From assembly GCA_019637105.1 (NCBI GenBank), contig JAHBWF010000030.1, positions 1-60,621 of the forward strand: a DNA stretch of 60,621 nucleotides, in the 5' to 3' direction. Positions 1 through 60,621 of this stretch are shown here, piece by piece. This DNA is from Labilithrix sp. (GTDB lineage: Bacteria > Myxococcota_A > Polyangia > Polyangiales > Polyangiaceae). A program made the position numbers and the translations under genes. Under the pieces are notes generated by a model. That model ran no database searches, had not been told where the DNA came from, and worked only from the letters and a program-made list of their open reading frames with translations. The first letter of the stretch is position 1. Each line of letters opens with the position of its first letter.

Positions 1-80
1 CGAGCGCGCCGCGCGAGCGGGCGCCGCCGCGCGACCGCCCCCGCCCTTTCGCGCGCGGCGCCTCGCGAGGGCCGCCGCGC

Positions 81-644
81 TCAGGCCGCTTCGTGGAGCT
101 GCGACGCCAGGAGCTTGCGGCCTCGGTGGAGGCGGCTCATCACGGTGCCGACGGGGACGCCGAGCTCGTTGGCGGCCTCGCGGTAGGTGAGCTCGTCGAG
201 GTCGACCAGCTTGAGCACCGAGCGGAAGGTCTCGGGGAGCGCGTCGAGCGTCACCTGCGTCTTGTGGGTGAGCGACACGGCGGCGTCCGGAGACGCGAAG
301 CGCTCCGGCGTCGTCCACGCGCACGGATCGGACGCCAGCGCGCGGAGCGCGTTCTTGTCGCGACGCGCGCGGCGGTAGCGCGTGATGAAGACGCTGAAGA
401 GGATCTGGTAGACCCAGGCGCGGAGGTTGGTGCCGCGCTCGTACTGCTTCGCGAACTTGAGCGCGCGCTCGATCGTGTCCTGGACCACGTCATCGGCCGT
501 CGTCGGATCCCCGGCGAGTCGGCACGCTCGACCGCGAAGCTCGGGGATGAGCTCGACCAGGCCGAGCTCGAGGCTCCTCTGATCGTGGGCGACGAGCGTG
601 CGGGGCGAGCGTTCGGCGGGGGCGGTGACGGCGTCGGTCGGCAT
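81..644 (-). CDS. RNA polymerase sigma factor, ECF (sigma-70) family
   Basis: 187-residue ECF-type sigma factor that would direct RNA polymerase to a stress or envelope regulon. Region 2 lies near residues 20-90, with the DDVVQDT core-binding motif and an aromatic/basic LRAWVYQILF segment. Region 4 lies near 125-180 and its helix-turn-helix reads TYREAANELGVPVGTVMSRL. The open frame extends upstream, but the ATG at 644 is chosen because AGAGGA sits about six bases before it and the extra N-terminus lacks family similarity. No anti-sigma gene lies downstream inside the window; one could lie beyond the left edge. The family call is firm; the regulon is unknown. Confidence 0.9.
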   Translation of the reverse strand: MPTDAVTAPAERSPRTLVAHDQRSLELGLVELIPELRGRACRLAGDPTTADDVVQDTIERALKFAKQYERGTNLRAWVYQILFSVFITRYRRARRDKNALRALASDPCAWTTPERFASPDAAVSLTHKTQVTLDALPETFRSVLKLVDLDELTYREAANELGVPVGTVMSRLHRGRKLLASQLHEAA

Positions 645-800
645 CGTTGTCCTCTCGACGAGGGCGAGTTGCAACCCAAGCGCCAGCTCATGAGCCCATG
701 GAACCATTGCGCATTTTGGCCCCCGCGCGAGGGACGTGTGTCTGGCCGGCCAACCGCGCGTGGCCGCGACCACGCAGCCCGCGGCGCGCCCGGGCGCCGA

Positions 801-2363
801 TCACGCCCCGGCGAGGAGCGCCGCGAGGACGGCGGGCAGGCCATCGGCGATCTCGCCGGCGAGGAGCCCTCGGTCGCCGTGCTCCTTCTGCCACGCGCGC
901 CCGGAGACGCCGTGGAGGAACGCGGCGCACCACGCGGCCTCGAACGGCGGGAGCGTGCACGCGAGCGCGCCGACGAGCCCCGAGAGGACGTCGCCCGAGC
1001 CGGCGGTCGCGAGCGCGGGGCTCCCGGATCCGCTCACGACGACGCGCCCCTCCGGCGACGCGATCACCGTGTACGCTCCCTTGAGGAGGACCACGGCGCC
1101 GGCGCGCTTCGCGGCCTCGCGCGCCGCTCCGAAGCGATCGGCCTCGACGTCCTCCGACGAGCGCCCGAGCAGGCGCCCGAGCTCGCCGGAGTGAGGCGTC
1201 AAGACGACGCGCCCGCCGGCGACGGCGAAGTCTTCCGGCGCGCCGGCGTGCATCGTGAACGCGTCGGCGTCGGCGACGATCGCCCCGCCGAACGACGCGA
1301 GGATCCGATCGGACACCCGGCGCGCAGCGTCGCCCGTGCCGAAGCCCGGCCCGAGCACGGCCGCGCGCTTGTGCGCGAGCAGCGCGTCGATCGAGGCGTC
1401 GAGCGCCGCCTCGTCCGCGTCCGACGTCAGGCGCGCGACCATCACCTCCGGGATCCGCGCCTCGAGCGCGCCCGCCGCGTCCGGCCACGTGATGATCGTC
1501 GCCGCGCCGGCGCCTCCACGGAGCGCGCCGCGCGCCGAGAGGAGCGCCGCGCCGACCTTCCCGGCCGAGCCCGCGACGATCGCCACGTGGCCCGCGCGGT
1601 ACTTGTGCGTGTCGATCGGCCGCGGCCGCACGACGGCGCGGACGTCGCTCGCCTCGACGAGCTCGGCGCTCTCTCTGGCCACGAGCGACGGCGGCACGCC
1701 GATGTCGACGACGTGCACCGGCCCCGACAGGGCGGCGCCGCGCCCGGTGACGTGACCCAGCTTGAGGTGCGCGAAGGAGATCGTCCGATCGGCCTCGACG
1801 CAGGCGCCGAGCGCCGCGCCGCTGTCGGCGTCGAGGCCCGACGGGACGTCGAGCGCCGCCAGCCGCGGGCGACGTCCGAAGCGGCGCGCCTCGTTCATCA
1901 GGCGAACCACGCTCGCGAGCGGCTCGGTGATCTCGCGGTCGAGGCCCGTGCCGAAGAGGGCGTCGACGACGACGTCGGCGCCCGCGAGCGCGTCGCCGAG
2001 GACGTGGAGCGACCGGCCGAGCGGGACGCCCTCGACCTTGCCGCCCACGCCCGCGAAGGCGTCGTGGTTCGCGCGGCAATCGGCGGTCATCTTCGCGGGA
2101 TCGCCCGCGAGCCACGCCTCGGCGTGCGCGCCGCGCGCGAGGAGGTGGCGCGCGACGACGAAGCCGTCGCCGCCGTTGTTCCCGGCCCCCGCGACGACGA
2201 CGACGCGGCGCCCCGCGGCGTGACCGTCGAGGAGCTCGCGCTCGATGACGTCGGCCGCGCCGCGCCCGGCGTTCTCCATGAGGACGACGCTGGGGACGCG
2301 AGCCGTCTGGATCGCGTGGGCGTCGAACGCGCGCATCTGACCGCGCGACAGGACCGGGATCAC
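801..2363 (-). CDS. nnr: Bifunctional NAD(P)H-hydrate repair enzyme (epimerase + ADP/ATP-dependent dehydratase)
   Basis: 520 residues. The N-terminal YjeF-type epimerase domain (about 5-215, NNGGDG motif) interconverts R- and S-NAD(P)HX. The C-terminal ribokinase-like dehydratase domain (about 230-515, TPHSGELGRL and GSGDVLSG) restores NAD(P)H using a nucleotide. The bifunctional order and length match the usual bacterial Nnr. It starts with GTG, and GTGA overlaps the stop of acpS, so translation is probably coupled. It is the last gene of pdxJ-acpS-nnr, an arrangement common in bacteria. High confidence in function. Confidence 0.93.
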   Translation of the reverse strand: MIPVLSRGQMRAFDAHAIQTARVPSVVLMENAGRGAADVIERELLDGHAAGRRVVVVAGAGNNGGDGFVVARHLLARGAHAEAWLAGDPAKMTADCRANHDAFAGVGGKVEGVPLGRSLHVLGDALAGADVVVDALFGTGLDREITEPLASVVRLMNEARRFGRRPRLAALDVPSGLDADSGAALGACVEADRTISFAHLKLGHVTGRGAALSGPVHVVDIGVPPSLVARESAELVEASDVRAVVRPRPIDTHKYRAGHVAIVAGSAGKVGAALLSARGALRGGAGAATIITWPDAAGALEARIPEVMVARLTSDADEAALDASIDALLAHKRAAVLGPGFGTGDAARRVSDRILASFGGAIVADADAFTMHAGAPEDFAVAGGRVVLTPHSGELGRLLGRSSEDVEADRFGAAREAAKRAGAVVLLKGAYTVIASPEGRVVVSGSGSPALATAGSGDVLSGLVGALACTLPPFEAAWCAAFLHGVSGRAWQKEHGDRGLLAGEIADGLPAVLAALLAGA

Positions 2364-2773
2364 GGGCGCGCTCTCTCCGGGGCCTCGCCCGGCGCGCCGG
2401 ACTTCGTGCGCTCGAGGATGACCACGGCCATCGCGACGCCCGCGTCGTGCGAGATGCTCACGTGCCACGTGTCCGCGCCGAAGCGCGTCACCGTCGTCAC
2501 GGCGTTTCCGGACAGCTCGAGCACCGGCCTGCCGCTCGCCGCGCGCCGGACTTCGACCTCGTGCCACCCGACACCGCGCGCGCCGTCGAGCGCCTTGGCG
2601 AAGGCCTCCTTCACGGCGAAGCGCCCTGCCAGAGCGGTCGCCTGGTCGCGGCCCGTGAGATCGGCGCGCTCCGCCGGGCTGCAGATGCGCCCGAAGAAGC
2701 GGTCTCCGTGGCGCTCGAGCGCGCGACGCATGCGCTCGATGGAACAGACGTCGATCCCCACCCCGACGATCAT
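2360..2773 (-). CDS. acpS: Holo-[acyl-carrier-protein] synthase
   Basis: 137 residues. Transfers 4-phosphopantetheine from CoA to acyl carrier protein in the cytoplasm. The N-terminus carries the metal-binding GIDVCSIERM and the central RFAVKEAFAKAL motif has the conserved Lys-Glu pair, both diagnostic. Length is typical. The start overlaps the pdxJ stop (ATGA) and the stop overlaps the nnr start (GTGA), so the three genes form one coupled operon. The C-terminal tail of about 15 Pro/Glu-rich residues is slightly longer than usual. Confidence 0.93.
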   Translation of the reverse strand: MIVGVGIDVCSIERMRRALERHGDRFFGRICSPAERADLTGRDQATALAGRFAVKEAFAKALDGARGVGWHEVEVRRAASGRPVLELSGNAVTTVTRFGADTWHVSISHDAGVAMAVVILERTKSGAPGEAPERARP

Positions 2774-3534
2774 GCTGGTCTCCCCCTCCCGATCGCGCCG
2801 AGCATCGCCTTCACGGCGCCACCGAGCGACATGAAGACGGCGTCGGCGATCACCGCGTGGCCGATGTTCAGCTCCACGATCTCCTGGATCAGTACGAGCG
2901 CACCGACGTTGCGCGTCGTCAAGCCATGACCGGCTGCGATCTCGAGCCCGAGCTCGTGGCCCATCTTCGCCGCCGCGGCGAGGCGCACGTGCTCGCGCTG
3001 CGCGGCGTCGGGCGTCGGGCGCGTGAGGTCCGAGGACGACGGACGACCGTAGCCGAACGCGTGGGCGTACTCGCCGGTGTGGAGCTCGATCTGCTCGACG
3101 CCGAGCGCGCGCGACGCCTCCACCTGCTTCGGGTCGGGCGCGATGAAGAGGCTGACCTTGATGTCCGCAGCCTGGAGCGCGTCGACGTGCTTCGCGAGCG
3201 CCCCGGCGCTGCCGGCGACGTCGAGCCCGCCCTCGGTGGTCCGCTCCGCGCGGCGCTCGGGGACCAGCGTGACCACGTCCGGCCGCGTCGCGACGGCGAG
3301 GCCGATCATCTCGTCGGTCGCCGCGCACTCGAGGTTGAAGGTCGCGCGGAGCGTCGCGCGGAGGCGCTCGACGTCCTGATCGCCGATGTGGCGGCGGTCC
3401 TCGCGCAGGTGCGCCGTGATGCCGTGCGCTCCGGCGTCGAGGCACACGCGCGCCGCCTCGACCGGATCGGGGTACGGCGTGCCGCGCGCGTTCCGGAGCG
3501 TCGCGACGTGGTCGATGTTGATGTGGAGGCGCAT
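2770..3534 (-). CDS. pdxJ: Pyridoxine 5'-phosphate synthase
   Basis: 254 residues. A TIM-barrel enzyme that condenses 1-deoxyxylulose 5-phosphate with aminoacetone 3-phosphate to form pyridoxine 5'-phosphate, the last ring-forming step of the DXP-dependent vitamin B6 pathway. It starts with MRLHINIDHVATLRNARG, containing the conserved His and Arg, and has NLECAATDEM and AGHGLTTRNV later, which are PdxJ signatures. First gene of the pdxJ-acpS-nnr operon; the promoter must lie in the 338-bp divergent interval to its right. Confidence 0.95.
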   Translation of the reverse strand: MRLHINIDHVATLRNARGTPYPDPVEAARVCLDAGAHGITAHLREDRRHIGDQDVERLRATLRATFNLECAATDEMIGLAVATRPDVVTLVPERRAERTTEGGLDVAGSAGALAKHVDALQAADIKVSLFIAPDPKQVEASRALGVEQIELHTGEYAHAFGYGRPSSSDLTRPTPDAAQREHVRLAAAAKMGHELGLEIAAGHGLTTRNVGALVLIQEIVELNIGHAVIADAVFMSLGGAVKAMLGAIGRGRPA

Positions 3535-3872
3535 CGCGCGGGCACGCTACCACAAGGGTGCGGGCCGTTCCTCACCGCGCGCGGGCCGGCGGCGCGGGCC
3601 GACGCCTGGCGCGCGCGCCGGTCGGCGGGCCGGGTCGCCCCCGCGCGGGCGGTAGCCGCCTCGGTCGTCGCGGCGCGCGGCCCGCGAGACCGTCGTTGTC
3701 GCCCGCGCGTGACACCGGCGCTCGAACGGGATCCGGCGACGATGTGCGCCTCGTCGCGAAAGCGCGGCGTTTCCGTGGCCCTGCGCGTGGCCCGAAGACT
3801 GCTCAAGGACCTCCGGACGGCGAACCTGGAGCGCGCGGCGCTCCGTTCGGACGCCACGCCCGGAGGATGACC
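3535..3872. other. Divergent intergenic region pdxJ / copper-haem lipoprotein gene
   Basis: 338 bp without a convincing gene, placed between divergent coding starts, so promoters for both directions are expected here. The first half is an extreme GC tract of CGCG/GGCC runs. No clear -35/-10 pair could be recognised. A GGAGG Shine-Dalgarno at 3862-3866 precedes the plus-strand start. Confidence 0.4.
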
Positions 3873-5270
3873 ATGACCCCGATCCGTAGGCCGCTCGGCC
3901 TCGCGGCGGCGGCGCTCTGCGCCGTGACGCTCGCGTTTGCCTGCACCGCTCCCGTCAACTCCCTCACCGGCGACGACGACGTCGCGTCGAAGGGCAAGAA
4001 GGGCGGCGGAGACGACGACGACGGGACGAAGACGCAGGTCCGCTCGGGTCTGCCGTGCGCCGTCGACGAGGTCCTCACCACGACCTGCCAGACCTGCCAC
4101 GGCGCCGAGGCGAAGGCCGGCGCCTCGACGTCGCTCGTCACGTTCGAGGACCTCCACCAGGAGTACGGGGGCAAGAAGGTCTTCGAGCTCGTCAAGGATC
4201 GCATCCACGCCGAGGAGGGCCGCATGCCGCCGGCGGCGCGCCTGACCGACGTTCAGGTCAAGGCGATCGACGACTGGGTCGCCGGCGGCGCCGCGAAGTC
4301 GGCCGAGTCGTGCGACGCCGGAGAGGGTCCGCCCCCCGCGACGCGTCCCTTCGTCTGCCCGGCCCCGGGGAAGGTCACCGTGCTGAAGGCGTCGAAACCG
4401 TTCACGTGGACGAGCGGCGGCGGGGACGACGACAAGTACGTGTGCTTCGGCGTCGACGACGTCGTCGACAAGAAGCACCACGTCATCGCGCTCGGCCCGC
4501 AGATCGACAACCTCGACATCGTCCATCACGTCCTCTTGTTCCAGTCCGCCGAGGCCGAGCCGAGCGAGCCCCACCCGTGCCGCGCCCTCGCGGCGGGCGG
4601 GTGGAAGATGGTGACCGGCTGGGCGCCCGGCGGCGGCAACCTCGAGCTCCCGCCCGAGGCGGGGTTCCCCGAGGAGAAGGGCACGACGCACTGGGTGCTC
4701 CAGGTCCACTACAACAACGCCCGGAACCTCCCGAACCCTTCGGACAACAGCGGCTACCAGATCTGCGCGACCGACCAGCTGCGCCCGAACGACGCCGGGG
4801 TCCTCGCCTTCGGGTCGAAGGACTTCACGATCCCGCCGCGGACGGCCGCGCACACGCTCCGGTGCGATTACAAGCTCGGGAGCAAGTACGCCGGCGTGAA
4901 GTTCTTCGGCGCCTCCCCGCACATGCACACGCGCGGCGTCGCGATCGGCACCGAGCGCATCCCGGGCGGCAACGGCGCGCCGCAGATGATCTTCGAGCAG
5001 AAGCCGTTCAATTTCGAGAACCAGGAGAACTTCAAGCTCGACCACAAGGAGGTCGCGCCCGGCGACGTCATGCGGACGCGCTGCACCTGGAAGAACACCG
5101 AGGACCGCGCGATCAAGTGGGGCGAAGGCACCGACGACGAGATGTGCTTCAACTTCCTCACGTACTACCCCGCGATCCCCGACGTCACCGCGGGGCCCGT
5201 GCCGGTGCAGACGTGGGTCACGCCGTCGCTCCAGGTGCCGATCGTCGGCGCGAAGTGCGCCGTGGAGTGA
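3873..5270 (+). CDS. Lipoprotein with a haem c motif and a PHM/DBM-type copper monooxygenase-like domain
   Basis: 465 residues. The signal peptide ends in a lipobox (LAFAC, Cys24), followed by an acidic Gly/Asp spacer. A CQTCH haem c motif is at 72-76. The C-terminal two thirds show paired His and Met residues spaced like peptidylglycine alpha-hydroxylating monooxygenase: H218, H219 and H279 for one copper, H350, H352 and M424 for the other. The spacings (about 60, 71 and 72) match the animal enzyme closely. It would sit in the outer membrane or periplasm as a fused electron-transfer and copper-oxygenase protein; the substrate is unknown. The ATG at 3873 is preferred over 3867 because the SD lies 6 bases upstream. 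It may instead be an inactive copper-binding surface protein. Confidence 0.72.
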   Translation: MTPIRRPLGLAAAALCAVTLAFACTAPVNSLTGDDDVASKGKKGGGDDDDGTKTQVRSGLPCAVDEVLTTTCQTCHGAEAKAGASTSLVTFEDLHQEYGGKKVFELVKDRIHAEEGRMPPAARLTDVQVKAIDDWVAGGAAKSAESCDAGEGPPPATRPFVCPAPGKVTVLKASKPFTWTSGGGDDDKYVCFGVDDVVDKKHHVIALGPQIDNLDIVHHVLLFQSAEAEPSEPHPCRALAAGGWKMVTGWAPGGGNLELPPEAGFPEEKGTTHWVLQVHYNNARNLPNPSDNSGYQICATDQLRPNDAGVLAFGSKDFTIPPRTAAHTLRCDYKLGSKYAGVKFFGASPHMHTRGVAIGTERIPGGNGAPQMIFEQKPFNFENQENFKLDHKEVAPGDVMRTRCTWKNTEDRAIKWGEGTDDEMCFNFLTYYPAIPDVTAGPVPVQTWVTPSLQVPIVGAKCAVE

Positions 5271-5345
5271 AGAGCCGTCCAAACGTCACCATCGGCGACG
5301 CGCAGCGGAGCCACCGCGGAGATCCTGAGCGCGCGGAGGTCGGTC

Positions 5346-5385
5346 GTCGCCGCCCCGCTCGCGCGGGCTCCCCCGCGGCGGCGAC
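5346..5385. terminator. Possible bidirectional hairpin between convergent genes
   Basis: Nine-base perfect arms (GTCGCCGCC at 5346-5354 and its complement at 5377-5385) around a GC-rich loop, between the 3' ends of the copper-haem lipoprotein gene and the S41 protease gene. There is no U-tract, so intrinsic termination is uncertain. A direct repeat CGATGGCGCCGACG also occurs twice nearby (about 5405-5437). Confidence 0.25.
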
Positions 5386-5449
5386 CGATCGAGGCCGCCG
5401 CCGTCCCGATGGCGCCGACGCCCCCGATGGCGCCGACGACGCGGATCGG

Positions 5450-8400
5450 TCAGTCGTCGCCGCCGCCGCCGCTCTCGAGATCCTCTTCGCCCTTCGGCGT
5501 CGGCAGGATCTCGCCGTTCGGACCGTCGCGGCGGACGATGAGCGTCCGCCGGCCGACGGTGTCGACGTTCTCGCGGGCGACGACCGTGATCACGTTCACG
5601 CCCGGACGGAGCGGCACCGTGGTCTCGAACGTCATCCGCTTCGGATCGGCGCCGTTGCGGTTCGAGCGGTAGAACACCTTGCGGTTGCCGACGAACACGT
5701 AGCCGTCGAGGATCTTGTCCGCGTCCGTCGCCGTGCCCTTGATGAGGACCTTGTCGTCCCGCACCGAGAGCGGGACCGGCTGGACCTCGACCGACGGCGG
5801 GAAGCGACGCATCGTCTCCTCGAACGCGACCACGGCCGTCGGCGCGCCGCCGGCCTCGAGCTCGACCGTCTTCACGAACCCGAAGCGCCCCTCGCCGAGC
5901 GCGACCTTCGTGAGATCGCCCGCGGACGCGAGGACGTTGACCGCCATCCCCGCGCCGAGGCGGCCGAAGGCGCGCGCGCCGGGCTCGGGCGACTCGAGGA
6001 GCGTGGCGCCGCCGGCGCGGGCCTTCATCGTGCCGTTCGCCGGCGTGAGCGTCGTCGGGACGGCGATCGGCATCCGGACCTTCTCGACGACGTTCTCGCG
6101 GAGGTCGCGGTCGGCGATCGACAGCTCGACCTTCGCCTCCGGGTCGGCGAGCGGCGACTCGACGTCGAAGGAGAACGTCAGCTTCTTCACCTCGCCCGGC
6201 TGCATGTTCGAGATGTCGAACCGGCCCTCGTGGAGGAGGAGGCCGTCGCCCGAGAGGTTCCGCAGGTTGGCCTGCGTCTCGTAGCTCTTGCCCTTGCCGA
6301 CGTTCTTCACCGAAACGTACATCGTCAGGTGCTCGCCCTTCTGCACCTTGCCGTCGCCGTTGCCCTTCCGCGAGTCGGCGATCTGGTAGCTGTAGGCGAA
6401 GATCGGGCGCTCGAGCGACTTCACCCCGACGCGCAGCGTCTGCTCCGCCGGCGCGCGGCCGCGGGCCTCGTCGAACTTCACCGAGATGCCGTCCTGACGG
6501 GAGAGCGTGTCGCGCGGCAGGCGGCAGACGCGCGGCGCGTCCTTCGGGAGCGGCGCCGTCGACCCGGGCTTGCGCCCTTCGACCTCGCACCAGCCGAGCG
6601 GGATCGAGGCGGTCCTCGTCTTGCCCGGTTCGAGCTTGCCGATGACGAGCTCTTTGTTGTCGTAGAGCCCGTTGTCGCTCTTCGTGACCGCGGCGAGGCG
6701 GTGGAGCGCGACCGTCCCCTTGTTGGTGACGCTCACCCGGAGGTTCATCGAGTCCCCAGCGGAGGCCTCGTTGCCGGGCTTGTCGGTCTCGACCTTCACC
6801 TCGACGTTCGGCGGCGGCGCGCCCGCGGTCGACTGCGGGACGTCGGCCGGCGCGTCGCTCCAGTCGATGCCGAGCTGCTGCAGGTCCGCCGACACCTTCT
6901 GGAGCTCGGTGCGGCGCGCGTCGTCGATGATCTGCTTGGCGGCGCGGACCTGCTCGAGCCGCTTGCCGTGCGGGACCTTCGCGACGATGTCGCGCCCGAA
7001 CTTGACCGGGAAGTCCTTGTTCGGGAAGTCGGGGCCGAGGACCTCGTCAGGGTCGCCGCCGCGCTCGCGGAGCTCACGCCTGAGCGACTCGGGGAGGTTG
7101 TAGCGGACGATCTCCTGCGGCTTCTGCCCCTCGCGCACGCGCGAGCTCGAGAGGCTCCGCGAGAGATCCCGCTCCTTGATCATCCCGGTGTCGACGGTGA
7201 GGTCCATCTCCTGGTTGTCCGCCGTCATCGGATCGAGCTCGATGTCGGGCGTGACGCCGGTGCCCTGGATAGAGATGTCGCCGGGCATCGTCAGGTACTG
7301 CGCGATCGTGAGCTTGAGCGCGGCGCGGTCGGGCAGCTCGGTGAACACGAGCTGGACGGAGCCCTTCCCGAACGACGTCTCGCCGATGATGATCGCCCGG
7401 TCGTGGTTCTTGAGCGCGCCGGCGACGATCTCGCTCGCGCTCGCGCTGGAGCCGTTGATGAGGAGCGCGATCGGGTAGTTCGGCTCCGTCCCGTCGGCGT
7501 GCGCGACCTTCTCCTCGCGGTCCTCTCCCGCGCCCGGGTTGCCGACGGTGGCGACGATCGGACCGCCGACGAGGAACTTGTCCGCCACGCGCGCGGCCTG
7601 CTCGAGGAGCCCGCCCGGGTTGCCGCGGAGATCCAGCACGAGGCCCTTCAGCTCGCCGTTGCCCTTGAGCTTCTGGAGCGCCTCGTCGAGGTCCTTCGAC
7701 GTGTTGGCCTGGAACTGCTTGATGCGCACGTAGCCGATGCCGTCGCCGAGCGACTTCGACTCGACGCTCTGCACCTTGATGACCTCGCGCGTGAGCTCGA
7801 AGGGCTTCGCCTGCTGCCAGCCGTCGGGGCCGTCGCGGCGGATCCAGACGGTCACCTTCGTGCCCGGCGCGCCGCGGAGGTGCTGCACGGCCTCGTTGAG
7901 GCCCATGTTGAGGGTCGACTCGCCGCCGATCTTCGTGATGCGATCGTACTTCTTCACGCCGGCGCGGAAGGCGGGCGTGCCGGGCATCGGGTTGATGACC
8001 GTGAGCTGCTGATCGCGGATGGAGATGACGATCCCGAGGCCGCCGAACTGGCCGCTCGTCGAGAGGTTCATCTCCTTGTACGCCTCGGGCGAGAGCAGCA
8101 CGCTGTGCGGGTCGAGCGTGTGGAGCATGCCGTTGCAGGCGGCGTACTCGACCTCGCGGAGATCGACCTCGGTGCCCTTCAGGTTCTCCTGAACGAAATC
8201 GAAGACCTCGCGGAGGCGCGCGGAGACGTCCCAGAGGCCGAGGACGTTGTCGACGCGGAACTCGCGCTCCTGCGTGTCGACGCGGACCTTCACCGTCGGC
8301 GACGGCTCCTCGTGGGTGACGATGATCTGCGCGACGTCGCGCTGCACGTAGTTGAGCGAGGACAGGAGCATGTCCTTCGGCTTGACGCGCTTCGGATCGA

Positions 8401-8617
8401 CGTACTTGTCGCGGACGTTCTTCAGGACCTCGTTGACGACCTTGAGCTGCCGGAGGTCGTAGTTCGAGGGACCGTGCTTCGGATCCGCCGTGCTCGCGAC
8501 CGCGGGGGCGAGGCCCTCCCACAGGCCGCCTCCGTGCAGGTTCAGCGCGAGCCAGCTGGCGATTCCGAAGGCGACGAAGAGCGCGAGGAACTTGAGCGCG
8601 CGCGGGAGGAGACGCAT
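5450..8617 (-). CDS. S41 (C-terminal processing) peptidase with PDZ and a long periplasmic extension
   Basis: 1055 residues, more than twice a normal CtpA. An N-terminal signal-anchor (LLPRALKFLALFVAFGIAS) exports it. The PDZ domain is near 190-265. The S41 core follows with catalytic Ser393 in SSASASEIVAG and Lys418 in GETSFGKG; the 25-residue separation equals that of plant D1 protease. From about 560 onward there is a coiled stretch, CARDB/Ig-like beta domains (about 640-850), an SH3-like segment (about 875-935) and a final beta domain. The ATG at 8617 is chosen because upstream codons lack family features and it directly precedes the signal sequence. Probable role: regulated proteolysis of exported proteins; the extension may bind substrate or the cell wall (inference). 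Confidence 0.87.
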   Translation of the reverse strand: MRLLPRALKFLALFVAFGIASWLALNLHGGGLWEGLAPAVASTADPKHGPSNYDLRQLKVVNEVLKNVRDKYVDPKRVKPKDMLLSSLNYVQRDVAQIIVTHEEPSPTVKVRVDTQEREFRVDNVLGLWDVSARLREVFDFVQENLKGTEVDLREVEYAACNGMLHTLDPHSVLLSPEAYKEMNLSTSGQFGGLGIVISIRDQQLTVINPMPGTPAFRAGVKKYDRITKIGGESTLNMGLNEAVQHLRGAPGTKVTVWIRRDGPDGWQQAKPFELTREVIKVQSVESKSLGDGIGYVRIKQFQANTSKDLDEALQKLKGNGELKGLVLDLRGNPGGLLEQAARVADKFLVGGPIVATVGNPGAGEDREEKVAHADGTEPNYPIALLINGSSASASEIVAGALKNHDRAIIIGETSFGKGSVQLVFTELPDRAALKLTIAQYLTMPGDISIQGTGVTPDIELDPMTADNQEMDLTVDTGMIKERDLSRSLSSSRVREGQKPQEIVRYNLPESLRRELRERGGDPDEVLGPDFPNKDFPVKFGRDIVAKVPHGKRLEQVRAAKQIIDDARRTELQKVSADLQQLGIDWSDAPADVPQSTAGAPPPNVEVKVETDKPGNEASAGDSMNLRVSVTNKGTVALHRLAAVTKSDNGLYDNKELVIGKLEPGKTRTASIPLGWCEVEGRKPGSTAPLPKDAPRVCRLPRDTLSRQDGISVKFDEARGRAPAEQTLRVGVKSLERPIFAYSYQIADSRKGNGDGKVQKGEHLTMYVSVKNVGKGKSYETQANLRNLSGDGLLLHEGRFDISNMQPGEVKKLTFSFDVESPLADPEAKVELSIADRDLRENVVEKVRMPIAVPTTLTPANGTMKARAGGATLLESPEPGARAFGRLGAGMAVNVLASAGDLTKVALGEGRFGFVKTVELEAGGAPTAVVAFEETMRRFPPSVEVQPVPLSVRDDKVLIKGTATDADKILDGYVFVGNRKVFYRSNRNGADPKRMTFETTVPLRPGVNVITVVARENVDTVGRRTLIVRRDGPNGEILPTPKGEEDLESGGGGDD

Positions 8618-8711
8618 TGGTTCGAGTATAGACGCGCGAAACGCCCCGTGGGCCTGTCGATCGACGGAAAAATCCCGCCGCACGGGCCCCGCGCGGGGGC
8701 GCGCTCGGACC

Positions 8712-9452
8712 TCAGCCCTTGCGGATCACGGCCACGTAGAAGCCGCCGAAGCTCGCGGCGGGCGTGTCGCAGAGCAACCGCTCGGCGACGCGGAGCATTC
8801 CCGCGAGGCCGGGGATCGTCATCGCGAGCGCCGCAGGCGTGACGATGCGGATGCCGCGCGCGGTCTCGATGCGCGTGCCGGGCGGGAGGATCCGCGGGAG
8901 GACCCGCGGCGAGTCGAACCGCGTGTAGACCGCGCTCTCGCGCGTCGTGTCGCTGATCTTGCCCGCCGGCCCGAGGCGCTTGGCGAGGCCGCGGAAGCTC
9001 CACGGGTTGTAGAACTCGGCGAGGATGACGCCGCCGGGCCGCGTGACCCGCGCCATCTCGGCGAGCGCTCGGCCGATGTCGGGGACGTGGGCGAGCACCT
9101 TGAACGAGCAGGTCACGTCGAAGCTCGCGTCGTCGAACGGGAGCGCGGTGACGCTCCCCTCCTCGACCTCCAGCCCTCGCGCCCGCGCCAGCTCGAGCAT
9201 GCCCGGCGACAGATCGATCCCCACCGCGCGGCGCGCGTGCTCCTTGATGCGCTCGAGGATGAGGCCCGTGCCGCAGCCGCACTCGAGGACGTCCTTGCCC
9301 GTCCCGTAGCGCGCGCAGAGCTCCACCTCGAGGTCGTCGACGAGCGCGTGGTAGCCGTCCTTGCTGTTGGGACGGCGATGCCGCTCGTAGCTCTTGCTGA
9401 ACTCGTCGTAGTAGGCGCGAGTCTCGTCGAGGCCGCCGCGATCCGGTGTCAT
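8712..9452 (-). CDS. Class I SAM-dependent methyltransferase
   Basis: 246 residues. Methyltransferase type 11 fold with motif I ECGCGTGLIL, an acidic residue in GIDLSPGML, and the post-motif LPFDDASFD and PGGVILAEFYNP. An N-terminal segment (RAYYDEFSKSYERHR) is typical of UbiE/Coq5-like small-molecule methyltransferases. Substrate unknown. The gene ends 94 bp upstream of the S41 peptidase start on the same strand and may be cotranscribed. The start at 9452 is the best ATG, but no strong SD is visible. Confidence 0.82.
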   Translation of the reverse strand: MTPDRGGLDETRAYYDEFSKSYERHRRPNSKDGYHALVDDLEVELCARYGTGKDVLECGCGTGLILERIKEHARRAVGIDLSPGMLELARARGLEVEEGSVTALPFDDASFDVTCSFKVLAHVPDIGRALAEMARVTRPGGVILAEFYNPWSFRGLAKRLGPAGKISDTTRESAVYTRFDSPRVLPRILPPGTRIETARGIRIVTPAALAMTIPGLAGMLRVAERLLCDTPAASFGGFYVAVIRKG

Positions 9453-9521
9453 GGGAGCGCCGGATCTAGCACTACGGGCCCTCGTTCGCGACATCGCTCG
9501 TCGCGGGGCCGATCCCGCGGC

Positions 9522-10784
9522 TCAACGCGACGTCGGGGTGTCCTTGTCGCGCTCCTTGGCGTTCACGAGCATCGAGACGACGCGCGTGATGCGGCCGCGG
9601 AGCTCCGGGCCCTTCGGGATGAAGTCCTGCGCGCCGAGCTCGAGCATGAGCCCCACGTCGGTCGGCGAGCCGCCGGCGCTCATCGCGACGACGGTGGAGG
9701 CGTCGACGAGGTGGACGCCGCGGAGGTACGTGAAGAGCTCGAAGCCGCTCATCCGCGGCATGTGGAGGTCGAGGAAGACGAGCCGCGGCGGCTTCTTGCG
9801 GAACTGCTCGAGCGCCTGCTGCGCGTCCGCGGCGATCTGGATCTCCGCGCCGGGCGCCGCCTGCTTGACGTAGAGCGCAACCAGCCGCGCGATGTCGGCG
9901 TCGTCGTCGACGATGAGCACCGAGAGGCTCGGCTCGGCGGTCTTGCGCGAGACCTCCTCCTTCGCGGCGCGGAGCTGCCACACGACGGCGTCCATCGAGA
10001 CGGGCCGGTCGTTCGGGTCCTTCGCCATCAGCGAGGTGACGAGCTCGCTCAACCGGCGCGGCACGGCGACGGAGTCGGACAGCTTGGGGATGGGCCCGTC
10101 GGCGTGGCCGATGAGGACGTCGATCGGGTCCTTGCCGTGATACGGCAGCGTCCCGGCGAGCATGCGGTACGCCAGGACGCCGAACGCGTACACGTCCGCG
10201 AGGTGCCGCTCGGTCCCGAGCTGCCGGCCGGAGAAGATCTCCGGCGCCATGTAGTCCGGCGTCCCGGCGACGATCCCGCGATCCGGCTCGTAGGCGGCGC
10301 GGACGAGCCCGAGGTCCATCAGGACGACGCGGCCGCTCGCGGCGAGGAGGATGTTCTCGGGCTTGACGTCACCGTGCGAGATGCCGGCGCGATGGATGGC
10401 GGCCATGCCGTCGGCGATGGCGACGAGCACGTCGAGCCGCTCGGGCACCGTCATGCTGTCGCCGAGGCGGTCGAGGTGGTGCGCGAGCGTCACGCCCGAC
10501 ACGTGCTCCATCACCATGTAGTCGAGGCCCTGGTGACAGCCGAGCGCATAGACGCCGACGACGCCGGGGTGACGGAGCGCCGCGAGGGCGCGCGCCTCGT
10601 TGCGGATCGAGAACTGGAGCTCGATGTCGGCGAAGTTCGCCTTGATCGCCACGCGACGCACGAGCCCGACGTCCTGAGCGTCGAACACCTGCCCCATCCC
10701 GCCGTTCCCGAGGACGGCGCGGATCTCGTAGGTGTCCGAGACGAGCTCGCCGATCCGGAAAATCGTCTTCTCAGCGTCGGTCAC
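9522..10784 (-). CDS. Ser/Thr protein kinase with C-terminal response-regulator receiver domain
   Basis: 420 residues. Eukaryote-type kinase domain (about 19-275): Gly-rich loop GNGGMG, Lys48 in VAIKAN, catalytic loop HGDVKPEN with Asp139, DLG (Asp157) in place of DFG, and MAPE. The HRD Arg is replaced by Gly, so it is a non-RD kinase unlikely to need activation-loop phosphorylation. The C-terminus (about 287-410) is a CheY-like receiver with acidic pocket DDD, phospho-acceptor Asp339 in LDLHMP, Ser369 and Lys391. No transmembrane segment is seen, so it is cytosolic. It plausibly couples two-component phosphorylation to Ser/Thr signalling. Confidence 0.9.
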   Translation of the reverse strand: MTDAEKTIFRIGELVSDTYEIRAVLGNGGMGQVFDAQDVGLVRRVAIKANFADIELQFSIRNEARALAALRHPGVVGVYALGCHQGLDYMVMEHVSGVTLAHHLDRLGDSMTVPERLDVLVAIADGMAAIHRAGISHGDVKPENILLAASGRVVLMDLGLVRAAYEPDRGIVAGTPDYMAPEIFSGRQLGTERHLADVYAFGVLAYRMLAGTLPYHGKDPIDVLIGHADGPIPKLSDSVAVPRRLSELVTSLMAKDPNDRPVSMDAVVWQLRAAKEEVSRKTAEPSLSVLIVDDDADIARLVALYVKQAAPGAEIQIAADAQQALEQFRKKPPRLVFLDLHMPRMSGFELFTYLRGVHLVDASTVVAMSAGGSPTDVGLMLELGAQDFIPKGPELRGRITRVVSMLVNAKERDKDTPTSR

Positions 10785-10878
10785 GGGCTCCTCGCGTCTC
10801 TCCGGGGTCGAAGCTTACCCCACGTTCGCGGGGTTCTGGGCCCGAGATCTGGCGCCGACGCCCGGTTTGGGCCGGCGC

Positions 10879-12159
10879 TCAGGGGCAGGAGCGGCGCTCG
10901 AGCCAGGTGACGGTCGCGTCGCCGTAGAGGATCCAGACCGCGCCCGCGCCGTCCTCGACGAGCGCGACGTCGGTGACGGCCTGCCCCGAGGCGATCTCCC
11001 CGTACGACGAGAAGGCTCCCGCCGCGTCGGCGCGGCCGAGCTCGAGGATGCGCGGCGAGCCGGGCGCCTTCTCGCGCGGGCGCACGCGCGCGACCCACGC
11101 GCTCTTGCCGTCGCGCGACGGCGCGGCGGCGATCGGCGCGGGATCGAGGCCGTTCGGGTAGTCCGACCAGACCGCCGCGACGTCGTCCTTCGGCGGATCG
11201 TCGACGATGAGCGTCGCGACCCCGAAGTCGAGCGTCTCGCGCGGCATCGGGACGAACGCGAGCCCCTTGCCGCCCGCGACCGCGACCGCGAGGTCGATCC
11301 CGCGCTCCGGCGCGCCTCCGACGAAGAGCACGGCGTCCTCGCCGAGCGCGAGCTCGCCGTCGCGGAGCGCGACCGGGCGCGCGTGGATCGGCACCATCGC
11401 CGTGCGCGTGTCGAGGTAGACGGCGACGGCCGCCTCGCCGCGGGGCAAGAAGCGCAAGGTGGTGGCGCCGGCCCCGTCCTCGGAGAGGCGCACCGGCTCG
11501 CGCGCGTCGAGCGCGACGAACGCCTGGAGCATCTCGCCCTCGGTCGTGTGGCGCACGTCGAGGAACGCGACGACGGAGTGATCCGGCCCGAGCGCCGCCG
11601 CGGCGATGCGCGTGCCGGAGCGGCTCTTCGCGACGGTCGCGGCAGCCGGCGCCGCGGCGCTCGGGCCGCCGCTCCTCGAGGCCGAACGGACGATCGCGCC
11701 GCCGGGCGCCTGACAATAGGTGAAGCGCCCGGCGAGCTCGCAAGGAGGCCAGCGCATGCCGGTGAACGTCGAGGGGCGCGGCGGCACGAACGGCGGCGCG
11801 TCCTTCGCCTGCAGCGCCGCGATCGGGACCGGGTAGACGCGCGGCTTGCCGGCGTCGTTCGCCACCAGCCGGAGCTCGTGACCGACGACCTCGAGCGCGG
11901 CCGGGCCGCGGAACGGCTGCTCGGCGGGGCCGTAGACGAGCCGGCACGACGACGTCCCCGCGTCGCCGTAGGGCTCGTCGACGACGGCCGCGTCCGTGAG
12001 CTTCGCGGCGTCCGGCGCCGGAGCGGCGTCGGGGGCCTGCGCCTCGGCGCCGGGCGACGCTCCCGACGCGCCGGCGTCCGCGCGCTCCTTCGGCGGCTCG
12101 TCGCAACCTTTGCAGGATGCAAGCATCAGCAGGATCGCGGCGAGCGGGCGGGTACGCAC
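10879..12159 (-). CDS. Putative lipoprotein, hypothetical
   Basis: 426 residues. The GTG start at 12159 has AAGGGAG about seven bases upstream and is followed at once by a lipoprotein signal (MLASC lipobox). A long Ala/Asp/Pro-rich linker leads to a beta-rich C-terminal region with repeated blocks such as VVAFLDVR, AVYLDTR and VWILYGD, which looks like a propeller or quinoprotein-like fold (inference). No catalytic motif or named family was recognised. It lies upstream of the kinase-receiver gene on the same strand with a 94-bp gap. Confidence 0.65.
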   Translation of the reverse strand: MRTRPLAAILLMLASCKGCDEPPKERADAGASGASPGAEAQAPDAAPAPDAAKLTDAAVVDEPYGDAGTSSCRLVYGPAEQPFRGPAALEVVGHELRLVANDAGKPRVYPVPIAALQAKDAPPFVPPRPSTFTGMRWPPCELAGRFTYCQAPGGAIVRSASRSGGPSAAAPAAATVAKSRSGTRIAAAALGPDHSVVAFLDVRHTTEGEMLQAFVALDAREPVRLSEDGAGATTLRFLPRGEAAVAVYLDTRTAMVPIHARPVALRDGELALGEDAVLFVGGAPERGIDLAVAVAGGKGLAFVPMPRETLDFGVATLIVDDPPKDDVAAVWSDYPNGLDPAPIAAAPSRDGKSAWVARVRPREKAPGSPRILELGRADAAGAFSSYGEIASGQAVTDVALVEDGAGAVWILYGDATVTWLERRSCP

Positions 12160-12373
12160 CGCGCTCCCTTCTACACGAGGACGGCGGGGGGATGGGAGCC
12201 CGCGGCGAGCCCCCTCGCCCTGCGCCCTGAACATCGGACCTCCAGGCACCTCCGATCCATCCAGCTCGCGCGCGATCCATCGCGCCGCGAAGGCGCCCTG
12301 AACGATCTCGGGGCCCGCGCGACCCCCGCCCCGCGGCGCCCTGGCACGAGCCGTGCTCGTCATCGGAGGGCAC

Positions 12374-12904
12374 ATGAGCGAGAGCGCACCCGAGCTCGAC
12401 CCTTCGAGCGACGATCCCTTCGCGCGGATGGCGAAGGCGCTGCGCGAAGAGCAAGCGCCCGCGCGCGCACGCCCGGGACGGAGGAGCCGGCCCTCCTTCT
12501 CCGACCTCGCGCCGGTGGTCCCGCCGCCTCGGCCGCCCGAGGCCTCCCCGGCGCCCGCGGTCGTCGTGAATCGGGTCCACGTCGTCGGGGACGCGGAGCC
12601 GTCGGAGACGGCGTCGCGGCGCCTCTCGTTCGTCCCGACGGTGATCGTCTCGGAGGACGACCCGCCGTCGTTCTCGATCTCGCACCCCGCCCCGGCGCGT
12701 CCGCGCTCGGACACGCCGACGGTACGGCCGGCGCCTCGCGGCGCGCCGCCAGCGGACGGGGTCGGCGCCTCGACGGTCCTCTTCCTGCTCGCGATCTCCC
12801 TCGCGGTCTTCGGCGCGGGTCTGATCGCGCTCGTCCACAGCCGCTCGTCCGACGCGCCGATCCCGGCGCCGCGATCGGACACCGCGGTCGCGCCGGCCGA
12901 GTGA
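12374..12904 (+). CDS. Hypothetical single-pass membrane protein with Pro-rich cytoplasmic region
   Basis: 176 residues. The first 130 are acidic/Pro-rich and probably disordered, starting with ESAPELDPSSDDPFARMAKA. One hydrophobic segment (VLFLLAISLAVFGAGLIALV) near 138-158 would be a transmembrane helix, followed by a short tail. The ATG at 12374 has GGAGG four to five bases upstream. Function not recognised. It faces away from the lipoprotein gene across a 214-bp divergent gap. Confidence 0.6.
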   Translation: MSESAPELDPSSDDPFARMAKALREEQAPARARPGRRSRPSFSDLAPVVPPPRPPEASPAPAVVVNRVHVVGDAEPSETASRRLSFVPTVIVSEDDPPSFSISHPAPARPRSDTPTVRPAPRGAPPADGVGASTVLFLLAISLAVFGAGLIALVHSRSSDAPIPAPRSDTAVAPAE

Positions 12905-13007
12905 CGCGGGGCGCCCCTGCCGGCCGACGCCCGCTCGCGCCGCGCTCGATCGACGCTCGATCGACGAAGGACGTCCCCGTCGCGGAGGCGCGCGGTACAG
13001 TTCCTCC

Positions 13008-13628
13008 ATGAGCAGCGGCGACGACGACGGTGACTGGATCGAGGTGCGGCGCGTCACCGACCCGATCGGCGCCGACATGATCCGCGACTTTTTGCACGAG
13101 CACGACGTGCGCGTGGCCATCCGCGGCAACCCGCAGGCGACGCGCATGACGTGGTCGCAGACGACGGAGGTGCTCCGCATCGTCGTGGCGCCGGGCGATC
13201 TGGAGAAGGCCGAGGAGGCGCTCGCGGCCATGACGAGCGAGAGCACGCATCCGTTCCGCGGCGCCGGCGCCATCGAGGACGAGAGCGAGAAGGCGGACAA
13301 GTTCGTCAAGCCGCGGAGCGCGATCGGCGCCGCGTTCCTCGCCGTGATCGTCCCGATCGGCGGAGGTCACTTCTACGCGCGGCACGGCGCGGCCGGGACG
13401 ATCCTCGCGTCGGGGATCGTCGGCGCGGTCCTCGGGATGGTGCTGGCCGGGCGCGGCGAGCTCGTCCGCGCGTGGGCGCTCCTCGTCGCCGTCGACATGG
13501 TCGGCGCCTTCTTCGCCGTGCGCCGCTTCAACGCGAAGCGCGTACCGCCCGAGAGCGCGCAGCGCCGGTGGGCCTTGGGCGCCGTGGTGCTCGCCTTCGC
13601 GGCGGCGCTGCTCACCGCCGAGCGCTGA
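13008..13628 (+). CDS. DUF2007-domain membrane protein
   Basis: 206 residues. The N-terminal 75 residues match the DUF2007 pattern (putative signal-transducing domain): IEVRRVTDPIGADMIRDFL, then a TEVLRIVVAPGDLEKAEE strand-helix unit. The C-terminal half has three or four hydrophobic helices beginning at SAIGAAFLAVIVPIGGGHFY. The family is widespread and of unknown function; GlnB-like ligand sensing has been proposed. No strong SD is visible at the ATG. It follows the preceding small membrane-protein gene by 103 bp on the same strand. Confidence 0.72.
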   Translation: MSSGDDDGDWIEVRRVTDPIGADMIRDFLHEHDVRVAIRGNPQATRMTWSQTTEVLRIVVAPGDLEKAEEALAAMTSESTHPFRGAGAIEDESEKADKFVKPRSAIGAAFLAVIVPIGGGHFYARHGAAGTILASGIVGAVLGMVLAGRGELVRAWALLVAVDMVGAFFAVRRFNAKRVPPESAQRRWALGAVVLAFAAALLTAER

Positions 13629-13639
13629 GCCAGCGCGCT

Positions 13640-13685
13640 CGCGTCACGCGCCGGCGCGCGTCACGCCCGGCGGCGCGCGTCACGC
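13640..13685. repeat. Three copies of CGCGTCACGC between convergent genes
   Basis: Exact 10-mers at 13640-13649, 13657-13666 and 13676-13685, each inside a longer GCGCGCGTCACGCC-like unit, in the 74-bp gap between two convergent stop codons. Could be a small tandem duplication or part of a termination structure; no function is assigned. Confidence 0.5.
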
Positions 13686-13702
13686 CACCCGTCGAGCGGG
13701 CG

Positions 13703-15280
13703 TCAGGCGCGGGTCGCCCACGCGATCGGGCGGGCCGCCGAGCGCGTCAGCAGACGAACGGCGCGCTCGCGCGGCGTCGGACCGCGCGGACGCGGCGCGC
13801 GCGCCGGCCTGCCGAGATCGGCGAGGACGCGCTCGCTGCACTCGATCGCGCTCGCCGCCGCGAGCTCGGTGCCGACGCCGCGCGCGCCCGCGTTGCAGCC
13901 GGCGAGGTAGAGGCCACGGATCGGCGTGTGGACGGGCGGACGGCGGCGCCCGACCTGCTCGGGCGTCTGCCCGGTCGAGACGGCGGGGCCGAACTCCTTG
14001 CCGATCCAGCTCTCGATGAACGCGACGTCGAACGTGTCGATGAACAGCGCGTGCTCGTCGAGGCCGGGCACGACGCGGCGGATCGTCCGGAGCATCGCGT
14101 CCTCCCAGGCCTTGGGCGGCGACGTCAGCGCGACGTCGGTGGTCGGCGCCACCGCGCACACGGTGAGGAGCTGATGCCCGGGCGGCGCGAGCGACGGATC
14201 GAAGTTCGTCGGGACCGGGCAGTAGAACGGGACGATCGGCGGGACCTGACCGCGGGTCAGGTAGCGGAACATGTCCTTCATGTCGTCGGTCCCCACGCGC
14301 GCGAGGTCGACGCCGTCGCCTACCCCGCCGACGAGGCAGCCGGCGCCGACGAGCTTCTTGGAGAGGCCGATCTTCGCCTGCACGGCGATGTACGAGCCGC
14401 GGATCTTCTTCGCGCGGTCGACGTAGTCGGACGGGAAGTGCTCCTCGCCGACGAGCCGGGTGACCGTCGTGCGGACGCTCGACGTCGAGACGACGACGTC
14501 GGCCGGGATCACGCCGCCGTCGGCGAGCTCGACGGCCTTGGCTCGGCCGCGCTCGACGACGATGCGCTTCACGCCCGTGCCGACGCGGACCTCGGCGCCG
14601 CGCTCCTTCGCGAGGCGGACGTAGGTCTCGGGGATGGCGATCGCCCCTCCGCGCGGGTAGCCGAGCGCGTTGTCGCGCGCCATCTTGCGGAAGCAGTAGA
14701 GCGCCTCGCCGGCGGAGACCTCCCAGTACGGCAGGATGAAGTAGAGGCCGAGGAGGAAGCCGAACAGGGCGATCGTCGGCGCGTGATCGGTGAACGGCTC
14801 GAGGAACTCCTCGATCGTCCGGTGGTCCCAGCGCTCGACCTCCTCGTCGCTCATCGCGAGGATGTGCGTGAAGAGCCTGGCGGCGCGGAGCGCTTCGGGG
14901 AGCGAGAGGTCGAGCGCCGCCGCGAGCTCGACGGCGCAGCGTGGCATCCGCTGGAGCTCGGCGGGGACCGCGACGCTCTGCACGCGATCGGGCTCGGACG
15001 GCTCGAAGAAGCGCAGCTCGGCGATGTCGCGCGTGCGCACGAAGCGGATCGCGCCCTCCGCGTCCACGAGCCGGAGCACGTCGCCGAGCGGCCCGCGATC
15101 GCCGCGGCAGAACATGTGCGTGCCGATGTCGACGTGGAAGCCCTGCTTGTCGTAGCCGGAGCAGGAGCCGCCGAGGCGCCGGTTCTTCTCGATCAGCGTG
15201 ACCTTCAAGCCGGCGTGCGCGAGCAGCAACGTCGCCGCGGTCCCGCCGATCCCCGAGCCGACGACGACGGCGCGCGTCAT
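13703..15280 (-). CDS. Phytoene desaturase (CrtI/CrtISO)-like FAD-dependent oxidoreductase
   Basis: 525 residues. The N-terminal dinucleotide fold VVVGSGIGGTAATLLLAHAG is followed by IEKNRRLGGSC. The C-terminal FAD-binding segment is RGLYLAGCNAGARGVGTELA. Overall order and length fit the CrtI/carotenoid isomerase/all-trans-retinol saturase superfamily, but no carotenoid gene is nearby, so the substrate is unknown. Six bases separate its ATG from the stop of the upstream Uma2-family gene, so the two are probably cotranscribed. Confidence 0.8.
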   Translation of the reverse strand: MTRAVVVGSGIGGTAATLLLAHAGLKVTLIEKNRRLGGSCSGYDKQGFHVDIGTHMFCRGDRGPLGDVLRLVDAEGAIRFVRTRDIAELRFFEPSEPDRVQSVAVPAELQRMPRCAVELAAALDLSLPEALRAARLFTHILAMSDEEVERWDHRTIEEFLEPFTDHAPTIALFGFLLGLYFILPYWEVSAGEALYCFRKMARDNALGYPRGGAIAIPETYVRLAKERGAEVRVGTGVKRIVVERGRAKAVELADGGVIPADVVVSTSSVRTTVTRLVGEEHFPSDYVDRAKKIRGSYIAVQAKIGLSKKLVGAGCLVGGVGDGVDLARVGTDDMKDMFRYLTRGQVPPIVPFYCPVPTNFDPSLAPPGHQLLTVCAVAPTTDVALTSPPKAWEDAMLRTIRRVVPGLDEHALFIDTFDVAFIESWIGKEFGPAVSTGQTPEQVGRRRPPVHTPIRGLYLAGCNAGARGVGTELAAASAIECSERVLADLGRPARAPRPRGPTPRERAVRLLTRSAARPIAWATRA

Positions 15281-15286
15281 CGCGCG

Positions 15287-16051
15287 TCAGCTCCCGCGGA
15301 GACGCGCGAGCTCCGCCTCGAGCGCGGCGACCCTCGCCTCGGCGTCCCTCCGAGCGTCCGCCTCGGTCCGGCGTCCGCGCTCGGCGGCGTGGCGCGCCTC
15401 CTCGGCGGCGTGGCGCGCCTCCTCGCGCGTCGGGACGAGATCCGTCGCCGCCTCGTCGCGCGCGACGCGGAGACAGGCCTCGTAGCGCACGCCCTCCTGG
15501 ATGACGGCGACGGGCGCGACGACGAGCTGAACGCCGAGGACCGCGCACCACGTCCGCTCGTCCTCGACGAGCCGCTCGACGAAGTCCCCCTCGATGCGAT
15601 CCCACACGCGGAGCCGCTCGCCCGGCTCGGCGTCGACGTTGAACACCACGAGCTCGCGCACGCCGAGCTCGTGGTAGCGCTCGATCTTCTCGTCGAGCGT
15701 CCAGCGCTCGTAGCTGTCGCTCGGGCTCAGCACCTCGAACGCGACTTCGGGCGCGCCCTTCTTCCAGGTCTTCCACGAGTTGAAGTCTTCGTCCGGCACG
15801 CCCCGCTTCACGAAGACGTCGGGCGCGAGGCAGCGCTGCGGCCGGTTCGCGTTGAAGTACACGAACTGATCCGCGCCGACGGTGTCCTGCGTCGGGTCCA
15901 CGACCGCGCGGAGGATCTCGTAGAGCGCCTGGCACAGGTGGTGATGACGTCGGCTCTGCGGCAAGCGCTCGTCCTCCGGCTCGGTCGTTGGAAACCGAAG
16001 CGGCCGCACGGGACGAACGTGCCGGAACGACGACGCATTCATGTCGTCCAT
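15287..16051 (-). CDS. Uma2-family (PD-(D/E)XK fold) protein with C-terminal coiled coil
   Basis: 254 residues. The central region has the Uma2/DUF820 core: LAPDVFVKRG with the metal Asp, then EVAFEVLSPSD and KIERYHELGVRELVVFN, matching a restriction-endonuclease-like fold. Such proteins are very abundant in Polyangia and cyanobacteria and their role is unknown. The C-terminal 60 residues form a charged coiled coil containing a seven-residue EEARHAA repeat, encoded by an exact 21-bp tandem duplication (15381-15422). The ATG at 16051 is preceded by GGACGA; a second ATG at 16042 is possible. Confidence 0.8.
   Translation of the reverse strand: MDDMNASSFRHVRPVRPLRFPTTEPEDERLPQSRRHHHLCQALYEILRAVVDPTQDTVGADQFVYFNANRPQRCLAPDVFVKRGVPDEDFNSWKTWKKGAPEVAFEVLSPSDSYERWTLDEKIERYHELGVRELVVFNVDAEPGERLRVWDRIEGDFVERLVEDERTWCAVLGVQLVVAPVAVIQEGVRYEACLRVARDEAATDLVPTREEARHAAEEARHAAERGRRTEADARRDAEARVAALEAELARLRGS
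15381..15422. repeat. 21-bp tandem duplication inside the Uma2-family gene
   Basis: Two exact head-to-tail copies (15381-15401 and 15402-15422) encode consecutive EEARHAA heptads of the coiled coil, consistent with recent slippage. Confidence 0.8.
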
Positions 16052-16219
16052 TCTAGTCGTCCGAGCGACCACGCGCGACCTTCGAGCACGACCCATGCCG
16101 CCGCACCGCTCGAACGATCTCGCGCGCTTGAGGCTCGCCGGGATCGGGCCCGGGCCGGCTCGGGCCGGCCGCAGGACGCCGCGCGTCGCTCAGCGCGCGC
16201 CGTGACGAGCCGAGGCGCG

Positions 16220-17095
16220 TCAGGCCACGAGCGCGTCGATCAGGGTCGCGGCGAAGAAGCCCATGCTGACGTAGGCGTTGCAGTCGAAGAACGCCTTCGG
16301 GATCTTCGCGAGGTCCGCCTCGCCGCCCTTGCCGCGGACGAGGCGGTGCTCGACCACGAGGATCGCCGCGACGAGCGCGACGCCGACGAGGAAGACCGGG
16401 CCGCGGCGGAGCGCGAGCGCGGTGCCGGCGAGGCAGCCGATCGTGACGACGTGCGCGAGCCCCGCGAGGAGCATCGCGCGGCGCGCGCCGAAGCGCGCCG
16501 GGACGGAGCGCAGGCCCTCGCTCCGGTCGAACGCCTCGTCTTGCAGCGCGTAGAGCACGTCGAAGCCGAAGAGCCACGTGACGACGGCCACCATGAGCAG
16601 CACGATCCCGAGGTTCGGCGCGGCGCCGGCCGCGATCCACGCGCCGCCCGGCGCGAGCGCCAGCGCGAGGCCGAGCCAGGCGTGCGCCGCCCAGGTGAAG
16701 CGCTTCGCCAGCGAGTAGCCGAGGAGCACGAGCAGCACCGGCGGCGCGAGGACCGACGGCCAGAAGCCGAGCGTCGCGGCGATCAGGCAGAACGCCAGGC
16801 CCGAGCCGAGCGCGAGCGCGAGCGCCTCGCGCGGCGACGTGCGGCCGGCGGGGACGGGCCGCCCCTTCGTGCGCGGGTTCTTCGCGTCGACGTCGCGATC
16901 GGCCCAGCGGTTGAACGCCATCGCGCTCGTGCGCGCGGTCACCATGCAGCCGAGCATCGCGAGCACGCGCAGCGGCGTCAGCGGGACGTGCGGCTCGTTC
17001 AGCGCCAGCACCAGCGCGCTCGCGGCGAACGGCAGCGCGAAGATCGTGTGCGAGAACGTGACCAGCTCACCCCAGCGACGCAGACGCGCGATCAT
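16220..17095 (-). CDS. mqnP: UbiA-family prenyltransferase, probably the menaquinone (futalosine-route) enzyme MqnP
   Basis: 291 residues, eight or nine hydrophobic helices. The two polyprenyl-diphosphate/Mg motifs are present: NRWADRDVDAKNPRTKGRP near 70 and LQDEAFDRSEG near 193. It would attach the isoprenoid tail to the naphthoate ring in the inner membrane. Last gene of the menaquinone operon; its ATG overlaps the stop of the aminofutalosine deaminase gene (ATGA). The context favours MqnP over 4-hydroxybenzoate prenyltransferase UbiA, since every neighbour belongs to the futalosine route. Confidence 0.88.
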   Translation of the reverse strand: MIARLRRWGELVTFSHTIFALPFAASALVLALNEPHVPLTPLRVLAMLGCMVTARTSAMAFNRWADRDVDAKNPRTKGRPVPAGRTSPREALALALGSGLAFCLIAATLGFWPSVLAPPVLLVLLGYSLAKRFTWAAHAWLGLALALAPGGAWIAAGAAPNLGIVLLMVAVVTWLFGFDVLYALQDEAFDRSEGLRSVPARFGARRAMLLAGLAHVVTIGCLAGTALALRRGPVFLVGVALVAAILVVEHRLVRGKGGEADLAKIPKAFFDCNAYVSMGFFAATLIDALVA

Positions 17096-18411
17096 CCCGA
17101 GCTCTCCTCCTCCGCCGACCGTCCCACCGATCGCGCGCCCGCGAGGCGCGCGTCCGCCGCCGACGCCCCTCCGGGAGGGGTCGCCGACGGCTCGCCGAGG
17201 CGCGCGGCGAGGACGCGCCGCGTCGCGCGCGCGCCGGCGAGCAGGAACGCCGCCGGGTCGCCGGTCACCGCGCCCTCCACGCAGAAGAGCCCCGGCCGCG
17301 CGCCGCGGGCGAGGCGCCCGAGATCGTCGCGTCCGAGCGCGCGCGCGCCGTTCCAGGTCGCCATCTTCACGAGCTCCCACTTCGGCACGCTCGGGAAGCG
17401 ATCGGCGAGCGCGCGCGCCTCGGCGAGCACGTCGAGCGACGTGTTCGACGCGAGCGAGTCGGTGCCGAGCGCCGGCTCGATCCCGGCGGCGCGCGCGGCG
17501 AGGAGCGGCGGCAAGCGCCCCTCGATGTAGAGGTTCGAGCGCGGGCAGAGCACGACGGGCGCGCCGGCGGCGGCGACGCGCCCGAGCTCGTCGGGCCGCG
17601 CGTCGGCGAGGTGGACGAGGACGACGTGCGGGCGGAGCGCGCCGACGTCCGCGGCGAGGTCGAAGAGCGGGCGCCTCGGCCACTCGGGGCGCTGCTTGAA
17701 CCGCGTCGCGAACCACTCGGGGACGGGCCCTTCGCCGTGCTCGACCGCGCGACGCTCGGCGGCGTGCTCGGCGAGGTGGAGGCTCGTGCGGACGCCGCGG
17801 CGCTCGGCCGACTCCAGGAGCGCGCGCGCGGCGTCCGGGTGGAGCGTGAAGAGCGTGTGCGGCGCCGGCGCGTAGGCCAGGTCCGCGCTCGGCCACGCGG
17901 GGACGCGCTCGTCGAGCTCGGCGCGGAGGCCGTCGATGCGCCGGAGGACGACGCCGCGGTCCATCCCCAGGACCTCGTGGAAGACCGCCCCGCCGATCCC
18001 GCGGCGCGCGAGCGCCGCGACGGCGGCCAGCGAGTTCGTGACGTCGCCGACGGCGACGGTCGCGGACGCGGCGAGCTCGTCGGCGGCGCGCTCGATCTCC
18101 TCGGCGTCCTCGTCCGGCAGCGTCTCGCTCCGCGTCGTCACGAGGCGATCGACCCACGGGACGAAGCCGTGGCCGCCGGGCACCTTCCCGCGCATCGACG
18201 ACAGCTCGACGTGCGCGTGCGCGTTCACGAGGCCGGGGAAGACCACGCCGCGCACGCGCTCGGGCGCGGGCCCGGCGTGGCGGGGGAGGACCTCGGCGGC
18301 GGCGCCGACCTCGACGATCGCGCCGCGCGCGTCGACGACGACGGCGCCGTCCGCGATCGGCGGCGCGTCCCCGGGCAGGACGTGATCGGCGTGGAAGATC
18401 CGGACGGACAT
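17092..18411 (-). CDS. mqnX: Amidohydrolase, probable aminodeoxyfutalosine deaminase
   Basis: 439 residues. Metal-dependent amidohydrolase of the TrzA/AtzA/MqnX group: NAHAHVELS metal motif, HLAEHAAE, VLVHLAD and GTDSLASNTSLD. In the futalosine pathway this enzyme removes the 6-amino group of aminodeoxyfutalosine, giving futalosine. The assignment rests on its position between mqnAC and the prenyltransferase gene; by sequence alone other nucleoside or S-adenosylhomocysteine deaminases are possible. Sixteen bases separate it from the mqnAC stop. The last 35 residues are Ala/Ser-rich and probably disordered. Confidence 0.85.
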   Translation of the reverse strand: MSVRIFHADHVLPGDAPPIADGAVVVDARGAIVEVGAAAEVLPRHAGPAPERVRGVVFPGLVNAHAHVELSSMRGKVPGGHGFVPWVDRLVTTRSETLPDEDAEEIERAADELAASATVAVGDVTNSLAAVAALARRGIGGAVFHEVLGMDRGVVLRRIDGLRAELDERVPAWPSADLAYAPAPHTLFTLHPDAARALLESAERRGVRTSLHLAEHAAERRAVEHGEGPVPEWFATRFKQRPEWPRRPLFDLAADVGALRPHVVLVHLADARPDELGRVAAAGAPVVLCPRSNLYIEGRLPPLLAARAAGIEPALGTDSLASNTSLDVLAEARALADRFPSVPKWELVKMATWNGARALGRDDLGRLARGARPGLFCVEGAVTGDPAAFLLAGARATRRVLAARLGEPSATPPGGASAADARLAGARSVGRSAEEESSG

Positions 18412-18427
18412 GGACGTCGGCCGCGGC

Positions 18428-20329
18428 TCAGGCCGGCTCGGTCAGCCAGTCGTAGCGGACGTTGCGCCGCGTCGCCTTGAAGCCCGCGTCGTGGATCCGC
18501 TTCTCGATCGCCTCGGCGCCGATGCGGAAGGTCGTCCCCGCGCTCGAGACGACGTTCTCCTCGAACATCACGCTGCCGAAGTCGTCGGCGCCGAAGCGGA
18601 GCGCCACCTGACCGACGGCCGGGCCCTGCGTGACCCACGACGCGCCGACGTGGTCGACGTTGTCGAGCATGAGCCGCGCGACCGCCTGCATCCGCAGGTA
18701 GAGGTGGGTGCCGTTGTCGCCGGGCGCGAGGTGCGTGCCGCTCTCGTGCTGGTAGTCCCAGCAGAAGAACGCCGTGAAGCCGCCGGTCTCGTCCTGCAGA
18801 TCCCGGATCTTCACGAGGTGCTGGATGCGCTCCTCGGGCGTGTCGACGGTCCCGTACATCATCGTCGCGCTCGAGCGGAGCCCCATGTGGTGCGCGACGC
18901 GCATGACGTCGAGCCACTCGGCGCTCGTGCACTTCGTCTTCGCGATCTTCCGGCGCACGCGGTCGACCAGGATCTCCGCCCCGCCGCCCGGCACCGAGTC
19001 GAGGCCCGCGGCGTGGAGCCGCTCGAGGACGCGGCGAACGCTCAGGCCCTCGAGGCGCGACAGGTGGATGATCTCCTCCGGAGAGAGCGCGTGGAGGCCG
19101 AGGCCGTACTCCTCCTTCATCCAGCGGAACAGGTCCTCGTACCACTCGATCCGGAGGTCCGGGTTGAGGCCGCCCTGGAGGAGGATCTGGACGCCGCCGG
19201 CGTCGACGACCTCCTGGAGCTTCTTGCCGAGCACCTCGCGCGAGAGCACGTAGCCCTCGGGGTGGCCGACGGGGCGATAGAACGCGCAGAAGCGGCAGCT
19301 CGTCGTGCAGACGTTCGTGTAGTTGACGTTCCGGTCGACGATGTACGTCACCACGCCCTTCGGGTGCTTGCGCCGGCGCACCGCGTCCGCGGCGAGGCCG
19401 AGCTCGAAGAAGCTTCCCTCGCGGAGCAGGCGCGCGCCCTCCGCCGCCGACAGGCGCTCGCCGTCCGCGGCCCGCGAGAGCAACGCGTCGAACGACGGCC
19501 TGGAGGAGGCGACGCGCGGCTCCTCGAAGGTGGGCCTCGCGGCGGGCAGGAGGCCCGCCTTCGCGCCCTCGAGCCAGAAGCGCTCGAGGCCGGCGAGCTC
19601 CTCGTCGCCGAGGTCGTAGCGGATCGACTCCGTGAGGTACGCGCGGAGCGACGCCTCGGGCAGCCCGGAGCGCGCGGCGTGCTCGGCCGCGATCCGATCG
19701 ACGCGCGCGAGCCCCTTCTGCTTCGCGACGCGGAAGAGGTCCTCCTGCTCACGCGAGACCGCGTCGGGGCGCGCGAACCACGCCGCGAAGACGAAGGGCA
19801 GGCGGGTCCACTCGAACCAGTCCTCGGCGAGGTCCAAGCGGTACGGGTACCGGTCCTCGAGATCGAGCGCGGGGTCGCCGATGACGAGCGCGCCGGCGCG
19901 GTCGCCGATCGACGCGATCGCGTCGGCGGGCGACGCCCCGAAGAGCTTCGGCGTGAGCTTGCGGCGCGCGAGCAAGAGCCGCGTGAGCACGACGCTCGTG
20001 CGCGAGGAGAGGTCGAGCGCGATCGCGTCGAGCTCGTGGATCGGCCGCTCGGCGACGATCGCGACGCTCCGCACCTTGCCGCGCGCGCCGATCGCCATGT
20101 TGCGGAGGAGCCGCAGCTCGCCCATCGTCGCGGCGGCGGCGACCGGGAGGAGCCCGACGTCGGCCTCTCCCTCCGCCAGCGCGCGCGCGAGCTCGCTCGG
20201 CGGCGCGAGCCGGAGCTCGATCGGCGGGGTCGGCGGCGCGCCCGGCGCCGCTCCCGAGTCCGCGCGGAGCGACTCCCAGAGCGGCCGCGCGTTGAGGTAC
20301 TCGACCCCGAGGACGCGGAGCGGGCTCAC
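18428..20329 (-). CDS. mqnA-mqnC: MqnA-MqnC fusion: chorismate dehydratase + cyclic dehypoxanthine futalosine synthase
   Basis: 633 residues in one uninterrupted frame. Residues 1 to about 267 are MqnA (LGVEYLNARPL near the start, EGEADVGLLPVAA, SRTSVVLTRLLL), which dehydrates chorismate to 3-enolpyruvylbenzoate. From about 275 the chain is MqnC, a radical-SAM enzyme with the cluster motif Cys341-x3-Cys345-x2-Cys348, then LLQGGLNP and GGGAEI; it cyclises dehypoxanthine futalosine. The GTG start at 20329 overlaps the mqnE stop (GTGA). The two halves are normally separate genes. The junction is a short Pro/Arg/Ser linker (about 262-280) with no candidate internal stop/start. Confidence 0.92.
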   Translation of the reverse strand: MSPLRVLGVEYLNARPLWESLRADSGAAPGAPPTPPIELRLAPPSELARALAEGEADVGLLPVAAAATMGELRLLRNMAIGARGKVRSVAIVAERPIHELDAIALDLSSRTSVVLTRLLLARRKLTPKLFGASPADAIASIGDRAGALVIGDPALDLEDRYPYRLDLAEDWFEWTRLPFVFAAWFARPDAVSREQEDLFRVAKQKGLARVDRIAAEHAARSGLPEASLRAYLTESIRYDLGDEELAGLERFWLEGAKAGLLPAARPTFEEPRVASSRPSFDALLSRAADGERLSAAEGARLLREGSFFELGLAADAVRRRKHPKGVVTYIVDRNVNYTNVCTTSCRFCAFYRPVGHPEGYVLSREVLGKKLQEVVDAGGVQILLQGGLNPDLRIEWYEDLFRWMKEEYGLGLHALSPEEIIHLSRLEGLSVRRVLERLHAAGLDSVPGGGAEILVDRVRRKIAKTKCTSAEWLDVMRVAHHMGLRSSATMMYGTVDTPEERIQHLVKIRDLQDETGGFTAFFCWDYQHESGTHLAPGDNGTHLYLRMQAVARLMLDNVDHVGASWVTQGPAVGQVALRFGADDFGSVMFEENVVSSAGTTFRIGAEAIEKRIHDAGFKATRRNVRYDWLTEPA

Positions 20330-21483
20330 GACAGCACCTCCAGGTTGCGCTTGCCTGCCGGCCGGACGCGATCGCGCACCTTCATCGCGGCCTCCGGCGC
20401 GCTCGCCTTCTCGTGCTCGCGCACGACGTTGTAGAGCGTGTCGCGCTCGATCGGCGTGCGTCCGGCCTCGCGGATGAGCCGGACGAGCTCGTCGTACCGG
20501 AGCGCGCCCGGCGACCTCGTCCCCGCGGCCTTGTAGATCGTCTCGTGGACGATGGTGCCGTCGATGTCGTCCGCGCCGAAGCGGAGCGCGATCTGCGCGA
20601 CGTCCGGCGTGAGGCTCACCCAGTAGGCCTTGATGTGGTCGACGTTGTCGAGCAGGAGGCGGCTCACCGCGAGCGTGCGGAGGTCGTCGACGGCGGTGGG
20701 CGCGGGGAGGTTCTTCATGCCGTTGCCGTCCGGGTGGAAGGCGAGCGGGATGAACGCCTGGAAGCCCTTCGTCTCGTCCTGCAGCGCGCGCACGCGCAGG
20801 ATGTGGTCGACGCGGTGCGCGAACGTCTCGATGTGCCCGTAGAGCATCGTCACGTTGGTGCGCATGCCCATGCCGTGCGCGACGCGGTGCACCTCGAGGT
20901 ACTCCTCGGCGGTCGCCTTGTCGTGGGAGATGCGCTTGCGCACGTCCTCGTCGAAGATCTCGGCGCCGCCGCCGGGAAGGCTGTCGAGGCCCGCGGCGCG
21001 GAGGCGCTCGAGGACCTCGCGGTACGTCATCTTGTAGTGCTGCGCGAAGAAGTGGATCTCGACGCCGGTGAAGCACTTGAGGTGCACCTTCGGGTCGATG
21101 CGCTTGTAGCCGGCGAGCAGCTCCTCGTAGTACGAGAACGGCAGGCCCGGGTGGAGGCCGTTGACGACGTGCACCTCCGTCGGAGGATCGTCCTTGCGGT
21201 CCTCGAGCGCCTTCCACGCCTCCTCGAGGGTCATCGTGTGCGCGCCCGGCATGTGCTCTTCGAGCTTCGCGAACGAGCAGAAGAGGCACGACGCGACGCA
21301 GACGTTCGTGACCTCGACGCGCATGTTGCGGTTGAAATACGTGCGGTCGCCGTGGAGCTTCTCGCGGACCTCGTTGGCGAGCTGCCCGACCGCGAGCAGG
21401 TCGGGCTCGTGGAACAGCGCGACGCCGTCGTCGAACGTCAAGCGCTCTCCGCGGCGGACCTTCTGCCGGATCGCCTCAAGCAT
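20326..21483 (-). CDS. mqnE: Aminodeoxyfutalosine synthase (radical SAM)
   Basis: 385 residues. Radical-SAM enzyme that joins 3-enolpyruvylbenzoate to the adenosyl radical, giving aminodeoxyfutalosine. The cluster cysteines are C62, C66 and C69 in VCVASCLFCS; other signatures are NGLHPGLPFSYYEE, SLPGGGAEIFDE and LRFGADDIDGT. The ATG at 21483 has a strong GAGGAGG seven bases upstream. It overlaps the end of the upstream MqnE-like gene by 8 nt and the fused mqnAC start by 4 nt. Confidence 0.94.
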   Translation of the reverse strand: MLEAIRQKVRRGERLTFDDGVALFHEPDLLAVGQLANEVREKLHGDRTYFNRNMRVEVTNVCVASCLFCSFAKLEEHMPGAHTMTLEEAWKALEDRKDDPPTEVHVVNGLHPGLPFSYYEELLAGYKRIDPKVHLKCFTGVEIHFFAQHYKMTYREVLERLRAAGLDSLPGGGAEIFDEDVRKRISHDKATAEEYLEVHRVAHGMGMRTNVTMLYGHIETFAHRVDHILRVRALQDETKGFQAFIPLAFHPDGNGMKNLPAPTAVDDLRTLAVSRLLLDNVDHIKAYWVSLTPDVAQIALRFGADDIDGTIVHETIYKAAGTRSPGALRYDELVRLIREAGRTPIERDTLYNVVREHEKASAPEAAMKVRDRVRPAGKRNLEVLS

Positions 21484-22153
21484 GAGCGACCTCCTCGGCG
21501 TCGACGGCGGGCTCCGCCGGCGCGCCGGCCTCCGCCGCGTCGACGGCGAACGCCGCAGGTGGGCCGGAGCGGCCTCCGCCGATCTCGCCGGGCGGGGACC
21601 ACGCAGGACCACGGAGGCCCGGCGGGGGCCGGTCCGGGGTGAACTCGCACGACCGCCCCGCGTTGCGGACGAGCGCGGCGATCTCGCGGCGCTTGAGCGC
21701 GCTCGCGGCGACCATCCCCTGCCCCTTCACCTTCTTCAGCTCGTCGTCGGCGATGAGATCGCCGCTCTTGCGCGTGATCGGCCCGGTCAGGTCCGTCGCG
21801 CCGAACCCGAGGGCCACCTGGGCCAGCTCGAGGCCCTGCTCGCCCCAGTCGACGCCGACGCGGGCCCCGATCGGGCCGGTGACGCGCGCGACGGCGACGG
21901 CGCGGAGCAGCTCGAGCTCGCTCGCGGCGTCGCGGATCCACTGGACGCCGCTCGACGCCGCCGGGTGCACGTGCACGACGTCGCCGGCCTCGGAGGCGCG
22001 CACCAGGTCGGCGACGGCGCCGAGCGCCAGCAGATCGATCTCCCCGAGCGACGCGACGAGCGCGCGCACCGCGTCGAGATCGCCGCGCGCGCGCGCCGGG
22101 AGCACCGGCGCGAGGCCCGCGCGTGCGATGGCCTGCTCCACGAATCGCGTCAT
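21476..22153 (-). CDS. MqnE/MqnC-like protein lacking the radical-SAM core
   Basis: 225 residues, no cysteine triad. Two blocks resemble the MqnE encoded just downstream. Residues 26-52 (LDAVRALVASLGEIDLLALG) line up with the MqnE N-terminal helix pair containing VALFHEPDLLAVGQLA. Residues 80-168 (LELAQVALGFGATDLTGPI) line up with its C-terminal VAQIALRFGADDIDGTIV region and the following AGR. The SAM/cluster barrel between them is missing, replaced by about 25 residues. A Pro/Ala-rich tail follows. The gene is tightly coupled on both sides (ATGA with ubiX, 8-nt overlap with mqnE) and is not visibly degraded, so it looks maintained. Possible accessory or scaffolding subunit (inference). Confidence 0.72.
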   Translation of the reverse strand: MTRFVEQAIARAGLAPVLPARARGDLDAVRALVASLGEIDLLALGAVADLVRASEAGDVVHVHPAASSGVQWIRDAASELELLRAVAVARVTGPIGARVGVDWGEQGLELAQVALGFGATDLTGPITRKSGDLIADDELKKVKGQGMVAASALKRREIAALVRNAGRSCEFTPDRPPPGLRGPAWSPPGEIGGGRSGPPAAFAVDAAEAGAPAEPAVDAEEVAHA

Positions 22154-22767
22154 GATCGGCCTTCCTTCTTCACTCGCGAGGTCTCCTGTTCCGAGGGCCC
22201 CCATCGCTTCACGAGATCGTGCTCGAGCCCGAGGTGATCGAGCACGCGGCCCACGACCGTGTCGAGCAGCGAATCGACGCCCTCGGGCTTGCCGTAGAAC
22301 GACGGCATCGCCGGGAGGATCGTCGCGCCGACGCGCGCGAGCGCCGTCAGGTTCTCGAGGTGGATCACCGAGAGCGGCGTCTCGCGCGGCACCACGACGA
22401 GCGTGCGGCGCTCCTTGATCATCACGTCGGCCGCGCGCGTCAGCAGCGTGTCCGAGATCCCGTGCGCGACGCGGGCGCAGGTGCCCATCGAGCACGGGAC
22501 GATGACCATCGCGTCCCAGCCGGCGCTGCCGCTGGCGAACGGCGCCTTGTAGTCGCGCATCCCGTAGACGGGCAGATCGATCGCCTCGCGCAGGTCGCCG
22601 CCGCACTCGAGCGCCCAGACCTCGGGCGCGGTGGCGGAGAGGCAGACGCCGACCTCGACGTCGCCGGCGTCGCGGACGCGGGCTCGGAGATACGACAAGA
22701 GCCGCCGCGCGTACGGAGCGCCGCTCGCGCCGGTGATCCCGACGACGATCTTCTTCTTCCGGCTCAC
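22150..22767 (-). CDS. ubiX: UbiX-family flavin prenyltransferase
   Basis: 205 residues. Makes prenylated FMN, the cofactor of UbiD decarboxylases. The N-terminal IVVGITGASGAPYARRLL is the FMN-binding signature; IVPCSMGTCARVAHG and VVPRETPLSVIHL are also diagnostic. The GTG at 22767 overlaps the stop of the UbiD-MenG gene (GTGA), so enzyme and cofactor maker are translationally coupled. In the futalosine route this protein is also called MqnM. Confidence 0.93.
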   Translation of the reverse strand: MSRKKKIVVGITGASGAPYARRLLSYLRARVRDAGDVEVGVCLSATAPEVWALECGGDLREAIDLPVYGMRDYKAPFASGSAGWDAMVIVPCSMGTCARVAHGISDTLLTRAADVMIKERRTLVVVPRETPLSVIHLENLTALARVGATILPAMPSFYGKPEGVDSLLDTVVGRVLDHLGLEHDLVKRWGPSEQETSRVKKEGRS

Positions 22768-25010
22768 TGGGCCGCCTCCTCGCCTGCTCGCGCGCGCGCG
22801 CGGACGAGCGACGCCATGCCGAGCGTGAGGTCGACGCCGTCGACCGCACCGAAGCCCTCCTCCTCGAGCATGCGCTCGTAGGCCTCGCGCGTGACGAAGC
22901 CCTCCATGCTCTCGGCGAGGTACTCGTACGCCTCGCGGTCCTTCGCGAGCGTCGCGCCGAGGACGGGGAGCGCGTAGCGGAGGCCCGCGCCGTGCACGAG
23001 CCGGGACGTCGCCCGGCGCGGCCGGAAGAGCTCGAGCGTCACGAAGCTGCCGCCGGGGGCGAGCACGCGGCGCACCTCGCGGAGGCCGCGCCGGAGGTCG
23101 GCGAGGTTCCGGACGCCGAAGCCGCAGACGACGGCGTCGAACGCGCCGGCCTCGAACGGCAGCGCGAGCGCGTCGCCCGCCACGCACTCGACCCGCCGCA
23201 CCTTCCCGCGGCCGAGCGCGAGCATCTTCTCCGACGCGTCGCAGGCGACGACGTGCGCCTCGGGGAAGGTCTCCTCGATCAGCGCGGCGAGGTCGAGCGT
23301 GCCCGCGCACAGATCGAGCACCCGCGGACGCGCGCGGGCGGTCAGCGCGGGCCGGAGCATCTCGACGGCGCGCGCGCGCCAGCGGCGATCGATGCCGAGC
23401 GACATGACGCGGTTCACGCGATCGTAGGTGGGCGCGATCCGATCGAACATCTCGCGGTTGCCGTCGGCGTGCGCCGCCGGAGCCGCCGCGCGCCGCGCGA
23501 GCTCCGCCTCGACCTTCGGCGAGCGCGCGGCGGCGCCGAGCGGGATCCCGAGCTCGGACCACATCGCGTCGACGCGCGCCTTCACGGCGTCGCTCTGCGC
23601 GCAGACCTCCGGCCAGTCGCGCTTGTAGCCCTCCTCGGGCCATTTCTTCGTGCCGTCGATCGCCATCTTCCCGCCCCACAGCGCCTGGCTGGCGCCGTGA
23701 TCGAGCTGGTCGACCGGGCCGTCGACCATCGAGACGTCGCGCTTCGGATCGAGGTTCGCGAGGAGCCGCCACGCCACCTCGGCCGTGTTCTGCACGTCGA
23801 CGTCGTCGTCGACGACGCAGACGACCTTGGTGAACGACATCTGCCCCGCGCCCCAGAGGCCGTGCGCGACGCGCGCGGCGTGGAACGGGTACTGCTTCTT
23901 GATCGAGACGATCGCGAGGTTGTGGAACGCGCCCTCGATCGGGAGGTTCATGTCGACCACCTCCGGGAACATCATCCGGAGGAGCGGGAGGAAGAGCCGC
24001 TCGGTCGCCTTGCCGAGCCACGCGTCCTCCATCGGCGGCGGCCCCACGAGCGTCGAGGGGTAGATCGCGCCCTTGCGGTGCGTGACGCAGGTGACGTGGA
24101 AGCGCGGGAAGCCTTCGACCGGCGTGTAGTAGCCGGTGTGATCGCCGAACGGCCCCTCGTCGAAGAGCGGCTCGCTCGGGTCGACGTAGCCCTCGAGGAC
24201 GAAGTCGGCGCACGCCGGCACCTCGAGGTCCACCGTCTTGCAGCGCACGTGCTCGACCGAGCGTCCGCGGAGGAAGCCCGCGAACATCCACTCGTCGATC
24301 CCGTCGGGGAGCGGCGCCGTCGCGGCGTAGGTGAGCGCGGGATCGCCGCCGAAGGCCACCGCGACCTGGAGCCGCTCGCCGAGCTCCTTCGCGCGGCGGA
24401 AGTGCCGCGCGCCGGTCTTGTGGATCTGCCAGTGCATCGCGGTCGTGCGCCGATCGATGCGCTGCATCCGGTACATGCCGATGTTGCGGGCGCCGGTGTC
24501 CGGATCGCGCGTGATGACGTTCGGCAGCGTGAAGAACGGCCCGCCGTCCTTCGGCCACGTCGTCATCACGGGGAGCGACTCGAGATCGACCGCGTCGCCC
24601 TCGAGCACGATCTCCTGGCACGGCGCGCGCGAGGCCTTGCGCGGCACCGCGTGGCTCAGGGCCGGGAGCTTCCGCGCCATCTCGGCGAGCTCACGGGCGC
24701 TGCCGGGCGCCTTCGAGTGGACGAGCTCGGCGATCGCGCGCGCGTGCTCCTCCAGATCGTCGACGCCGAGCGCGAGCGACATCCGCCGGCGCGAGCCGAA
24801 CGCGTTGATGAGCAGCGGGAACGCCGCGCCCGCGCGCTCGAGCCCGCGAGGCGCCTTCGGGCGCTCGAAGAGGAGCGCCGGGCCGCCGGCCTTCATCGTC
24901 CGATCGGCGATCTCTGCGATCTCGAGGTAGGGATCGACCTCGCGCCGGATGCGCACGAGCTCGCCCTCGCGCTCGAGGACGGCCACGAAGGCGCTCAAGC
25001 CGTCGTACAT
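22764..25010 (-). CDS. UbiD-MenG/UbiE fusion: prFMN-dependent decarboxylase + quinone C-methyltransferase
   Basis: 748 residues. Residues 1 to about 495 are a UbiD-family decarboxylase (NIGMYRMQRID, EGPFGDHTGYYTP, GAFHNLAIVSIKK), expected to remove the carboxylate from the prenylated 1,4-dihydroxy-6-naphthoate. From 518 to the end it is a UbiE/MenG methyltransferase (MFDRIAPTYDRVNRVMSLG, SAM motif VLDLCAGTLDL near 565, VVCGFGVRNL), which methylates demethylmenaquinone. The two last steps of menaquinone synthesis are therefore in one chain, normally two genes. First gene of the operon; AAGGAAAAG precedes the ATG. The 26-bp palindrome at 25042 lies just upstream. Confidence 0.92.
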   Translation of the reverse strand: MYDGLSAFVAVLEREGELVRIRREVDPYLEIAEIADRTMKAGGPALLFERPKAPRGLERAGAAFPLLINAFGSRRRMSLALGVDDLEEHARAIAELVHSKAPGSARELAEMARKLPALSHAVPRKASRAPCQEIVLEGDAVDLESLPVMTTWPKDGGPFFTLPNVITRDPDTGARNIGMYRMQRIDRRTTAMHWQIHKTGARHFRRAKELGERLQVAVAFGGDPALTYAATAPLPDGIDEWMFAGFLRGRSVEHVRCKTVDLEVPACADFVLEGYVDPSEPLFDEGPFGDHTGYYTPVEGFPRFHVTCVTHRKGAIYPSTLVGPPPMEDAWLGKATERLFLPLLRMMFPEVVDMNLPIEGAFHNLAIVSIKKQYPFHAARVAHGLWGAGQMSFTKVVCVVDDDVDVQNTAEVAWRLLANLDPKRDVSMVDGPVDQLDHGASQALWGGKMAIDGTKKWPEEGYKRDWPEVCAQSDAVKARVDAMWSELGIPLGAAARSPKVEAELARRAAAPAAHADGNREMFDRIAPTYDRVNRVMSLGIDRRWRARAVEMLRPALTARARPRVLDLCAGTLDLAALIEETFPEAHVVACDASEKMLALGRGKVRRVECVAGDALALPFEAGAFDAVVCGFGVRNLADLRRGLREVRRVLAPGGSFVTLELFRPRRATSRLVHGAGLRYALPVLGATLAKDREAYEYLAESMEGFVTREAYERMLEEEGFGAVDGVDLTLGMASLVRARARAGEEAAQ

Positions 25011-25041
25011 CGCGCTTTTCCTTGCGGTTCTATGAGGCTCG

Positions 25042-25067
25042 GAACTTTCAAAATCTTTTGAAGGTTC
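25042..25067. promoter_or_regulatory. 26-bp near-perfect palindrome upstream of the menaquinone operon
   Basis: Arms 25042-25053 and 25056-25067 (GAACTTTCAAAA and TTTTGAAGGTTC) are complementary at 11 of 12 positions around a 2-bp centre. The element is strikingly AT-rich in a GC-rich genome and sits 32-57 bp before the UbiD-MenG ATG, 91 bp before the divergent plus-strand gene. Its symmetry and position suggest a dimeric repressor or activator site; a transcript hairpin is the alternative. Confidence 0.6.
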
Positions 25068-25157
25068 TTATAGGCCGCACCGCCGAGGCGTCAAGCGTCG
25101 GTCCTTCGACCGCGGATCGGTGCCTCGCGGCGCCGCCGGCCTTACGTTGCGGGGACC

Positions 25158-25676
25158 ATGAAGCCTGGAGACCACCCCGAGTTCTTCCGCTTCCCTGCCC
25201 CCGAAGGGCGCTCGCGCGAGAGCACCCTCCGGCTCGACGGGGAGGGCCGCTTCCTCCACGACGACGTGCCCGTCGAGCACCCGAAGCTCGCGGCAGCGCT
25301 CCACACGTGGATCGCGCGCCACCCCGACGACGGCCGCTTCATCCTGACGAACGGCTACGACTGGACGTACTTCACGGTCGAGGACGTCCCCTTCTTCGTT
25401 CGCAACGTCCGGGTCGAGGACGGCGGCGCCGAGCCGGCCGCGGGCGACGCGATCCTGGTCCTGAGCGACGGGAGCGAGGAGCCGCTCGATCCGAGCACCG
25501 TCCGCGTCGGGCCGCGCGGCGACCTCTATCTCACGGTGAAGCACGCCGCCGAGGGCGGCCCGTTCGACGCGAAGATGACGCGGTTCGCCCAGACGCAGCT
25601 CGCGCCGTTCCTCTCCGAAGAGCGCGGGACGCCCGTCCTCACGACCAAACGAGGACGCGTGCGACTCCCCGACTGA
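25158..25676 (+). CDS. Conserved hypothetical protein, DUF1285-like
   Basis: 172 residues, no signal peptide or membrane helix. The pattern GEGRFLHDDVPVEHPKL, then DWTYFTVEDVPFFVRNVRV, resembles the two-lobed DUF1285 family of unknown function. The C-terminus (MTRFAQTQLAPFL) is helical. Divergent from the menaquinone operon across 147 bp containing the palindrome. No enzymatic motif is seen. Confidence 0.6.
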   Translation: MKPGDHPEFFRFPAPEGRSRESTLRLDGEGRFLHDDVPVEHPKLAAALHTWIARHPDDGRFILTNGYDWTYFTVEDVPFFVRNVRVEDGGAEPAAGDAILVLSDGSEEPLDPSTVRVGPRGDLYLTVKHAAEGGPFDAKMTRFAQTQLAPFLSEERGTPVLTTKRGRVRLPD

Positions 25677-25796
25677 CCGGCGCCTTTCGCCTCCCGCCCG
25701 TCGCCGTTCCGGTTTCCCTCGTGGCCCGGAAATCGAGCGCCATATCAAGCGATTGACCTACTAAATTTCGAGCGTTCGGCTAGGATGCGCGCCGCC

Positions 25797-27023
25797 ATGC
25801 GTGTCCTCGTTGCAGACAAGCTTCACCCTCGCGCAGTCGAAGAGCTGCGCACCCTTCCCGTCGACGTGCTCTACGAGCCGGAGGTCACGAAGGAGACGCT
25901 CGAGTCGAAGATCCCCGGGGTCGGCATCCTGATCGTCCGGTCCAAGGAGGTCACGCGCAAGGCGATCGAGAGCGCGCGGCAGCTGAACCTCATCGTCCGC
26001 GCCGGCGCCGAGACGAGCACGATCGACGTCAAGGCCGCGAGCGAGCGCGGCATCTACGTCGCCAACTGCCCCGGCAAGAACTCGTCGGCGGTGGCCGAGC
26101 TCGTCTTCGGGTTGATGCTCGCCCTCGACCGCCGGATCCCGGACGCCGTCGCGTCGCTCCGCGCCGGCAAGTGGGAGCGCCTCGAGTTCGGCAAGGCCGA
26201 GGGCCTCCTCGGCAAGACGATCGGCATCGCCGGCCTCGGCGCGATCGGACGCGACGTCGCCGCCCGCGCGCGGGCGTTCGGGCTCCACCCCATCGCCTGG
26301 AGCAAGAACCTCACGCACGCGCGCGCGGCGGAGCTCGGCGTCGGCTTCTGCGGCTCGCTCGACGAGCTGGCCTCGCGGTCGGACATCCTCACGGTGCACC
26401 TCGCGCTGAACGACCGCACGCGGCAGTGCGTCAACCGCAAGATCTTCGATCTCATGCCGAAGCGCGCGATGTTCATCAACTGCGCGCGCCCCGACCTCGT
26501 CGACTACGAGGCGATGCAGGCGGCCATCGAGGACCGCGGCCTGCGCGTCGGCATCGACGTGATCCCGAACGAGCCCCGCGGGACGAAGGAGGTCTCCCCC
26601 GCCCTCTTCACGCTCACCACGCCCAGCGCGACGGGCGGCTTCCTCTACGCCACGCCGCACATCGCCGCGTCGACCGATCAGGCGCAGCTCGCCATCGCCT
26701 CCGAGACCGTCCGCGTGATCCGCTCGTTCTTGCTCGAGGGCACCGTGCCGAACGTGCAGAACGTGATGAACCTCTCGAACGCACGCTTCCAGATGGTCAT
26801 CCGCATGCTCGACAAGGTCGGCACGCTCGCGAACGTGCTCGCGGTCATCAAGCGGCACGGCATCAACGTCGAGGAGGTCACCAACACCGTCTTCGAAGGC
26901 GGCGGCGCGTCCTGCGCGAAGCTCCGCGTGGTCTCCCGCCCGAGCGAGGCGTGCTTCCACGAGATCCGGGCCTTCGAGGAGGTCCTGCACGTCGACATCG
27001 TCCCGTTGCCGAACCTGGCCTGA
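25797..27023 (+). CDS. serA: D-3-phosphoglycerate dehydrogenase-like 2-hydroxyacid dehydrogenase with ACT domain
   Basis: About 408 residues. NAD-binding fold GIAGLGAIGRDVAARARAFG; catalytic Arg and Glu are expected around 235-265 (DVIPNEP), and the catalytic His is in TPHIAAST. A C-terminal ACT domain (FQMVIRMLDKVGTLANVL) could bind serine as feedback regulator. Probable first step of serine biosynthesis; the substrate site INCARPDLVDYE differs from the common NAARG, so another hydroxyacid is possible. Starts at 25785 and 25797 are both open; 25797 gives a canonical MRVLVADKL beginning with AGGA 11 bases upstream. Confidence 0.82.
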   Translation: MRVLVADKLHPRAVEELRTLPVDVLYEPEVTKETLESKIPGVGILIVRSKEVTRKAIESARQLNLIVRAGAETSTIDVKAASERGIYVANCPGKNSSAVAELVFGLMLALDRRIPDAVASLRAGKWERLEFGKAEGLLGKTIGIAGLGAIGRDVAARARAFGLHPIAWSKNLTHARAAELGVGFCGSLDELASRSDILTVHLALNDRTRQCVNRKIFDLMPKRAMFINCARPDLVDYEAMQAAIEDRGLRVGIDVIPNEPRGTKEVSPALFTLTTPSATGGFLYATPHIAASTDQAQLAIASETVRVIRSFLLEGTVPNVQNVMNLSNARFQMVIRMLDKVGTLANVLAVIKRHGINVEEVTNTVFEGGGASCAKLRVVSRPSEACFHEIRAFEEVLHVDIVPLPNLA

Positions 27024-27025
27024 CG

Positions 27026-27631
27026 ATGACGCTGCGCGGGCGGGTCGTCGCGGCCGTCGCCGCGCTGTCGGCGCTGGCCGGCGCCGGGTGCTCCGAGAAG
27101 AGCGCCACGGCGACGCCCGACGCCGCCGCGGCGCTGCAGAGCCGCGTCGACGCCGGCGGTCCCGACGGCGGCGGAGCCGGCGCCTCCGAGGGCGGCGGCC
27201 TCGAGGACACGGCGATCCCGGCGTCGAGCGGGCAGGATCTCGACACGCGCATGCGGCACCTGCTGGAGGCCGTCGCCCAGGACAACCCGGACCTCGCGAG
27301 CGACGCGCTCTTCCCGCGCGACGCGTACATGCTCGTCCGGGACACGGCCGATCCCGCGAAGGCCTGGGAGAAGCGGGTGTCGACCCCGTTCCGCCGCTCC
27401 GTCGAGCGAACGCACAAGCGGATGAAGGGCGTGGAGCGCGCGCGGTTCGTGTCCTTCGAGCTCGGCCACTCGATCGTCCAGCTCACGCCGAAGAAGAAGG
27501 ACTTCAAGAAGCCGCTCTGGCGCGTGAAGCACTCGAAGCTGTCGTTCACGATCGACGGCAAGACGCGCCACCTCGACATCGCCGAGATGACCGCCTGGCG
27601 CGGCGCCTGGTACGTCACGCGCCTCCGCTGA
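27026..27631 (+). CDS. Putative lipoprotein, hypothetical
   Basis: 201 residues. Signal peptide with lipobox GAGC near residue 22, a Gly/Ala/Ser-rich linker to about 70, then a compact alpha/beta domain (LLEAVAQDNPDLASDALFPRD, ending in WRGAWYVTRLR). The family was not recognised. It begins two bases after the SerA-like stop, so it is cotranscribed, although the functional link is not obvious. Confidence 0.68.
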   Translation: MTLRGRVVAAVAALSALAGAGCSEKSATATPDAAAALQSRVDAGGPDGGGAGASEGGGLEDTAIPASSGQDLDTRMRHLLEAVAQDNPDLASDALFPRDAYMLVRDTADPAKAWEKRVSTPFRRSVERTHKRMKGVERARFVSFELGHSIVQLTPKKKDFKKPLWRVKHSKLSFTIDGKTRHLDIAEMTAWRGAWYVTRLR

Positions 27632-27639
27632 GCCGGGGC

Positions 27640-27664
27640 GCGCTCCGAACGCGCGGCGGAGCGC
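27640..27664. terminator. Hairpin between convergent genes
   Basis: Eight-base perfect stem (GCGCTCCG, 27640-27647, with 27657-27664) and a 9-base loop, nine bases after the lipoprotein stop and before the bestrophin 3' end. GC-rich, no U-tract. Confidence 0.35.
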
Positions 27665-27691
27665 CGGGAGGCCGGCGGGCGCGACGCCTCC

Positions 27692-28627
27692 TCAATTCAG
27701 GATCATGTCCGTGGACGCGACGGGCGGAGGGAGCTCGCGCTCACCGAGCATCGCGCGCAGGTCGATCTCGATCGTGCGGCAGAGGGCCGTCATCGGGACG
27801 TCGGCCGGCAGGTTCTCGAACGGGTTCTCGGTGAGGCGCCCGATGCGGTCCATCGTGTCGTAGAGCCAACCGATCAGCGTGGCGATGGGGACCACGGCCC
27901 AGATCGTCGTCGCCCCCTCGAGCACGTTGAGCAGCGAGAACGGGACGAGCACGATGTAGAGCCAGACCAGCATCGTCGCCGCGGCGGTGTAGTGCGGGAC
28001 GAGCGGCGTGTTCTTGATGCGCTCGCACGTGCCCTGGTGGTCGTACAGGAGCCGCAGGGAGGTGCGGAGATCGAAGTGCCGCGCCGTGCCGAGGATGAGC
28101 CCGCGCTCGACGAGGTCCTCGATGCTCCTCGACTGGACGCGCAGGAGATACGCCGGGACGTTCGGCTGCCGCCGGAGCTCGTCGAGCTCGTCCGCGGGGA
28201 CGAGCCGGCCGAGGAGGTGCCAGTCCGCCTCGCGCCGGAGCGTGCAGCGGAGCGCGTTCACCCACGCGAGGTGCCGAAGGACGAGCTCACGCTGGACGGC
28301 GGCGACGACGTCGGCGCCGACGCCCGAGCCGGCCGGCGCGCGGACGTGGTCGAGCACGCCCACGGCGAACGTTCGGCTCGTGTTGACGATCGCGCCCCAG
28401 GCCGTCCGGGCCTCCCAGAAGCGATCGTACGCCTGGTTGTTCTTGAAGCCGACGTAGAACGCGACGGCTGTGCCGAGAATGCTGATCGGGAGCGTCGTCG
28501 CCGCGAGGTGGAAATGGACGACGCTGTTCACCAGGACGACCCCGACGTTCAGCAAGACGATGGGCAAGAGGCGCGGGAGCGACCAGCGCGCGATCTGCGC
28601 GTATCGATGCGGGCTCGAGAGGAGCAT
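27692..28627 (-). CDS. Bestrophin-family anion channel-like membrane protein
   Basis: 311 residues from the ATG at 28627. Signatures: FYVGFKNNQAYDRFWEART (N-terminal bestrophin motif) and IGRLTENPFENLPADVP near the C-terminus. Hydrophobic segments fit the pentameric bestrophin fold. Bacterial members conduct anions or cations across the inner membrane; the ion is not predictable here. A TTG at 28678 would add 17 residues, but family alignment starts near the chosen ATG. No SD is visible for either start. Confidence 0.85.
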   Translation of the reverse strand: MLLSSPHRYAQIARWSLPRLLPIVLLNVGVVLVNSVVHFHLAATTLPISILGTAVAFYVGFKNNQAYDRFWEARTAWGAIVNTSRTFAVGVLDHVRAPAGSGVGADVVAAVQRELVLRHLAWVNALRCTLRREADWHLLGRLVPADELDELRRQPNVPAYLLRVQSRSIEDLVERGLILGTARHFDLRTSLRLLYDHQGTCERIKNTPLVPHYTAAATMLVWLYIVLVPFSLLNVLEGATTIWAVVPIATLIGWLYDTMDRIGRLTENPFENLPADVPMTALCRTIEIDLRAMLGERELPPPVASTDMILN

Positions 28628-28887
28628 GGCGAAGGGCCACAGGCCGAGCCGAGCTCGGGGCTGCGGCGTGAGGAGCAAACGTCACACCGCCGAACCCCTC
28701 CATGTCGCGGAGCTCCGCGGGAGGGGCGCGGCGGAGCTCGCGTCCACGGACGAGCGAGGCCCGGGCGGCGCCGCCGGCGGGCTCCGCCGCGCGCTCGATC
28801 CGCGCAGGGCGGACGGGTAGCGACGCGCCGCCGGTGAACCTAACTTCGGCTCGGGAGCCGCGTTTCCCTTCACGCTCCGGAGGAGTC

Positions 28888-29271
28888 ATGTCGATCCACC
28901 TGAACCACACCATCGTCGCGGCGCACGACAAGCAGCGGTCCGCGAGCTTCCTCGCCGAGATGCTCGGCTTACCGACGCCGTCGCCGTTCGGCCCGTTCGT
29001 CGCGGTGAAGGCGGACAACGACGTCACGCTCGACTTCATGGAGTCGGCGGAGGAGATCCGGCCGGCGCACTACGCGTTCCTCCTGAGCGAGGAGGAGTTC
29101 GACGCCGTCTTCGCGCGGCTCCGCGCGCGGGGCCTCGACTACTGGGCGGATCCTCACCACCACGAGCCGGGGCGGATCAACACGCGCGACGGTGGGCGTG
29201 GCCTCTACTTCGAGGACCCGAACGGTCACAACCTCGAGATCCTCACGCGCCCGTACGGCAGCGGGCATTGA
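28888..29271 (+). CDS. VOC-family (glyoxalase/bleomycin-resistance fold) protein
   Basis: 127 residues, one vicinal-oxygen-chelate unit. The first metal-ligand His is in LNHTIVAAHD and the second half contains YFEDPNGHNLEILT with the usual His and Glu. An SD GGAGGAG lies immediately upstream of the ATG. Members include dioxygenases, lyases and resistance proteins; the substrate is not predictable. Confidence 0.82.
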   Translation: MSIHLNHTIVAAHDKQRSASFLAEMLGLPTPSPFGPFVAVKADNDVTLDFMESAEEIRPAHYAFLLSEEEFDAVFARLRARGLDYWADPHHHEPGRINTRDGGRGLYFEDPNGHNLEILTRPYGSGH

Positions 29272-29298
29272 CCCCGGCGCGCCGAGCGTGACGTCGCC

Positions 29299-29319
29299 GG
29301 CGAGCCGACGCGGCTCGCC
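29299..29319. terminator. Bidirectional hairpin between VOC and ImmA/IrrE genes
   Basis: Perfect 8-bp stem GGCGAGCC / GGCTCGCC with a 5-base loop, located between two convergent stop codons. A second 7-bp inverted pair (GCCGAGC / GCTCGGC) follows within 60 bp. No U-tract on either strand. Confidence 0.4.
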
Positions 29320-29376
29320 AGCGTCTCGACGGCGTCCGCCGAGCACGAGCCGCTCCGCCGCGACGGCTCGGCGCCT

Positions 29377-29955
29377 TCATCGACCGAGGCCGACGAACCG
29401 TCGGGCTCGGATGCGCGCCCCGGTCATCCGCATGCGCCACGTCGCGAGGGCTCGACTCACGCCGAAGGTCGCGGCGACCTCCGCGTCGGTGCGCCCGGCG
29501 CGCGCGGCGGCGTGGGCGGCGGCGTTGGGGATGAGCAGACATCCGGCCAGCCAGTCGGCCTCCCTCTCCTGAACCCCGTTCCACGAGCGCCCGCCGCCTG
29601 CGTTCCGCGGGGTCTCCGACTCGTGGTCGAGCACGATGTGACTGAGCTCGTGGCAGAGGCTGTTCATCTGCCGGGTCCTCGCGTGAGCGGGGTTCGTGAT
29701 GATCAGGCGATTGAAGCGACCCACGTAGATCGTCGCGGCCGAGAAGGCGCTCCGTCCGTGGCCCAGGAAATGGCCGACGTCGTCGCCGGCGACGTCCGCG
29801 AGGTCGCGGAGGGTCCGGATCGGCACGCACAGGTGCTCCGCGAGGGCACGGGGATCCAGCCGGCCGCCGGCTCCGAGCTTCAGCTCGGCGCGCAGCTCGA
29901 GGGCGATGCGCTCGGCCTCGGCTTTGAAGCCGCGTCGGAGGTCCTTCCTCGCCAC
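29377..29955 (-). CDS. ImmA/IrrE-family metallo-endopeptidase
   Basis: 192 residues, GTG start. Zinc motif NSLCHELSHIVLDH (HExxH) followed by the third-ligand region EREADWLAGCLLIP, the gluzincin arrangement of ImmA/IrrE. These proteases commonly cleave a partner XRE repressor; the XRE gene ends 10 bp upstream and both are on the same strand. The C-terminal ATFGVSRALATWRMRMTG looks like a helix-turn-helix-like segment that often follows the protease core in this family. Confidence 0.85.
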   Translation of the reverse strand: MARKDLRRGFKAEAERIALELRAELKLGAGGRLDPRALAEHLCVPIRTLRDLADVAGDDVGHFLGHGRSAFSAATIYVGRFNRLIITNPAHARTRQMNSLCHELSHIVLDHESETPRNAGGGRSWNGVQEREADWLAGCLLIPNAAAHAAARAGRTDAEVAATFGVSRALATWRMRMTGARIRARRFVGLGR

Positions 29956-29965
29956 GCCCCACCCC

Positions 29966-30337
29966 TCACGAGTCCTTGAGATCCTTCACCTGTTTGTAGG
30001 CGGCCTCGATGATGCCCTCGAGCGCCTTCGCGCTCTTCGGATCGAGCTCCTTCGACGCGCGCAGATGGCGCGACACGACGACGAGGAGCTCCTCCGGCTT
30101 CTTCGACGCGCGCCCCTTGGGCCGGGAGATGAAGTCATCGGCCGACACGCCGAGCCAGCGCACCATCTTGCCGAACCCCTCGACGTCGGGGCTCGCCCCC
30201 TGCGCCATTCTCGTGAGCGTCGAGGCGCTCACCCCGACCGCGGTCGCGACGTCTCTCCACGAGAGGCCCTCCGCTCGGCGCTTGATGTCGAGCGCCTCGT
30301 AGAGGCCCTCCACGTCGACCACGCGCTGCCCGCCCAT
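29966..30337 (-). CDS. XRE-family helix-turn-helix regulator
   Basis: 123 residues. The HTH core is RRAEGLSWRDVATAVGVSAS then LTRMAQG at about 18-45; the rest is helical and basic. It is cotranscribed with the downstream ImmA/IrrE protease and is probably the target of cleavage. Its own promoter (30346-30373) overlaps an inverted repeat, suggesting autorepression. Because the start codon lies about two bases after the predicted transcription start, the mRNA may be leaderless. Confidence 0.85.
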   Translation of the reverse strand: MGGQRVVDVEGLYEALDIKRRAEGLSWRDVATAVGVSASTLTRMAQGASPDVEGFGKMVRWLGVSADDFISRPKGRASKKPEELLVVVSRHLRASKELDPKSAKALEGIIEAAYKQVKDLKDS

Positions 30338-30345
30338 GACGCGTG

Positions 30346-30373
30346 ATGTTACCCCGATCGCTCGAGATGGCAA
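30346..30373 (-). promoter_or_regulatory. Sigma-70-like promoter of the XRE/ImmA operon
   Basis: On the minus strand, TTGCCA (30373-30368) as -35, 16-bp spacer, TAACAT (30351-30346) as -10. The predicted start site near 30339 is about two bases before the ATG at 30337, implying a leaderless message. The match is good (5/6 and 4/6) but the promoter is unverified. Confidence 0.5.
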
Positions 30374-30400
30374 CGTCGTTCGAGGATCGAAACGATGCCA
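30368..30400. promoter_or_regulatory. Operator-like inverted repeat overlapping the XRE -35 element
   Basis: Imperfect dyad TGGCA...TTCGA / TCGAA...TGCCA spanning 33 bp. It covers the -35 hexamer, where a bound XRE dimer would block RNA polymerase; likely the autoregulatory site. Confidence 0.45.
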
Positions 30401-30656
30401 ACGTCGGTCTTCGTTGCGTTTTGCGAATGGTTTGGCGGGTCCGGCGACGCGGAGGAGGTGCGCGGATCGGAGCGGTGCGCGGATCGGAGGCGGCCGGCGC
30501 GGCGCGCCCTCGTCGCGGGCGGTCCCGCGCCGCGGGGGGGGGCGTTTCTTCGAACGCCTCCCACAAAGTGAAGATGCGGCGCCCGGCACCTCCCCTCGGT
30601 GTCAGGTCGCCGCTTCTTTCGGCCGAAGACGACTCGGTCGTCGGGCTACGGGGCGC

Positions 30657-30845
30657 TCAGTAGTCCTCTTCCACGATCGGCTGCGGGCCGGGGACGATGT
30701 GCGCGATGTCCGGATCGACGCCGGCCTCTGCGGGCGGCCGCTCGCCCTTCTCCTTCGCGCGCTCCTGCCGCTTCGCGGCCTTCTCACGCTGCTTCTCCTG
30801 GCGCTGCCGCTCCTTGAGACGCTTGTTCATGCTCGGGTTTGCCAT
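30657..30845 (-). CDS. Small basic conserved hypothetical protein
   Basis: 62 residues. The first half is extremely Lys/Arg/Gln/Glu-rich (MNKRLKERQRQEKQREKAAK), probably a single charged helix; the second half ends in an acidic EEDY. No family name is known to me. It lies 75 bp downstream of the DEAD-box helicase on the same strand, so it may be expressed with it and could be an RNA- or ribosome-associated peptide (inference). Confidence 0.65.
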   Translation of the reverse strand: MANPSMNKRLKERQRQEKQREKAAKRQERAKEKGERPPAEAGVDPDIAHIVPGPQPIVEEDY

Positions 30846-30920
30846 GCGCTTCTCTCCTCCTCAAGAAGGCGCGACGTCGTGACTCGCGCCGCGCGGATCG
30901 TCTCGTCTCTGCCGCGATCG

Positions 30921-32339
30921 CTAAATGCGGGCGCCTCGATAGCGCCGGGACCGATGACGCCGTATCGAGTCGCCGGGCATCACCGGCGTCGCGGGCGGCG
31001 TGCCGGGGCGAGGCGCCGCCGCCCCCGGCGTGGTCGAAGGCCCCGTCGGACGGGCCGCCTGCGCGCGGTCGGGTTGCCCGTTCGCGCGACCGTCGCCGTG
31101 GCGCTCGGCCGAGCCGTTCCCGCGGCCGCCGCCGTCCGCCGCGCGCGCGCCCTCCGCCGGCTCGGTCGGCCGAGCGGCGACGGTCCCCGCGACCGGGATG
31201 GGCTTCTTCACGAAGCGCTCGATGTCGCGCAGGAGCGGACGCTCCTCCGCGTCGCAGAACGCGATCGCGCGGCCGCTCGCGCCCGCGCGCCCCGTGCGGC
31301 CGATGCGATGCACGTAGCTCTCGGGGACGTTGGGGAGATCGAAGTTGAAGACGTGCGAGACGCCGTCGACGTCGATCCCTCGCGCCGCGAGATCGGTCGC
31401 GACGAGCACCGGGAGGCTCCCGGCGCGGAAGCCCTCGAGCGCGCGCTCGCGCGCGCCCTGGGACTTGTTCCCGTGGATCGCCTCGGCGCGGATGCCGCCG
31501 CGCGAGAGCTGCTCGGCGAGCCTGTTGGCGCCGTGCTTCGTGCGCGTGAAGACGATCGACCGGCCCGCGCCCTCTTCGCGGATGAGCCGCTCGAGGAGGT
31601 GCCGCTTCTCGGTCTTGGCGACGAAGTAGACGCACTGATCGACGCGCTCGGCGGTCGTGACCTCGGGCGCGATGTCGACGCGAACCGGATCGCAGAGGAC
31701 GCTCGAGACCAGGCGCGCGATCTCCGCCGGGATGGTCGCCGAGAAGAGCAGCGTCTGGCGCTCCTTGGGCACCGCGGCGACGATGCGACGTACGTCGTGG
31801 ATGAAGCCCATGTCGAGCATGCGGTCCGCCTCGTCGAGGACGAGGATCTGCACGCCGTCGAGGCGGACGATGCCCTGCTCCATCAGATCGAGCAGGCGGC
31901 CCGGGGTCGCCACGAGGATGTCGGGCCGCCGGCGGACCGCCTCTTCCTGGGCGCGCTGCCCGACGCCGCCGTAGATGACGGCGTGGCGGAGGCCGACGTG
32001 ACGGCCGTAGGCGGTGACGCGCTCGTCGATCTGCGCGGCGAGCTCGCGCGTCGGAGCGACGACGAGCGCGCGCACCTTGCCGGTGTGCGGCGAGCGCGCG
32101 AGGCGCTGGAGGACGGGGAGGACGAACGCCGCCGTCTTGCCGGTCCCGGTCTGAGCGCAGCCGAGGAGATCGCGTCCGTCGAGGACGGGCGCGATGGCGC
32201 GCTCCTGGATCGGCGTCGGGCGGACGTAGCCCTCTTGGGCCACGGCGCGGACGAGCTCGTGCGTGAGCCCGAGCGCCGCGAAGGTATCGTGTGAAATCGT
32301 GGCTCCGGCGGAGGCCGGAGCGCTTTGAAGCTGAGTCAC
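30921..32339 (-). CDS. DEAD-box ATP-dependent RNA helicase, RhlE-like
   Basis: 472 residues. All helicase motifs are present: the Q motif around [12 protein letters not shown], motif I AQTGTGKT, motif II DEAD in [16 protein letters not shown], and motif [12 protein letters not shown]. The C-terminal 110 residues are Gly/Ala/Pro-rich with Arg clusters and end in RRYRGARI, typical RNA-binding tails. The GTG at 32339 is chosen because the longer open frame upstream is Arg-rich and unlike the family. It follows rbfA on the same strand after 435 bp. Confidence 0.9.
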
Positions 32340-32774
32340 TTGTCTCTGAGTCTCCCGCGGCCCGGCCGGCACTCGTTCGCGAGTGCGGGTCCTGCCTGCT
32401 CTTCCCGTCGAGCCGCGTCGTGCGGGAGAGCGCGGCGCGTGTCGGCGTCGCCGACCGCACCACCGCGAGGCGCCGAGGAGTTCCGCGGCCCTCGCCACGC
32501 CTTTCCCGGACGCGTTTCATTCGCGAGAGAAGTTCGTGAGCGACGGAGATGTAACCCACGGGCGCGCCGGGCGCAAGCCGAGCCGTGATCCGATGCGCAG
32601 TGTCTCCGCACGTTCATGCGCGCCGTCGCAGCGGCGCTTCGCGGCGGCCGTCGCGACGGCGCGGCACGACGCGCGCGTGGTCACGCGCCGCCCGCGACGC
32701 GCGCGTGGTCACGGGGCGCCCGCCGGGCGGGCCGCAGGCGGGCCGCCGCCCTCCGAGATCGCGCGGGCCCGCGA
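32340..32774. other. Intergenic region between rbfA and the helicase gene
   Basis: 435 bp without a supported gene. It contains an exact 18-bp direct repeat (GACGCGCGCGTGGTCACG at 32669-32686 and 32697-32714, 28-bp period) and a GGGCGGGCC-rich stretch just after the rbfA stop that could form a strong terminator hairpin. The helicase promoter should lie on the left part. Confidence 0.4.
32669..32714. repeat. 18-bp direct repeat, 28-bp period
   Basis: Two exact copies of GACGCGCGCGTGGTCACG at 32669-32686 and 32697-32714 in the gap after rbfA. Confidence 0.7.
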
Positions 32775-33221
32775 TCACCCGCCGTCGCCGCGGCTCGACT
32801 CGCGCTTCACTTCGTCGAGGAGCTGCTCGATGCGATCGCGCGCGTCCTGCCCCTCGTCGTAGACGAACCGAAGCTCGGGGGCGACGCGGAGCGCGAGGCG
32901 GGCCGTCACCGCCTTACGCAGGCGCCCGCTCGCGCGCTCGAGCGCCTTCTCCGCCTCCTTGCGGCGCGCCTCGAGCTCGGCCCCCTCGGAGGTCGTCGCG
33001 ATGCGGAAGAACACCTTCGCGAGCCGGAGGTCGTTGCTGATCCACGCGCTCCCGATCACCAGGCCCTCGAGCCGCGGATCGGCGAGATCGAGCGCGACGA
33101 GGCGCGCCACCTCCTGCCGGAGCTGCGCGGCCACGCGGACCGAGCGGCTCGCCTCGTTCTTTCCGGCGGCGGAGACGCCCGCGAGCGGCCTCCGCGCGGG
33201 CTTGTTCGGTTCACGCTTCAT
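32775..33221 (-). CDS. rbfA: Ribosome-binding factor A
   Basis: 148 residues. Single KH-like domain that binds the 30S subunit during 16S rRNA 5'-end maturation and cold adaptation. Recognisable by SRSVRVAAQLRQEVARLV near 26, DPRLEGLVIGSAWIS and a C-terminal LRFVYDEGQDARDRIEQLL. Its start overlaps the end of the DUF503 gene by 11 nt. Last gene of the translation operon. Confidence 0.93.
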   Translation of the reverse strand: MKREPNKPARRPLAGVSAAGKNEASRSVRVAAQLRQEVARLVALDLADPRLEGLVIGSAWISNDLRLAKVFFRIATTSEGAELEARRKEAEKALERASGRLRKAVTARLALRVAPELRFVYDEGQDARDRIEQLLDEVKRESSRGDGG

Positions 33222-33531
33222 CGTCGTCTCCGTATAGCTCGTCTCCGACGCCGATGATCTCCGTCGCGCGATCGGTCAGGACGGCGTCCTCCTGGAGCTC
33301 TGCCGCGCGCGCCACCTGCTCGAGCACCGAGTCACAGACGCTCGCCTTGCTCGAGACCACCGCGACGCCGAAGACGGCCTTCTGGTGGAGGTCCTGCGCG
33401 TCGACCTCCGCGATCGAGACTTCGAAGCGCGCGCGGATCCGATCGCGAAACTTCCTCACGACGCCGCGCTTCTCCTTCAGCGACCGGGCGTGCGGGATGT
33501 GGAACACGAGCCTGAGGACACCGACGACCAT
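33211..33531 (-). CDS. ylxP: DUF503 / YlxP-family protein
   Basis: 106 residues. DUF503 signature: HIPHARSLKEKRGVVRKFRD near the N-terminus and AEVDAQDLHQKAVFGVAVVS in the middle. YlxP proteins are regularly found between infB and rbfA and have been linked to ribosome assembly. Overlaps rbfA by 11 nt, so translation is coupled. Confidence 0.9.
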   Translation of the reverse strand: MVVGVLRLVFHIPHARSLKEKRGVVRKFRDRIRARFEVSIAEVDAQDLHQKAVFGVAVVSSKASVCDSVLEQVARAAELQEDAVLTDRATEIIGVGDELYGDDDEA

Positions 33532-33567
33532 GGGGAACGTTGGCGCCGGAGACGTCCGGCGCGCCGC

Positions 33568-34414
33568 TCAGGGTAGCCGAACGCCGACCGCGACGAGCAC
33601 GTCGATGCCGGTGAGGCTCCAGGTGTCGACGCTGCCTCGATCGTACGTGCGGCTGCCGTCGCCCGACTCGAGCTTGTACTCGTACTCGCCGGCCGCGTAG
33701 CGGATGCGCGCCTCGCCGCCGATGAAGACCGGGTCCGCGACGAAGAAGTTGATCCCTCCGCCGAAGTTCACGCCGATCGACGTGTCCTTGCCGACGTAGC
33801 GCGCGGCGCCGTCGTCGACCGAGACCTCGGAGCGCGCGAACACCGGACCGAGGCCGACGAACGGATAGATGTCGAGGTTCTTCGCGCTCTTGACGCCGAT
33901 GTGGTAGCTCGCGCGCGCCTGCGGCCAGATCTGGCGGTGACTGAAGTCGAGGGGCGTGACCGCGCTGAAGAACCAGCAGACGCTCCCGCAGAAGTCGTAC
34001 TCGAAGCCGGCGCCGACGGCGATCGTACCGGGCCCCGCGGGGACGAGGCCGAGGTCGGCGCTCGCGCCGAGGCCGACGTACGCGAGCAGGACGTCCGCGT
34101 TGATCGTCCCGCGCAGGTCGAGGCGCATCGGCTTGAGCTCGCCCGTCGGCCTCTCGTCGGCGGGCGGCGGCGCCGGGGCCGGGGCCGGCGGAGCCTCCGA
34201 CGACGCGACGGGGGCCGGCAGCGGCGGCGGGGCTCGACGGCGCCGGGTGCCGCCGAAGCGCCGGCCGGCGGCAACGGAGGCGGCGGCTCGCCTCCGTGGG
34301 CTCCTGGGCGCCCGCGCTCCCGGCGAGTAGCGCGACCACGAAGAACGCCGCGACCGCGACGCGCGCGGCGCGGCGCTCGCGTCTGCTCGCCCTCTGACCC
34401 TCGCCGATGAGCAT
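33568..34414 (-). CDS. Outer-membrane beta-barrel protein (opacity/OmpW-like), frame disrupted in the Pro-rich linker
   Basis: The ATG at 34414 begins a clear signal peptide (VAVAAFFVVALLAGSAGAQE). The beta-barrel part (from RLDLRGTINADVLLAYVGLG to the stop at 33568, ending GIDVLVAVGVRLP) is in another frame. Between about 34200 and 34290 the three frames each carry part of a Pro/Ala/Ser linker (PPPLPAPVASSEAPPAPAP in the final frame), so one inserted base or two deleted bases are needed. The barrel is intact, which favours sequence error over decay. About 280 residues if repaired. The gene is inserted between infB and ylxP, unusual for this operon. Function in the envelope unknown. Confidence 0.65.
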
Positions 34415-34532
34415 AAGCCCGAGTAACGCGCCGGCTCGGGCGAGGGCAAGATTCCGGCGCCGCCCGCCGCCCTTTTCGGCGGACGAGCGCGCGCTGCCGG
34501 TCCCGGCGACGGCCCACGACGAGGCGAGAGCC

Positions 34533-37422
34533 TCAGAGCTTCTGCTTGATCTCCTCGACCTCGAAGGACTCGATGATGTCCTTGTCCTTCAGGTCGGAGA
34601 AGCCGTCGAGGCTGATGCCGCACTCGAAGCCCTCGGCGACCTCCTTGACGTCGTCCTTGAAGCGCTTGAGCGCGTCGAGCTTGCCCTCCCACACCATCGC
34701 GTTGTCGCGCATGAGGCGGGCGTGGTTGTTGCGGCCGATCTTGCCCTGGATGACGTAGCAGCCGGCGACGACGACGCCGCGGATCTTGAAGATCTGGCGG
34801 ACCTCGGCCTTGCCGGAGAGCTTCTCCACCTTCGTCGTCGGGAGGAGGCCTTCCATGGCGCTCTTCACGTCGTCGACGGCGTCGTAGATGATCGAGTACG
34901 TGCGGATCTCGATCTTGTTCTCCTCCGCGTGAGCCGCCGCCTTGCCGGCGGGCCGCACGTTGAAGCCGATGAGGATGGCCTTCGCCGCGATGGCGAGGTT
35001 GACGTCGCCCTCGGTGATCGCGCCGACGCCGGAGTGGACGATGCTGAGCTTCACCTTCTCGCTCGAGAGCTTGGTGAACGCCGAGTTGAGCGCCTCGCTC
35101 GAGCCGTGGACGTCGGCCTTCACGATGACGCGCAGCTCCTGCTGATCGCCCGCCTGGAGGCGCTCCATGAGGCCCTGGAGGGAGATGCCCTTGTCCGCGC
35201 CCTGCTTGCTCTTGTCCTGCTTGGCCTTGCGGCTCTCGGCGATCTCGAGGGCCTTCTTCGGGTCCTTGACCGCGTGGAGCGGGTCGCCTGCCGCGGGGAC
35301 GTCGGAGAGGCCGAGGATCTCGACCGGGGTCGCCGGGCCGGCCTCGTGGACCTGCTTGCCGTGCTCGTTGGTCATCGCGCGGACCTTGCCGAAGCCCGGC
35401 CCCGCGAGGACGAAGTCGCCGACCTTGAGCGTGCCCTCCTGGACGAGGATGCGCGCGACCGGACCGCGGCCGCGGTCGAGGAGGGCCTCGAGCACGACGC
35501 CGCTGGCGGGCTTCTTCGGGTTGGCCTTGAGGTCGAGGACCTCGGCCTGGAGCGCGAGCATCTCGAGGAGCTGCGGGATGCCGTCGCCGGTGAGCGCGGA
35601 GACCTGCGTGAAGATGGTGTCGCCGCCCCACTCCTCGGGCTGGAGGCCCTGCTCGACGAGCTCGCGCTTGACGCGCTCGGGATCGGCGCCGGCCTTGTCG
35701 ATCTTGTTCACCGCGACGATGATCGGGACCTTCGCCGCCTTCGCGTGCGCGATCGCCTCCTTCGTCTGGGGCATGACGCCGTCGTCGGCGGCGACGACGA
35801 GGACGACGATGTCCGTCGCGCCCGCGCCGCGCGCGCGCATCGCGGTGAAGGCCTCGTGGCCCGGGGTGTCGAGGAACACGATCGTCCCGGACGGGGTCTG
35901 CACCTTGTACGCGCCGATGTGCTGCGTGATGCCGCCGGCCTCGCCGCTGGCCACGTTCGCCTTGCGGATCTTGTCGAGCAGGCTCGTCTTGCCGTGGTCG
36001 ACGTGCCCCATCACGGTGACGACCGGCGGACGCGGCAGGACGTCGGGGTCGGCCTCCTTGCTGGTCGCCTCCTCGCCGCGCGCGACGGCGATGTCCTCTT
36101 CCTCGGTCGTGGCGACGTTCTCGACCTCCCAGCCGAACTCGCTGGCGAGGATCGCCGCGTCGTCGGCGTCGAGCGTGGTGTTGATGTGGATGCCGGTCTT
36201 GCCCATGGAGAGGAGCTTCATCAAGAGCTCCGTCGCCTTGAGGCTCATCTGCGCGGCCATCGCCGAGAGCGTGATGTTCTCCTCGATGCGGATGACCTTC
36301 TTGTGGGCCGACATCTCCTTGGTGGAGACGTTCACCGGGCCCTTGCGCACGTTCATCATCGGGCGGCCGAAGCGACCGCCGGGGCCGCCGCGTCCCATCA
36401 TGCCGGGGCGCCCCTGCTGGCCGGGGCGCATCCCGCCGCGCTGCTGGCCCGCGCCGGCGCGCGGGTCGAACTGGACACGGCGCGGCATCGCGCCGGTCGC
36501 GCCGCCGCCGATGCCGGTGCGCTGCGCGCCGATCGGGGTGGGCATCGGGACGCCCGGGCGGCCGGCCCAGTACTCGACGCCCGTCTTCGGGGCGGTCGAC
36601 GTGCGGGTCGGCGGCGTCTCGGACTGCGGACGCGCCGCGGCGATCTCCTCCGCGGGAACGGGCGTGCGCACGCTCTCCGAGCGGCGCGACGGCGGCCGGC
36701 GCGACCGAGGCCGGCGGCGGCTCCTGGACGGACGCCGGAGCCGGCTCGGGCTGGGCGGACGGCGCGACCGCGTGGGCGGACGGCGGCGGGGGCGGCGCCT
36801 GGACGCTCGCCGGCGCGACGGCGACCTGCGACGGCGGCGCGGCGGCGACGGAGGGCTCCGACGTGCGCGACTCGGGCGCCGGCGGAGCGGAGACGTCCGT
36901 GCGCGAGCTCGGGCGCGCCGAGGGCGGAGCCGCCGGCGCGGAGGGGACGACCTCGCTCGCGCTCCGGCGATCCTCCGGCACCTCGCGGTACGCGAGGATG
37001 CGCGCGCTCTCGTCCTTCGCGAGCACGTCGGTCGAGGGCGTGGCCTTGCCGGTGACGCCCGGCGCCGGCGCGTCGATCGCGATCTGCGAGATGTCGCGGC
37101 GCGAGGCGACGTCGTCGAGCGCCGGCGCGGACGGCTGCGCCGCGCTCAACGGCTGCCCGGACACCGGCGCGGACTCGGCCGGCGCCTTGGCGACGGCGCG
37201 GCGCTTGAGCACGGTCCCGGCGCCGCGGCGGATCCGCTCCTCGACGACGTCGTGCGTCTTCTGCTTCTCGAGGTTGCGCTTCAGCCGCTCGACAGCCTCG
37301 GCCTCGACGGAGCTCATGTGGTTCCGCACGTCCGTCACGCCGATCGACTGAAACAGCGTCACGACCTGCTTCGGGTCGAGGTTGAGCTGCTTGGCGACTT
37401 CGTAGACCCGAACCTTGCTCAT
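34533..37422 (-). CDS. infB: Translation initiation factor IF-2, with an apparent frameshift in the N-terminal linker
   Basis: About 963 residues if repaired. The N-terminal IF2_N domain ([18 protein letters not shown], from the ATG at 37422 with GGAGG upstream) and a long Pro/Ala/Ser linker are in one frame. The G domain and C-terminal domains ([30 protein letters not shown]; stop at 34533) are in another. The frames meet near 36670-36760 in [11 protein letters not shown] / [13 protein letters not shown], consistent with one extra base. IF2 delivers initiator tRNA to the 30S subunit and is essential, so a sequencing error is most likely; programmed +1 shifting or a second start (GTG 36671, giving a short isoform) are alternatives. 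The start overlaps ylxRQ (ATGA). Confidence 0.9.
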
Positions 37423-38180
37423 CGAACCTCCGACGACGACCATGCTTCTTCACTCCTGACGTCCTGGGACTCCGTCCCTGCGCCCCCCGGAGGCGCGGCG
37501 TTCCCCGCCACGCTCCGGAACGGCCCGGACATCCGATACGTTTGACCAACCGCGGCCGCCACGCCGGCGTGGAGGACGGCGATCACCGCGACCTCCCCCT
37601 GTCCGCGCATGAGCGACCCAAGACGCTGTTTGTTTCCGAGCGCGACCGCGTTCCCCGACGCGATCGCCTGCTCGATCGCGGGGACCTTCGCCGCCGCCGC
37701 GGCGTCACGCGCCACGACGACGAGCTGGGCCCGCCCGTCCTTCAAGGCCTCGGCGACGACGTCGGAGCCGACGGCGAGCTGACCGGCGCGGCGCGCGCCC
37801 GTCAGCAGGCCCTCGATCCGGCGGTCCGCGGCCTGCACGATCTGCGCGCCGATCGCGGCGACGTCGCCGCCCCGACCCTCGGCCGGCGCGGCTCCGCCGG
37901 CGGCGGGACGCAGGGCGACCTTCGACTTGAAGACGCGCGCGAGGCCGCCCTTGAGCGCCTTCGCGACGCAGTCGGGCGACGGGTGGAGGTGAGCGCCGCG
38001 ACCGAACCCCGAGCTCGCGAGATCGACGGCGACCTCGCCCGACGACGGATCGTGAACGACGCGCACGAGCTCGTCCGCGGCGGCGCGCTTCCCGCACCCT
38101 GCGCACGTGCGCTCGGAGCGGCCCGGGGTGCCCGTGGGGCCCCTCCGCGCGGTCCTGGCGCTCTCGTCGTTGGTCGTCAT
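37419..38180 (-). CDS. YlxR (DUF448) - L7Ae/YlxQ fusion, nucleic-acid-binding protein
   Basis: 253 residues. Residues about 15-90 are YlxR/DUF448 ([10 protein letters not shown], then [17 protein letters not shown] and [12 protein letters not shown]). A Gly/Ala linker leads to an L7Ae-like domain (about 115-215: [50 protein letters not shown]). In Bacillus these are the separate genes ylxR and ylxQ between nusA and infB. The position between nusA and infB is conserved. ATG at 38180 has AAGGA 10 bases upstream; an ATG at 38189 is also open but too close to it. Confidence 0.85.
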
Positions 38181-38235
38181 CAGCTGCATGTCCTTCTACC
38201 TGCCGTCTCCCGGTCGCCCACGTCCTGTGCGTCGA

Positions 38236-39879
38236 TCAGGCGCCCGCCTCGCCTGCCTTCTGCACCGCGGCCGCCTTGCGAGCCGCGTCGATCTGCTTCC
38301 ACTCGTTGCCCAGGAAGTGCTCCGCGCCCTGCTTGAGCGCGCGGGCCTTCTTGATGCCGAGCCCCGTCTTGATCGCGAGCTTGTCCTCGTCCTCGCGAAG
38401 GATGTCCTCGACGCTGCGGTAGCCCGCGTCCTCGAGGAGCTGCACGGTGCGCTCGCCGACGCCGCGGACGAAGAGGAGCTTCTCCTTGTCGGTGAGCGGC
38501 TCCGTCTTGCTCGACGCGGTCGAGATGCGCTCCTGACGGAGGGTCTCCATCGTCTTCTCGGCGTTCTCGCGGATCTTCGCCGCGTTCTCGGCGCCGACGC
38601 CCTGGATCCCGCCGATCTCCTGCTCGGTCGCCTCGGCGACCTCCTCGAGGGCGCGGAAGCCCATGCGGTACATGTTGCGGGCGACGGTCTCGCTCACGCC
38701 GTCGATGCGGCCGAGCTGCGCGATCGCCTCCTCCTCCATCTGCTTGAACTTCGACTCGCTGATGATGTCGAGCTTCCAGCCGGTGAGGTGCCAGGCGAGC
38801 CGGACGTTCTGGCCCTTCCTGCCGATCGCGAGCGAGAGCTTCTCGTCGGGGACGACGAGCTCCATGCGCCCGTCGGCCTCGTTGACGATGACCTTGTTGA
38901 CCTCGGCGGGCTGGATCGCCGCGCACACGAAGCGCGCCGGATCGCGGTCCCACGGGACGATGTCGATCTTCTCGCCGCGGAGCTCCTGCACGACCGCCTG
39001 GACGCGCGAGCCCTTCATTCCGACGCACGCGCCGACCGGATCGACGTCGGCGTCGCGGCTCATGACGGCGATCTTCGAGCGCGCGCCCGGCTCGCGAGCG
39101 CAGGCGACGATCTTGACGATGCCCTCGTAGATCTCGGGGACCTCCGACTCGAAGAGCTTCTCGACGAGCTTGCCGTCGCCGCGCGAGAGGATGATCTGCG
39201 GGCCGCGGGCCTCGCGGTCGATGTCCTTGAGGAGCGCGACGATGCGGTCGCCGGGGCGGTAGGTCTCGCGCGGCGTCTGCTCGCGGAACGGGAGGATGCC
39301 CTCGGTGCGCCCGAGATCGACGATGATGTTGTTGCCCTTCTCGAAGCGGCGGACGACGCCCTTGATGAGCTCGCCCTTCTTGTCCTTGAACTCCTGGAAG
39401 ATGAGGTCGCGCTCTTCGTCGCGGACGCGCTGGATGAGCACCTGCTTCGCCGTCTGCGCCGCGATGCGGCCGAACTGCGAGCGGGCCTGCTTCACCATGA
39501 GCAGATCGCCGAACTCCTTGTCCTGCTCGGCGGCCTTCTTCGCGTCGACCGGGTGCCAGAAGATCTGGAAGCCGAGCTCCTCGCCGAGCTCCGCCTCGAG
39601 GCCCTTCTCCTGAGCGTCCTCGAGCGCGATCTCGCGCTCGTCGTCGGAGACGTCGTCCACGACGGTCATGAACTGGAAGAGGTCGACCTGACCGGTCTCC
39701 TCGTTGAACGTCGCCTGGAGCTCGCGGTTGGGGCCGAAGACGCTCTGCGCAGCCTTGAGGATCGCCTCCTCGATGGTCTTCACCAGGCGCGAGCGGTCGA
39801 TCCCCTTTTCCTTCGCGACCATGTCGATCGCCTGGAGGAGGTTCGCGTCACTGGGGGCTGCCTGCTGCTGAACGGCCAT
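38236..39879 (-). CDS. nusA: Transcription termination/antitermination factor NusA
   Basis: 547 residues. N-terminal RNA-polymerase-binding domain ([20 protein letters not shown]), S1 domain ([20 protein letters not shown]), two KH domains ([17 protein letters not shown] and [19 protein letters not shown]) and two C-terminal helix-hairpin-helix/acidic repeats (about 405-535, [17 protein letters not shown] and [20 protein letters not shown]). Length is typical of proteobacterial NusA. The ATG at 39879 is preceded by AGAGGAAC. Second gene of the operon. Confidence 0.95.
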
Positions 39880-39938
39880 GTTGTTCCTCTTCGAGCTCGG
39901 CCCACTCTTGGGGCTCTTCGACGATTCTGCGCTGAGGG

Positions 39939-40502
39939 TCACGACTTCCTCTTCTTCTTCTTGCCACCGGACGAGGGTGGCCGACTCGCCGGACCGAACT
40001 CGAAGACGAGCCGCGCGGAGAGCACGTCGTCGAGCGGTACGGCGAAGCTGCGCTCGCCGTCGACGACGTCGACGACGCCGTCCTTCACGGCTCCGAGCGT
40101 GCCGACGAGGACCTTCTGGCCCGCGACGGCGTTCTTGAGCTTCAGCTTCGCCTTCTCGCCCGCGAAGCGGACGAAGTCGGCGGTCTTCTTGAGCGACCGC
40201 TCGACGCCGGGAGAGCTGACCTCGAGGTGGTAGCGGTGGGGGATCGGATCGGCCACGTCGAGCGCGGGCGACAGGTCCCGAGCGATGTTCGAGCAGAGCT
40301 CGAGGTTGACGGCCGCGTCCTTCGTCGAGAGCTTCTCCGCGCTCGCGCCGAGCTTCTCGACGTACACGCGGAGGATCCACCCGTTCTCGTTCTTGAGCTC
40401 GAAATCGACGAGCTCGGCCCCGTGCGCGCACACGACGGGATCGATCACGGCGCTCAGCCGCTCTCGGTCGACGACGGGGGTGCTCTTCGAGGCTTCGTAC
40501 AT
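39939..40502 (-). CDS. rimP: Ribosome maturation factor RimP
   Basis: 187 residues. Alpha/beta N-terminal domain (DPVVCAHGAELVDFELKNEN) and SH3-like C-terminal domain (HRYHLEVSSPGVERSLKK is the family signature). It binds 30S precursors. First gene of rimP-nusA-ylxRQ-infB; the C-terminal GGKKKKRKS tail is unusually basic. Confidence 0.94.
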   Translation of the reverse strand: MYEASKSTPVVDRERLSAVIDPVVCAHGAELVDFELKNENGWILRVYVEKLGASAEKLSTKDAAVNLELCSNIARDLSPALDVADPIPHRYHLEVSSPGVERSLKKTADFVRFAGEKAKLKLKNAVAGQKVLVGTLGAVKDGVVDVVDGERSFAVPLDDVLSARLVFEFGPASRPPSSGGKKKKRKS

Positions 40503-40973
40503 CGCGATTTGTCAGGCTTTTTCGGGGATCGATCTCGGCAAAAAGACAAAAAAATAGCGAACCGCAAGATTGGGGTCCGCAATGCGACAGCCACCAACTG
40601 GGGCGCGGACCATAGCGCGCACCGCGAATGCGATCAACCCTCCTCGGACGTTGCGCGCACCTCCTCCGCATCGGCGGAAGGTCATGAAATTCCGACATCT
40701 TGTCCGCCCAACCCTTAGAAGGCGCCGCCGACGGATGCAAGCGCGGCAGTGGGACGCGCCCGCCGCTCCGCTTCTCCCGTCGCGTTTCGCGCGCCCGGGC
40801 CGAGCCCGACGGCGGCCGCGAGCGCGAGCACCCGCCCGCCGCGCGCGGAGCGGGTGCGAGAGGCTCACCGGACCGCCACATCGATCCGCGAGACGACGCC
40901 CGTTCACGATCGCGCGATTCGGGCCCGCCTCGCGCGCGGCACACCGGGTGCACCGGGCCGCGCGAGGTCACGC
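40503..40973. other. Divergent intergenic region rimP / MqsA-like gene
   Basis: 471 bp without a supported gene. It contains two AT-richer islands (about 40505-40570, with an A7 run, and 40680-40735) that should hold the promoters of the translation operon; no consensus pair stands out. The rest is GC-rich. GAGGT at about 40963-40967 precedes the plus-strand start. I saw no tRNA-like fold. Confidence 0.4.
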
Positions 40974-41768
40974 ATGACATGCAGGTGCGGTGAGTCGAAC
41001 AAGGCTCCGGCGAAGCACTCGTTCCGCCGGACCGTCGCGGGGACGACGTTCACAGCGACCGCGGACGTGGAGAGCTGCGCCGGCTGCGGCGACGTCTACG
41101 TCCCGTCGTCGCTCATGCTGGCGTTCGAGCGCGCCGTCGCCGGCGAGCTCGCGCGCCGCGGCCCGATCTGCGACGAGACGTTCCGCTGGATCCGCAAGGC
41201 GGCCGGGGTCGAGCGCGGCGAGCTCGCGCAGATCCTCGGCGTCACCCCGGAGACGATCGCCGGCTGGGAGAGCGAGCGGCGGCCGATCGACCACGCCGCG
41301 TGGCGGCTCGTCGCCGCGATGGTCCTCGACGGCGTCGAGGGTCCGCGCGCGGTGCGCACGCGGCTCAAGATCCCGCACCGACCCGCGGCCACGAGCGCGG
41401 CGATCGGGACGGAGCACGTCCTCGAGCTGCCGCCGGGCGGGATGGTCGCCCGCGTCCTGTCGCTGCTCGCGGGGCCGATCGACTTCACCGACGCCGACGT
41501 GGCCGACGCCCTCGATCTCGACCTCGCCGCGCTCCGCGCGCAGCTCCGCGAGCTGGCCGCGCTCGGCCTGATCCGCGCGACGCCCGTGCCGGGGCAAGGC
41601 GACGCCGAGCGCTGGACCCCGTCCACGCGCGATCCGGCCGCGCTCCTCCGCGCGGCGGACGCGGCCGGGGTCGAGCTCGACGCGCCCATCGCGCGGCCTT
41701 CGCGCAAGGGCGACGGCGTCGCGCACGCGCGGCCGAGCTCGTCGAGCTGGCGCGCGACGTCGAGCTGA
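40974..41768 (+). CDS. MqsA-like zinc-finger/XRE helix-turn-helix protein
   Basis: 264 residues. An N-terminal CxC pair (MTCRCGESN) and a CAGCGDVYVP motif form the YgiT/MqsA-type zinc finger. An XRE-type HTH follows (KAAGVERGELAQILGVTPET, then IAGWESERR). A C-terminal winged-helix-like segment (about 150-215, FTDADVADALDLDLAALRAQ) is extra. No MqsR-type toxin gene is adjacent, so it is more likely a stand-alone regulator than an antitoxin. GAGGT lies six to seven bases before the ATG. It ends 30 bp before treZ on the same strand, and could regulate it. Confidence 0.75.
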   Translation: MTCRCGESNKAPAKHSFRRTVAGTTFTATADVESCAGCGDVYVPSSLMLAFERAVAGELARRGPICDETFRWIRKAAGVERGELAQILGVTPETIAGWESERRPIDHAAWRLVAAMVLDGVEGPRAVRTRLKIPHRPAATSAAIGTEHVLELPPGGMVARVLSLLAGPIDFTDADVADALDLDLAALRAQLRELAALGLIRATPVPGQGDAERWTPSTRDPAALLRAADAAGVELDAPIARPSRKGDGVAHARPSSSSWRATSS

Positions 41769-41798
41769 AGCGACGGATCGGCTCGCTTTCCGCGCGGC

Positions 41799-43616
41799 AT
41801 GGAGCGAGAGCACGATCCGATGATCGCGACTCCCTCCGCCCGAGCCTTGCCGCCGGGAGCCCACTGCGACGCGCGCGGCACCACCTTCGTGGTCCTCGCG
41901 ACGAAGCCGAGCTCCGTCGCGGTCCGGCTGTTCGACGAGCACGCGCGGCCGATCCGAACCGTGCCGCTCGAGCGGCCTGGGGGCGGGGCCCGGTTCGAGA
42001 CGCGGGTCGAAGGCGTGCTCGCGGGCGCGCTCTACGACTTCGTCCTCGACGGCGAGCCGACGCCGGATCCTTACGCGCGCTTCCTCCCGCGCGGCGTCCA
42101 CGGGCCGGCGCGCGTCACGGCCGCGACGCGGACCCCTCCCCTCGCCGCGCCGCCGCCGCTCCATCGCTGGTCGATCTACGAGCTCCACGTCGGCGCGTTC
42201 ACCCCGGAGGGCACGTTCCGCGGCGCGATCGCGCGGCTCGACCACGTCGTCGATCTCGGCGCGACCGCCATCGAGCTGCTCCCGATCGCCGCCTTCGACG
42301 GCGCGCGCGGGTGGGGCTACGACGGCGTCGCGCTCTACGCGCCGCACGCGCCGTACGGCGCGCCCGAGGACCTCCGCGCGCTGGTCGAGGCGGCGCACGC
42401 GCGCGGCCTCGCGGTCGTGCTCGACGTGGTCTACAACCACTTCGGTCCCTCCGGGAACTACCTGGCCCGCTACGCGCCGGAGTACTTCACGTCGAAGGTC
42501 TCGACGCCCTGGGGCGACGCGCCGGACTTCACGTGGGAGCCGATGCGCCAGCTCGTCCTCGGGAGCGCGCGCCGCTGGCTCGACGAGCTCGGCGTCGACG
42601 CCCTCCGCCTCGACGCCACCCACGCCGTCCACGACGCCTCGCCGCGGCACGTCCTCCGCGAGCTCGCCGACCTCGCGCACGCGCGCGGGCGGCTCGTCTT
42701 CTTCGAGGACGAGCGCAACGAGCCGGACGTCGTCCACGAGCTCGCCGCCGACGCCGTCTGGGCCGACGATTTCCACCACCAGCTGCACGCGCTCGTGACC
42801 GGCGAGCGCGACGGCTACTACGCCGCCTACGAGCCGAGCGTGCGCGACCTCGCGGCGTGCGTCCAGCGCGGCTGGACGTTCGAAGGCCAGCCCTACGCGC
42901 CGTGGCGCGGCCGCCCGCGCGGCAAGCCGGCGACGGGGATCGCGCGCGAGCGCCTCGTCACCTGCGTCCAGAACCACGACCAGGTCGGCAACCGCGCGCT
43001 CGGCGAGCGCCTCTCGGCGCTGTGCAGCCGCGACGCCTACGCCGCGGCCGTGCTCCTCGCGCTCTTCGTCCCGTCGACCCCGCTGATCTTCATGGGGCAG
43101 GAGTGGGCGGCCTCGACGCCCTTCCTCTACTTCACGGCCCACGAGGGCGAGCTCGGGGCGGCCGTCTCGCGCGGCCGGCGCGAGGAGTTCGCCTCGTTCG
43201 CCGCCTTCGCCGATCCCGCGCTCCGCGAGCGGATCCCCGATCCCGAGGCGCCGTCGACCTTCGAGGCCTCGCGGCTCCGCTGGGAGGAGGCGGCCGGCGC
43301 CGACCACGCGCGCGCGCTCGACCTCCACCGCGCGATGCTCCACCTGCGCCGCGGCGATCCGGTCCTGTCGCGGCCCTGCGGCGACGGCGAGCTCACGGCG
43401 GCGGAGCGCGAAGACGGCGTCCTCGAGGTGGTCCGGACGAGCGGCGCCGACGAACGCCGCCTCGTCGTCAACTTCGGACGGCGCGCGGTCCCCTTCACCC
43501 CGCCCGCCGGCGCGCGCGTCCTCCTCGCCTCGGGGCCGCGCGCGGACGGGACGCTCGGCCCTCACGGCGCGGTGCTCCTCGCGCTCGATCGCGCCGCGTC
43601 GGGCGCCCCGCGGTAG
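41799..43616 (+). CDS. treZ: Malto-oligosyltrehalose trehalohydrolase
   Basis: 605 residues. GH13 enzyme that releases trehalose from maltooligosyl-trehalose. N-terminal CBM48-like domain (FVVLATKPSSVAVRLFDEHA), then the catalytic barrel: VVLDVVYNHFGPSGNYL, nucleophile Asp in DALRLDATHAVHD, acid Glu in FFEDERNEPD, and NHDQVGNRALG. WGYDGVALYAPHAPYG is TreZ-like. TreY and TreX are not in the window. A second ATG at 41820 is possible; neither has a strong SD. Confidence 0.92.
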   Translation: MEREHDPMIATPSARALPPGAHCDARGTTFVVLATKPSSVAVRLFDEHARPIRTVPLERPGGGARFETRVEGVLAGALYDFVLDGEPTPDPYARFLPRGVHGPARVTAATRTPPLAAPPPLHRWSIYELHVGAFTPEGTFRGAIARLDHVVDLGATAIELLPIAAFDGARGWGYDGVALYAPHAPYGAPEDLRALVEAAHARGLAVVLDVVYNHFGPSGNYLARYAPEYFTSKVSTPWGDAPDFTWEPMRQLVLGSARRWLDELGVDALRLDATHAVHDASPRHVLRELADLAHARGRLVFFEDERNEPDVVHELAADAVWADDFHHQLHALVTGERDGYYAAYEPSVRDLAACVQRGWTFEGQPYAPWRGRPRGKPATGIARERLVTCVQNHDQVGNRALGERLSALCSRDAYAAAVLLALFVPSTPLIFMGQEWAASTPFLYFTAHEGELGAAVSRGRREEFASFAAFADPALRERIPDPEAPSTFEASRLRWEEAAGADHARALDLHRAMLHLRRGDPVLSRPCGDGELTAAEREDGVLEVVRTSGADERRLVVNFGRRAVPFTPPAGARVLLASGPRADGTLGPHGAVLLALDRAASGAPR

Positions 43617-43623
43617 CGGCCTC

Positions 43624-43644
43624 GCCCGGCGCGATCGCGCGGGC
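43624..43644. terminator. Bidirectional hairpin between treZ and the DHCR24-like gene
   Basis: GCCCG-CGCG arms pair across ATC with a single bulged G, nine base pairs in all, between convergent stops at 43616 and 43665. No U-tract. Confidence 0.4.
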
Positions 43645-43664
43645 CTCTCGGCCGCGGCGCGCCG

Positions 43665-45026
43665 TCAGAGCCCCCGGGCCGCGCGGCAGGTCTTCGTGTA
43701 GACGTCGCGCAGGAGGTTCTTCGGATCGGTGATCGCCTTCACCGCGTCGTAGCTCGCCTTGTTCCAGATCGTCCAGAACGTCTCCTCGTCGTAGAAGTTG
43801 TGCGAGATGAGCGTCTTGATCCCTCGCACCTTCGGGAGCTCGTCCTCGATCTCCTTGTAGTAGTTGCGCCCCGGCGGCTGCGCGAGGCCGTAGACGGCGA
43901 TGTCGACGAACATCTCGTCGTCGACGCCGTCGAAGTAGTCGGGCGCGATCCACTCGTAGTACCGGACGCGGCGGTACGGGACGCACCAGAGCGGGAAGTG
44001 GTCGATCGCCGAGCGGTACCACCGCATGAACGGCTCCAGCTTGGCGATCGGCAAGAACAGATCGACGGTGACGTTCGGGCGATCGGCCGACAGGAAGCGG
44101 TTCAGGACGTCCGCGAGGCGAAGGAGCCGCGACGAGCTCAGGAGCTTGCCGAAGAGGAGCCGCCCGACGAACGATCGCGGCTGGACGTTCGTGACGCCGC
44201 GGTCGTACCGGAAGAAGTAGTCGCGGGTCCGGAGGTAGTCCTCGATCCGCGTCCCGGTGCTCTTCCAGTAGACCCGCACCCAGTCGTAGCGGTGCGTGTA
44301 CGGCGCCTCGTCCACGAACCGCCCGACCGAGAGCACGTACTTGTCGGGTCCGTGGATGATGCCGTCGATGAAATCGACGTCCTCCGCCGCCGCGTATCGG
44401 CGGATCGCGGCCGTGTACTCGCGGAGGGTCGGATACGTGTCGTACGTCACCTTCACGTACGGCTTCGCCGGGACGAGCCGGAACCGGAGCTTCGACAGGA
44501 CGCCGAGCGTCCCGAACGATCCGTGCATCATCTGGAACACGAGGCGGTGCTCGTTGGTCGGGGTGCAGCGGAGCACCACACCGTCGGTCGTGATGACCTC
44601 GTACTCGAGACAGGTGTCGTGGAAGCCGCCGTGACGGAACGACGCGGACTCGAGCGAGCACCCCGACACCGCGCCGCCGATCGTGATCGTCTCCAGCTCG
44701 GGGACCACGATCGGCGCGAGGCCGTGCTTCAGCGTCGCCGCGACGAGATCCACGAACGTGACGCCCGGCTCGGCGACGCACGTCCGCGCGATCGGGTCGA
44801 TCTCGAGGATCTCGTCGAGGTCGCCGACGTCGATCTTCGCGTCGTGACGGCGCTTGTCCCCTCGCTTGGGGACTTGGTGCGCGACCGCCTTCTTCTTGAG
44901 CGAGACCGGCCCGCTGTCCCTCCGCGCGAGCTCCCGCGCGATCCGCTCGACCTTCGCGTCGTGACGATCGCGCGGCTCGTCGCGCGGCGCGCGTCGCGCG
45001 AGCACCCTCGGCATCATGAGGCTCAT
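43665..45026 (-). CDS. FAD-binding oxidoreductase, DHCR24 / delta(24)-sterol reductase-like
   Basis: 453 residues. FAD-linked oxidase (PCMH-type) fold. The core IVVPELETITIGGAVSGCSL, then SFRHGGFHDTCLEYEVITTD, CTPTNEHRLVFQ and GTLGVLSKLRFRLVPAKPYV closely follow the pattern of eukaryotic DHCR24/DWARF1, which reduces the sterol side-chain C24 double bond. Some Polyangia make sterols, so a sterol or other polyprenoid substrate is plausible. No cyclase or other sterol gene is nearby. The animal N-terminal membrane helix is absent. Start uncertain by a few codons. Confidence 0.75.
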   Translation of the reverse strand: MSLMMPRVLARRAPRDEPRDRHDAKVERIARELARRDSGPVSLKKKAVAHQVPKRGDKRRHDAKIDVGDLDEILEIDPIARTCVAEPGVTFVDLVAATLKHGLAPIVVPELETITIGGAVSGCSLESASFRHGGFHDTCLEYEVITTDGVVLRCTPTNEHRLVFQMMHGSFGTLGVLSKLRFRLVPAKPYVKVTYDTYPTLREYTAAIRRYAAAEDVDFIDGIIHGPDKYVLSVGRFVDEAPYTHRYDWVRVYWKSTGTRIEDYLRTRDYFFRYDRGVTNVQPRSFVGRLLFGKLLSSSRLLRLADVLNRFLSADRPNVTVDLFLPIAKLEPFMRWYRSAIDHFPLWCVPYRRVRYYEWIAPDYFDGVDDEMFVDIAVYGLAQPPGRNYYKEIEDELPKVRGIKTLISHNFYDEETFWTIWNKASYDAVKAITDPKNLLRDVYTKTCRAARGL

Positions 45027-45080
45027 GGCGGCCCGCCGTGCAAGCGACGCTCCGGGTCGCCGCGCGCACCCGGGCGCCTG

Positions 45081-46154
45081 CTACAGCGGCTCCCGCGCGC
45101 ACCCCGCCAGATCCACCACGACGCGCTCCAGCGCGAGGCTCGTCCGCCCGAGGCGGTCGTAGTCGAGCCGATCCGCCGTGTCGGTCGCGCGGTGGTAGTC
45201 GAGCGACCGCAGCGGTCCGGTGTCCGTCACCATGAACGCCGGGACGCCCTCGCGCGCGAACGCGTGGTGCGACTGGACGCGCAGCGGCGTGAAGAAGAAC
45301 GGGTGGGTCACGATCGCGCTCTCGACGTCCGCCTCCGCGGAGTCGAACGTCCGCTTCGCCCGCTCGAGCAGCCAGCGCGTCCCGCGATCGCCGACGATCG
45401 CGAGGTCCGACCTCAAGAGCCGGACGAGCCGGAACGGCCAGCGGCGCGGCTCCGGGACGTACACGCCGACGGCCTCGACGTTGACCATCGCGGTCACGCG
45501 CGGGCCTTCGCGGCGGAGGTCCTCGAGGTAGCGCCGGCTCCCGGTCTCCGCCGTGCCGGTGTGCGGCGCCTCCTCCGCGGCGAACGCGACGAGCCGCACC
45601 GTCCGGTGGAGCCGCCACGCCGGGAGCGCGTGCGCGAGCGCGAGCAGCACCGCGACGCCGCTCGCGTTGTCGTCCGCGCCCGGCGAGCCGCGCGCCGTGT
45701 CGTAGTGCGCGCCGACGACGACGCTCTCCTCTGGGATCCGCTCGCCCCGGATCACCGCCTCGACGTTCCACGCGGCCTCGTCGACGCGGCGGCGCCTCAC
45801 CGGGACCCCCGCGTCGCGGAACCGATCCTCGATCGCGTCGGCGGCCCGCGCCAAGGCGCGGAGCGCCGTGGTCGAGCGGTCGTTGCGCTCGCCGATCGCC
45901 TCGCTGAGGAGCCGCACGTCGTCGCGCATGCGCTGCACGACGTCGTGGAACATCTCCGGCTCGCGGCGCGCGGCCGGCGCCGGAGCTCCGAGGTGGGTCG
46001 GCGACCAGCACGGCGGATCGCTCGCGGGGAACGAGTCCCGCCCCGCGGCGTCCACCGTCTCGTCCAGGCCGAGCGGGCGCTCGTGCTCGCCCGCGCGCCG
46101 GCCCTCGTGCTCGCGCCGGCCGTGGGTCTCGTGCTCGTGCTCTACGGCCTTCAT
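45081..46154 (-). CDS. M28-family zinc aminopeptidase-like protein
   Basis: 357 residues. Zinc ligands recognisable in VVVGAHYDTARGSPGADDN (His, Asp), the Glu pair in AFAAEEAPHTGT, Asp/Glu around NVEAVGVYVP and the last His in YHRATDTADR. The chain has no signal peptide, so it may be cytosolic; its first 65 residues are His/Glu-rich and carry RDSFPASDPPCWSP, a short motif otherwise seen in small stand-alone proteins. It is the first gene after the CheR/kinase block on the same strand. Substrate unknown. Confidence 0.83.
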   Translation of the reverse strand: MKAVEHEHETHGRREHEGRRAGEHERPLGLDETVDAAGRDSFPASDPPCWSPTHLGAPAPAARREPEMFHDVVQRMRDDVRLLSEAIGERNDRSTTALRALARAADAIEDRFRDAGVPVRRRRVDEAAWNVEAVIRGERIPEESVVVGAHYDTARGSPGADDNASGVAVLLALAHALPAWRLHRTVRLVAFAAEEAPHTGTAETGSRRYLEDLRREGPRVTAMVNVEAVGVYVPEPRRWPFRLVRLLRSDLAIVGDRGTRWLLERAKRTFDSAEADVESAIVTHPFFFTPLRVQSHHAFAREGVPAFMVTDTGPLRSLDYHRATDTADRLDYDRLGRTSLALERVVVDLAGCAREPL

Positions 46155-46235
46155 CGTGGGCTCCGCGCGCGTCGCGGGGCGCGGCGCGCGCTCTCCCCGG
46201 GTGCACGACGGATGCCGGGCGCCGCGGCGAGCGGA

Positions 46236-48035
46236 TCAGTGGTGGCGGAGGCGCGCGGCCTCGTGCACCGCCTCGACGAGCTCGGCGGCGTCGATGGGCT
46301 TGCCCACGTGCACGTCGAAGCCCGCCGCGAGGGCGCGGTCCGTGTCGCGGTCGGCCGTGAAGCCGCTGACGGCCAGCGCCGCGACCGACGAGTCGAGCTT
46401 GCGGATCTCGCTGATGAGCTCGCAGCCGTCGCCGCCGGGCATCGCCAGATCGCTCACGACGACGTCCGGGGTCCAGCGGCCGAACAGCTCGAGCGCGGCG
46501 CGGCTGCCCGCGGCGCACGCCACATCGGCCCCGGCGCGGCGGAGGATCGTCGCCATGAGCTCGCGCGAGTCCTCCTCGTCGTCGACCACGAGCACGCGGA
46601 GATCGCGCAGGTTGTGGCCGGGGTCCACGACGTGCTCGCTCGGCGCCGCGACGAGCTCCTCGCGCAGCGGCAGGAGCACCGTGAAGGTCGCGCCCGCTCC
46701 CTCGCCCGCGCTCTCGACCGTGACCTTCCCGTCCTGGAGCTCGACGAGCTGCTTCACGATGTAGAGGCCCAGGCCGAGCCCGCTGCGCGCCGTGGCGTAG
46801 TTGCGGTCCTGCGTGTACATCTCGAAGACGTGCCCGATGAGGTCGGGCGCGATGCCCTTGCCGGTGTCGCGCACGAGGAGCCGCACGTGGGCGCCGTCGC
46901 GCCGCGCCTCGACGACGATGCTCCCGCCCGCCGGCGTGTACTTGAGCGCGTTCGAGAGCAGGTTCATCAGCACCTGCTCGAGCCGCTGGCGATCGGCGAT
47001 GACGATCAGGTCGGGCTCGACGGAGAACGCGAGGTCCAGCCCGAGCTCCGTCGCGCGGGGCGTCGCGCCCTCGACCACGCGCTGCGCGAGGGCGCCGACG
47101 TCGACCGGGGCGAGCGCGAGCTGGATCCGGTCGGCGGCCATCCTCGAGATGTCGAGGAGCTCCTCGATCAGGTTCGCCTGCGTCCGCGCGTTGCGCTCGA
47201 TCGTCTCGAACGCGCGGTTGCGCGCCGACTGGTCGAGCACCTCGCGCCGCAAGAGCTGCGTCCATCCGAGGATCGCGTTGAGCGGAGCGCGGAGGTCGTG
47301 CGAGAGGACCGCGATGAACCGGTCCTTGGCGCGGTTGGCGCGCTCGAGCTCCTCGCGCGTGCGCCGCTCGCGGGTCAAGAGCTCGTCCTTGTCGCGGAGC
47401 GCGCGGGCCAGGTCCTGCGCGGGCTCGCCGTTGGGCGCGGCGGGCGCGTGCGCGGCCGGGCGCAGCGTCCAGAGGAGGCGCTGTCCGCGTGACGTGAGCG
47501 ACACGTGGGCGACGACGTGGAGCTCTCCGCCGCCGCGCGGGCGGAGCGCGAGATCGAGCAGGCGCGTCGTCCCGCGCTCGAGCGTGTCGAGCGCGTCGTT
47601 CATCGCGCGGACCGCCCCGGGGTCGATGAACGCCGAGATCGGCTTGCCGCGCAAGAACCGCATCTCCAGGCAGAAGAGCTGCACCGCGGCGGCGTTGGCG
47701 TCGCGCACGACGCCGAAGCGGTCCGACACGAGGTACGCGTCCGGCGCGCGCTCGAAGAGATCGGCGTAGCGCTCGCGCTCCGCCTCGAGGCGGAGCCCCA
47801 TGCGTCCGAGCTCGTCGAGCTGCGCGCGGAGCTCCTCCTCCGCGACGAGCAGCTCCTCGTGCTGCAGGCGCAGCGTGTCGAGCGCTTCGCGGAGGATGGC
47901 GGGATCTTGCTCGAGGCCGGACTTCGGCCCGAGAAGCTTCGCCGTGCGCTCCTCACCCGTCCTCATCGACAGCGCGAACGACTCGACCCGATCGACGAAC
48001 GCGTCCGCTCCCCGACGACGGATTCGCAGAGACAT
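46236..48035 (-). CDS. PAS-domain hybrid sensor histidine kinase with receiver
   Basis: 599 residues, no membrane helix. Order: N-terminal coiled coil (about 48-90), PAS (RYADLFERAPDAYLVSDRFG), HisKA with phospho-acceptor His in LSHDLRAPLNAILGW, HATPase (NLLSNALKYTPAGG, DTGKGIAP, GLGLGLYIVK), and a C-terminal receiver (VLVVDDEEDSRELMA, phospho-Asp in VVSDLAMPGGDG, Lys in GKPIDA). Its ATG and the stop of the CheR-PAS gene share one base (TGATG), so the two are translationally coupled and probably act together. Confidence 0.93.
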   Translation of the reverse strand: MSLRIRRRGADAFVDRVESFALSMRTGEERTAKLLGPKSGLEQDPAILREALDTLRLQHEELLVAEEELRAQLDELGRMGLRLEAERERYADLFERAPDAYLVSDRFGVVRDANAAAVQLFCLEMRFLRGKPISAFIDPGAVRAMNDALDTLERGTTRLLDLALRPRGGGELHVVAHVSLTSRGQRLLWTLRPAAHAPAAPNGEPAQDLARALRDKDELLTRERRTREELERANRAKDRFIAVLSHDLRAPLNAILGWTQLLRREVLDQSARNRAFETIERNARTQANLIEELLDISRMAADRIQLALAPVDVGALAQRVVEGATPRATELGLDLAFSVEPDLIVIADRQRLEQVLMNLLSNALKYTPAGGSIVVEARRDGAHVRLLVRDTGKGIAPDLIGHVFEMYTQDRNYATARSGLGLGLYIVKQLVELQDGKVTVESAGEGAGATFTVLLPLREELVAAPSEHVVDPGHNLRDLRVLVVDDEEDSRELMATILRRAGADVACAAGSRAALELFGRWTPDVVVSDLAMPGGDGCELISEIRKLDSSVAALAVSGFTADRDTDRALAAGFDVHVGKPIDAAELVEAVHEAARLRHH

Positions 48036-49897
48036 CAGCTCACCTCCCCCACGAGGACGATCACCCCCCGCATGCCATCGCCACGAAGCGGGGACACACG
48101 GACCTCGAGTCTCGAGGCATCGCCGCGCGGGCCCCCGCCGTCAATAGTGCACACGCTCTCCTTGCCCTCCTCGAGCGCGGCGCGGAGCGATGCCGCGATC
48201 TCGCCGAACGGCAGCGGCCCCTCGAGGCTCGCGAAGTGCCTTCCGGCGGCGTCGCGCGGGCGGATCCCGAGGAGCTCGCTCATCTTCGAGCTCCACGTGA
48301 ACACGCGCAGCTCGCGATCGAGGACGGCCACGCCGACGTGCAAGCTCGCGAGCACGGCGCCGAACAGCGCGTGCGTCTGGTTCAGCTCCGTCCCGCGCTG
48401 GCGGAGCTCCTCGTTGATGGTCTGCAGCTCTTCGTTCGTCGACTCGAGCTCCTCGTTCATCGACTCGAGCTCCTCGTTCGTGGACCGCAGCTCCTCGTTC
48501 GTCGTCTCGAGCTCGTCGTTCGTGGTCTGCAGCTCCTCGGTCAGGCCCTGGAGCTCGAGGCGCGTCGCCCGCAGCTCCTCGTGAGCGGCCTCGAGCTCGA
48601 GGTTCGCGCGCCGGAGCTCCACCCTGAGGCGGCGCGCTTGGGTGACGTCGAGGAACGTGATCTGAGCGCCGGCGACCGACGGGCCCGAGAGCACCGGCGT
48701 CACGTCGACGTCGAGGAACAACTTCTCGCCGCTCGGGAGGACCCGCTCGACCTCCCTGAGCTGCACGGCCCGACGCTCGATCGCCGCGCGCTCGAAGCAC
48801 GCGTGGAGATCGGCCGAGCCGAACGCGAGCTCGGAGAGCGATCGTCCGACCTCGCGCGCGCCGAGCGAGAAGAGCTGCGCCGCCCTTCGACTCGCGGCGA
48901 CGAGGCGCCCGGTCGGATCGACGAGGACCTGCGCGATCGGCCCCGCGTCGGAGAACGCCGCGCGGAGCCGCGCGCGCGACTCCTCGTCGTGCGCCGGATC
49001 GCCCGCGGCGTCGGCGTAGTCCACGCGCGACGTCGGGCGCCGCCGCGCCGCGCGCTGCGCGCGCGCGAAGAGGCGGAGCTTGAGATCGACGGGGGTGAAG
49101 AGCCTCGAGTGCGAGAGCAGCATCTCCGCCTTCCCGAGGAAGAGGAGGCCGCCGGGGTTGAACGCGGGCTGCAAGCGCTCGAGGAGGCGCTCCTGCGTCT
49201 CGGCGTTGAAGTACATGAGGAGGTTCCTGCAGACGAGCAAGTCGACGCGCGGGATCGGCGCGTCCTTGAGGAGGTCGTGGCGCCCGAAGACGATCTCGCG
49301 GCGCAGGTCCTTCCTGAACACGAAGTCGGAGCCGGACGGCGTGAAGTACCGCTCGACGAGCGGCGGCGGGACGGGCTCGAGCGCCTTCGACGGATACGTC
49401 GCGAGGCGCGCGAGCGAGAGGGCCTCTTCGTCGATGTCGGTGGCGTAGATCTTCACCCGATGGGCGAAGGCGTCCTCGCCGAACGCCTCGCAGAGCACCA
49501 TCGCGAGCGTGTACGCCTCCTCACCCGAGGAGCAGCCGGCGCTCCACACGCGGATCGGCGCGTCGGGCCGCGGGTCCACCATCGCCGGGAGCCGAGCGGC
49601 GAGCGCCTGCCACGCCGCGGGATCGCGGAAGAAGGAGGTCACGTTGATGAGCAGGAGGTTGAAGAGCTGCACGAGCTCGTCCGGGGTCCGCTCGAGGTGG
49701 AGGATGTAGTCGCGGACGGAGTCCACCCCGACCGCGGTCATCCGCCGGCGCACGCGCCGCGCGAGGCTCGGCCGCTTGTGGCCCGAGAAATCGAAGCCTC
49801 GTTCTCGTAGCAAGTAGTCGAGCAGCGCGCCGAGCTCTCGCTCCGCGCGCTCTCCGGCGCGAGCGTCGCCGTCGATGCTCTCTGGTCCGTAGATCAT
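48035..49897 (-). CDS. CheR-type methyltransferase fused to PAS domains and coiled coil
   Basis: 620 residues. CheR N- and C-terminal domains (about 20-275: TSFFRDPAAWQ, IRVWSAGCSSGEEAYTLAM with the SAM loop, LVCRNLLMYF). Two PAS-like domains follow (about 315-430 and 515-610), separated by a long coiled coil with a repeated TNEELxSTNEEL heptad series (about 445-505). This architecture is usually a CheB-CheR-PAS three-domain protein; the CheB part is absent here. The ATG at 49897 has GGAGG seven bases upstream. It is coupled to the hybrid kinase gene. Probably a signalling input module rather than a chemoreceptor methylase (inference). Confidence 0.9.
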   Translation of the reverse strand: MIYGPESIDGDARAGERAERELGALLDYLLRERGFDFSGHKRPSLARRVRRRMTAVGVDSVRDYILHLERTPDELVQLFNLLLINVTSFFRDPAAWQALAARLPAMVDPRPDAPIRVWSAGCSSGEEAYTLAMVLCEAFGEDAFAHRVKIYATDIDEEALSLARLATYPSKALEPVPPPLVERYFTPSGSDFVFRKDLRREIVFGRHDLLKDAPIPRVDLLVCRNLLMYFNAETQERLLERLQPAFNPGGLLFLGKAEMLLSHSRLFTPVDLKLRLFARAQRAARRRPTSRVDYADAAGDPAHDEESRARLRAAFSDAGPIAQVLVDPTGRLVAASRRAAQLFSLGAREVGRSLSELAFGSADLHACFERAAIERRAVQLREVERVLPSGEKLFLDVDVTPVLSGPSVAGAQITFLDVTQARRLRVELRRANLELEAAHEELRATRLELQGLTEELQTTNDELETTNEELRSTNEELESMNEELESTNEELQTINEELRQRGTELNQTHALFGAVLASLHVGVAVLDRELRVFTWSSKMSELLGIRPRDAAGRHFASLEGPLPFGEIAASLRAALEEGKESVCTIDGGGPRGDASRLEVRVSPLRGDGMRGVIVLVGEVS

Positions 49898-50059
49898 GGG
49901 TCGGCCTCCGGCGGCGGCGGCCGCGCGCGAACGCGCCGATCGCGACACGTCGAGCGTCGCCCGCGCCCCGGCGAGCGCTCGCTCACGCGAGGCCGCCCGG
50001 GCGCCAGGCGAGGCGCGCGGTCGAGATCGTCGTCGGTCGGCGCGCGGGCGCCGACGTGA

Positions 50060-51058
50060 TCACCCCGGGTGGAGCAGTCGATCGACGTCGGGCCTGAGCC
50101 GGAAGAGCGCGACCTTCTCGCGGGCGACCGCCCCGAGCCGGCCGAGCGTGAACGCCACCTTGCGACGCGTCTGCGCGAGGCCGAAGTAGTCCGCGTACCG
50201 CGGGCTCATCAGCGAGAGGAACGAGAGCGCGTCGGCGTCGTCGAGCGCCGACGCGTCCGGCTCCCCTTGCACGTGACCGCCGACGAGGGCGCGCACGCGC
50301 AGCGCGTCCGCCTCGGCCACGCCGAGGCCGCGGAGGATCGCGAGCGCGCGCTCGCCGCCGCGCTTCGCCTGCGGGTCGTCGAGCACGCGGTGGGCGCGGT
50401 GCTCGATCCGATCGTGCGAGTCGCCCTCGAGACGGTCGATGTCGTGCAGGAGGGCGGCGATCTGCGGGGCGACGCCGACGTCCGGCGCGATGCGGAGCAT
50501 CCACTGCCACGTGTCGAGCGCGTGCTCGAAATCGGCTCGGAGGAGCGGCTGCGTGAGATCGTAGAGCGCGGCGTGCGCCTCGAGGACCGCGTCGAAGAGC
50601 GGCGTCGACGACGCCTCGTTCCGGCGGCCGACGAGCCGCTGGTACCGCGCCAGGACCTCGAGCGCGACGCCGACCGCGTCGTTGCCGCGGACCGCGAGGC
50701 GACGGAGCGGGCGCGCGTTCTCCACCGCCTCGTCGAGGCGACGGAAGTCGAACGCGCCGCGCCAGGCGAAGTCGTCGATGACGAGATCGTACGAGGAGGA
50801 TCGCTCGACGGGGCTCCGCTCGCTGCGGGGCGCGAGCTCGCCGTAGGCCGGGCGCGTCACGGTGACCGTCGGGAACTCCCGCGCGATCGTCGAGGTGTCG
50901 AGCTCCTCGTCCTCGTCGGCGAGGAGCTGGAGGTCCGCGATCTCGGGCTCGAGCAGCGCGCGCGAGCGGCGGCGGCCCACGCCGGACAGCGGGCCGGTCG
51001 AGACGACGCCCGGGCCGGCGTGCCCCGTCGTGATGTCCTTGCTGACGACCGCGCTCAT
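50060..51058 (-). CDS. HD-domain putative phosphohydrolase (copy A)
   Basis: 332 residues. A helical domain with the HD metal-ligand set: His179 in FEHALDTWQW, His205-Asp206 in AALLHDIDRL, His262 in VGGHVQGE and Asp274/276 in LDDADALSFLS. The first 90 residues are low-complexity, followed by a strand/helix block (LVIDDFAWRGAFDFRRLDE). About half its positions recur in the 288-residue copy B at 55477-56343, and the DNA matches closely near both 3' ends. The start overlaps the stop of the epimerase gene (ATGA). Probable nucleotide or phosphate-ester hydrolase; substrate unknown. Confidence 0.7.
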   Translation of the reverse strand: MSAVVSKDITTGHAGPGVVSTGPLSGVGRRRSRALLEPEIADLQLLADEDEELDTSTIAREFPTVTVTRPAYGELAPRSERSPVERSSSYDLVIDDFAWRGAFDFRRLDEAVENARPLRRLAVRGNDAVGVALEVLARYQRLVGRRNEASSTPLFDAVLEAHAALYDLTQPLLRADFEHALDTWQWMLRIAPDVGVAPQIAALLHDIDRLEGDSHDRIEHRAHRVLDDPQAKRGGERALAILRGLGVAEADALRVRALVGGHVQGEPDASALDDADALSFLSLMSPRYADYFGLAQTRRKVAFTLGRLGAVAREKVALFRLRPDVDRLLHPG

Positions 51059-52170
51059 GACGCCAGCTCCAGCTCGAGCTGCACGTACGACGGGGAGGAC
51101 TTCTTCACAGTCGTGTGCGTCTGGCGGGCGACCCAGTCGAGCAGCTCGAGGAGCCCGGCGTCGAGGCGCCCTTCGGCGCGATGACCGAGGGCCTGCTCGG
51201 CGCGGCTCACGTCGGCGAAGCAGTGCCTCACGTCGCCGATCTGGTACCGGCCGGACACCTCCGCGCCGAACGTCGATCCCCCCGCGACGGCGGCCATCCG
51301 GCGCGCGATCTCGGCCATCGACGTGGCGCGCCCGCTGCCCACGTTGATCACCGCGTGGCGGGTGTCGGCGGTCATCGCGAGGCGACACGCCGAGGCGACC
51401 TCGCGAGCGTCGACGAAATCGCGGAGCTGTCCGCCGTCCTCGGGCAGCAGCGGGCGACGCCCGGCGAGGACGCGCGACGCGAACCGCGCGAGGTCCCCGC
51501 TGTACGGGCAAGAGAGCGACTGGCGCGTCCCGAACACGTTGAAGAAGCGGAGCGCCAGCGTCGGGATCCCGAACGCGCGGCCGAAGCGCAGGCTCATCCG
51601 CTCCTGGTCGTACTTCGAGCCTGCGTAGACCGAGCCCTCGATGGAGGGCGTCTTCGACTCGGGCGTCGCGACCGGCGTGAGGCGGTCGCCGTTGCTCGTC
51701 GGCTCCCACTCGCCGCGACGGAGCTGGTCCGGGCGCCTGCGCGGGATCTCGGTGGGCGAGCCGAACGAGTCGCGATACAGCCCTTCACCGTAGACACACA
51801 TGCTCGAACCGAGGATGAGTCGCTCCACCGACGATCGGACCAGGCGATCCATCAACACCGCGGTGCCGACGTTGTTGGCGGACATGCAGCGATCGACCTC
51901 GAACACGCTCTCCCCCGCACCGACGGCGGCGGCCAAGTGAAAGACGACGTCCATCCCCTCGAGCGCCTTCTCGACGAGCGCGCCGTCGCGCACGTCACCG
52001 ACGATCAACTCGACCTGCGGATCGAGGTACGAGGGACGCTCACCGCCGAGGTGGACCCGCGGCGTGAGGTTGTCGAGCGCTCGAACCGTATGACCATGGG
52101 CGAGCAGCTCGTCGGCGAGGTGCGAGCCGATGAACCCGGCACCCCCCGTGATGAGGACTTTCTTCGACAT
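51055..52170 (-). CDS. NAD-dependent nucleotide-sugar epimerase/dehydratase (copy A)
   Basis: 371 residues. Extended SDR: Rossmann motif VLITGGAGFIGSHLADELL, DVVFHLAAAVG, catalytic Ser in LGSSMCVYGEGLY and the YxxxK pair in SVYAGSKYDQE. Acts on an NDP-sugar, type not determinable. A GGAG lies about 10 bases before the ATG. It is followed without gap by HD copy A, and has a paralogue, copy B, at 57618-58808 with the same special insertion (LRRGEWEP...SNGDRLTPVATPESKT). Confidence 0.86.
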   Translation of the reverse strand: MSKKVLITGGAGFIGSHLADELLAHGHTVRALDNLTPRVHLGGERPSYLDPQVELIVGDVRDGALVEKALEGMDVVFHLAAAVGAGESVFEVDRCMSANNVGTAVLMDRLVRSSVERLILGSSMCVYGEGLYRDSFGSPTEIPRRRPDQLRRGEWEPTSNGDRLTPVATPESKTPSIEGSVYAGSKYDQERMSLRFGRAFGIPTLALRFFNVFGTRQSLSCPYSGDLARFASRVLAGRRPLLPEDGGQLRDFVDAREVASACRLAMTADTRHAVINVGSGRATSMAEIARRMAAVAGGSTFGAEVSGRYQIGDVRHCFADVSRAEQALGHRAEGRLDAGLLELLDWVARQTHTTVKKSSPSYVQLELELAS

Positions 52171-52387
52171 AGTTTGCGACTCCGTTAGAAGAACGACTGC
52201 GCCTTCGCCGCCTCCGAGGGCAGCGAACATCTTGTGGACAATTCCCCCCGCGCATCGCTCGGTTGGAGCTCTCGCGGACGCCTCGCGTGGTGCACTCCGC
52301 ATGCCGCGAAGCGTCGCGGCGTGTCACGAACGCTCGCCTGGGCGCTGAAGCTCAGTGTGAACGGGTGTAGCGAGACGTAGGCTGTAG

Positions 52388-52474
52388 CGTTCTGCCCCGA
52401 ACGGTGCAGTCACGCAGAACGAAATCTCGTTGAATCGACCTCGAGAACTCGCTGAACAACGAATTCTCGCTCCA
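52388..52474. promoter_or_regulatory. Cluster of inverted and direct repeats, candidate operator
   Basis: CGTTCTGC (52388-52395) and its complement GCAGAACG (52414-52421) flank 18 bp. Next come TCTCGTTGAA (52425), ACTCGCTGAA (52447) and TCTCGCT (52465), the first two exactly 22 bp apart, about two helical turns. CGAGAA / TTCTCG arms (52442-52469) overlap them. Confidence 0.4.
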
Positions 52475-52477
52475 TCA

Positions 52478-52495
52478 CAGGGAGGTGACACCCTG
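52478..52495 (+). promoter_or_regulatory. Hairpin sequestering a Shine-Dalgarno sequence
   Basis: CAGGG (52478-52482) can pair with CCCTG (52491-52495) around an 8-base loop. The GGGAGG Shine-Dalgarno straddles stem and loop, and an ATG follows directly at 52496. Could make initiation dependent on unfolding; a real gene behind it is unproven. Confidence 0.35.
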
Positions 52496-52720
52496 ATGGC
52501 GATCGGCATTCAGCCCGCTGCGACGGAGAGCCCTCTGAGGCAGCCTCGCTGCAGCGATTGTTCGACGTGCACTGGCCACGCCAACGTTCGACCTCGCCGC
52601 CCCCGGACCATCGCGTGCACTCGGCGGGGCCCATGTCGCCGCTCGATTCGTGGGTTTACCGCGAGCGCAAACAGCTCGCGCACGGCGGTTCCCTCCTCCG
52701 CGCGCTCGAGCGATCCCTGA
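52496..52720 (+). CDS. Possible small Cys/Arg-rich peptide (leader ORF)
   Basis: 74 codons behind a good SD (GGGAGG, 10-base spacing). The peptide has CSDCSTCTG near residue 20 and is Arg-rich; no family was recognised. It overlaps the first 88 bases of the PRT-kinase gene in another frame. It may be a translated leader or chance; codon use is unremarkable. Confidence 0.25.
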   Translation: MAIGIQPAATESPLRQPRCSDCSTCTGHANVRPRRPRTIACTRRGPCRRSIRGFTASANSSRTAVPSSARSSDP

Positions 52721-54339
52721 GCGAAATCCGACGCCTCCGAGCATCCGAGGGAAAGCGCCGCGCTGCGATCGAGGCGCTCGTCTCCGCCGGGGAGCTGGAA
52801 GCCGCGCTGGCCGACGCCGCCGATCCCCTCGAGGAGGCGGTGGCCCAGGCGACCGACGCGCTCGCCGCGGTCGCGATCGGGAGCCCCGTCGATTTGAGCG
52901 TCAGCGCGGAGGCGTTGGCGCACGCGCGTGCGCCACGCAGCCTCGCCATCCGTCCCCCCGAGGGGTTCGCGTGCGGCGCGCTGCACCCCCAGGCGTACGC
53001 GTGCGTGAGCGAGCTGGTCGACACGCCGGAGGCCCTCGTCATCGGAGTGCGCTCGATCGGGACGACCCTGTCGGCGGTCACCGCTGCCGCGCTCCGCGCG
53101 CGGGGCGTGACCGCGCGCCGCCTCACCGTGCGCCCCGACGGGCCGCCGGCGCATCGACGCGTCACCCTCGGTCACGAGGCGTCCGAGGCGATCGCGCGCG
53201 CTCGAGAGCGCGGCGCGACCGTCGTCGTCGTGGACGACGTGCCCGGCCCGAACGGCTCGAGCTTCCTCGCGACCGGTGAGGCCGTCGTCGCCGCCGGCGT
53301 GCCGCGCGAGCGCGTCGTCCTGCTCGGCGGCCGCCAGGTCGATCCCGATCGCCTCCGCCCGCCGTCGGCGGGCGAGCGCTGGCGCGCGTTCCGCACCGCG
53401 GTCGCGCCGTCGGGCGTCTTCGCCCCGGTGCGCTCGGCGGCGCTCGACGTCTCCGGCGGCGCGTGGCGGCCCTTGCATTATGCATGCGCCGAGCACTGGC
53501 CGGCCGTGGTCGAGGCGATGGAGCGGCGCAAGCTCGTCGCGGGCGGCCGGCTCTTCAAGTTCGAGGGCCTCGGCTCGAGCGGCCACGCGGCGCGCCATCG
53601 CGCGTCCGCGCTCGCCGCGGAGGGCATCGCGCTCGATCCGTGCGACGAGGGCGACGGCTGGACGTCCTATCCGTGGGGCGGCCGACCGATGCAGGCCGGC
53701 GATCTCGACGCGGCGCTGATCGAGCACATCGCGCGCTATTGCGCCCGAAGGCCCGCGCTGTGCCCGCTGGTCTCGGCGGAGACGGACCTCACGCCCGTCG
53801 TCGCCGGGGGCGTGGCCGTCCTCCTCGGCGGCGTGTCGGTCGCGGGCTCGCCGCTCGCGGAGCTGATCGCCGAGGGCACGCTCGCGGTCGAGCGCGTGGC
53901 CACGACGGACAGCCGCCTGGCGCCGCACGAGTGGCTGCGGATGGCCGACGGCAGCGTGCGCAAGACCGACGCGATCGCGCACGGCGACGATCCGCTCTTC
54001 CCCGGCCCGACCGACATCGCGTGGGACCTGGCCGGAGCGATCGTCGAGTGGGAGATGGACAAGGCCGCGCGCGAGCGCCTGCTGGCGGCGTACCGGCGCG
54101 CCTCCGGCGACGACGCCGCGAGGCGAATCGACGCGTGGCTCGTCGCCTACGCGGCCGTGCGCGGCGCGTTCAACCTGTTCGCGCTCGAGACCTGCGGCGC
54201 GGCCGAGGCCCGCCGACTCGTCCGCGAGGTCGAGCGCTACCGCGCGGTGGTCGCCTCGTTCCTCGTCGCCGCACCACGCGAGCCGCGCGGGGCGCTCGAG
54301 CCGCCCGAGCCGGAGGCGCCCGAGAGCGGCCGCTCGTGA
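52633..54339 (+). CDS. Phosphoribosyltransferase-like / kinase-like two-domain protein
   Basis: 568 residues, no signal peptide. Residues about 110-235 resemble a type I phosphoribosyltransferase: ALVIGVRSIGTTLSA (PPi-type loop) and the PRPP-loop-like VVVVDDVPGPNGSSF with acidic Asp201-Asp202. Residues about 300-500 resemble an aminoglycoside-phosphotransferase-type kinase: RLFKFEGLGSSG with a possible ATP lysine, then HGDDPLFPGPTDIAWDLAG with the expected catalytic and metal Asp. ATG 52633 is chosen over an upstream TTG. The gene is divergent from the epimerase-A/HD-A pair and may make a phosphorylated ribosyl product; both domain calls are by motif only. Confidence 0.6.
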   Translation: MSPLDSWVYRERKQLAHGGSLLRALERSLSEIRRLRASEGKRRAAIEALVSAGELEAALADAADPLEEAVAQATDALAAVAIGSPVDLSVSAEALAHARAPRSLAIRPPEGFACGALHPQAYACVSELVDTPEALVIGVRSIGTTLSAVTAAALRARGVTARRLTVRPDGPPAHRRVTLGHEASEAIARARERGATVVVVDDVPGPNGSSFLATGEAVVAAGVPRERVVLLGGRQVDPDRLRPPSAGERWRAFRTAVAPSGVFAPVRSAALDVSGGAWRPLHYACAEHWPAVVEAMERRKLVAGGRLFKFEGLGSSGHAARHRASALAAEGIALDPCDEGDGWTSYPWGGRPMQAGDLDAALIEHIARYCARRPALCPLVSAETDLTPVVAGGVAVLLGGVSVAGSPLAELIAEGTLAVERVATTDSRLAPHEWLRMADGSVRKTDAIAHGDDPLFPGPTDIAWDLAGAIVEWEMDKAARERLLAAYRRASGDDAARRIDAWLVAYAAVRGAFNLFALETCGAAEARRLVREVERYRAVVASFLVAAPREPRGALEPPEPEAPESGRS

Positions 54340-54400
54340 CCCGAGCGCGCGCGCTCCGACGCGTCGCGCGCCTCCGGGAGGTCGGCGTCGACCGCGCCGC

Positions 54401-55480
54401 TCACGCGGCGGAGGCGCGGCCCGTCGGGATCGCGCGGGCGAGCTCGACGAGCTCACGCGCGCGGTGCGCCGCCGTGTGCTCGGCGAGGACGCGGTCGCGC
54501 GCGCGGCGAGCGAGCGCGCGCAGGCACGCCGGCGACAGCTCGAGCATCGCGAGGACGTCGTCCACGTCCCGCGCGACGAGGATCTCGTCGGCGGGCGTGA
54601 AGAACGACTCGATCCCGCGCCAGCCCTGGCTGACGATCGGCACGCTGCACGCCGCGGCTTCGAAGAGCCCGCTCGACGGGCAGAACCCGACGTCGGTCTC
54701 CGCGACGCCCGCCCCGTCGAGCGTGAGCCTCGACGCGCCGTAGAAGTCCGCCCGCTCCGCGAGCGGGACGTCGGCGGCCGTGACGACGTTCGAGCGCCGC
54801 GCGACGTCCGCGCCGGCGACGCCGCCGAGCACGAAGCGTCGCTCCGGAGCGCGCGCGGCGACGTCGAGGAGGAGGCGCTCGCCGCCCGAGAGCCCCGCGC
54901 CCGCCGGCGCGGCGAGGCAAGAGAGGTCGCACTCGGGCAGAGGGGGCGGCCACGACGGCCGGAGCGCCGCGACGTCGACGCAGGCGAAGAGCGGCGCGAC
55001 GCGGCGCGCGCCGAGCTCGCGGCGAAAGCGCTCGAGCGCGGCGCCGCCGGCGACGCTGAGCACGAGATCGAGCTCGCCGAGGCCCTCCGCGGGGAGCCAG
55101 GACACGAGCTCGCCTCGATCGAGGCGCTGGAACGTCACCGGCGCGTCGAGGTCGTAGAAGATCCGCGTGCGGCCCGCGCCGAGGACGAGCTCCGTCGCGG
55201 CCGCCGCGTCGGCCTGACACGAGGTGACGATGGCCACGTCGGCCTGCGCGACGGCGCGGCGCGCGCGCGGGAGGACCTCCGACCAGCTCGGGTAGACGAC
55301 GACGTCGTAGCCTTCGTGGCGGTCGAGATCACGATGCGCCGCGAAGTACGGCGTGGCGCGCTCGAAGAACACCGCTTCGTGGCCGTCGGCCGCCAGCGCG
55401 CCCAGGACGCCTCGCCAGAACGCCGCGTGGGCGTTGCCGCGCCCCGACGTCACCGAGAGGCCGAACACGGCGAGCTTCAC
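54401..55480 (-). CDS. CgeB-like glycosyltransferase
   Basis: 359 residues. N-terminal Rossmann domain (AVFGLSVTSGRGNAHA), then FYDLDAPVTFQRLDRGELV with the DxD-like stretch, and a C-terminal GT-B donor domain (GFCPSSGLFEAAACSVPIVS, WRGIESFFTPADEILVARD), as in CgeB (spore-coat-associated) and DUF3880 glycosyltransferases. The GTG start overlaps the stop of HD copy B (GTGA). Probably adds sugar to a surface glycan or a glycolipid/protein; acceptor unknown. Confidence 0.82.
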   Translation of the reverse strand: MKLAVFGLSVTSGRGNAHAAFWRGVLGALAADGHEAVFFERATPYFAAHRDLDRHEGYDVVVYPSWSEVLPRARRAVAQADVAIVTSCQADAAAATELVLGAGRTRIFYDLDAPVTFQRLDRGELVSWLPAEGLGELDLVLSVAGGAALERFRRELGARRVAPLFACVDVAALRPSWPPPLPECDLSCLAAPAGAGLSGGERLLLDVAARAPERRFVLGGVAGADVARRSNVVTAADVPLAERADFYGASRLTLDGAGVAETDVGFCPSSGLFEAAACSVPIVSQGWRGIESFFTPADEILVARDVDDVLAMLELSPACLRALARRARDRVLAEHTAAHRARELVELARAIPTGRASAA

Positions 55481-56343
55481 GCCGCGACCTCGCGGAGCAG
55501 GCGCTCGACGTCGGGCCGGAGGCGGACGCGATCGAGCTTCTCCCGCGCGCGCGGCCCGAGGCGCGCCAGCGTGAACGCGACCTTGCGACGGGTCTGCGCG
55601 ACCCCGAAGTAGTCGTTGTAGTTGGCGCTCGACAGCGAGAGGAACGAGAGCGCGTCGGCGTCGTCGAGCAGGAGCACGTCGGGGTGTCCCGCGGGGAGCT
55701 CGTGAAAGACGATCTCGCGCGCTCGCGACGCGACCTCCCGGCTCACGCCGGCGCCCTCGACCAGCGAGAACGCTCGCTCGACGCCCCTCCGCACGCGCGT
55801 GTCCTTGAGCGACTGGGAGTCCGGCGCCCGATGCTCGATGCGCTCGCGCGGCTCGCGCTCGAGCCGCTCGACGTCGTGAAAGAGCGCGGCGACCTGCGCC
55901 GCAAGCCCCACCTCGGGCTCGAGGCGCAGCATCCACTGCCACGTATCGAGCGCGTGCTCGAGCTCCGCCTTCGCGAGCGGCGACGACACGTCGTAGAGCC
56001 CCGCGTGCGCCCGAAGGAGGTCGTCGAAGACCGCCGACGACGACGCGGCGTTGCGGCGGCCGAGCAGCCGCTGGTAGCGCGTCATCACCTCGCAGGCGGT
56101 GCCCGTGACGTCGTAGCCGCGTATCGAGATGGCGGCGACGGGCCCGGCGCGCTCGATCCTGTCGTCGAGGCTCCGGAGGTCGAACGCCCCGCGCCACACG
56201 TAGTCGTCGACGACGATGTCGCGCGCGTCGCACGCCGGCGCCTGCTCGACCTGGATCGTGGGGAACTCGCGCTGCACGAGGCCCGGGTCGACGACGTCGT
56301 CGCCCACGAGGCGCAGCCGCAAGACCTCGAATCGCTGTGTCAT
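55477..56343 (-). CDS. HD-domain putative phosphohydrolase (copy B)
   Basis: 288 residues. Same family as copy A: YVWRGAFDLRSLDD, His130 in LEHALDTWQWML, His156-Asp157 in AALFHDVERL, His214/220 and Asp228/230 in LLDDADALSFLS. A strong GAGGAGGA lies six bases before the ATG. It is coupled to the CgeB-like glycosyltransferase (GTGA) and follows the GT4 gene by 106 bp on the same strand. The low-complexity N-terminus of copy A is absent, so 288 residues may be the family core. Confidence 0.7.
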   Translation of the reverse strand: MTQRFEVLRLRLVGDDVVDPGLVQREFPTIQVEQAPACDARDIVVDDYVWRGAFDLRSLDDRIERAGPVAAISIRGYDVTGTACEVMTRYQRLLGRRNAASSSAVFDDLLRAHAGLYDVSSPLAKAELEHALDTWQWMLRLEPEVGLAAQVAALFHDVERLEREPRERIEHRAPDSQSLKDTRVRRGVERAFSLVEGAGVSREVASRAREIVFHELPAGHPDVLLLDDADALSFLSLSSANYNDYFGVAQTRRKVAFTLARLGPRAREKLDRVRLRPDVERLLREVAA

Positions 56344-56449
56344 GAATCGTCCTCCTCGCTGGTCTTCACGACGGGCGTCCCGCGACCGTCGCGGTTCGCC
56401 TCCCACGCGCCACGCCGCGTTCTCCTGCGTCGACGGGCCGCGCGCTCGG

Positions 56450-57628
56450 TCACGCTCCGGCGGTCCGGCTCTCGCGGCCCTGCAGGATCGACGTGGGGAT
56501 CCGCCGCCCACGGAGGATCGCGTCGTACAGCTCGCGCATCGCGCGGGCGTTCCGCGCGGGCGTGAAGAGCTGCGCGCGGAGGTTCGCGGCGGCGGCGAGC
56601 TCGGCGCGCCGCGCGTCGTCGGCCGCGAGCCGGGAGACGGCGTCGATCAGGCCGGCCTCGTCGTCCGGGCGGACGAAGACGGCCGCGTCGCTCCAGAGCT
56701 CCCGCGAGCTGGCGATGTCGCCCAGGACGAGCGCCGCGCCCCGGAGGGCGGCCTCGAGCACGGCGAGCCCGAACGGCTCGTACTTCGCCGGCGCCGCGAA
56801 GATCGCAGCGCGATCCATCCACGCCCAGAGCTCGCCCTGCGGCAGCCATCCGAGCAGCTCCACGTTGTCTCGTGCGAAGGCGCGGCTCTCCGTCCGATCG
56901 GCGGCGACGCCCGGCGCCGCGCTCGCGCCGGCGATCTTCACCGGCCAGGGGAGCTTCCCCGCGGCGCGCGCGAGGATCTCCAGGTTCTTCCCGCGATCCC
57001 AGGCGCGGCCCGCGGCGAGGACGAGGCGCTCCCGCTCGCGCCCGGGCGCCGCGGCGACGGCGAGGCCGTTGGGCACGACGGCCGTGCGCGGGAGCGGTCC
57101 GTAGTGGCGCGCGAGGCTCGCGCGCATCGTCCCCGAGGCCACGATCACCGCGTCCGCGGCGCGGAGGCCGCGCTTCACCGCCTCGCGGTACGTCGCGTAG
57201 CGCTCGGGGACGCTCGTCCCCTCCACCGCCTCCCACCACGACAGGAGGCACGAGTGCGCGACGACGAGCACCGGCGCGGTGAAGCCCGCGGCCCCGTGAG
57301 CCGCGCCGTTGAGGTGCACGATGTCGGGGCGGACGCGCTTCTCGAGGTCACGCAGCCAGTCGACGGCGCGCGCGAGATCCGCCCACGGCTCGTGCATCCA
57401 CTCGAGGGCGTGCGTGCTCTCGTGGATCACGAGCCCAGGGATCGCGCGCGCCGCCGCGAGCTGCTCCGGCCTCGGCTCGGGCCCCATCAACGCGAGGTGC
57501 GTCTTGGTCCCCGTCCGCGCGAGCTCGGACGCGAGCGTCACGGCGTAGGTCAACACCCCGGAGACCGCGTCGGCGGTCATGAGGACGGTCTTCGCGAGCA
57601 CGTTGTCGGCAGCTGCGTCATTGAACAT
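56450..57628 (-). CDS. Glycosyltransferase family 4 (GT-B fold)
   Basis: 392 residues. GT4 donor-site motif AKYEPFGLAVLEAALRG with the conserved Glu pair, GRAWDRGKNLEILARAAG and VVPNGLAV. The N-terminal acceptor half has the usual SGVLTYAVTLASELAR loop. Nucleotide-sugar-dependent retaining transferase; acceptor unknown. The gene overlaps the end of epimerase copy B by 11 nt, so the two are translationally coupled. Confidence 0.88.
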   Translation of the reverse strand: MFNDAAADNVLAKTVLMTADAVSGVLTYAVTLASELARTGTKTHLALMGPEPRPEQLAAARAIPGLVIHESTHALEWMHEPWADLARAVDWLRDLEKRVRPDIVHLNGAAHGAAGFTAPVLVVAHSCLLSWWEAVEGTSVPERYATYREAVKRGLRAADAVIVASGTMRASLARHYGPLPRTAVVPNGLAVAAAPGRERERLVLAAGRAWDRGKNLEILARAAGKLPWPVKIAGASAAPGVAADRTESRAFARDNVELLGWLPQGELWAWMDRAAIFAAPAKYEPFGLAVLEAALRGAALVLGDIASSRELWSDAAVFVRPDDEAGLIDAVSRLAADDARRAELAAAANLRAQLFTPARNARAMRELYDAILRGRRIPTSILQGRESRTAGA

Positions 57629-58808
57629 GGGATCCCTCGAGGTTCGAGAGCGCGGCGGGGACGCTCCCCTGGATGTGATCGAGCGCTGCGATCGAGCCGC
57701 GCGTCCCGCCGGCGTCGAGCCGTCCGTCGTCGTGAGCGCTCGCGGCGCGGCGACGCGCGCCGAGCCACCGCGCCAGCTCGACGAGCGCGACGTCGAAGTC
57801 GACGGTCGCGCGGTAGCCGAGCACGGACTCCGCGCGGCGCGTGTCGGGGTAGCAGTGCCGCGGCTCCCCGACGCGATACGTGCCGCTGAGCGCGGGCGAG
57901 AGGTGGGGCCGCCCTACGAGCTTCGCCACCCGGCGCCCGACCTGCGCGAGCGTCCGCCACGCGCCGCTCCCGACGTTGATCGCGGCGCCCGCGGCGCGCT
58001 CCGACTCGAGCGCGAGGCAGAACGCGCGCGCGACGTCGCGGACGCTCACGAAGTCGCGGCGCTGCTCGCCGTCCTCGTGGACGAGCGGCGCGCGGCCGCC
58101 GATGACCTGCAGCGCGATGTCCGCCAAGACGCCGCTGTACGGGCTCGAGCGCGCCTGCCCCGGGCCGAAGACGTTGAAGAGCCGCAGCGCGACGGTGGGG
58201 ATGCCGTGGGCGCGGCCGACGACGAGGCACATGCGCTCCTGGTCGTACTTCGACAGCGCGTACACGGAGTCGAGCCGCGCCGTCTTGGTCTCGGGGGTCG
58301 CCGTCGGCTCGAGCCTCTGCCCGTTCGAGCGCGGATCCCACTCGGCGCGACGGAGCTGCTCGAGCGTGCGCCCGGGCACCTCGCGGGCCGCGCCGGTCGG
58401 GTCGACGTAGAGCCCCTCACCGTACACGCTCATGCTCGAGGCGACCACGAGGCGCTCGACCGGCCTCCGGACGAGCCGATCCATGAGCACGGCGGTCCCG
58501 AGGTTGTTGATCGACGTGCACCGCTCGACCTCGTACATGCTCCGCCCGACACCGACCGCCGCCGCGAGGTGAACGACCGCGTCGATCCCGTCGAGCGCGC
58601 GGTCCACCGCGGCGCCGTCGCGGACGTCCCCGACGATCAGCTCGACCCTCGCGTCGAGGTGCGCCGGCCGCGCCGCCTCGCGGCCGTGGACCTCCGGCGC
58701 GAGGTTGTCGAGCGCGCGGACGAAGTGCCCTCGTTCGAGCAGCGCGTCCGCGAGGTGCGAACCGATGAACCCCGCGCCGCCGGTGATGAGGATCTTCTTC
58801 TTCGTCAT
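57618..58808 (-). CDS. NAD-dependent nucleotide-sugar epimerase/dehydratase (copy B)
   Basis: 396 residues. Paralogue of copy A over its whole length: KKILITGGAGFIGSHLADAL, DAVVHLAAAVG, Ser in VASSMSVYGEGLY, YALSK as the YxxxK pair. It has about 30 extra C-terminal residues. A GGAGGGG lies eight bases before the ATG. First gene of the operon epimerase B - GT4 - HD B - CgeB-like GT. It probably makes the activated sugar used by the GTs downstream. Confidence 0.86.
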   Translation of the reverse strand: MTKKKILITGGAGFIGSHLADALLERGHFVRALDNLAPEVHGREAARPAHLDARVELIVGDVRDGAAVDRALDGIDAVVHLAAAVGVGRSMYEVERCTSINNLGTAVLMDRLVRRPVERLVVASSMSVYGEGLYVDPTGAAREVPGRTLEQLRRAEWDPRSNGQRLEPTATPETKTARLDSVYALSKYDQERMCLVVGRAHGIPTVALRLFNVFGPGQARSSPYSGVLADIALQVIGGRAPLVHEDGEQRRDFVSVRDVARAFCLALESERAAGAAINVGSGAWRTLAQVGRRVAKLVGRPHLSPALSGTYRVGEPRHCYPDTRRAESVLGYRATVDFDVALVELARWLGARRRAASAHDDGRLDAGGTRGSIAALDHIQGSVPAALSNLEGSHVQ

Positions 58809-59347
58809 GGACCGCCCCCCTCCCCCGAAGCCAGGCGCACGGACGAGCGCCGGCGGGACGACGAGCGCCGGACGGAGCGCGCGCGGCCTCCGCCCGTACG
58901 GTTCGTCGCCGCGCGGCTCCGGGTTCGCTCTGCAGCGCACGTGCCGCTGGAGGGACGAGGACGGAGCCGGCGCGTGCGAACGTCTTACGTCGAGGTGTGA
59001 ACGTCGCGGGGCCCGCGCCGGCGGTCGCGAATCGTCACGATCGACGGACCGAGGACACGGCGCGTCGGACACGACGCCGTCGGGCGCAGCGACGCCTCTT
59101 CACGGCCGGCCGGCGCGCGCGACCGCGCCTCGCCCGCCGAGACGAGCCCGATGCGGCGCCCCGAGGTGGCGAGACGCGCGCCCGACGAGCGTGACGCTCG
59201 ATCGAAATTCAGCGAGCGCTAGCGAGCGTCGCGCGGGGTGGGGTGGGGGCCCGAAAAACCGCGCCTTATCGGGCCGGGCGGCGCGTGCCGCCCCGTGACG
59301 ACAAGGAGCGAAACGGGCCGAGCACGATCCCGAATCATGCCCGGTCG
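58809..59347. other. Intergenic region upstream of epimerase B
   Basis: 539 bp with no supported gene. It should contain the promoter of the four-gene sugar operon and the terminator of the OmpA gene. A GGGTGGGGG run and a GGGCGGC / GCCGCCC pair near 59275-59300, just before the OmpA stop, could form a terminator-like hairpin. No consensus promoter was recognised. Confidence 0.4.
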
Positions 59348-60621
59348 TTAGAACGCGGGCGCCTTCGCGCCGTTCCCGAGCGCCGGAGCGCCGAGCGGAC
59401 CGGGCGCCGCCTCGGCGGGGTCCTGCTCCGTGATGATGAACTGCACGCGGCGATTGCGTTGCTTGTTCAGCTCCGTGACGTTCGGGACGAGGGGCTTGGA
59501 GTCGCCGTACCCCTTCGCCGTGAGGCGCTCGGCTGCGACGCCGTGAGCGGTCAGCCACGCGACGACGGCGCTCGCGCGGTCCTCGCTCAGCTTCTGGTTG
59601 TGGCCGGGCGTGCCGGTGCCGTCCGTGTGGCCCTGGACCTCCACGCGCCGGATGCGCGGGTTCTTCAAGAGGACGTCTGCGATCTCGGTGAGGAGGCCCG
59701 TCGACGCGGGGAGGATGACCGCGGAGTCGACGCCGAACTGGATCTGCTGCCGGATGACGATCTCCTTCTTCTGCAGCGCGACGAGCGGGTTCTTCGGCTT
59801 CTTCTTCACCGAGATCTCGATCGGGTTGTCCTGCCGGGCCTTCACGTCGAGCTGCTCCGACGAGACGAGGTAGCCCTCCGCGTCGACGGTGATCGACGCC
59901 TCGCCCGGCGTGACGAGCTCGAAGCGGAACGCGCCCTGGCCGTCGGACGAGCCGCTCAGCTCCTTCTTCGCGACGTCGACCACCTTGATCGCTGCGCCGG
60001 CGACGAAGAGCCCCGTGTCGAGGTCCTTCACCTTGCCGACGACGTTGCCGACGCGCGGGAGCGCCTGGAGGACGCAGTCGAGCTGGACGTCGCCGCCCTC
60101 CTGCGCGGGTCCCTGCCCCGGCGCGCCGGCGGGCGCGGCGATCGTGGTGCTGCACTGGCCCGGCTTGTAGCCCTCGGCCTGCACCGCGAAGACGTACGGG
60201 CCCGCCGGGAGCTCGTGGGTCGTGAAGCGGCCGTCGGTCCCGGTCGCGAGCGACGTGAGCTCCGGGTGGTTCTCCCAGGCGACGATCGCGCTCCCGATCC
60301 CCTCGGCCCTGCCCTCCTCGTGCACGAAGCCGCGGATGCGGCGGCCGGCGGGGCGACCTGCGGCGACGACGCGCTCCTGGATCACCGGCGGTTTGTCCTG
60401 CGTATCGAACGCCCAGCCGGCGCCGAGGTAGAGCATCCACGGCGGGGTCGGGCGCATCTCCTCGATGAAGAAGCCCACGCCCGAGATGCCGATGTCGAGC
60501 GCCGCGGTGAGGTTGAAGCCCTTCTTCCACGGGTAGAAGCGGCTGCCGAGCGTCAGCGTCGACGGCGCGAACGGGTCGGTCGCGAGGCACTTGTCGCTGC
60601 TCGGGTTGTCCGGCCGGCACC
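59348..60621 (-). CDS. OmpA-family outer-membrane protein, 5' end beyond the window
   Basis: At least 424 residues; the frame is open to the right edge, so the start is missing. The visible part begins in a beta-barrel-like segment (YLGAGWAFDTQDKPP), followed by two carboxypeptidase-regulatory/PEGA-like beta repeats (IRGFVHEEGRAEG and VVGKVKDLDTGLFVAGAA) and a C-terminal OmpA peptidoglycan-binding domain (QIQFGVDSAVILPAS, VQGHTDGTGTPGHNQ, LSEDRASAVVAWL, NRRVQF). It would anchor the outer membrane to the cell wall. Common myxobacterial architecture. Confidence 0.88.
   Translation of the reverse strand, partial: CRPDNPSSDKCLATDPFAPSTLTLGSRFYPWKKGFNLTAALDIGISGVGFFIEEMRPTPPWMLYLGAGWAFDTQDKPPVIQERVVAAGRPAGRRIRGFVHEEGRAEGIGSAIVAWENHPELTSLATGTDGRFTTHELPAGPYVFAVQAEGYKPGQCSTTIAAPAGAPGQGPAQEGGDVQLDCVLQALPRVGNVVGKVKDLDTGLFVAGAAIKVVDVAKKELSGSSDGQGAFRFELVTPGEASITVDAEGYLVSSEQLDVKARQDNPIEISVKKKPKNPLVALQKKEIVIRQQIQFGVDSAVILPASTGLLTEIADVLLKNPRIRRVEVQGHTDGTGTPGHNQKLSEDRASAVVAWLTAHGVAAERLTAKGYGDSKPLVPNVTELNKQRNRRVQFIITEQDPAEAAPGPLGAPALGNGAKAPAF

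Follow-up and report, generated by a model that had tools for sequence, protein, structure and literature searches.

A seven-gene locus of Labilithrix with paired epimerase and DUF4202 genes as a probable reduced variant of a wider gene set

What might be made by a locus that brings together two sugar-nucleotide epimerases, two HD-superfamily proteins, two glycosyltransferases and a predicted phosphoribosyltransferase (PRTase)-kinase fusion? The question is raised by a 60,621-nucleotide stretch of a Labilithrix sp. draft genome (contig JAHBWF010000030.1, hereafter the window; genome 8.45 Mb, 91.5% complete), in which a first-pass annotation had placed seven such genes within 8.7 kb, all of which were verified at those positions (50060..58808) by gene calls and Pfam searches. 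On the reverse strand are HD A (50060-51058), which has an N-terminal extension and a DUF4202 (HD-superfamily) domain (PF13875, E 1.5e-12) with the H..HD..D residues kept, and epimerase A (EPI A, 51055-52170), an NAD-dependent sugar-nucleotide epimerase/dehydratase (PF01370, E 1.2e-40) bearing the insertion of its subfamily. The forward-strand gene PRTK (52633-54339) encodes a predicted type I PRTase-like N-domain and a choline-kinase/APH-fold C-domain. The remaining four genes are again on the reverse strand: a PF13524-type glycosyltransferase with a GTG start (GT, 54401-55480, E 1.4e-26), labeled "CgeB-like" in the first-pass annotation; a second DUF4202 protein, HD B (55477-56343, E 4.5e-16); a GT4 glycosyltransferase (56450-57628, PF13439/PF13692), for which GTG 57601 is a possible start; and EPI B (57618-58808; PF01370, E 4.5e-50), a paralogue of EPI A. 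An HD gene lies one gene away from PRTK in the window, without direct adjacency.

Stop/start overlaps had been proposed at three of the junctions. Two of these stand, each recurring in three relatives' loci: that of EPI A with HD A (ATGA; also in L027, L030 and L032) and that of HD B with the PF13524 GT (GTGA; also in L029, L030 and L032). The overlap of EPI B with GT4 is doubtful, since the two closest homologues of GT4 were called from the codon matching GTG 57601, nine codons later, and a start there leaves a 16-base gap between the two genes.

The window PRTK had no NCBIfam match, no PDB sequence match and one Pfam match at chance level (E 0.16). Its domains occupy about residues 88-262 (N-domain) and about 258-548 (C-domain). 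In the structural model (pLDDT 92) the C-domain is choline-kinase-like and a conserved catalytic Asp pair was found in it; it is this model that supports the kinase assignment, as ThiK aligned with the C-domain came no higher than 20th of 213 in the control. The modeled fold is shared with the choline/ethanolamine kinase and APH superfamily, from which PRTK differs in having catalytic segments of its own (D-G-R-M-x-P-H-E-W and K-x-D-x-x-x-H) and in being fused to the N-domain. For the latter, motifs and topology suggest PRPP binding, while the sequence statistics are weak: Pribosyltran was matched in 1/61 PRTK members (E 0.012), a rate that certain families equalled by chance. A profile alignment with E. 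coli Apt brought the three PRTase loops into register and was rejected as proof of a PRTase, as it was outscored by decoys in the control, where it came 17th of 213 proteins, and a PyrE profile alignment produced nothing useful. There was no PRTase among the 12 matches of a PDB profile search, headed by choline kinase (E 0.01), nor among the 50 matches listed for each of two fold searches, both filled by the kinase domain, which does not exclude a PRTase fold. An alignment of 61 PRTKs (the window sequence plus 60 of the 77 relatives in the 80 loci that are 480-640 aa long) has a PRPP-loop consensus that includes E202 (59/61), G203 (60/61) and S207 (58/61); the window protein departs from it with D-D-V-P-G-P-N-G, and has P in place of H171 (H in 46/61). 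In Sorangium, by contrast, a PRTK with the consensus loop is present.

That both HD proteins belong to DUF4202 is a link that was absent from the first-pass annotation. The two are 52% identical over 294 aa, and all 19 HD proteins compared match the DUF4202 profile and keep H130, H156 and D157, with D230 present in 18/19. A model of HD B has an HD-type fold, its best structural matches including YpgQ and small alarmone hydrolases, and a Foldseek search with the HD model returned no matches at E <= 0.001. Profile and H..HD..D residues are common to the window proteins and the HD superfamily members of this kind, from which the longer of the compared proteins differ in their extra N-terminal extension.

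The epimerase-HD pair had been thought to have duplicated as a module, in part because EPI A and EPI B (60% identity over 349 aa) share an unusual insertion. The insertion is real but is not unusual: it is present in 14/14 aligned members of the subfamily, including those of Sinorhizobium, Azospirillum and Roseomonas. We therefore rejected it as proof of duplication, an event that it predates as judged from the alignment, and it is the trees that provide the evidence. In the HD tree (19 rows) all A and B copies fall into a single clade (support 100/99), which is restricted to four of the genus's genomes, namely the window's genome (G000), G062, G063 and G066, and each copy is monophyletic (100/100 and 98/95). 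The EPI A copies (from four genomes) and EPI B copies (from three, none having been called in the stretch of G066) are sisters within the genus, with support of 87/98 in a first tree and 79/77 in a second, for which 8 rows were added and 8 distant rows of the first were omitted; an epimerase of G068 branches just outside the pair in the second tree. HD and EPI are thus paralogous pairs probably duplicated together inside the genus. Both duplications fit the same branch, in keeping with the module proposal, and the trees are most simply read as one joint EPI-HD event, with moderate support on the EPI side.

As anticipated from the first-pass annotation, the genes co-occur. Among 109 genomes of the family, which includes Minicystis rosea, HD was found in 20, PRTK in 18 and both in 17 (p = 6e-16); the two lie less than 6 kb apart in 16 of these 17 and about 30 kb apart in G019, and G062 has a second pair separated by 6.7 kb. 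HD occurs without PRTK in G002, G108 and G112 (the last two being weak matches of 44 and 48 bits that are counted in the 20, while a weak match in G021, E 3.9e-4, was left out), and PRTK without HD in G110 only. The possibility that HD and PRTK mostly occur without epimerase or glycosyltransferase neighbors does not hold for HD, as a GT of the window GT's cluster is present in the retrieved stretch of 16/16 HD-bearing loci (14 genomes); a member of the epimerase cluster is present in 12/17 loci examined.

For PRTK the picture is mixed. A genome scan with the PRTK alignment identified 348 relatives, of which the best 80 were kept; their records bear the labels Myxococcota, Acidobacteria, Nitrospirae, Deltaproteobacteria, Gemmatimonadota, Alphaproteobacteria, Bacteroidota, Planctomycetes and others. 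The top matches in named genomes were two MAGs that carry the name Labilithrix sp., at 89% and 84%, followed by Myxococcales bacterium 68-20 at 79%, and on account of these relatives in other genomes we rejected the idea that the locus is unique to the window's genome. Genes of the relatives were called by a codon-based script and some were missed (e.g., most of L075). At least two of eleven core families lie within 10 kb of PRTK in 47 of these best 80 loci, one in 4/80 and none in 29/80; as a control, the query families had zero matches in window bases 1-43000, a single 43 kb piece. DUF4202 of the window type was identified in 12 of the best 80 loci, all Polyangiaceae-type records (BLAST, 1e-8).

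Several relatives' loci contain genes beyond those of the window. Three genes, for a sugar nucleotidyltransferase, a methyltransferase of TIGR04290 and a xylosidase-like hydrolase of PF11790 type, recur, mostly in order, in 8 or 9 of the loci examined, all of a type other than the window's, and 5 loci contain a B12 radical-SAM gene. In Minicystis the scores are 385 bits for the methyltransferase against TIGR04290 (cut-off 300) and 747 bits for the radical-SAM protein against TIGR04295 (cut-off 400). Judged by gene content, this is an uncharacterised set; Sorangium, Acidobacteria and S. meliloti pSymB have it as well, either complete or in part. Its TIGR04290/TIGR04295 context is presumably the "rhizo-twelve system" of TIGRFAMs; our literature search found no paper naming DUF4202, rhizo-twelve, TIGR04290 or TIGR04295, and none on Ter-type PRTase systems. 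The methyltransferase and PRTK co-occur: TIGR04290 is present in 16/109 family genomes, 14 of which also have PRTK (p = 2e-12), with G002 and G022 having it without PRTK. For 20 of the 29 partner-less PRTK loci the genome was checked, and one TIGR04290 gene over cut-off was found outside the examined stretch in 19/20, a raw proportion in which "outside" need not mean distant as several of these loci are on short contigs.

Relatives of PRTK also lie on plasmids, among them those of Sinorhizobium, Azospirillum and Roseomonas (89 records in all, at about 30-35% identity), and a plasmid search for relatives of HD B found none. Annotations in both the Azospirillum and the Roseomonas locus include TIGR04290, an inositol-phosphate synthase and a histidine phosphatase, and those of Azospirillum additionally TIGR04295 and a beta-xylosidase. 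The PRTK homologue on pSymB of S. meliloti 1021 is an ORF spanning about 253.3-255.1 kb of NC_003078. Besides this gene, BLAST of pSymB identified GT4, the methyltransferase, the hydrolase, three genes of epimerase type and three of the clustered GTs, as well as ORFs resembling inositol-phosphate synthase and histidine phosphatase, with no HD, nucleotidyltransferase or radical-SAM match in the 37 kb searched.

The window thus shares with the set, as seen in the relatives, Azospirillum and pSymB, its epimerase subfamily, GT4, PF13524-cluster GT and PRTK. It differs in having two EPI and two HD genes and in three features that are absent from its genome: TIGR04290 (none over cut-off in the draft genomes of the window, G063, G066 and G068, the four that have PRTK without it), TIGR04295 (absent at 1e-30 from the same four and found in G062 and G064) and the xylosidase-like hydrolase (no match in 4/6 genomes, the window's included). 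Because of these three absences we do not class the window locus in the TIGR04290/TIGR04295 set; on its gene content we regard it as a reduced variant of the set, with the caution due to draft genomes. The view that the locus stands alone is not supported, as the wider set is partly named by NCBIfam (TIGR04290 and TIGR04295).

A biosynthetic role, as originally suggested, fits the domains, while the surface or signaling function suggested for the compound is conjectural. The neighbors of PRTK offer a lead as to the chemistry. A phosphohydrolase-type gene of one of six folds adjoins PRTK in 31 of the best 80 of 348 loci, one of which has two such neighbors: DUF4202-HD (6 loci), histidine phosphatase (7), PHP (6), DSP-type (1), PAP2 (2), HAD cluster C28 (6) and the HAD-like cluster C38 (4), whose representative has a weak Pfam match and which in L126 is 574 bases away on the other strand. 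One representative was scanned for each unnamed cluster. The five clustered families adjoin PRTK in 28/80 loci vs. 25/724 non-core genes, the clusters having been picked after PRTK's neighbors were seen; other core genes also adjoin phosphohydrolases (GT cluster 12/82, EPI 5/30, GNAT 3/16, XYL 4/30). On the three alphaproteobacterial plasmids the histidine phosphatase is beside the inositol-phosphate synthase and may act there instead.

Known glycan PRTases transfer ribose-5-phosphate from PRPP, after which a phosphatase acts; the phosphatase is a HAD domain in Hib Bcs3 and C. jejuni Cj1432, while M. tuberculosis and P. aeruginosa, in which polyprenyl-phosphoribose is produced beforehand by a membrane enzyme, use phosphatases of other families (PMC10299916, PMC12096443, PMC11127046). 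By analogy, we propose that the window locus assembles a glycoside or oligosaccharide in the cytoplasm, a reading that we consider plausible though short of probable. We infer its four reactions, along with the identity of the PRTase and the substrate, product and location: EPI A and EPI B would interconvert a nucleotide sugar, GT4 and the PF13524 GT would build the chain, PRTK would add 5-phosphoribose from PRPP, and the HD/DUF4202 protein would take off the 5-phosphate. Our confidence is lowered by the phosphohydrolases that adjoin other core genes and by the occurrence of only part of the set in S. meliloti. The PRPP donor and subsequent phosphatase would be the chemistry of CriT/CrpP, Cj1432 and gPRT-PRP, whereas gPRT-PRP and Cj1432-type enzymes use a HAD phosphatase, and none of these known enzymes is described with a kinase domain. 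The likeness is one of analogy, not homology: a PDB profile search found no sequence match of PRTK to these enzymes. None of the seven genes of the locus encodes a HAD ribose-phosphate phosphatase, HAD neighbors being found in other lineages only, and since the locus lacks such a partner and its PRTase fold is a prediction we do not class it as gPRT-PRP, although it may still work like such a system.

Epimerases and GT4s are generally typical of surface-polysaccharide loci, and the best 80 PRTK loci of the 348 include ABC-type genes (13/80) and, as in many polysaccharide loci, PIG-L (20/80) and GNAT (16/80) genes. The epimerases and both GTs could then make an ordinary exopolysaccharide or O-chain, with PRTK and HD as regulatory or salvage companions. 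We judge this unlikely, though it is the strongest competitor, as Pfam identified none of the seven genes as a flippase or polymerase, nor as a gene for chain length or outer-membrane export, and PRTK and TIGR04290 share genomes even when they are in separate stretches. The synthase adjoining a histidine phosphatase on the Azospirillum and Roseomonas plasmids, the similar pSymB ORFs, the Gfo/Idh and Zn dehydrogenases of the Roseomonas locus and the predicted resemblance of the PRTK C-domain to choline/APH kinases would suit an inositol-type cyclitol glycoside as the product, with the phosphohydrolases acting on inositol phosphate and the PRTK kinase domain phosphorylating the cyclitol. However, just 2 of the best 80 of 348 genome loci have the synthase close to PRTK, and the window's genome has distant synthase matches only (27% identity, E 2e-6), making a cyclitol pathway distinctly improbable. 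A nucleotide-signaling module, in which the substrate of HD would be a nucleotide or an alarmone and the product of PRTK a modified nucleotide, is very improbable despite the modeled likeness of HD B to YpgQ and small alarmone hydrolases, as fold likeness shows no substrate and a glycosyltransferase is present in 16/16 HD-bearing loci.

Returning to the ribosylation proposal, a broader and rather doubtful extension is that PRTK represents an unnamed class of PRPP-dependent PRTase/choline-kinase-like fusions that would ribosylate a methylated glycoside or cyclitol in many phyla, with the partner phosphatase repeatedly recruited from unrelated folds, and that loss of the methylating half, together with a doubling of the epimerase-HD half, may have led one Labilithrix lineage to a different product. 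If so, PRPP, a metabolite of nucleotide synthesis, would feed a widespread glycoside pathway via a domain fusion that is unnamed in Pfam and NCBIfam scans, and unrelated folds would fill the phosphatase step of that pathway. As much of the set is on S. meliloti pSymB, it can be tested in a plant symbiont that is amenable to genetics. Within Labilithrix, the duplicated type of locus is also found in G063 and G066, and G062 has it together with a separate contig carrying methyltransferase, hydrolase and radical-SAM genes.

In the alignment, the predicted PRPP loop (53221-53262) of the window's PRTK, in which a phosphoribosyltransferase-like domain is predicted to be fused to a choline-kinase/APH-fold domain, deviates from the family consensus, unlike those of its three closest relatives, which retain D-E-G-P-G.

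Among the PRTK loci of the best 80 of 348 relatives, many (L055, L095, L105 and others) have a second cassette accompanying the methyltransferase and hydrolase genes, which comprises a PIG-L deacetylase (20/80), a GT (21/80) and a GNAT acyltransferase (16/80) and resembles a step in which an amino sugar is deacetylated and reacylated. In many Acidobacteria, the PRTK gene is preceded by a small gene of ~77 residues that had no Pfam match (e.g., L061, L066, and L067, about 4.7-13.1 kb). Within the same best 80 loci, the cluster of this small gene occurs in 17, an SH3-domain protein, which often also precedes PRTK, in 11 and a nearby DegT aminotransferase gene in 10, and this acidobacterial setting is a second PRTK context, distinct from the first.

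Directly downstream of HD A, the DUF4202 protein gene, and on the same strand, a sensor-kinase-like and a CheR-like gene were recognized by eye (46236-49948). Clustering of the genes in relatives' loci showed that clusters of both types keep this position in three genomes of the genus (G062, G063, and G066), and for this reason the two genes may be regulators of the seven-gene locus. Elsewhere in the window, an ORF run on the minus strand (16220-25010) resembles by eye a menaquinone pathway of the futalosine type that includes UbiX/UbiD-like genes.
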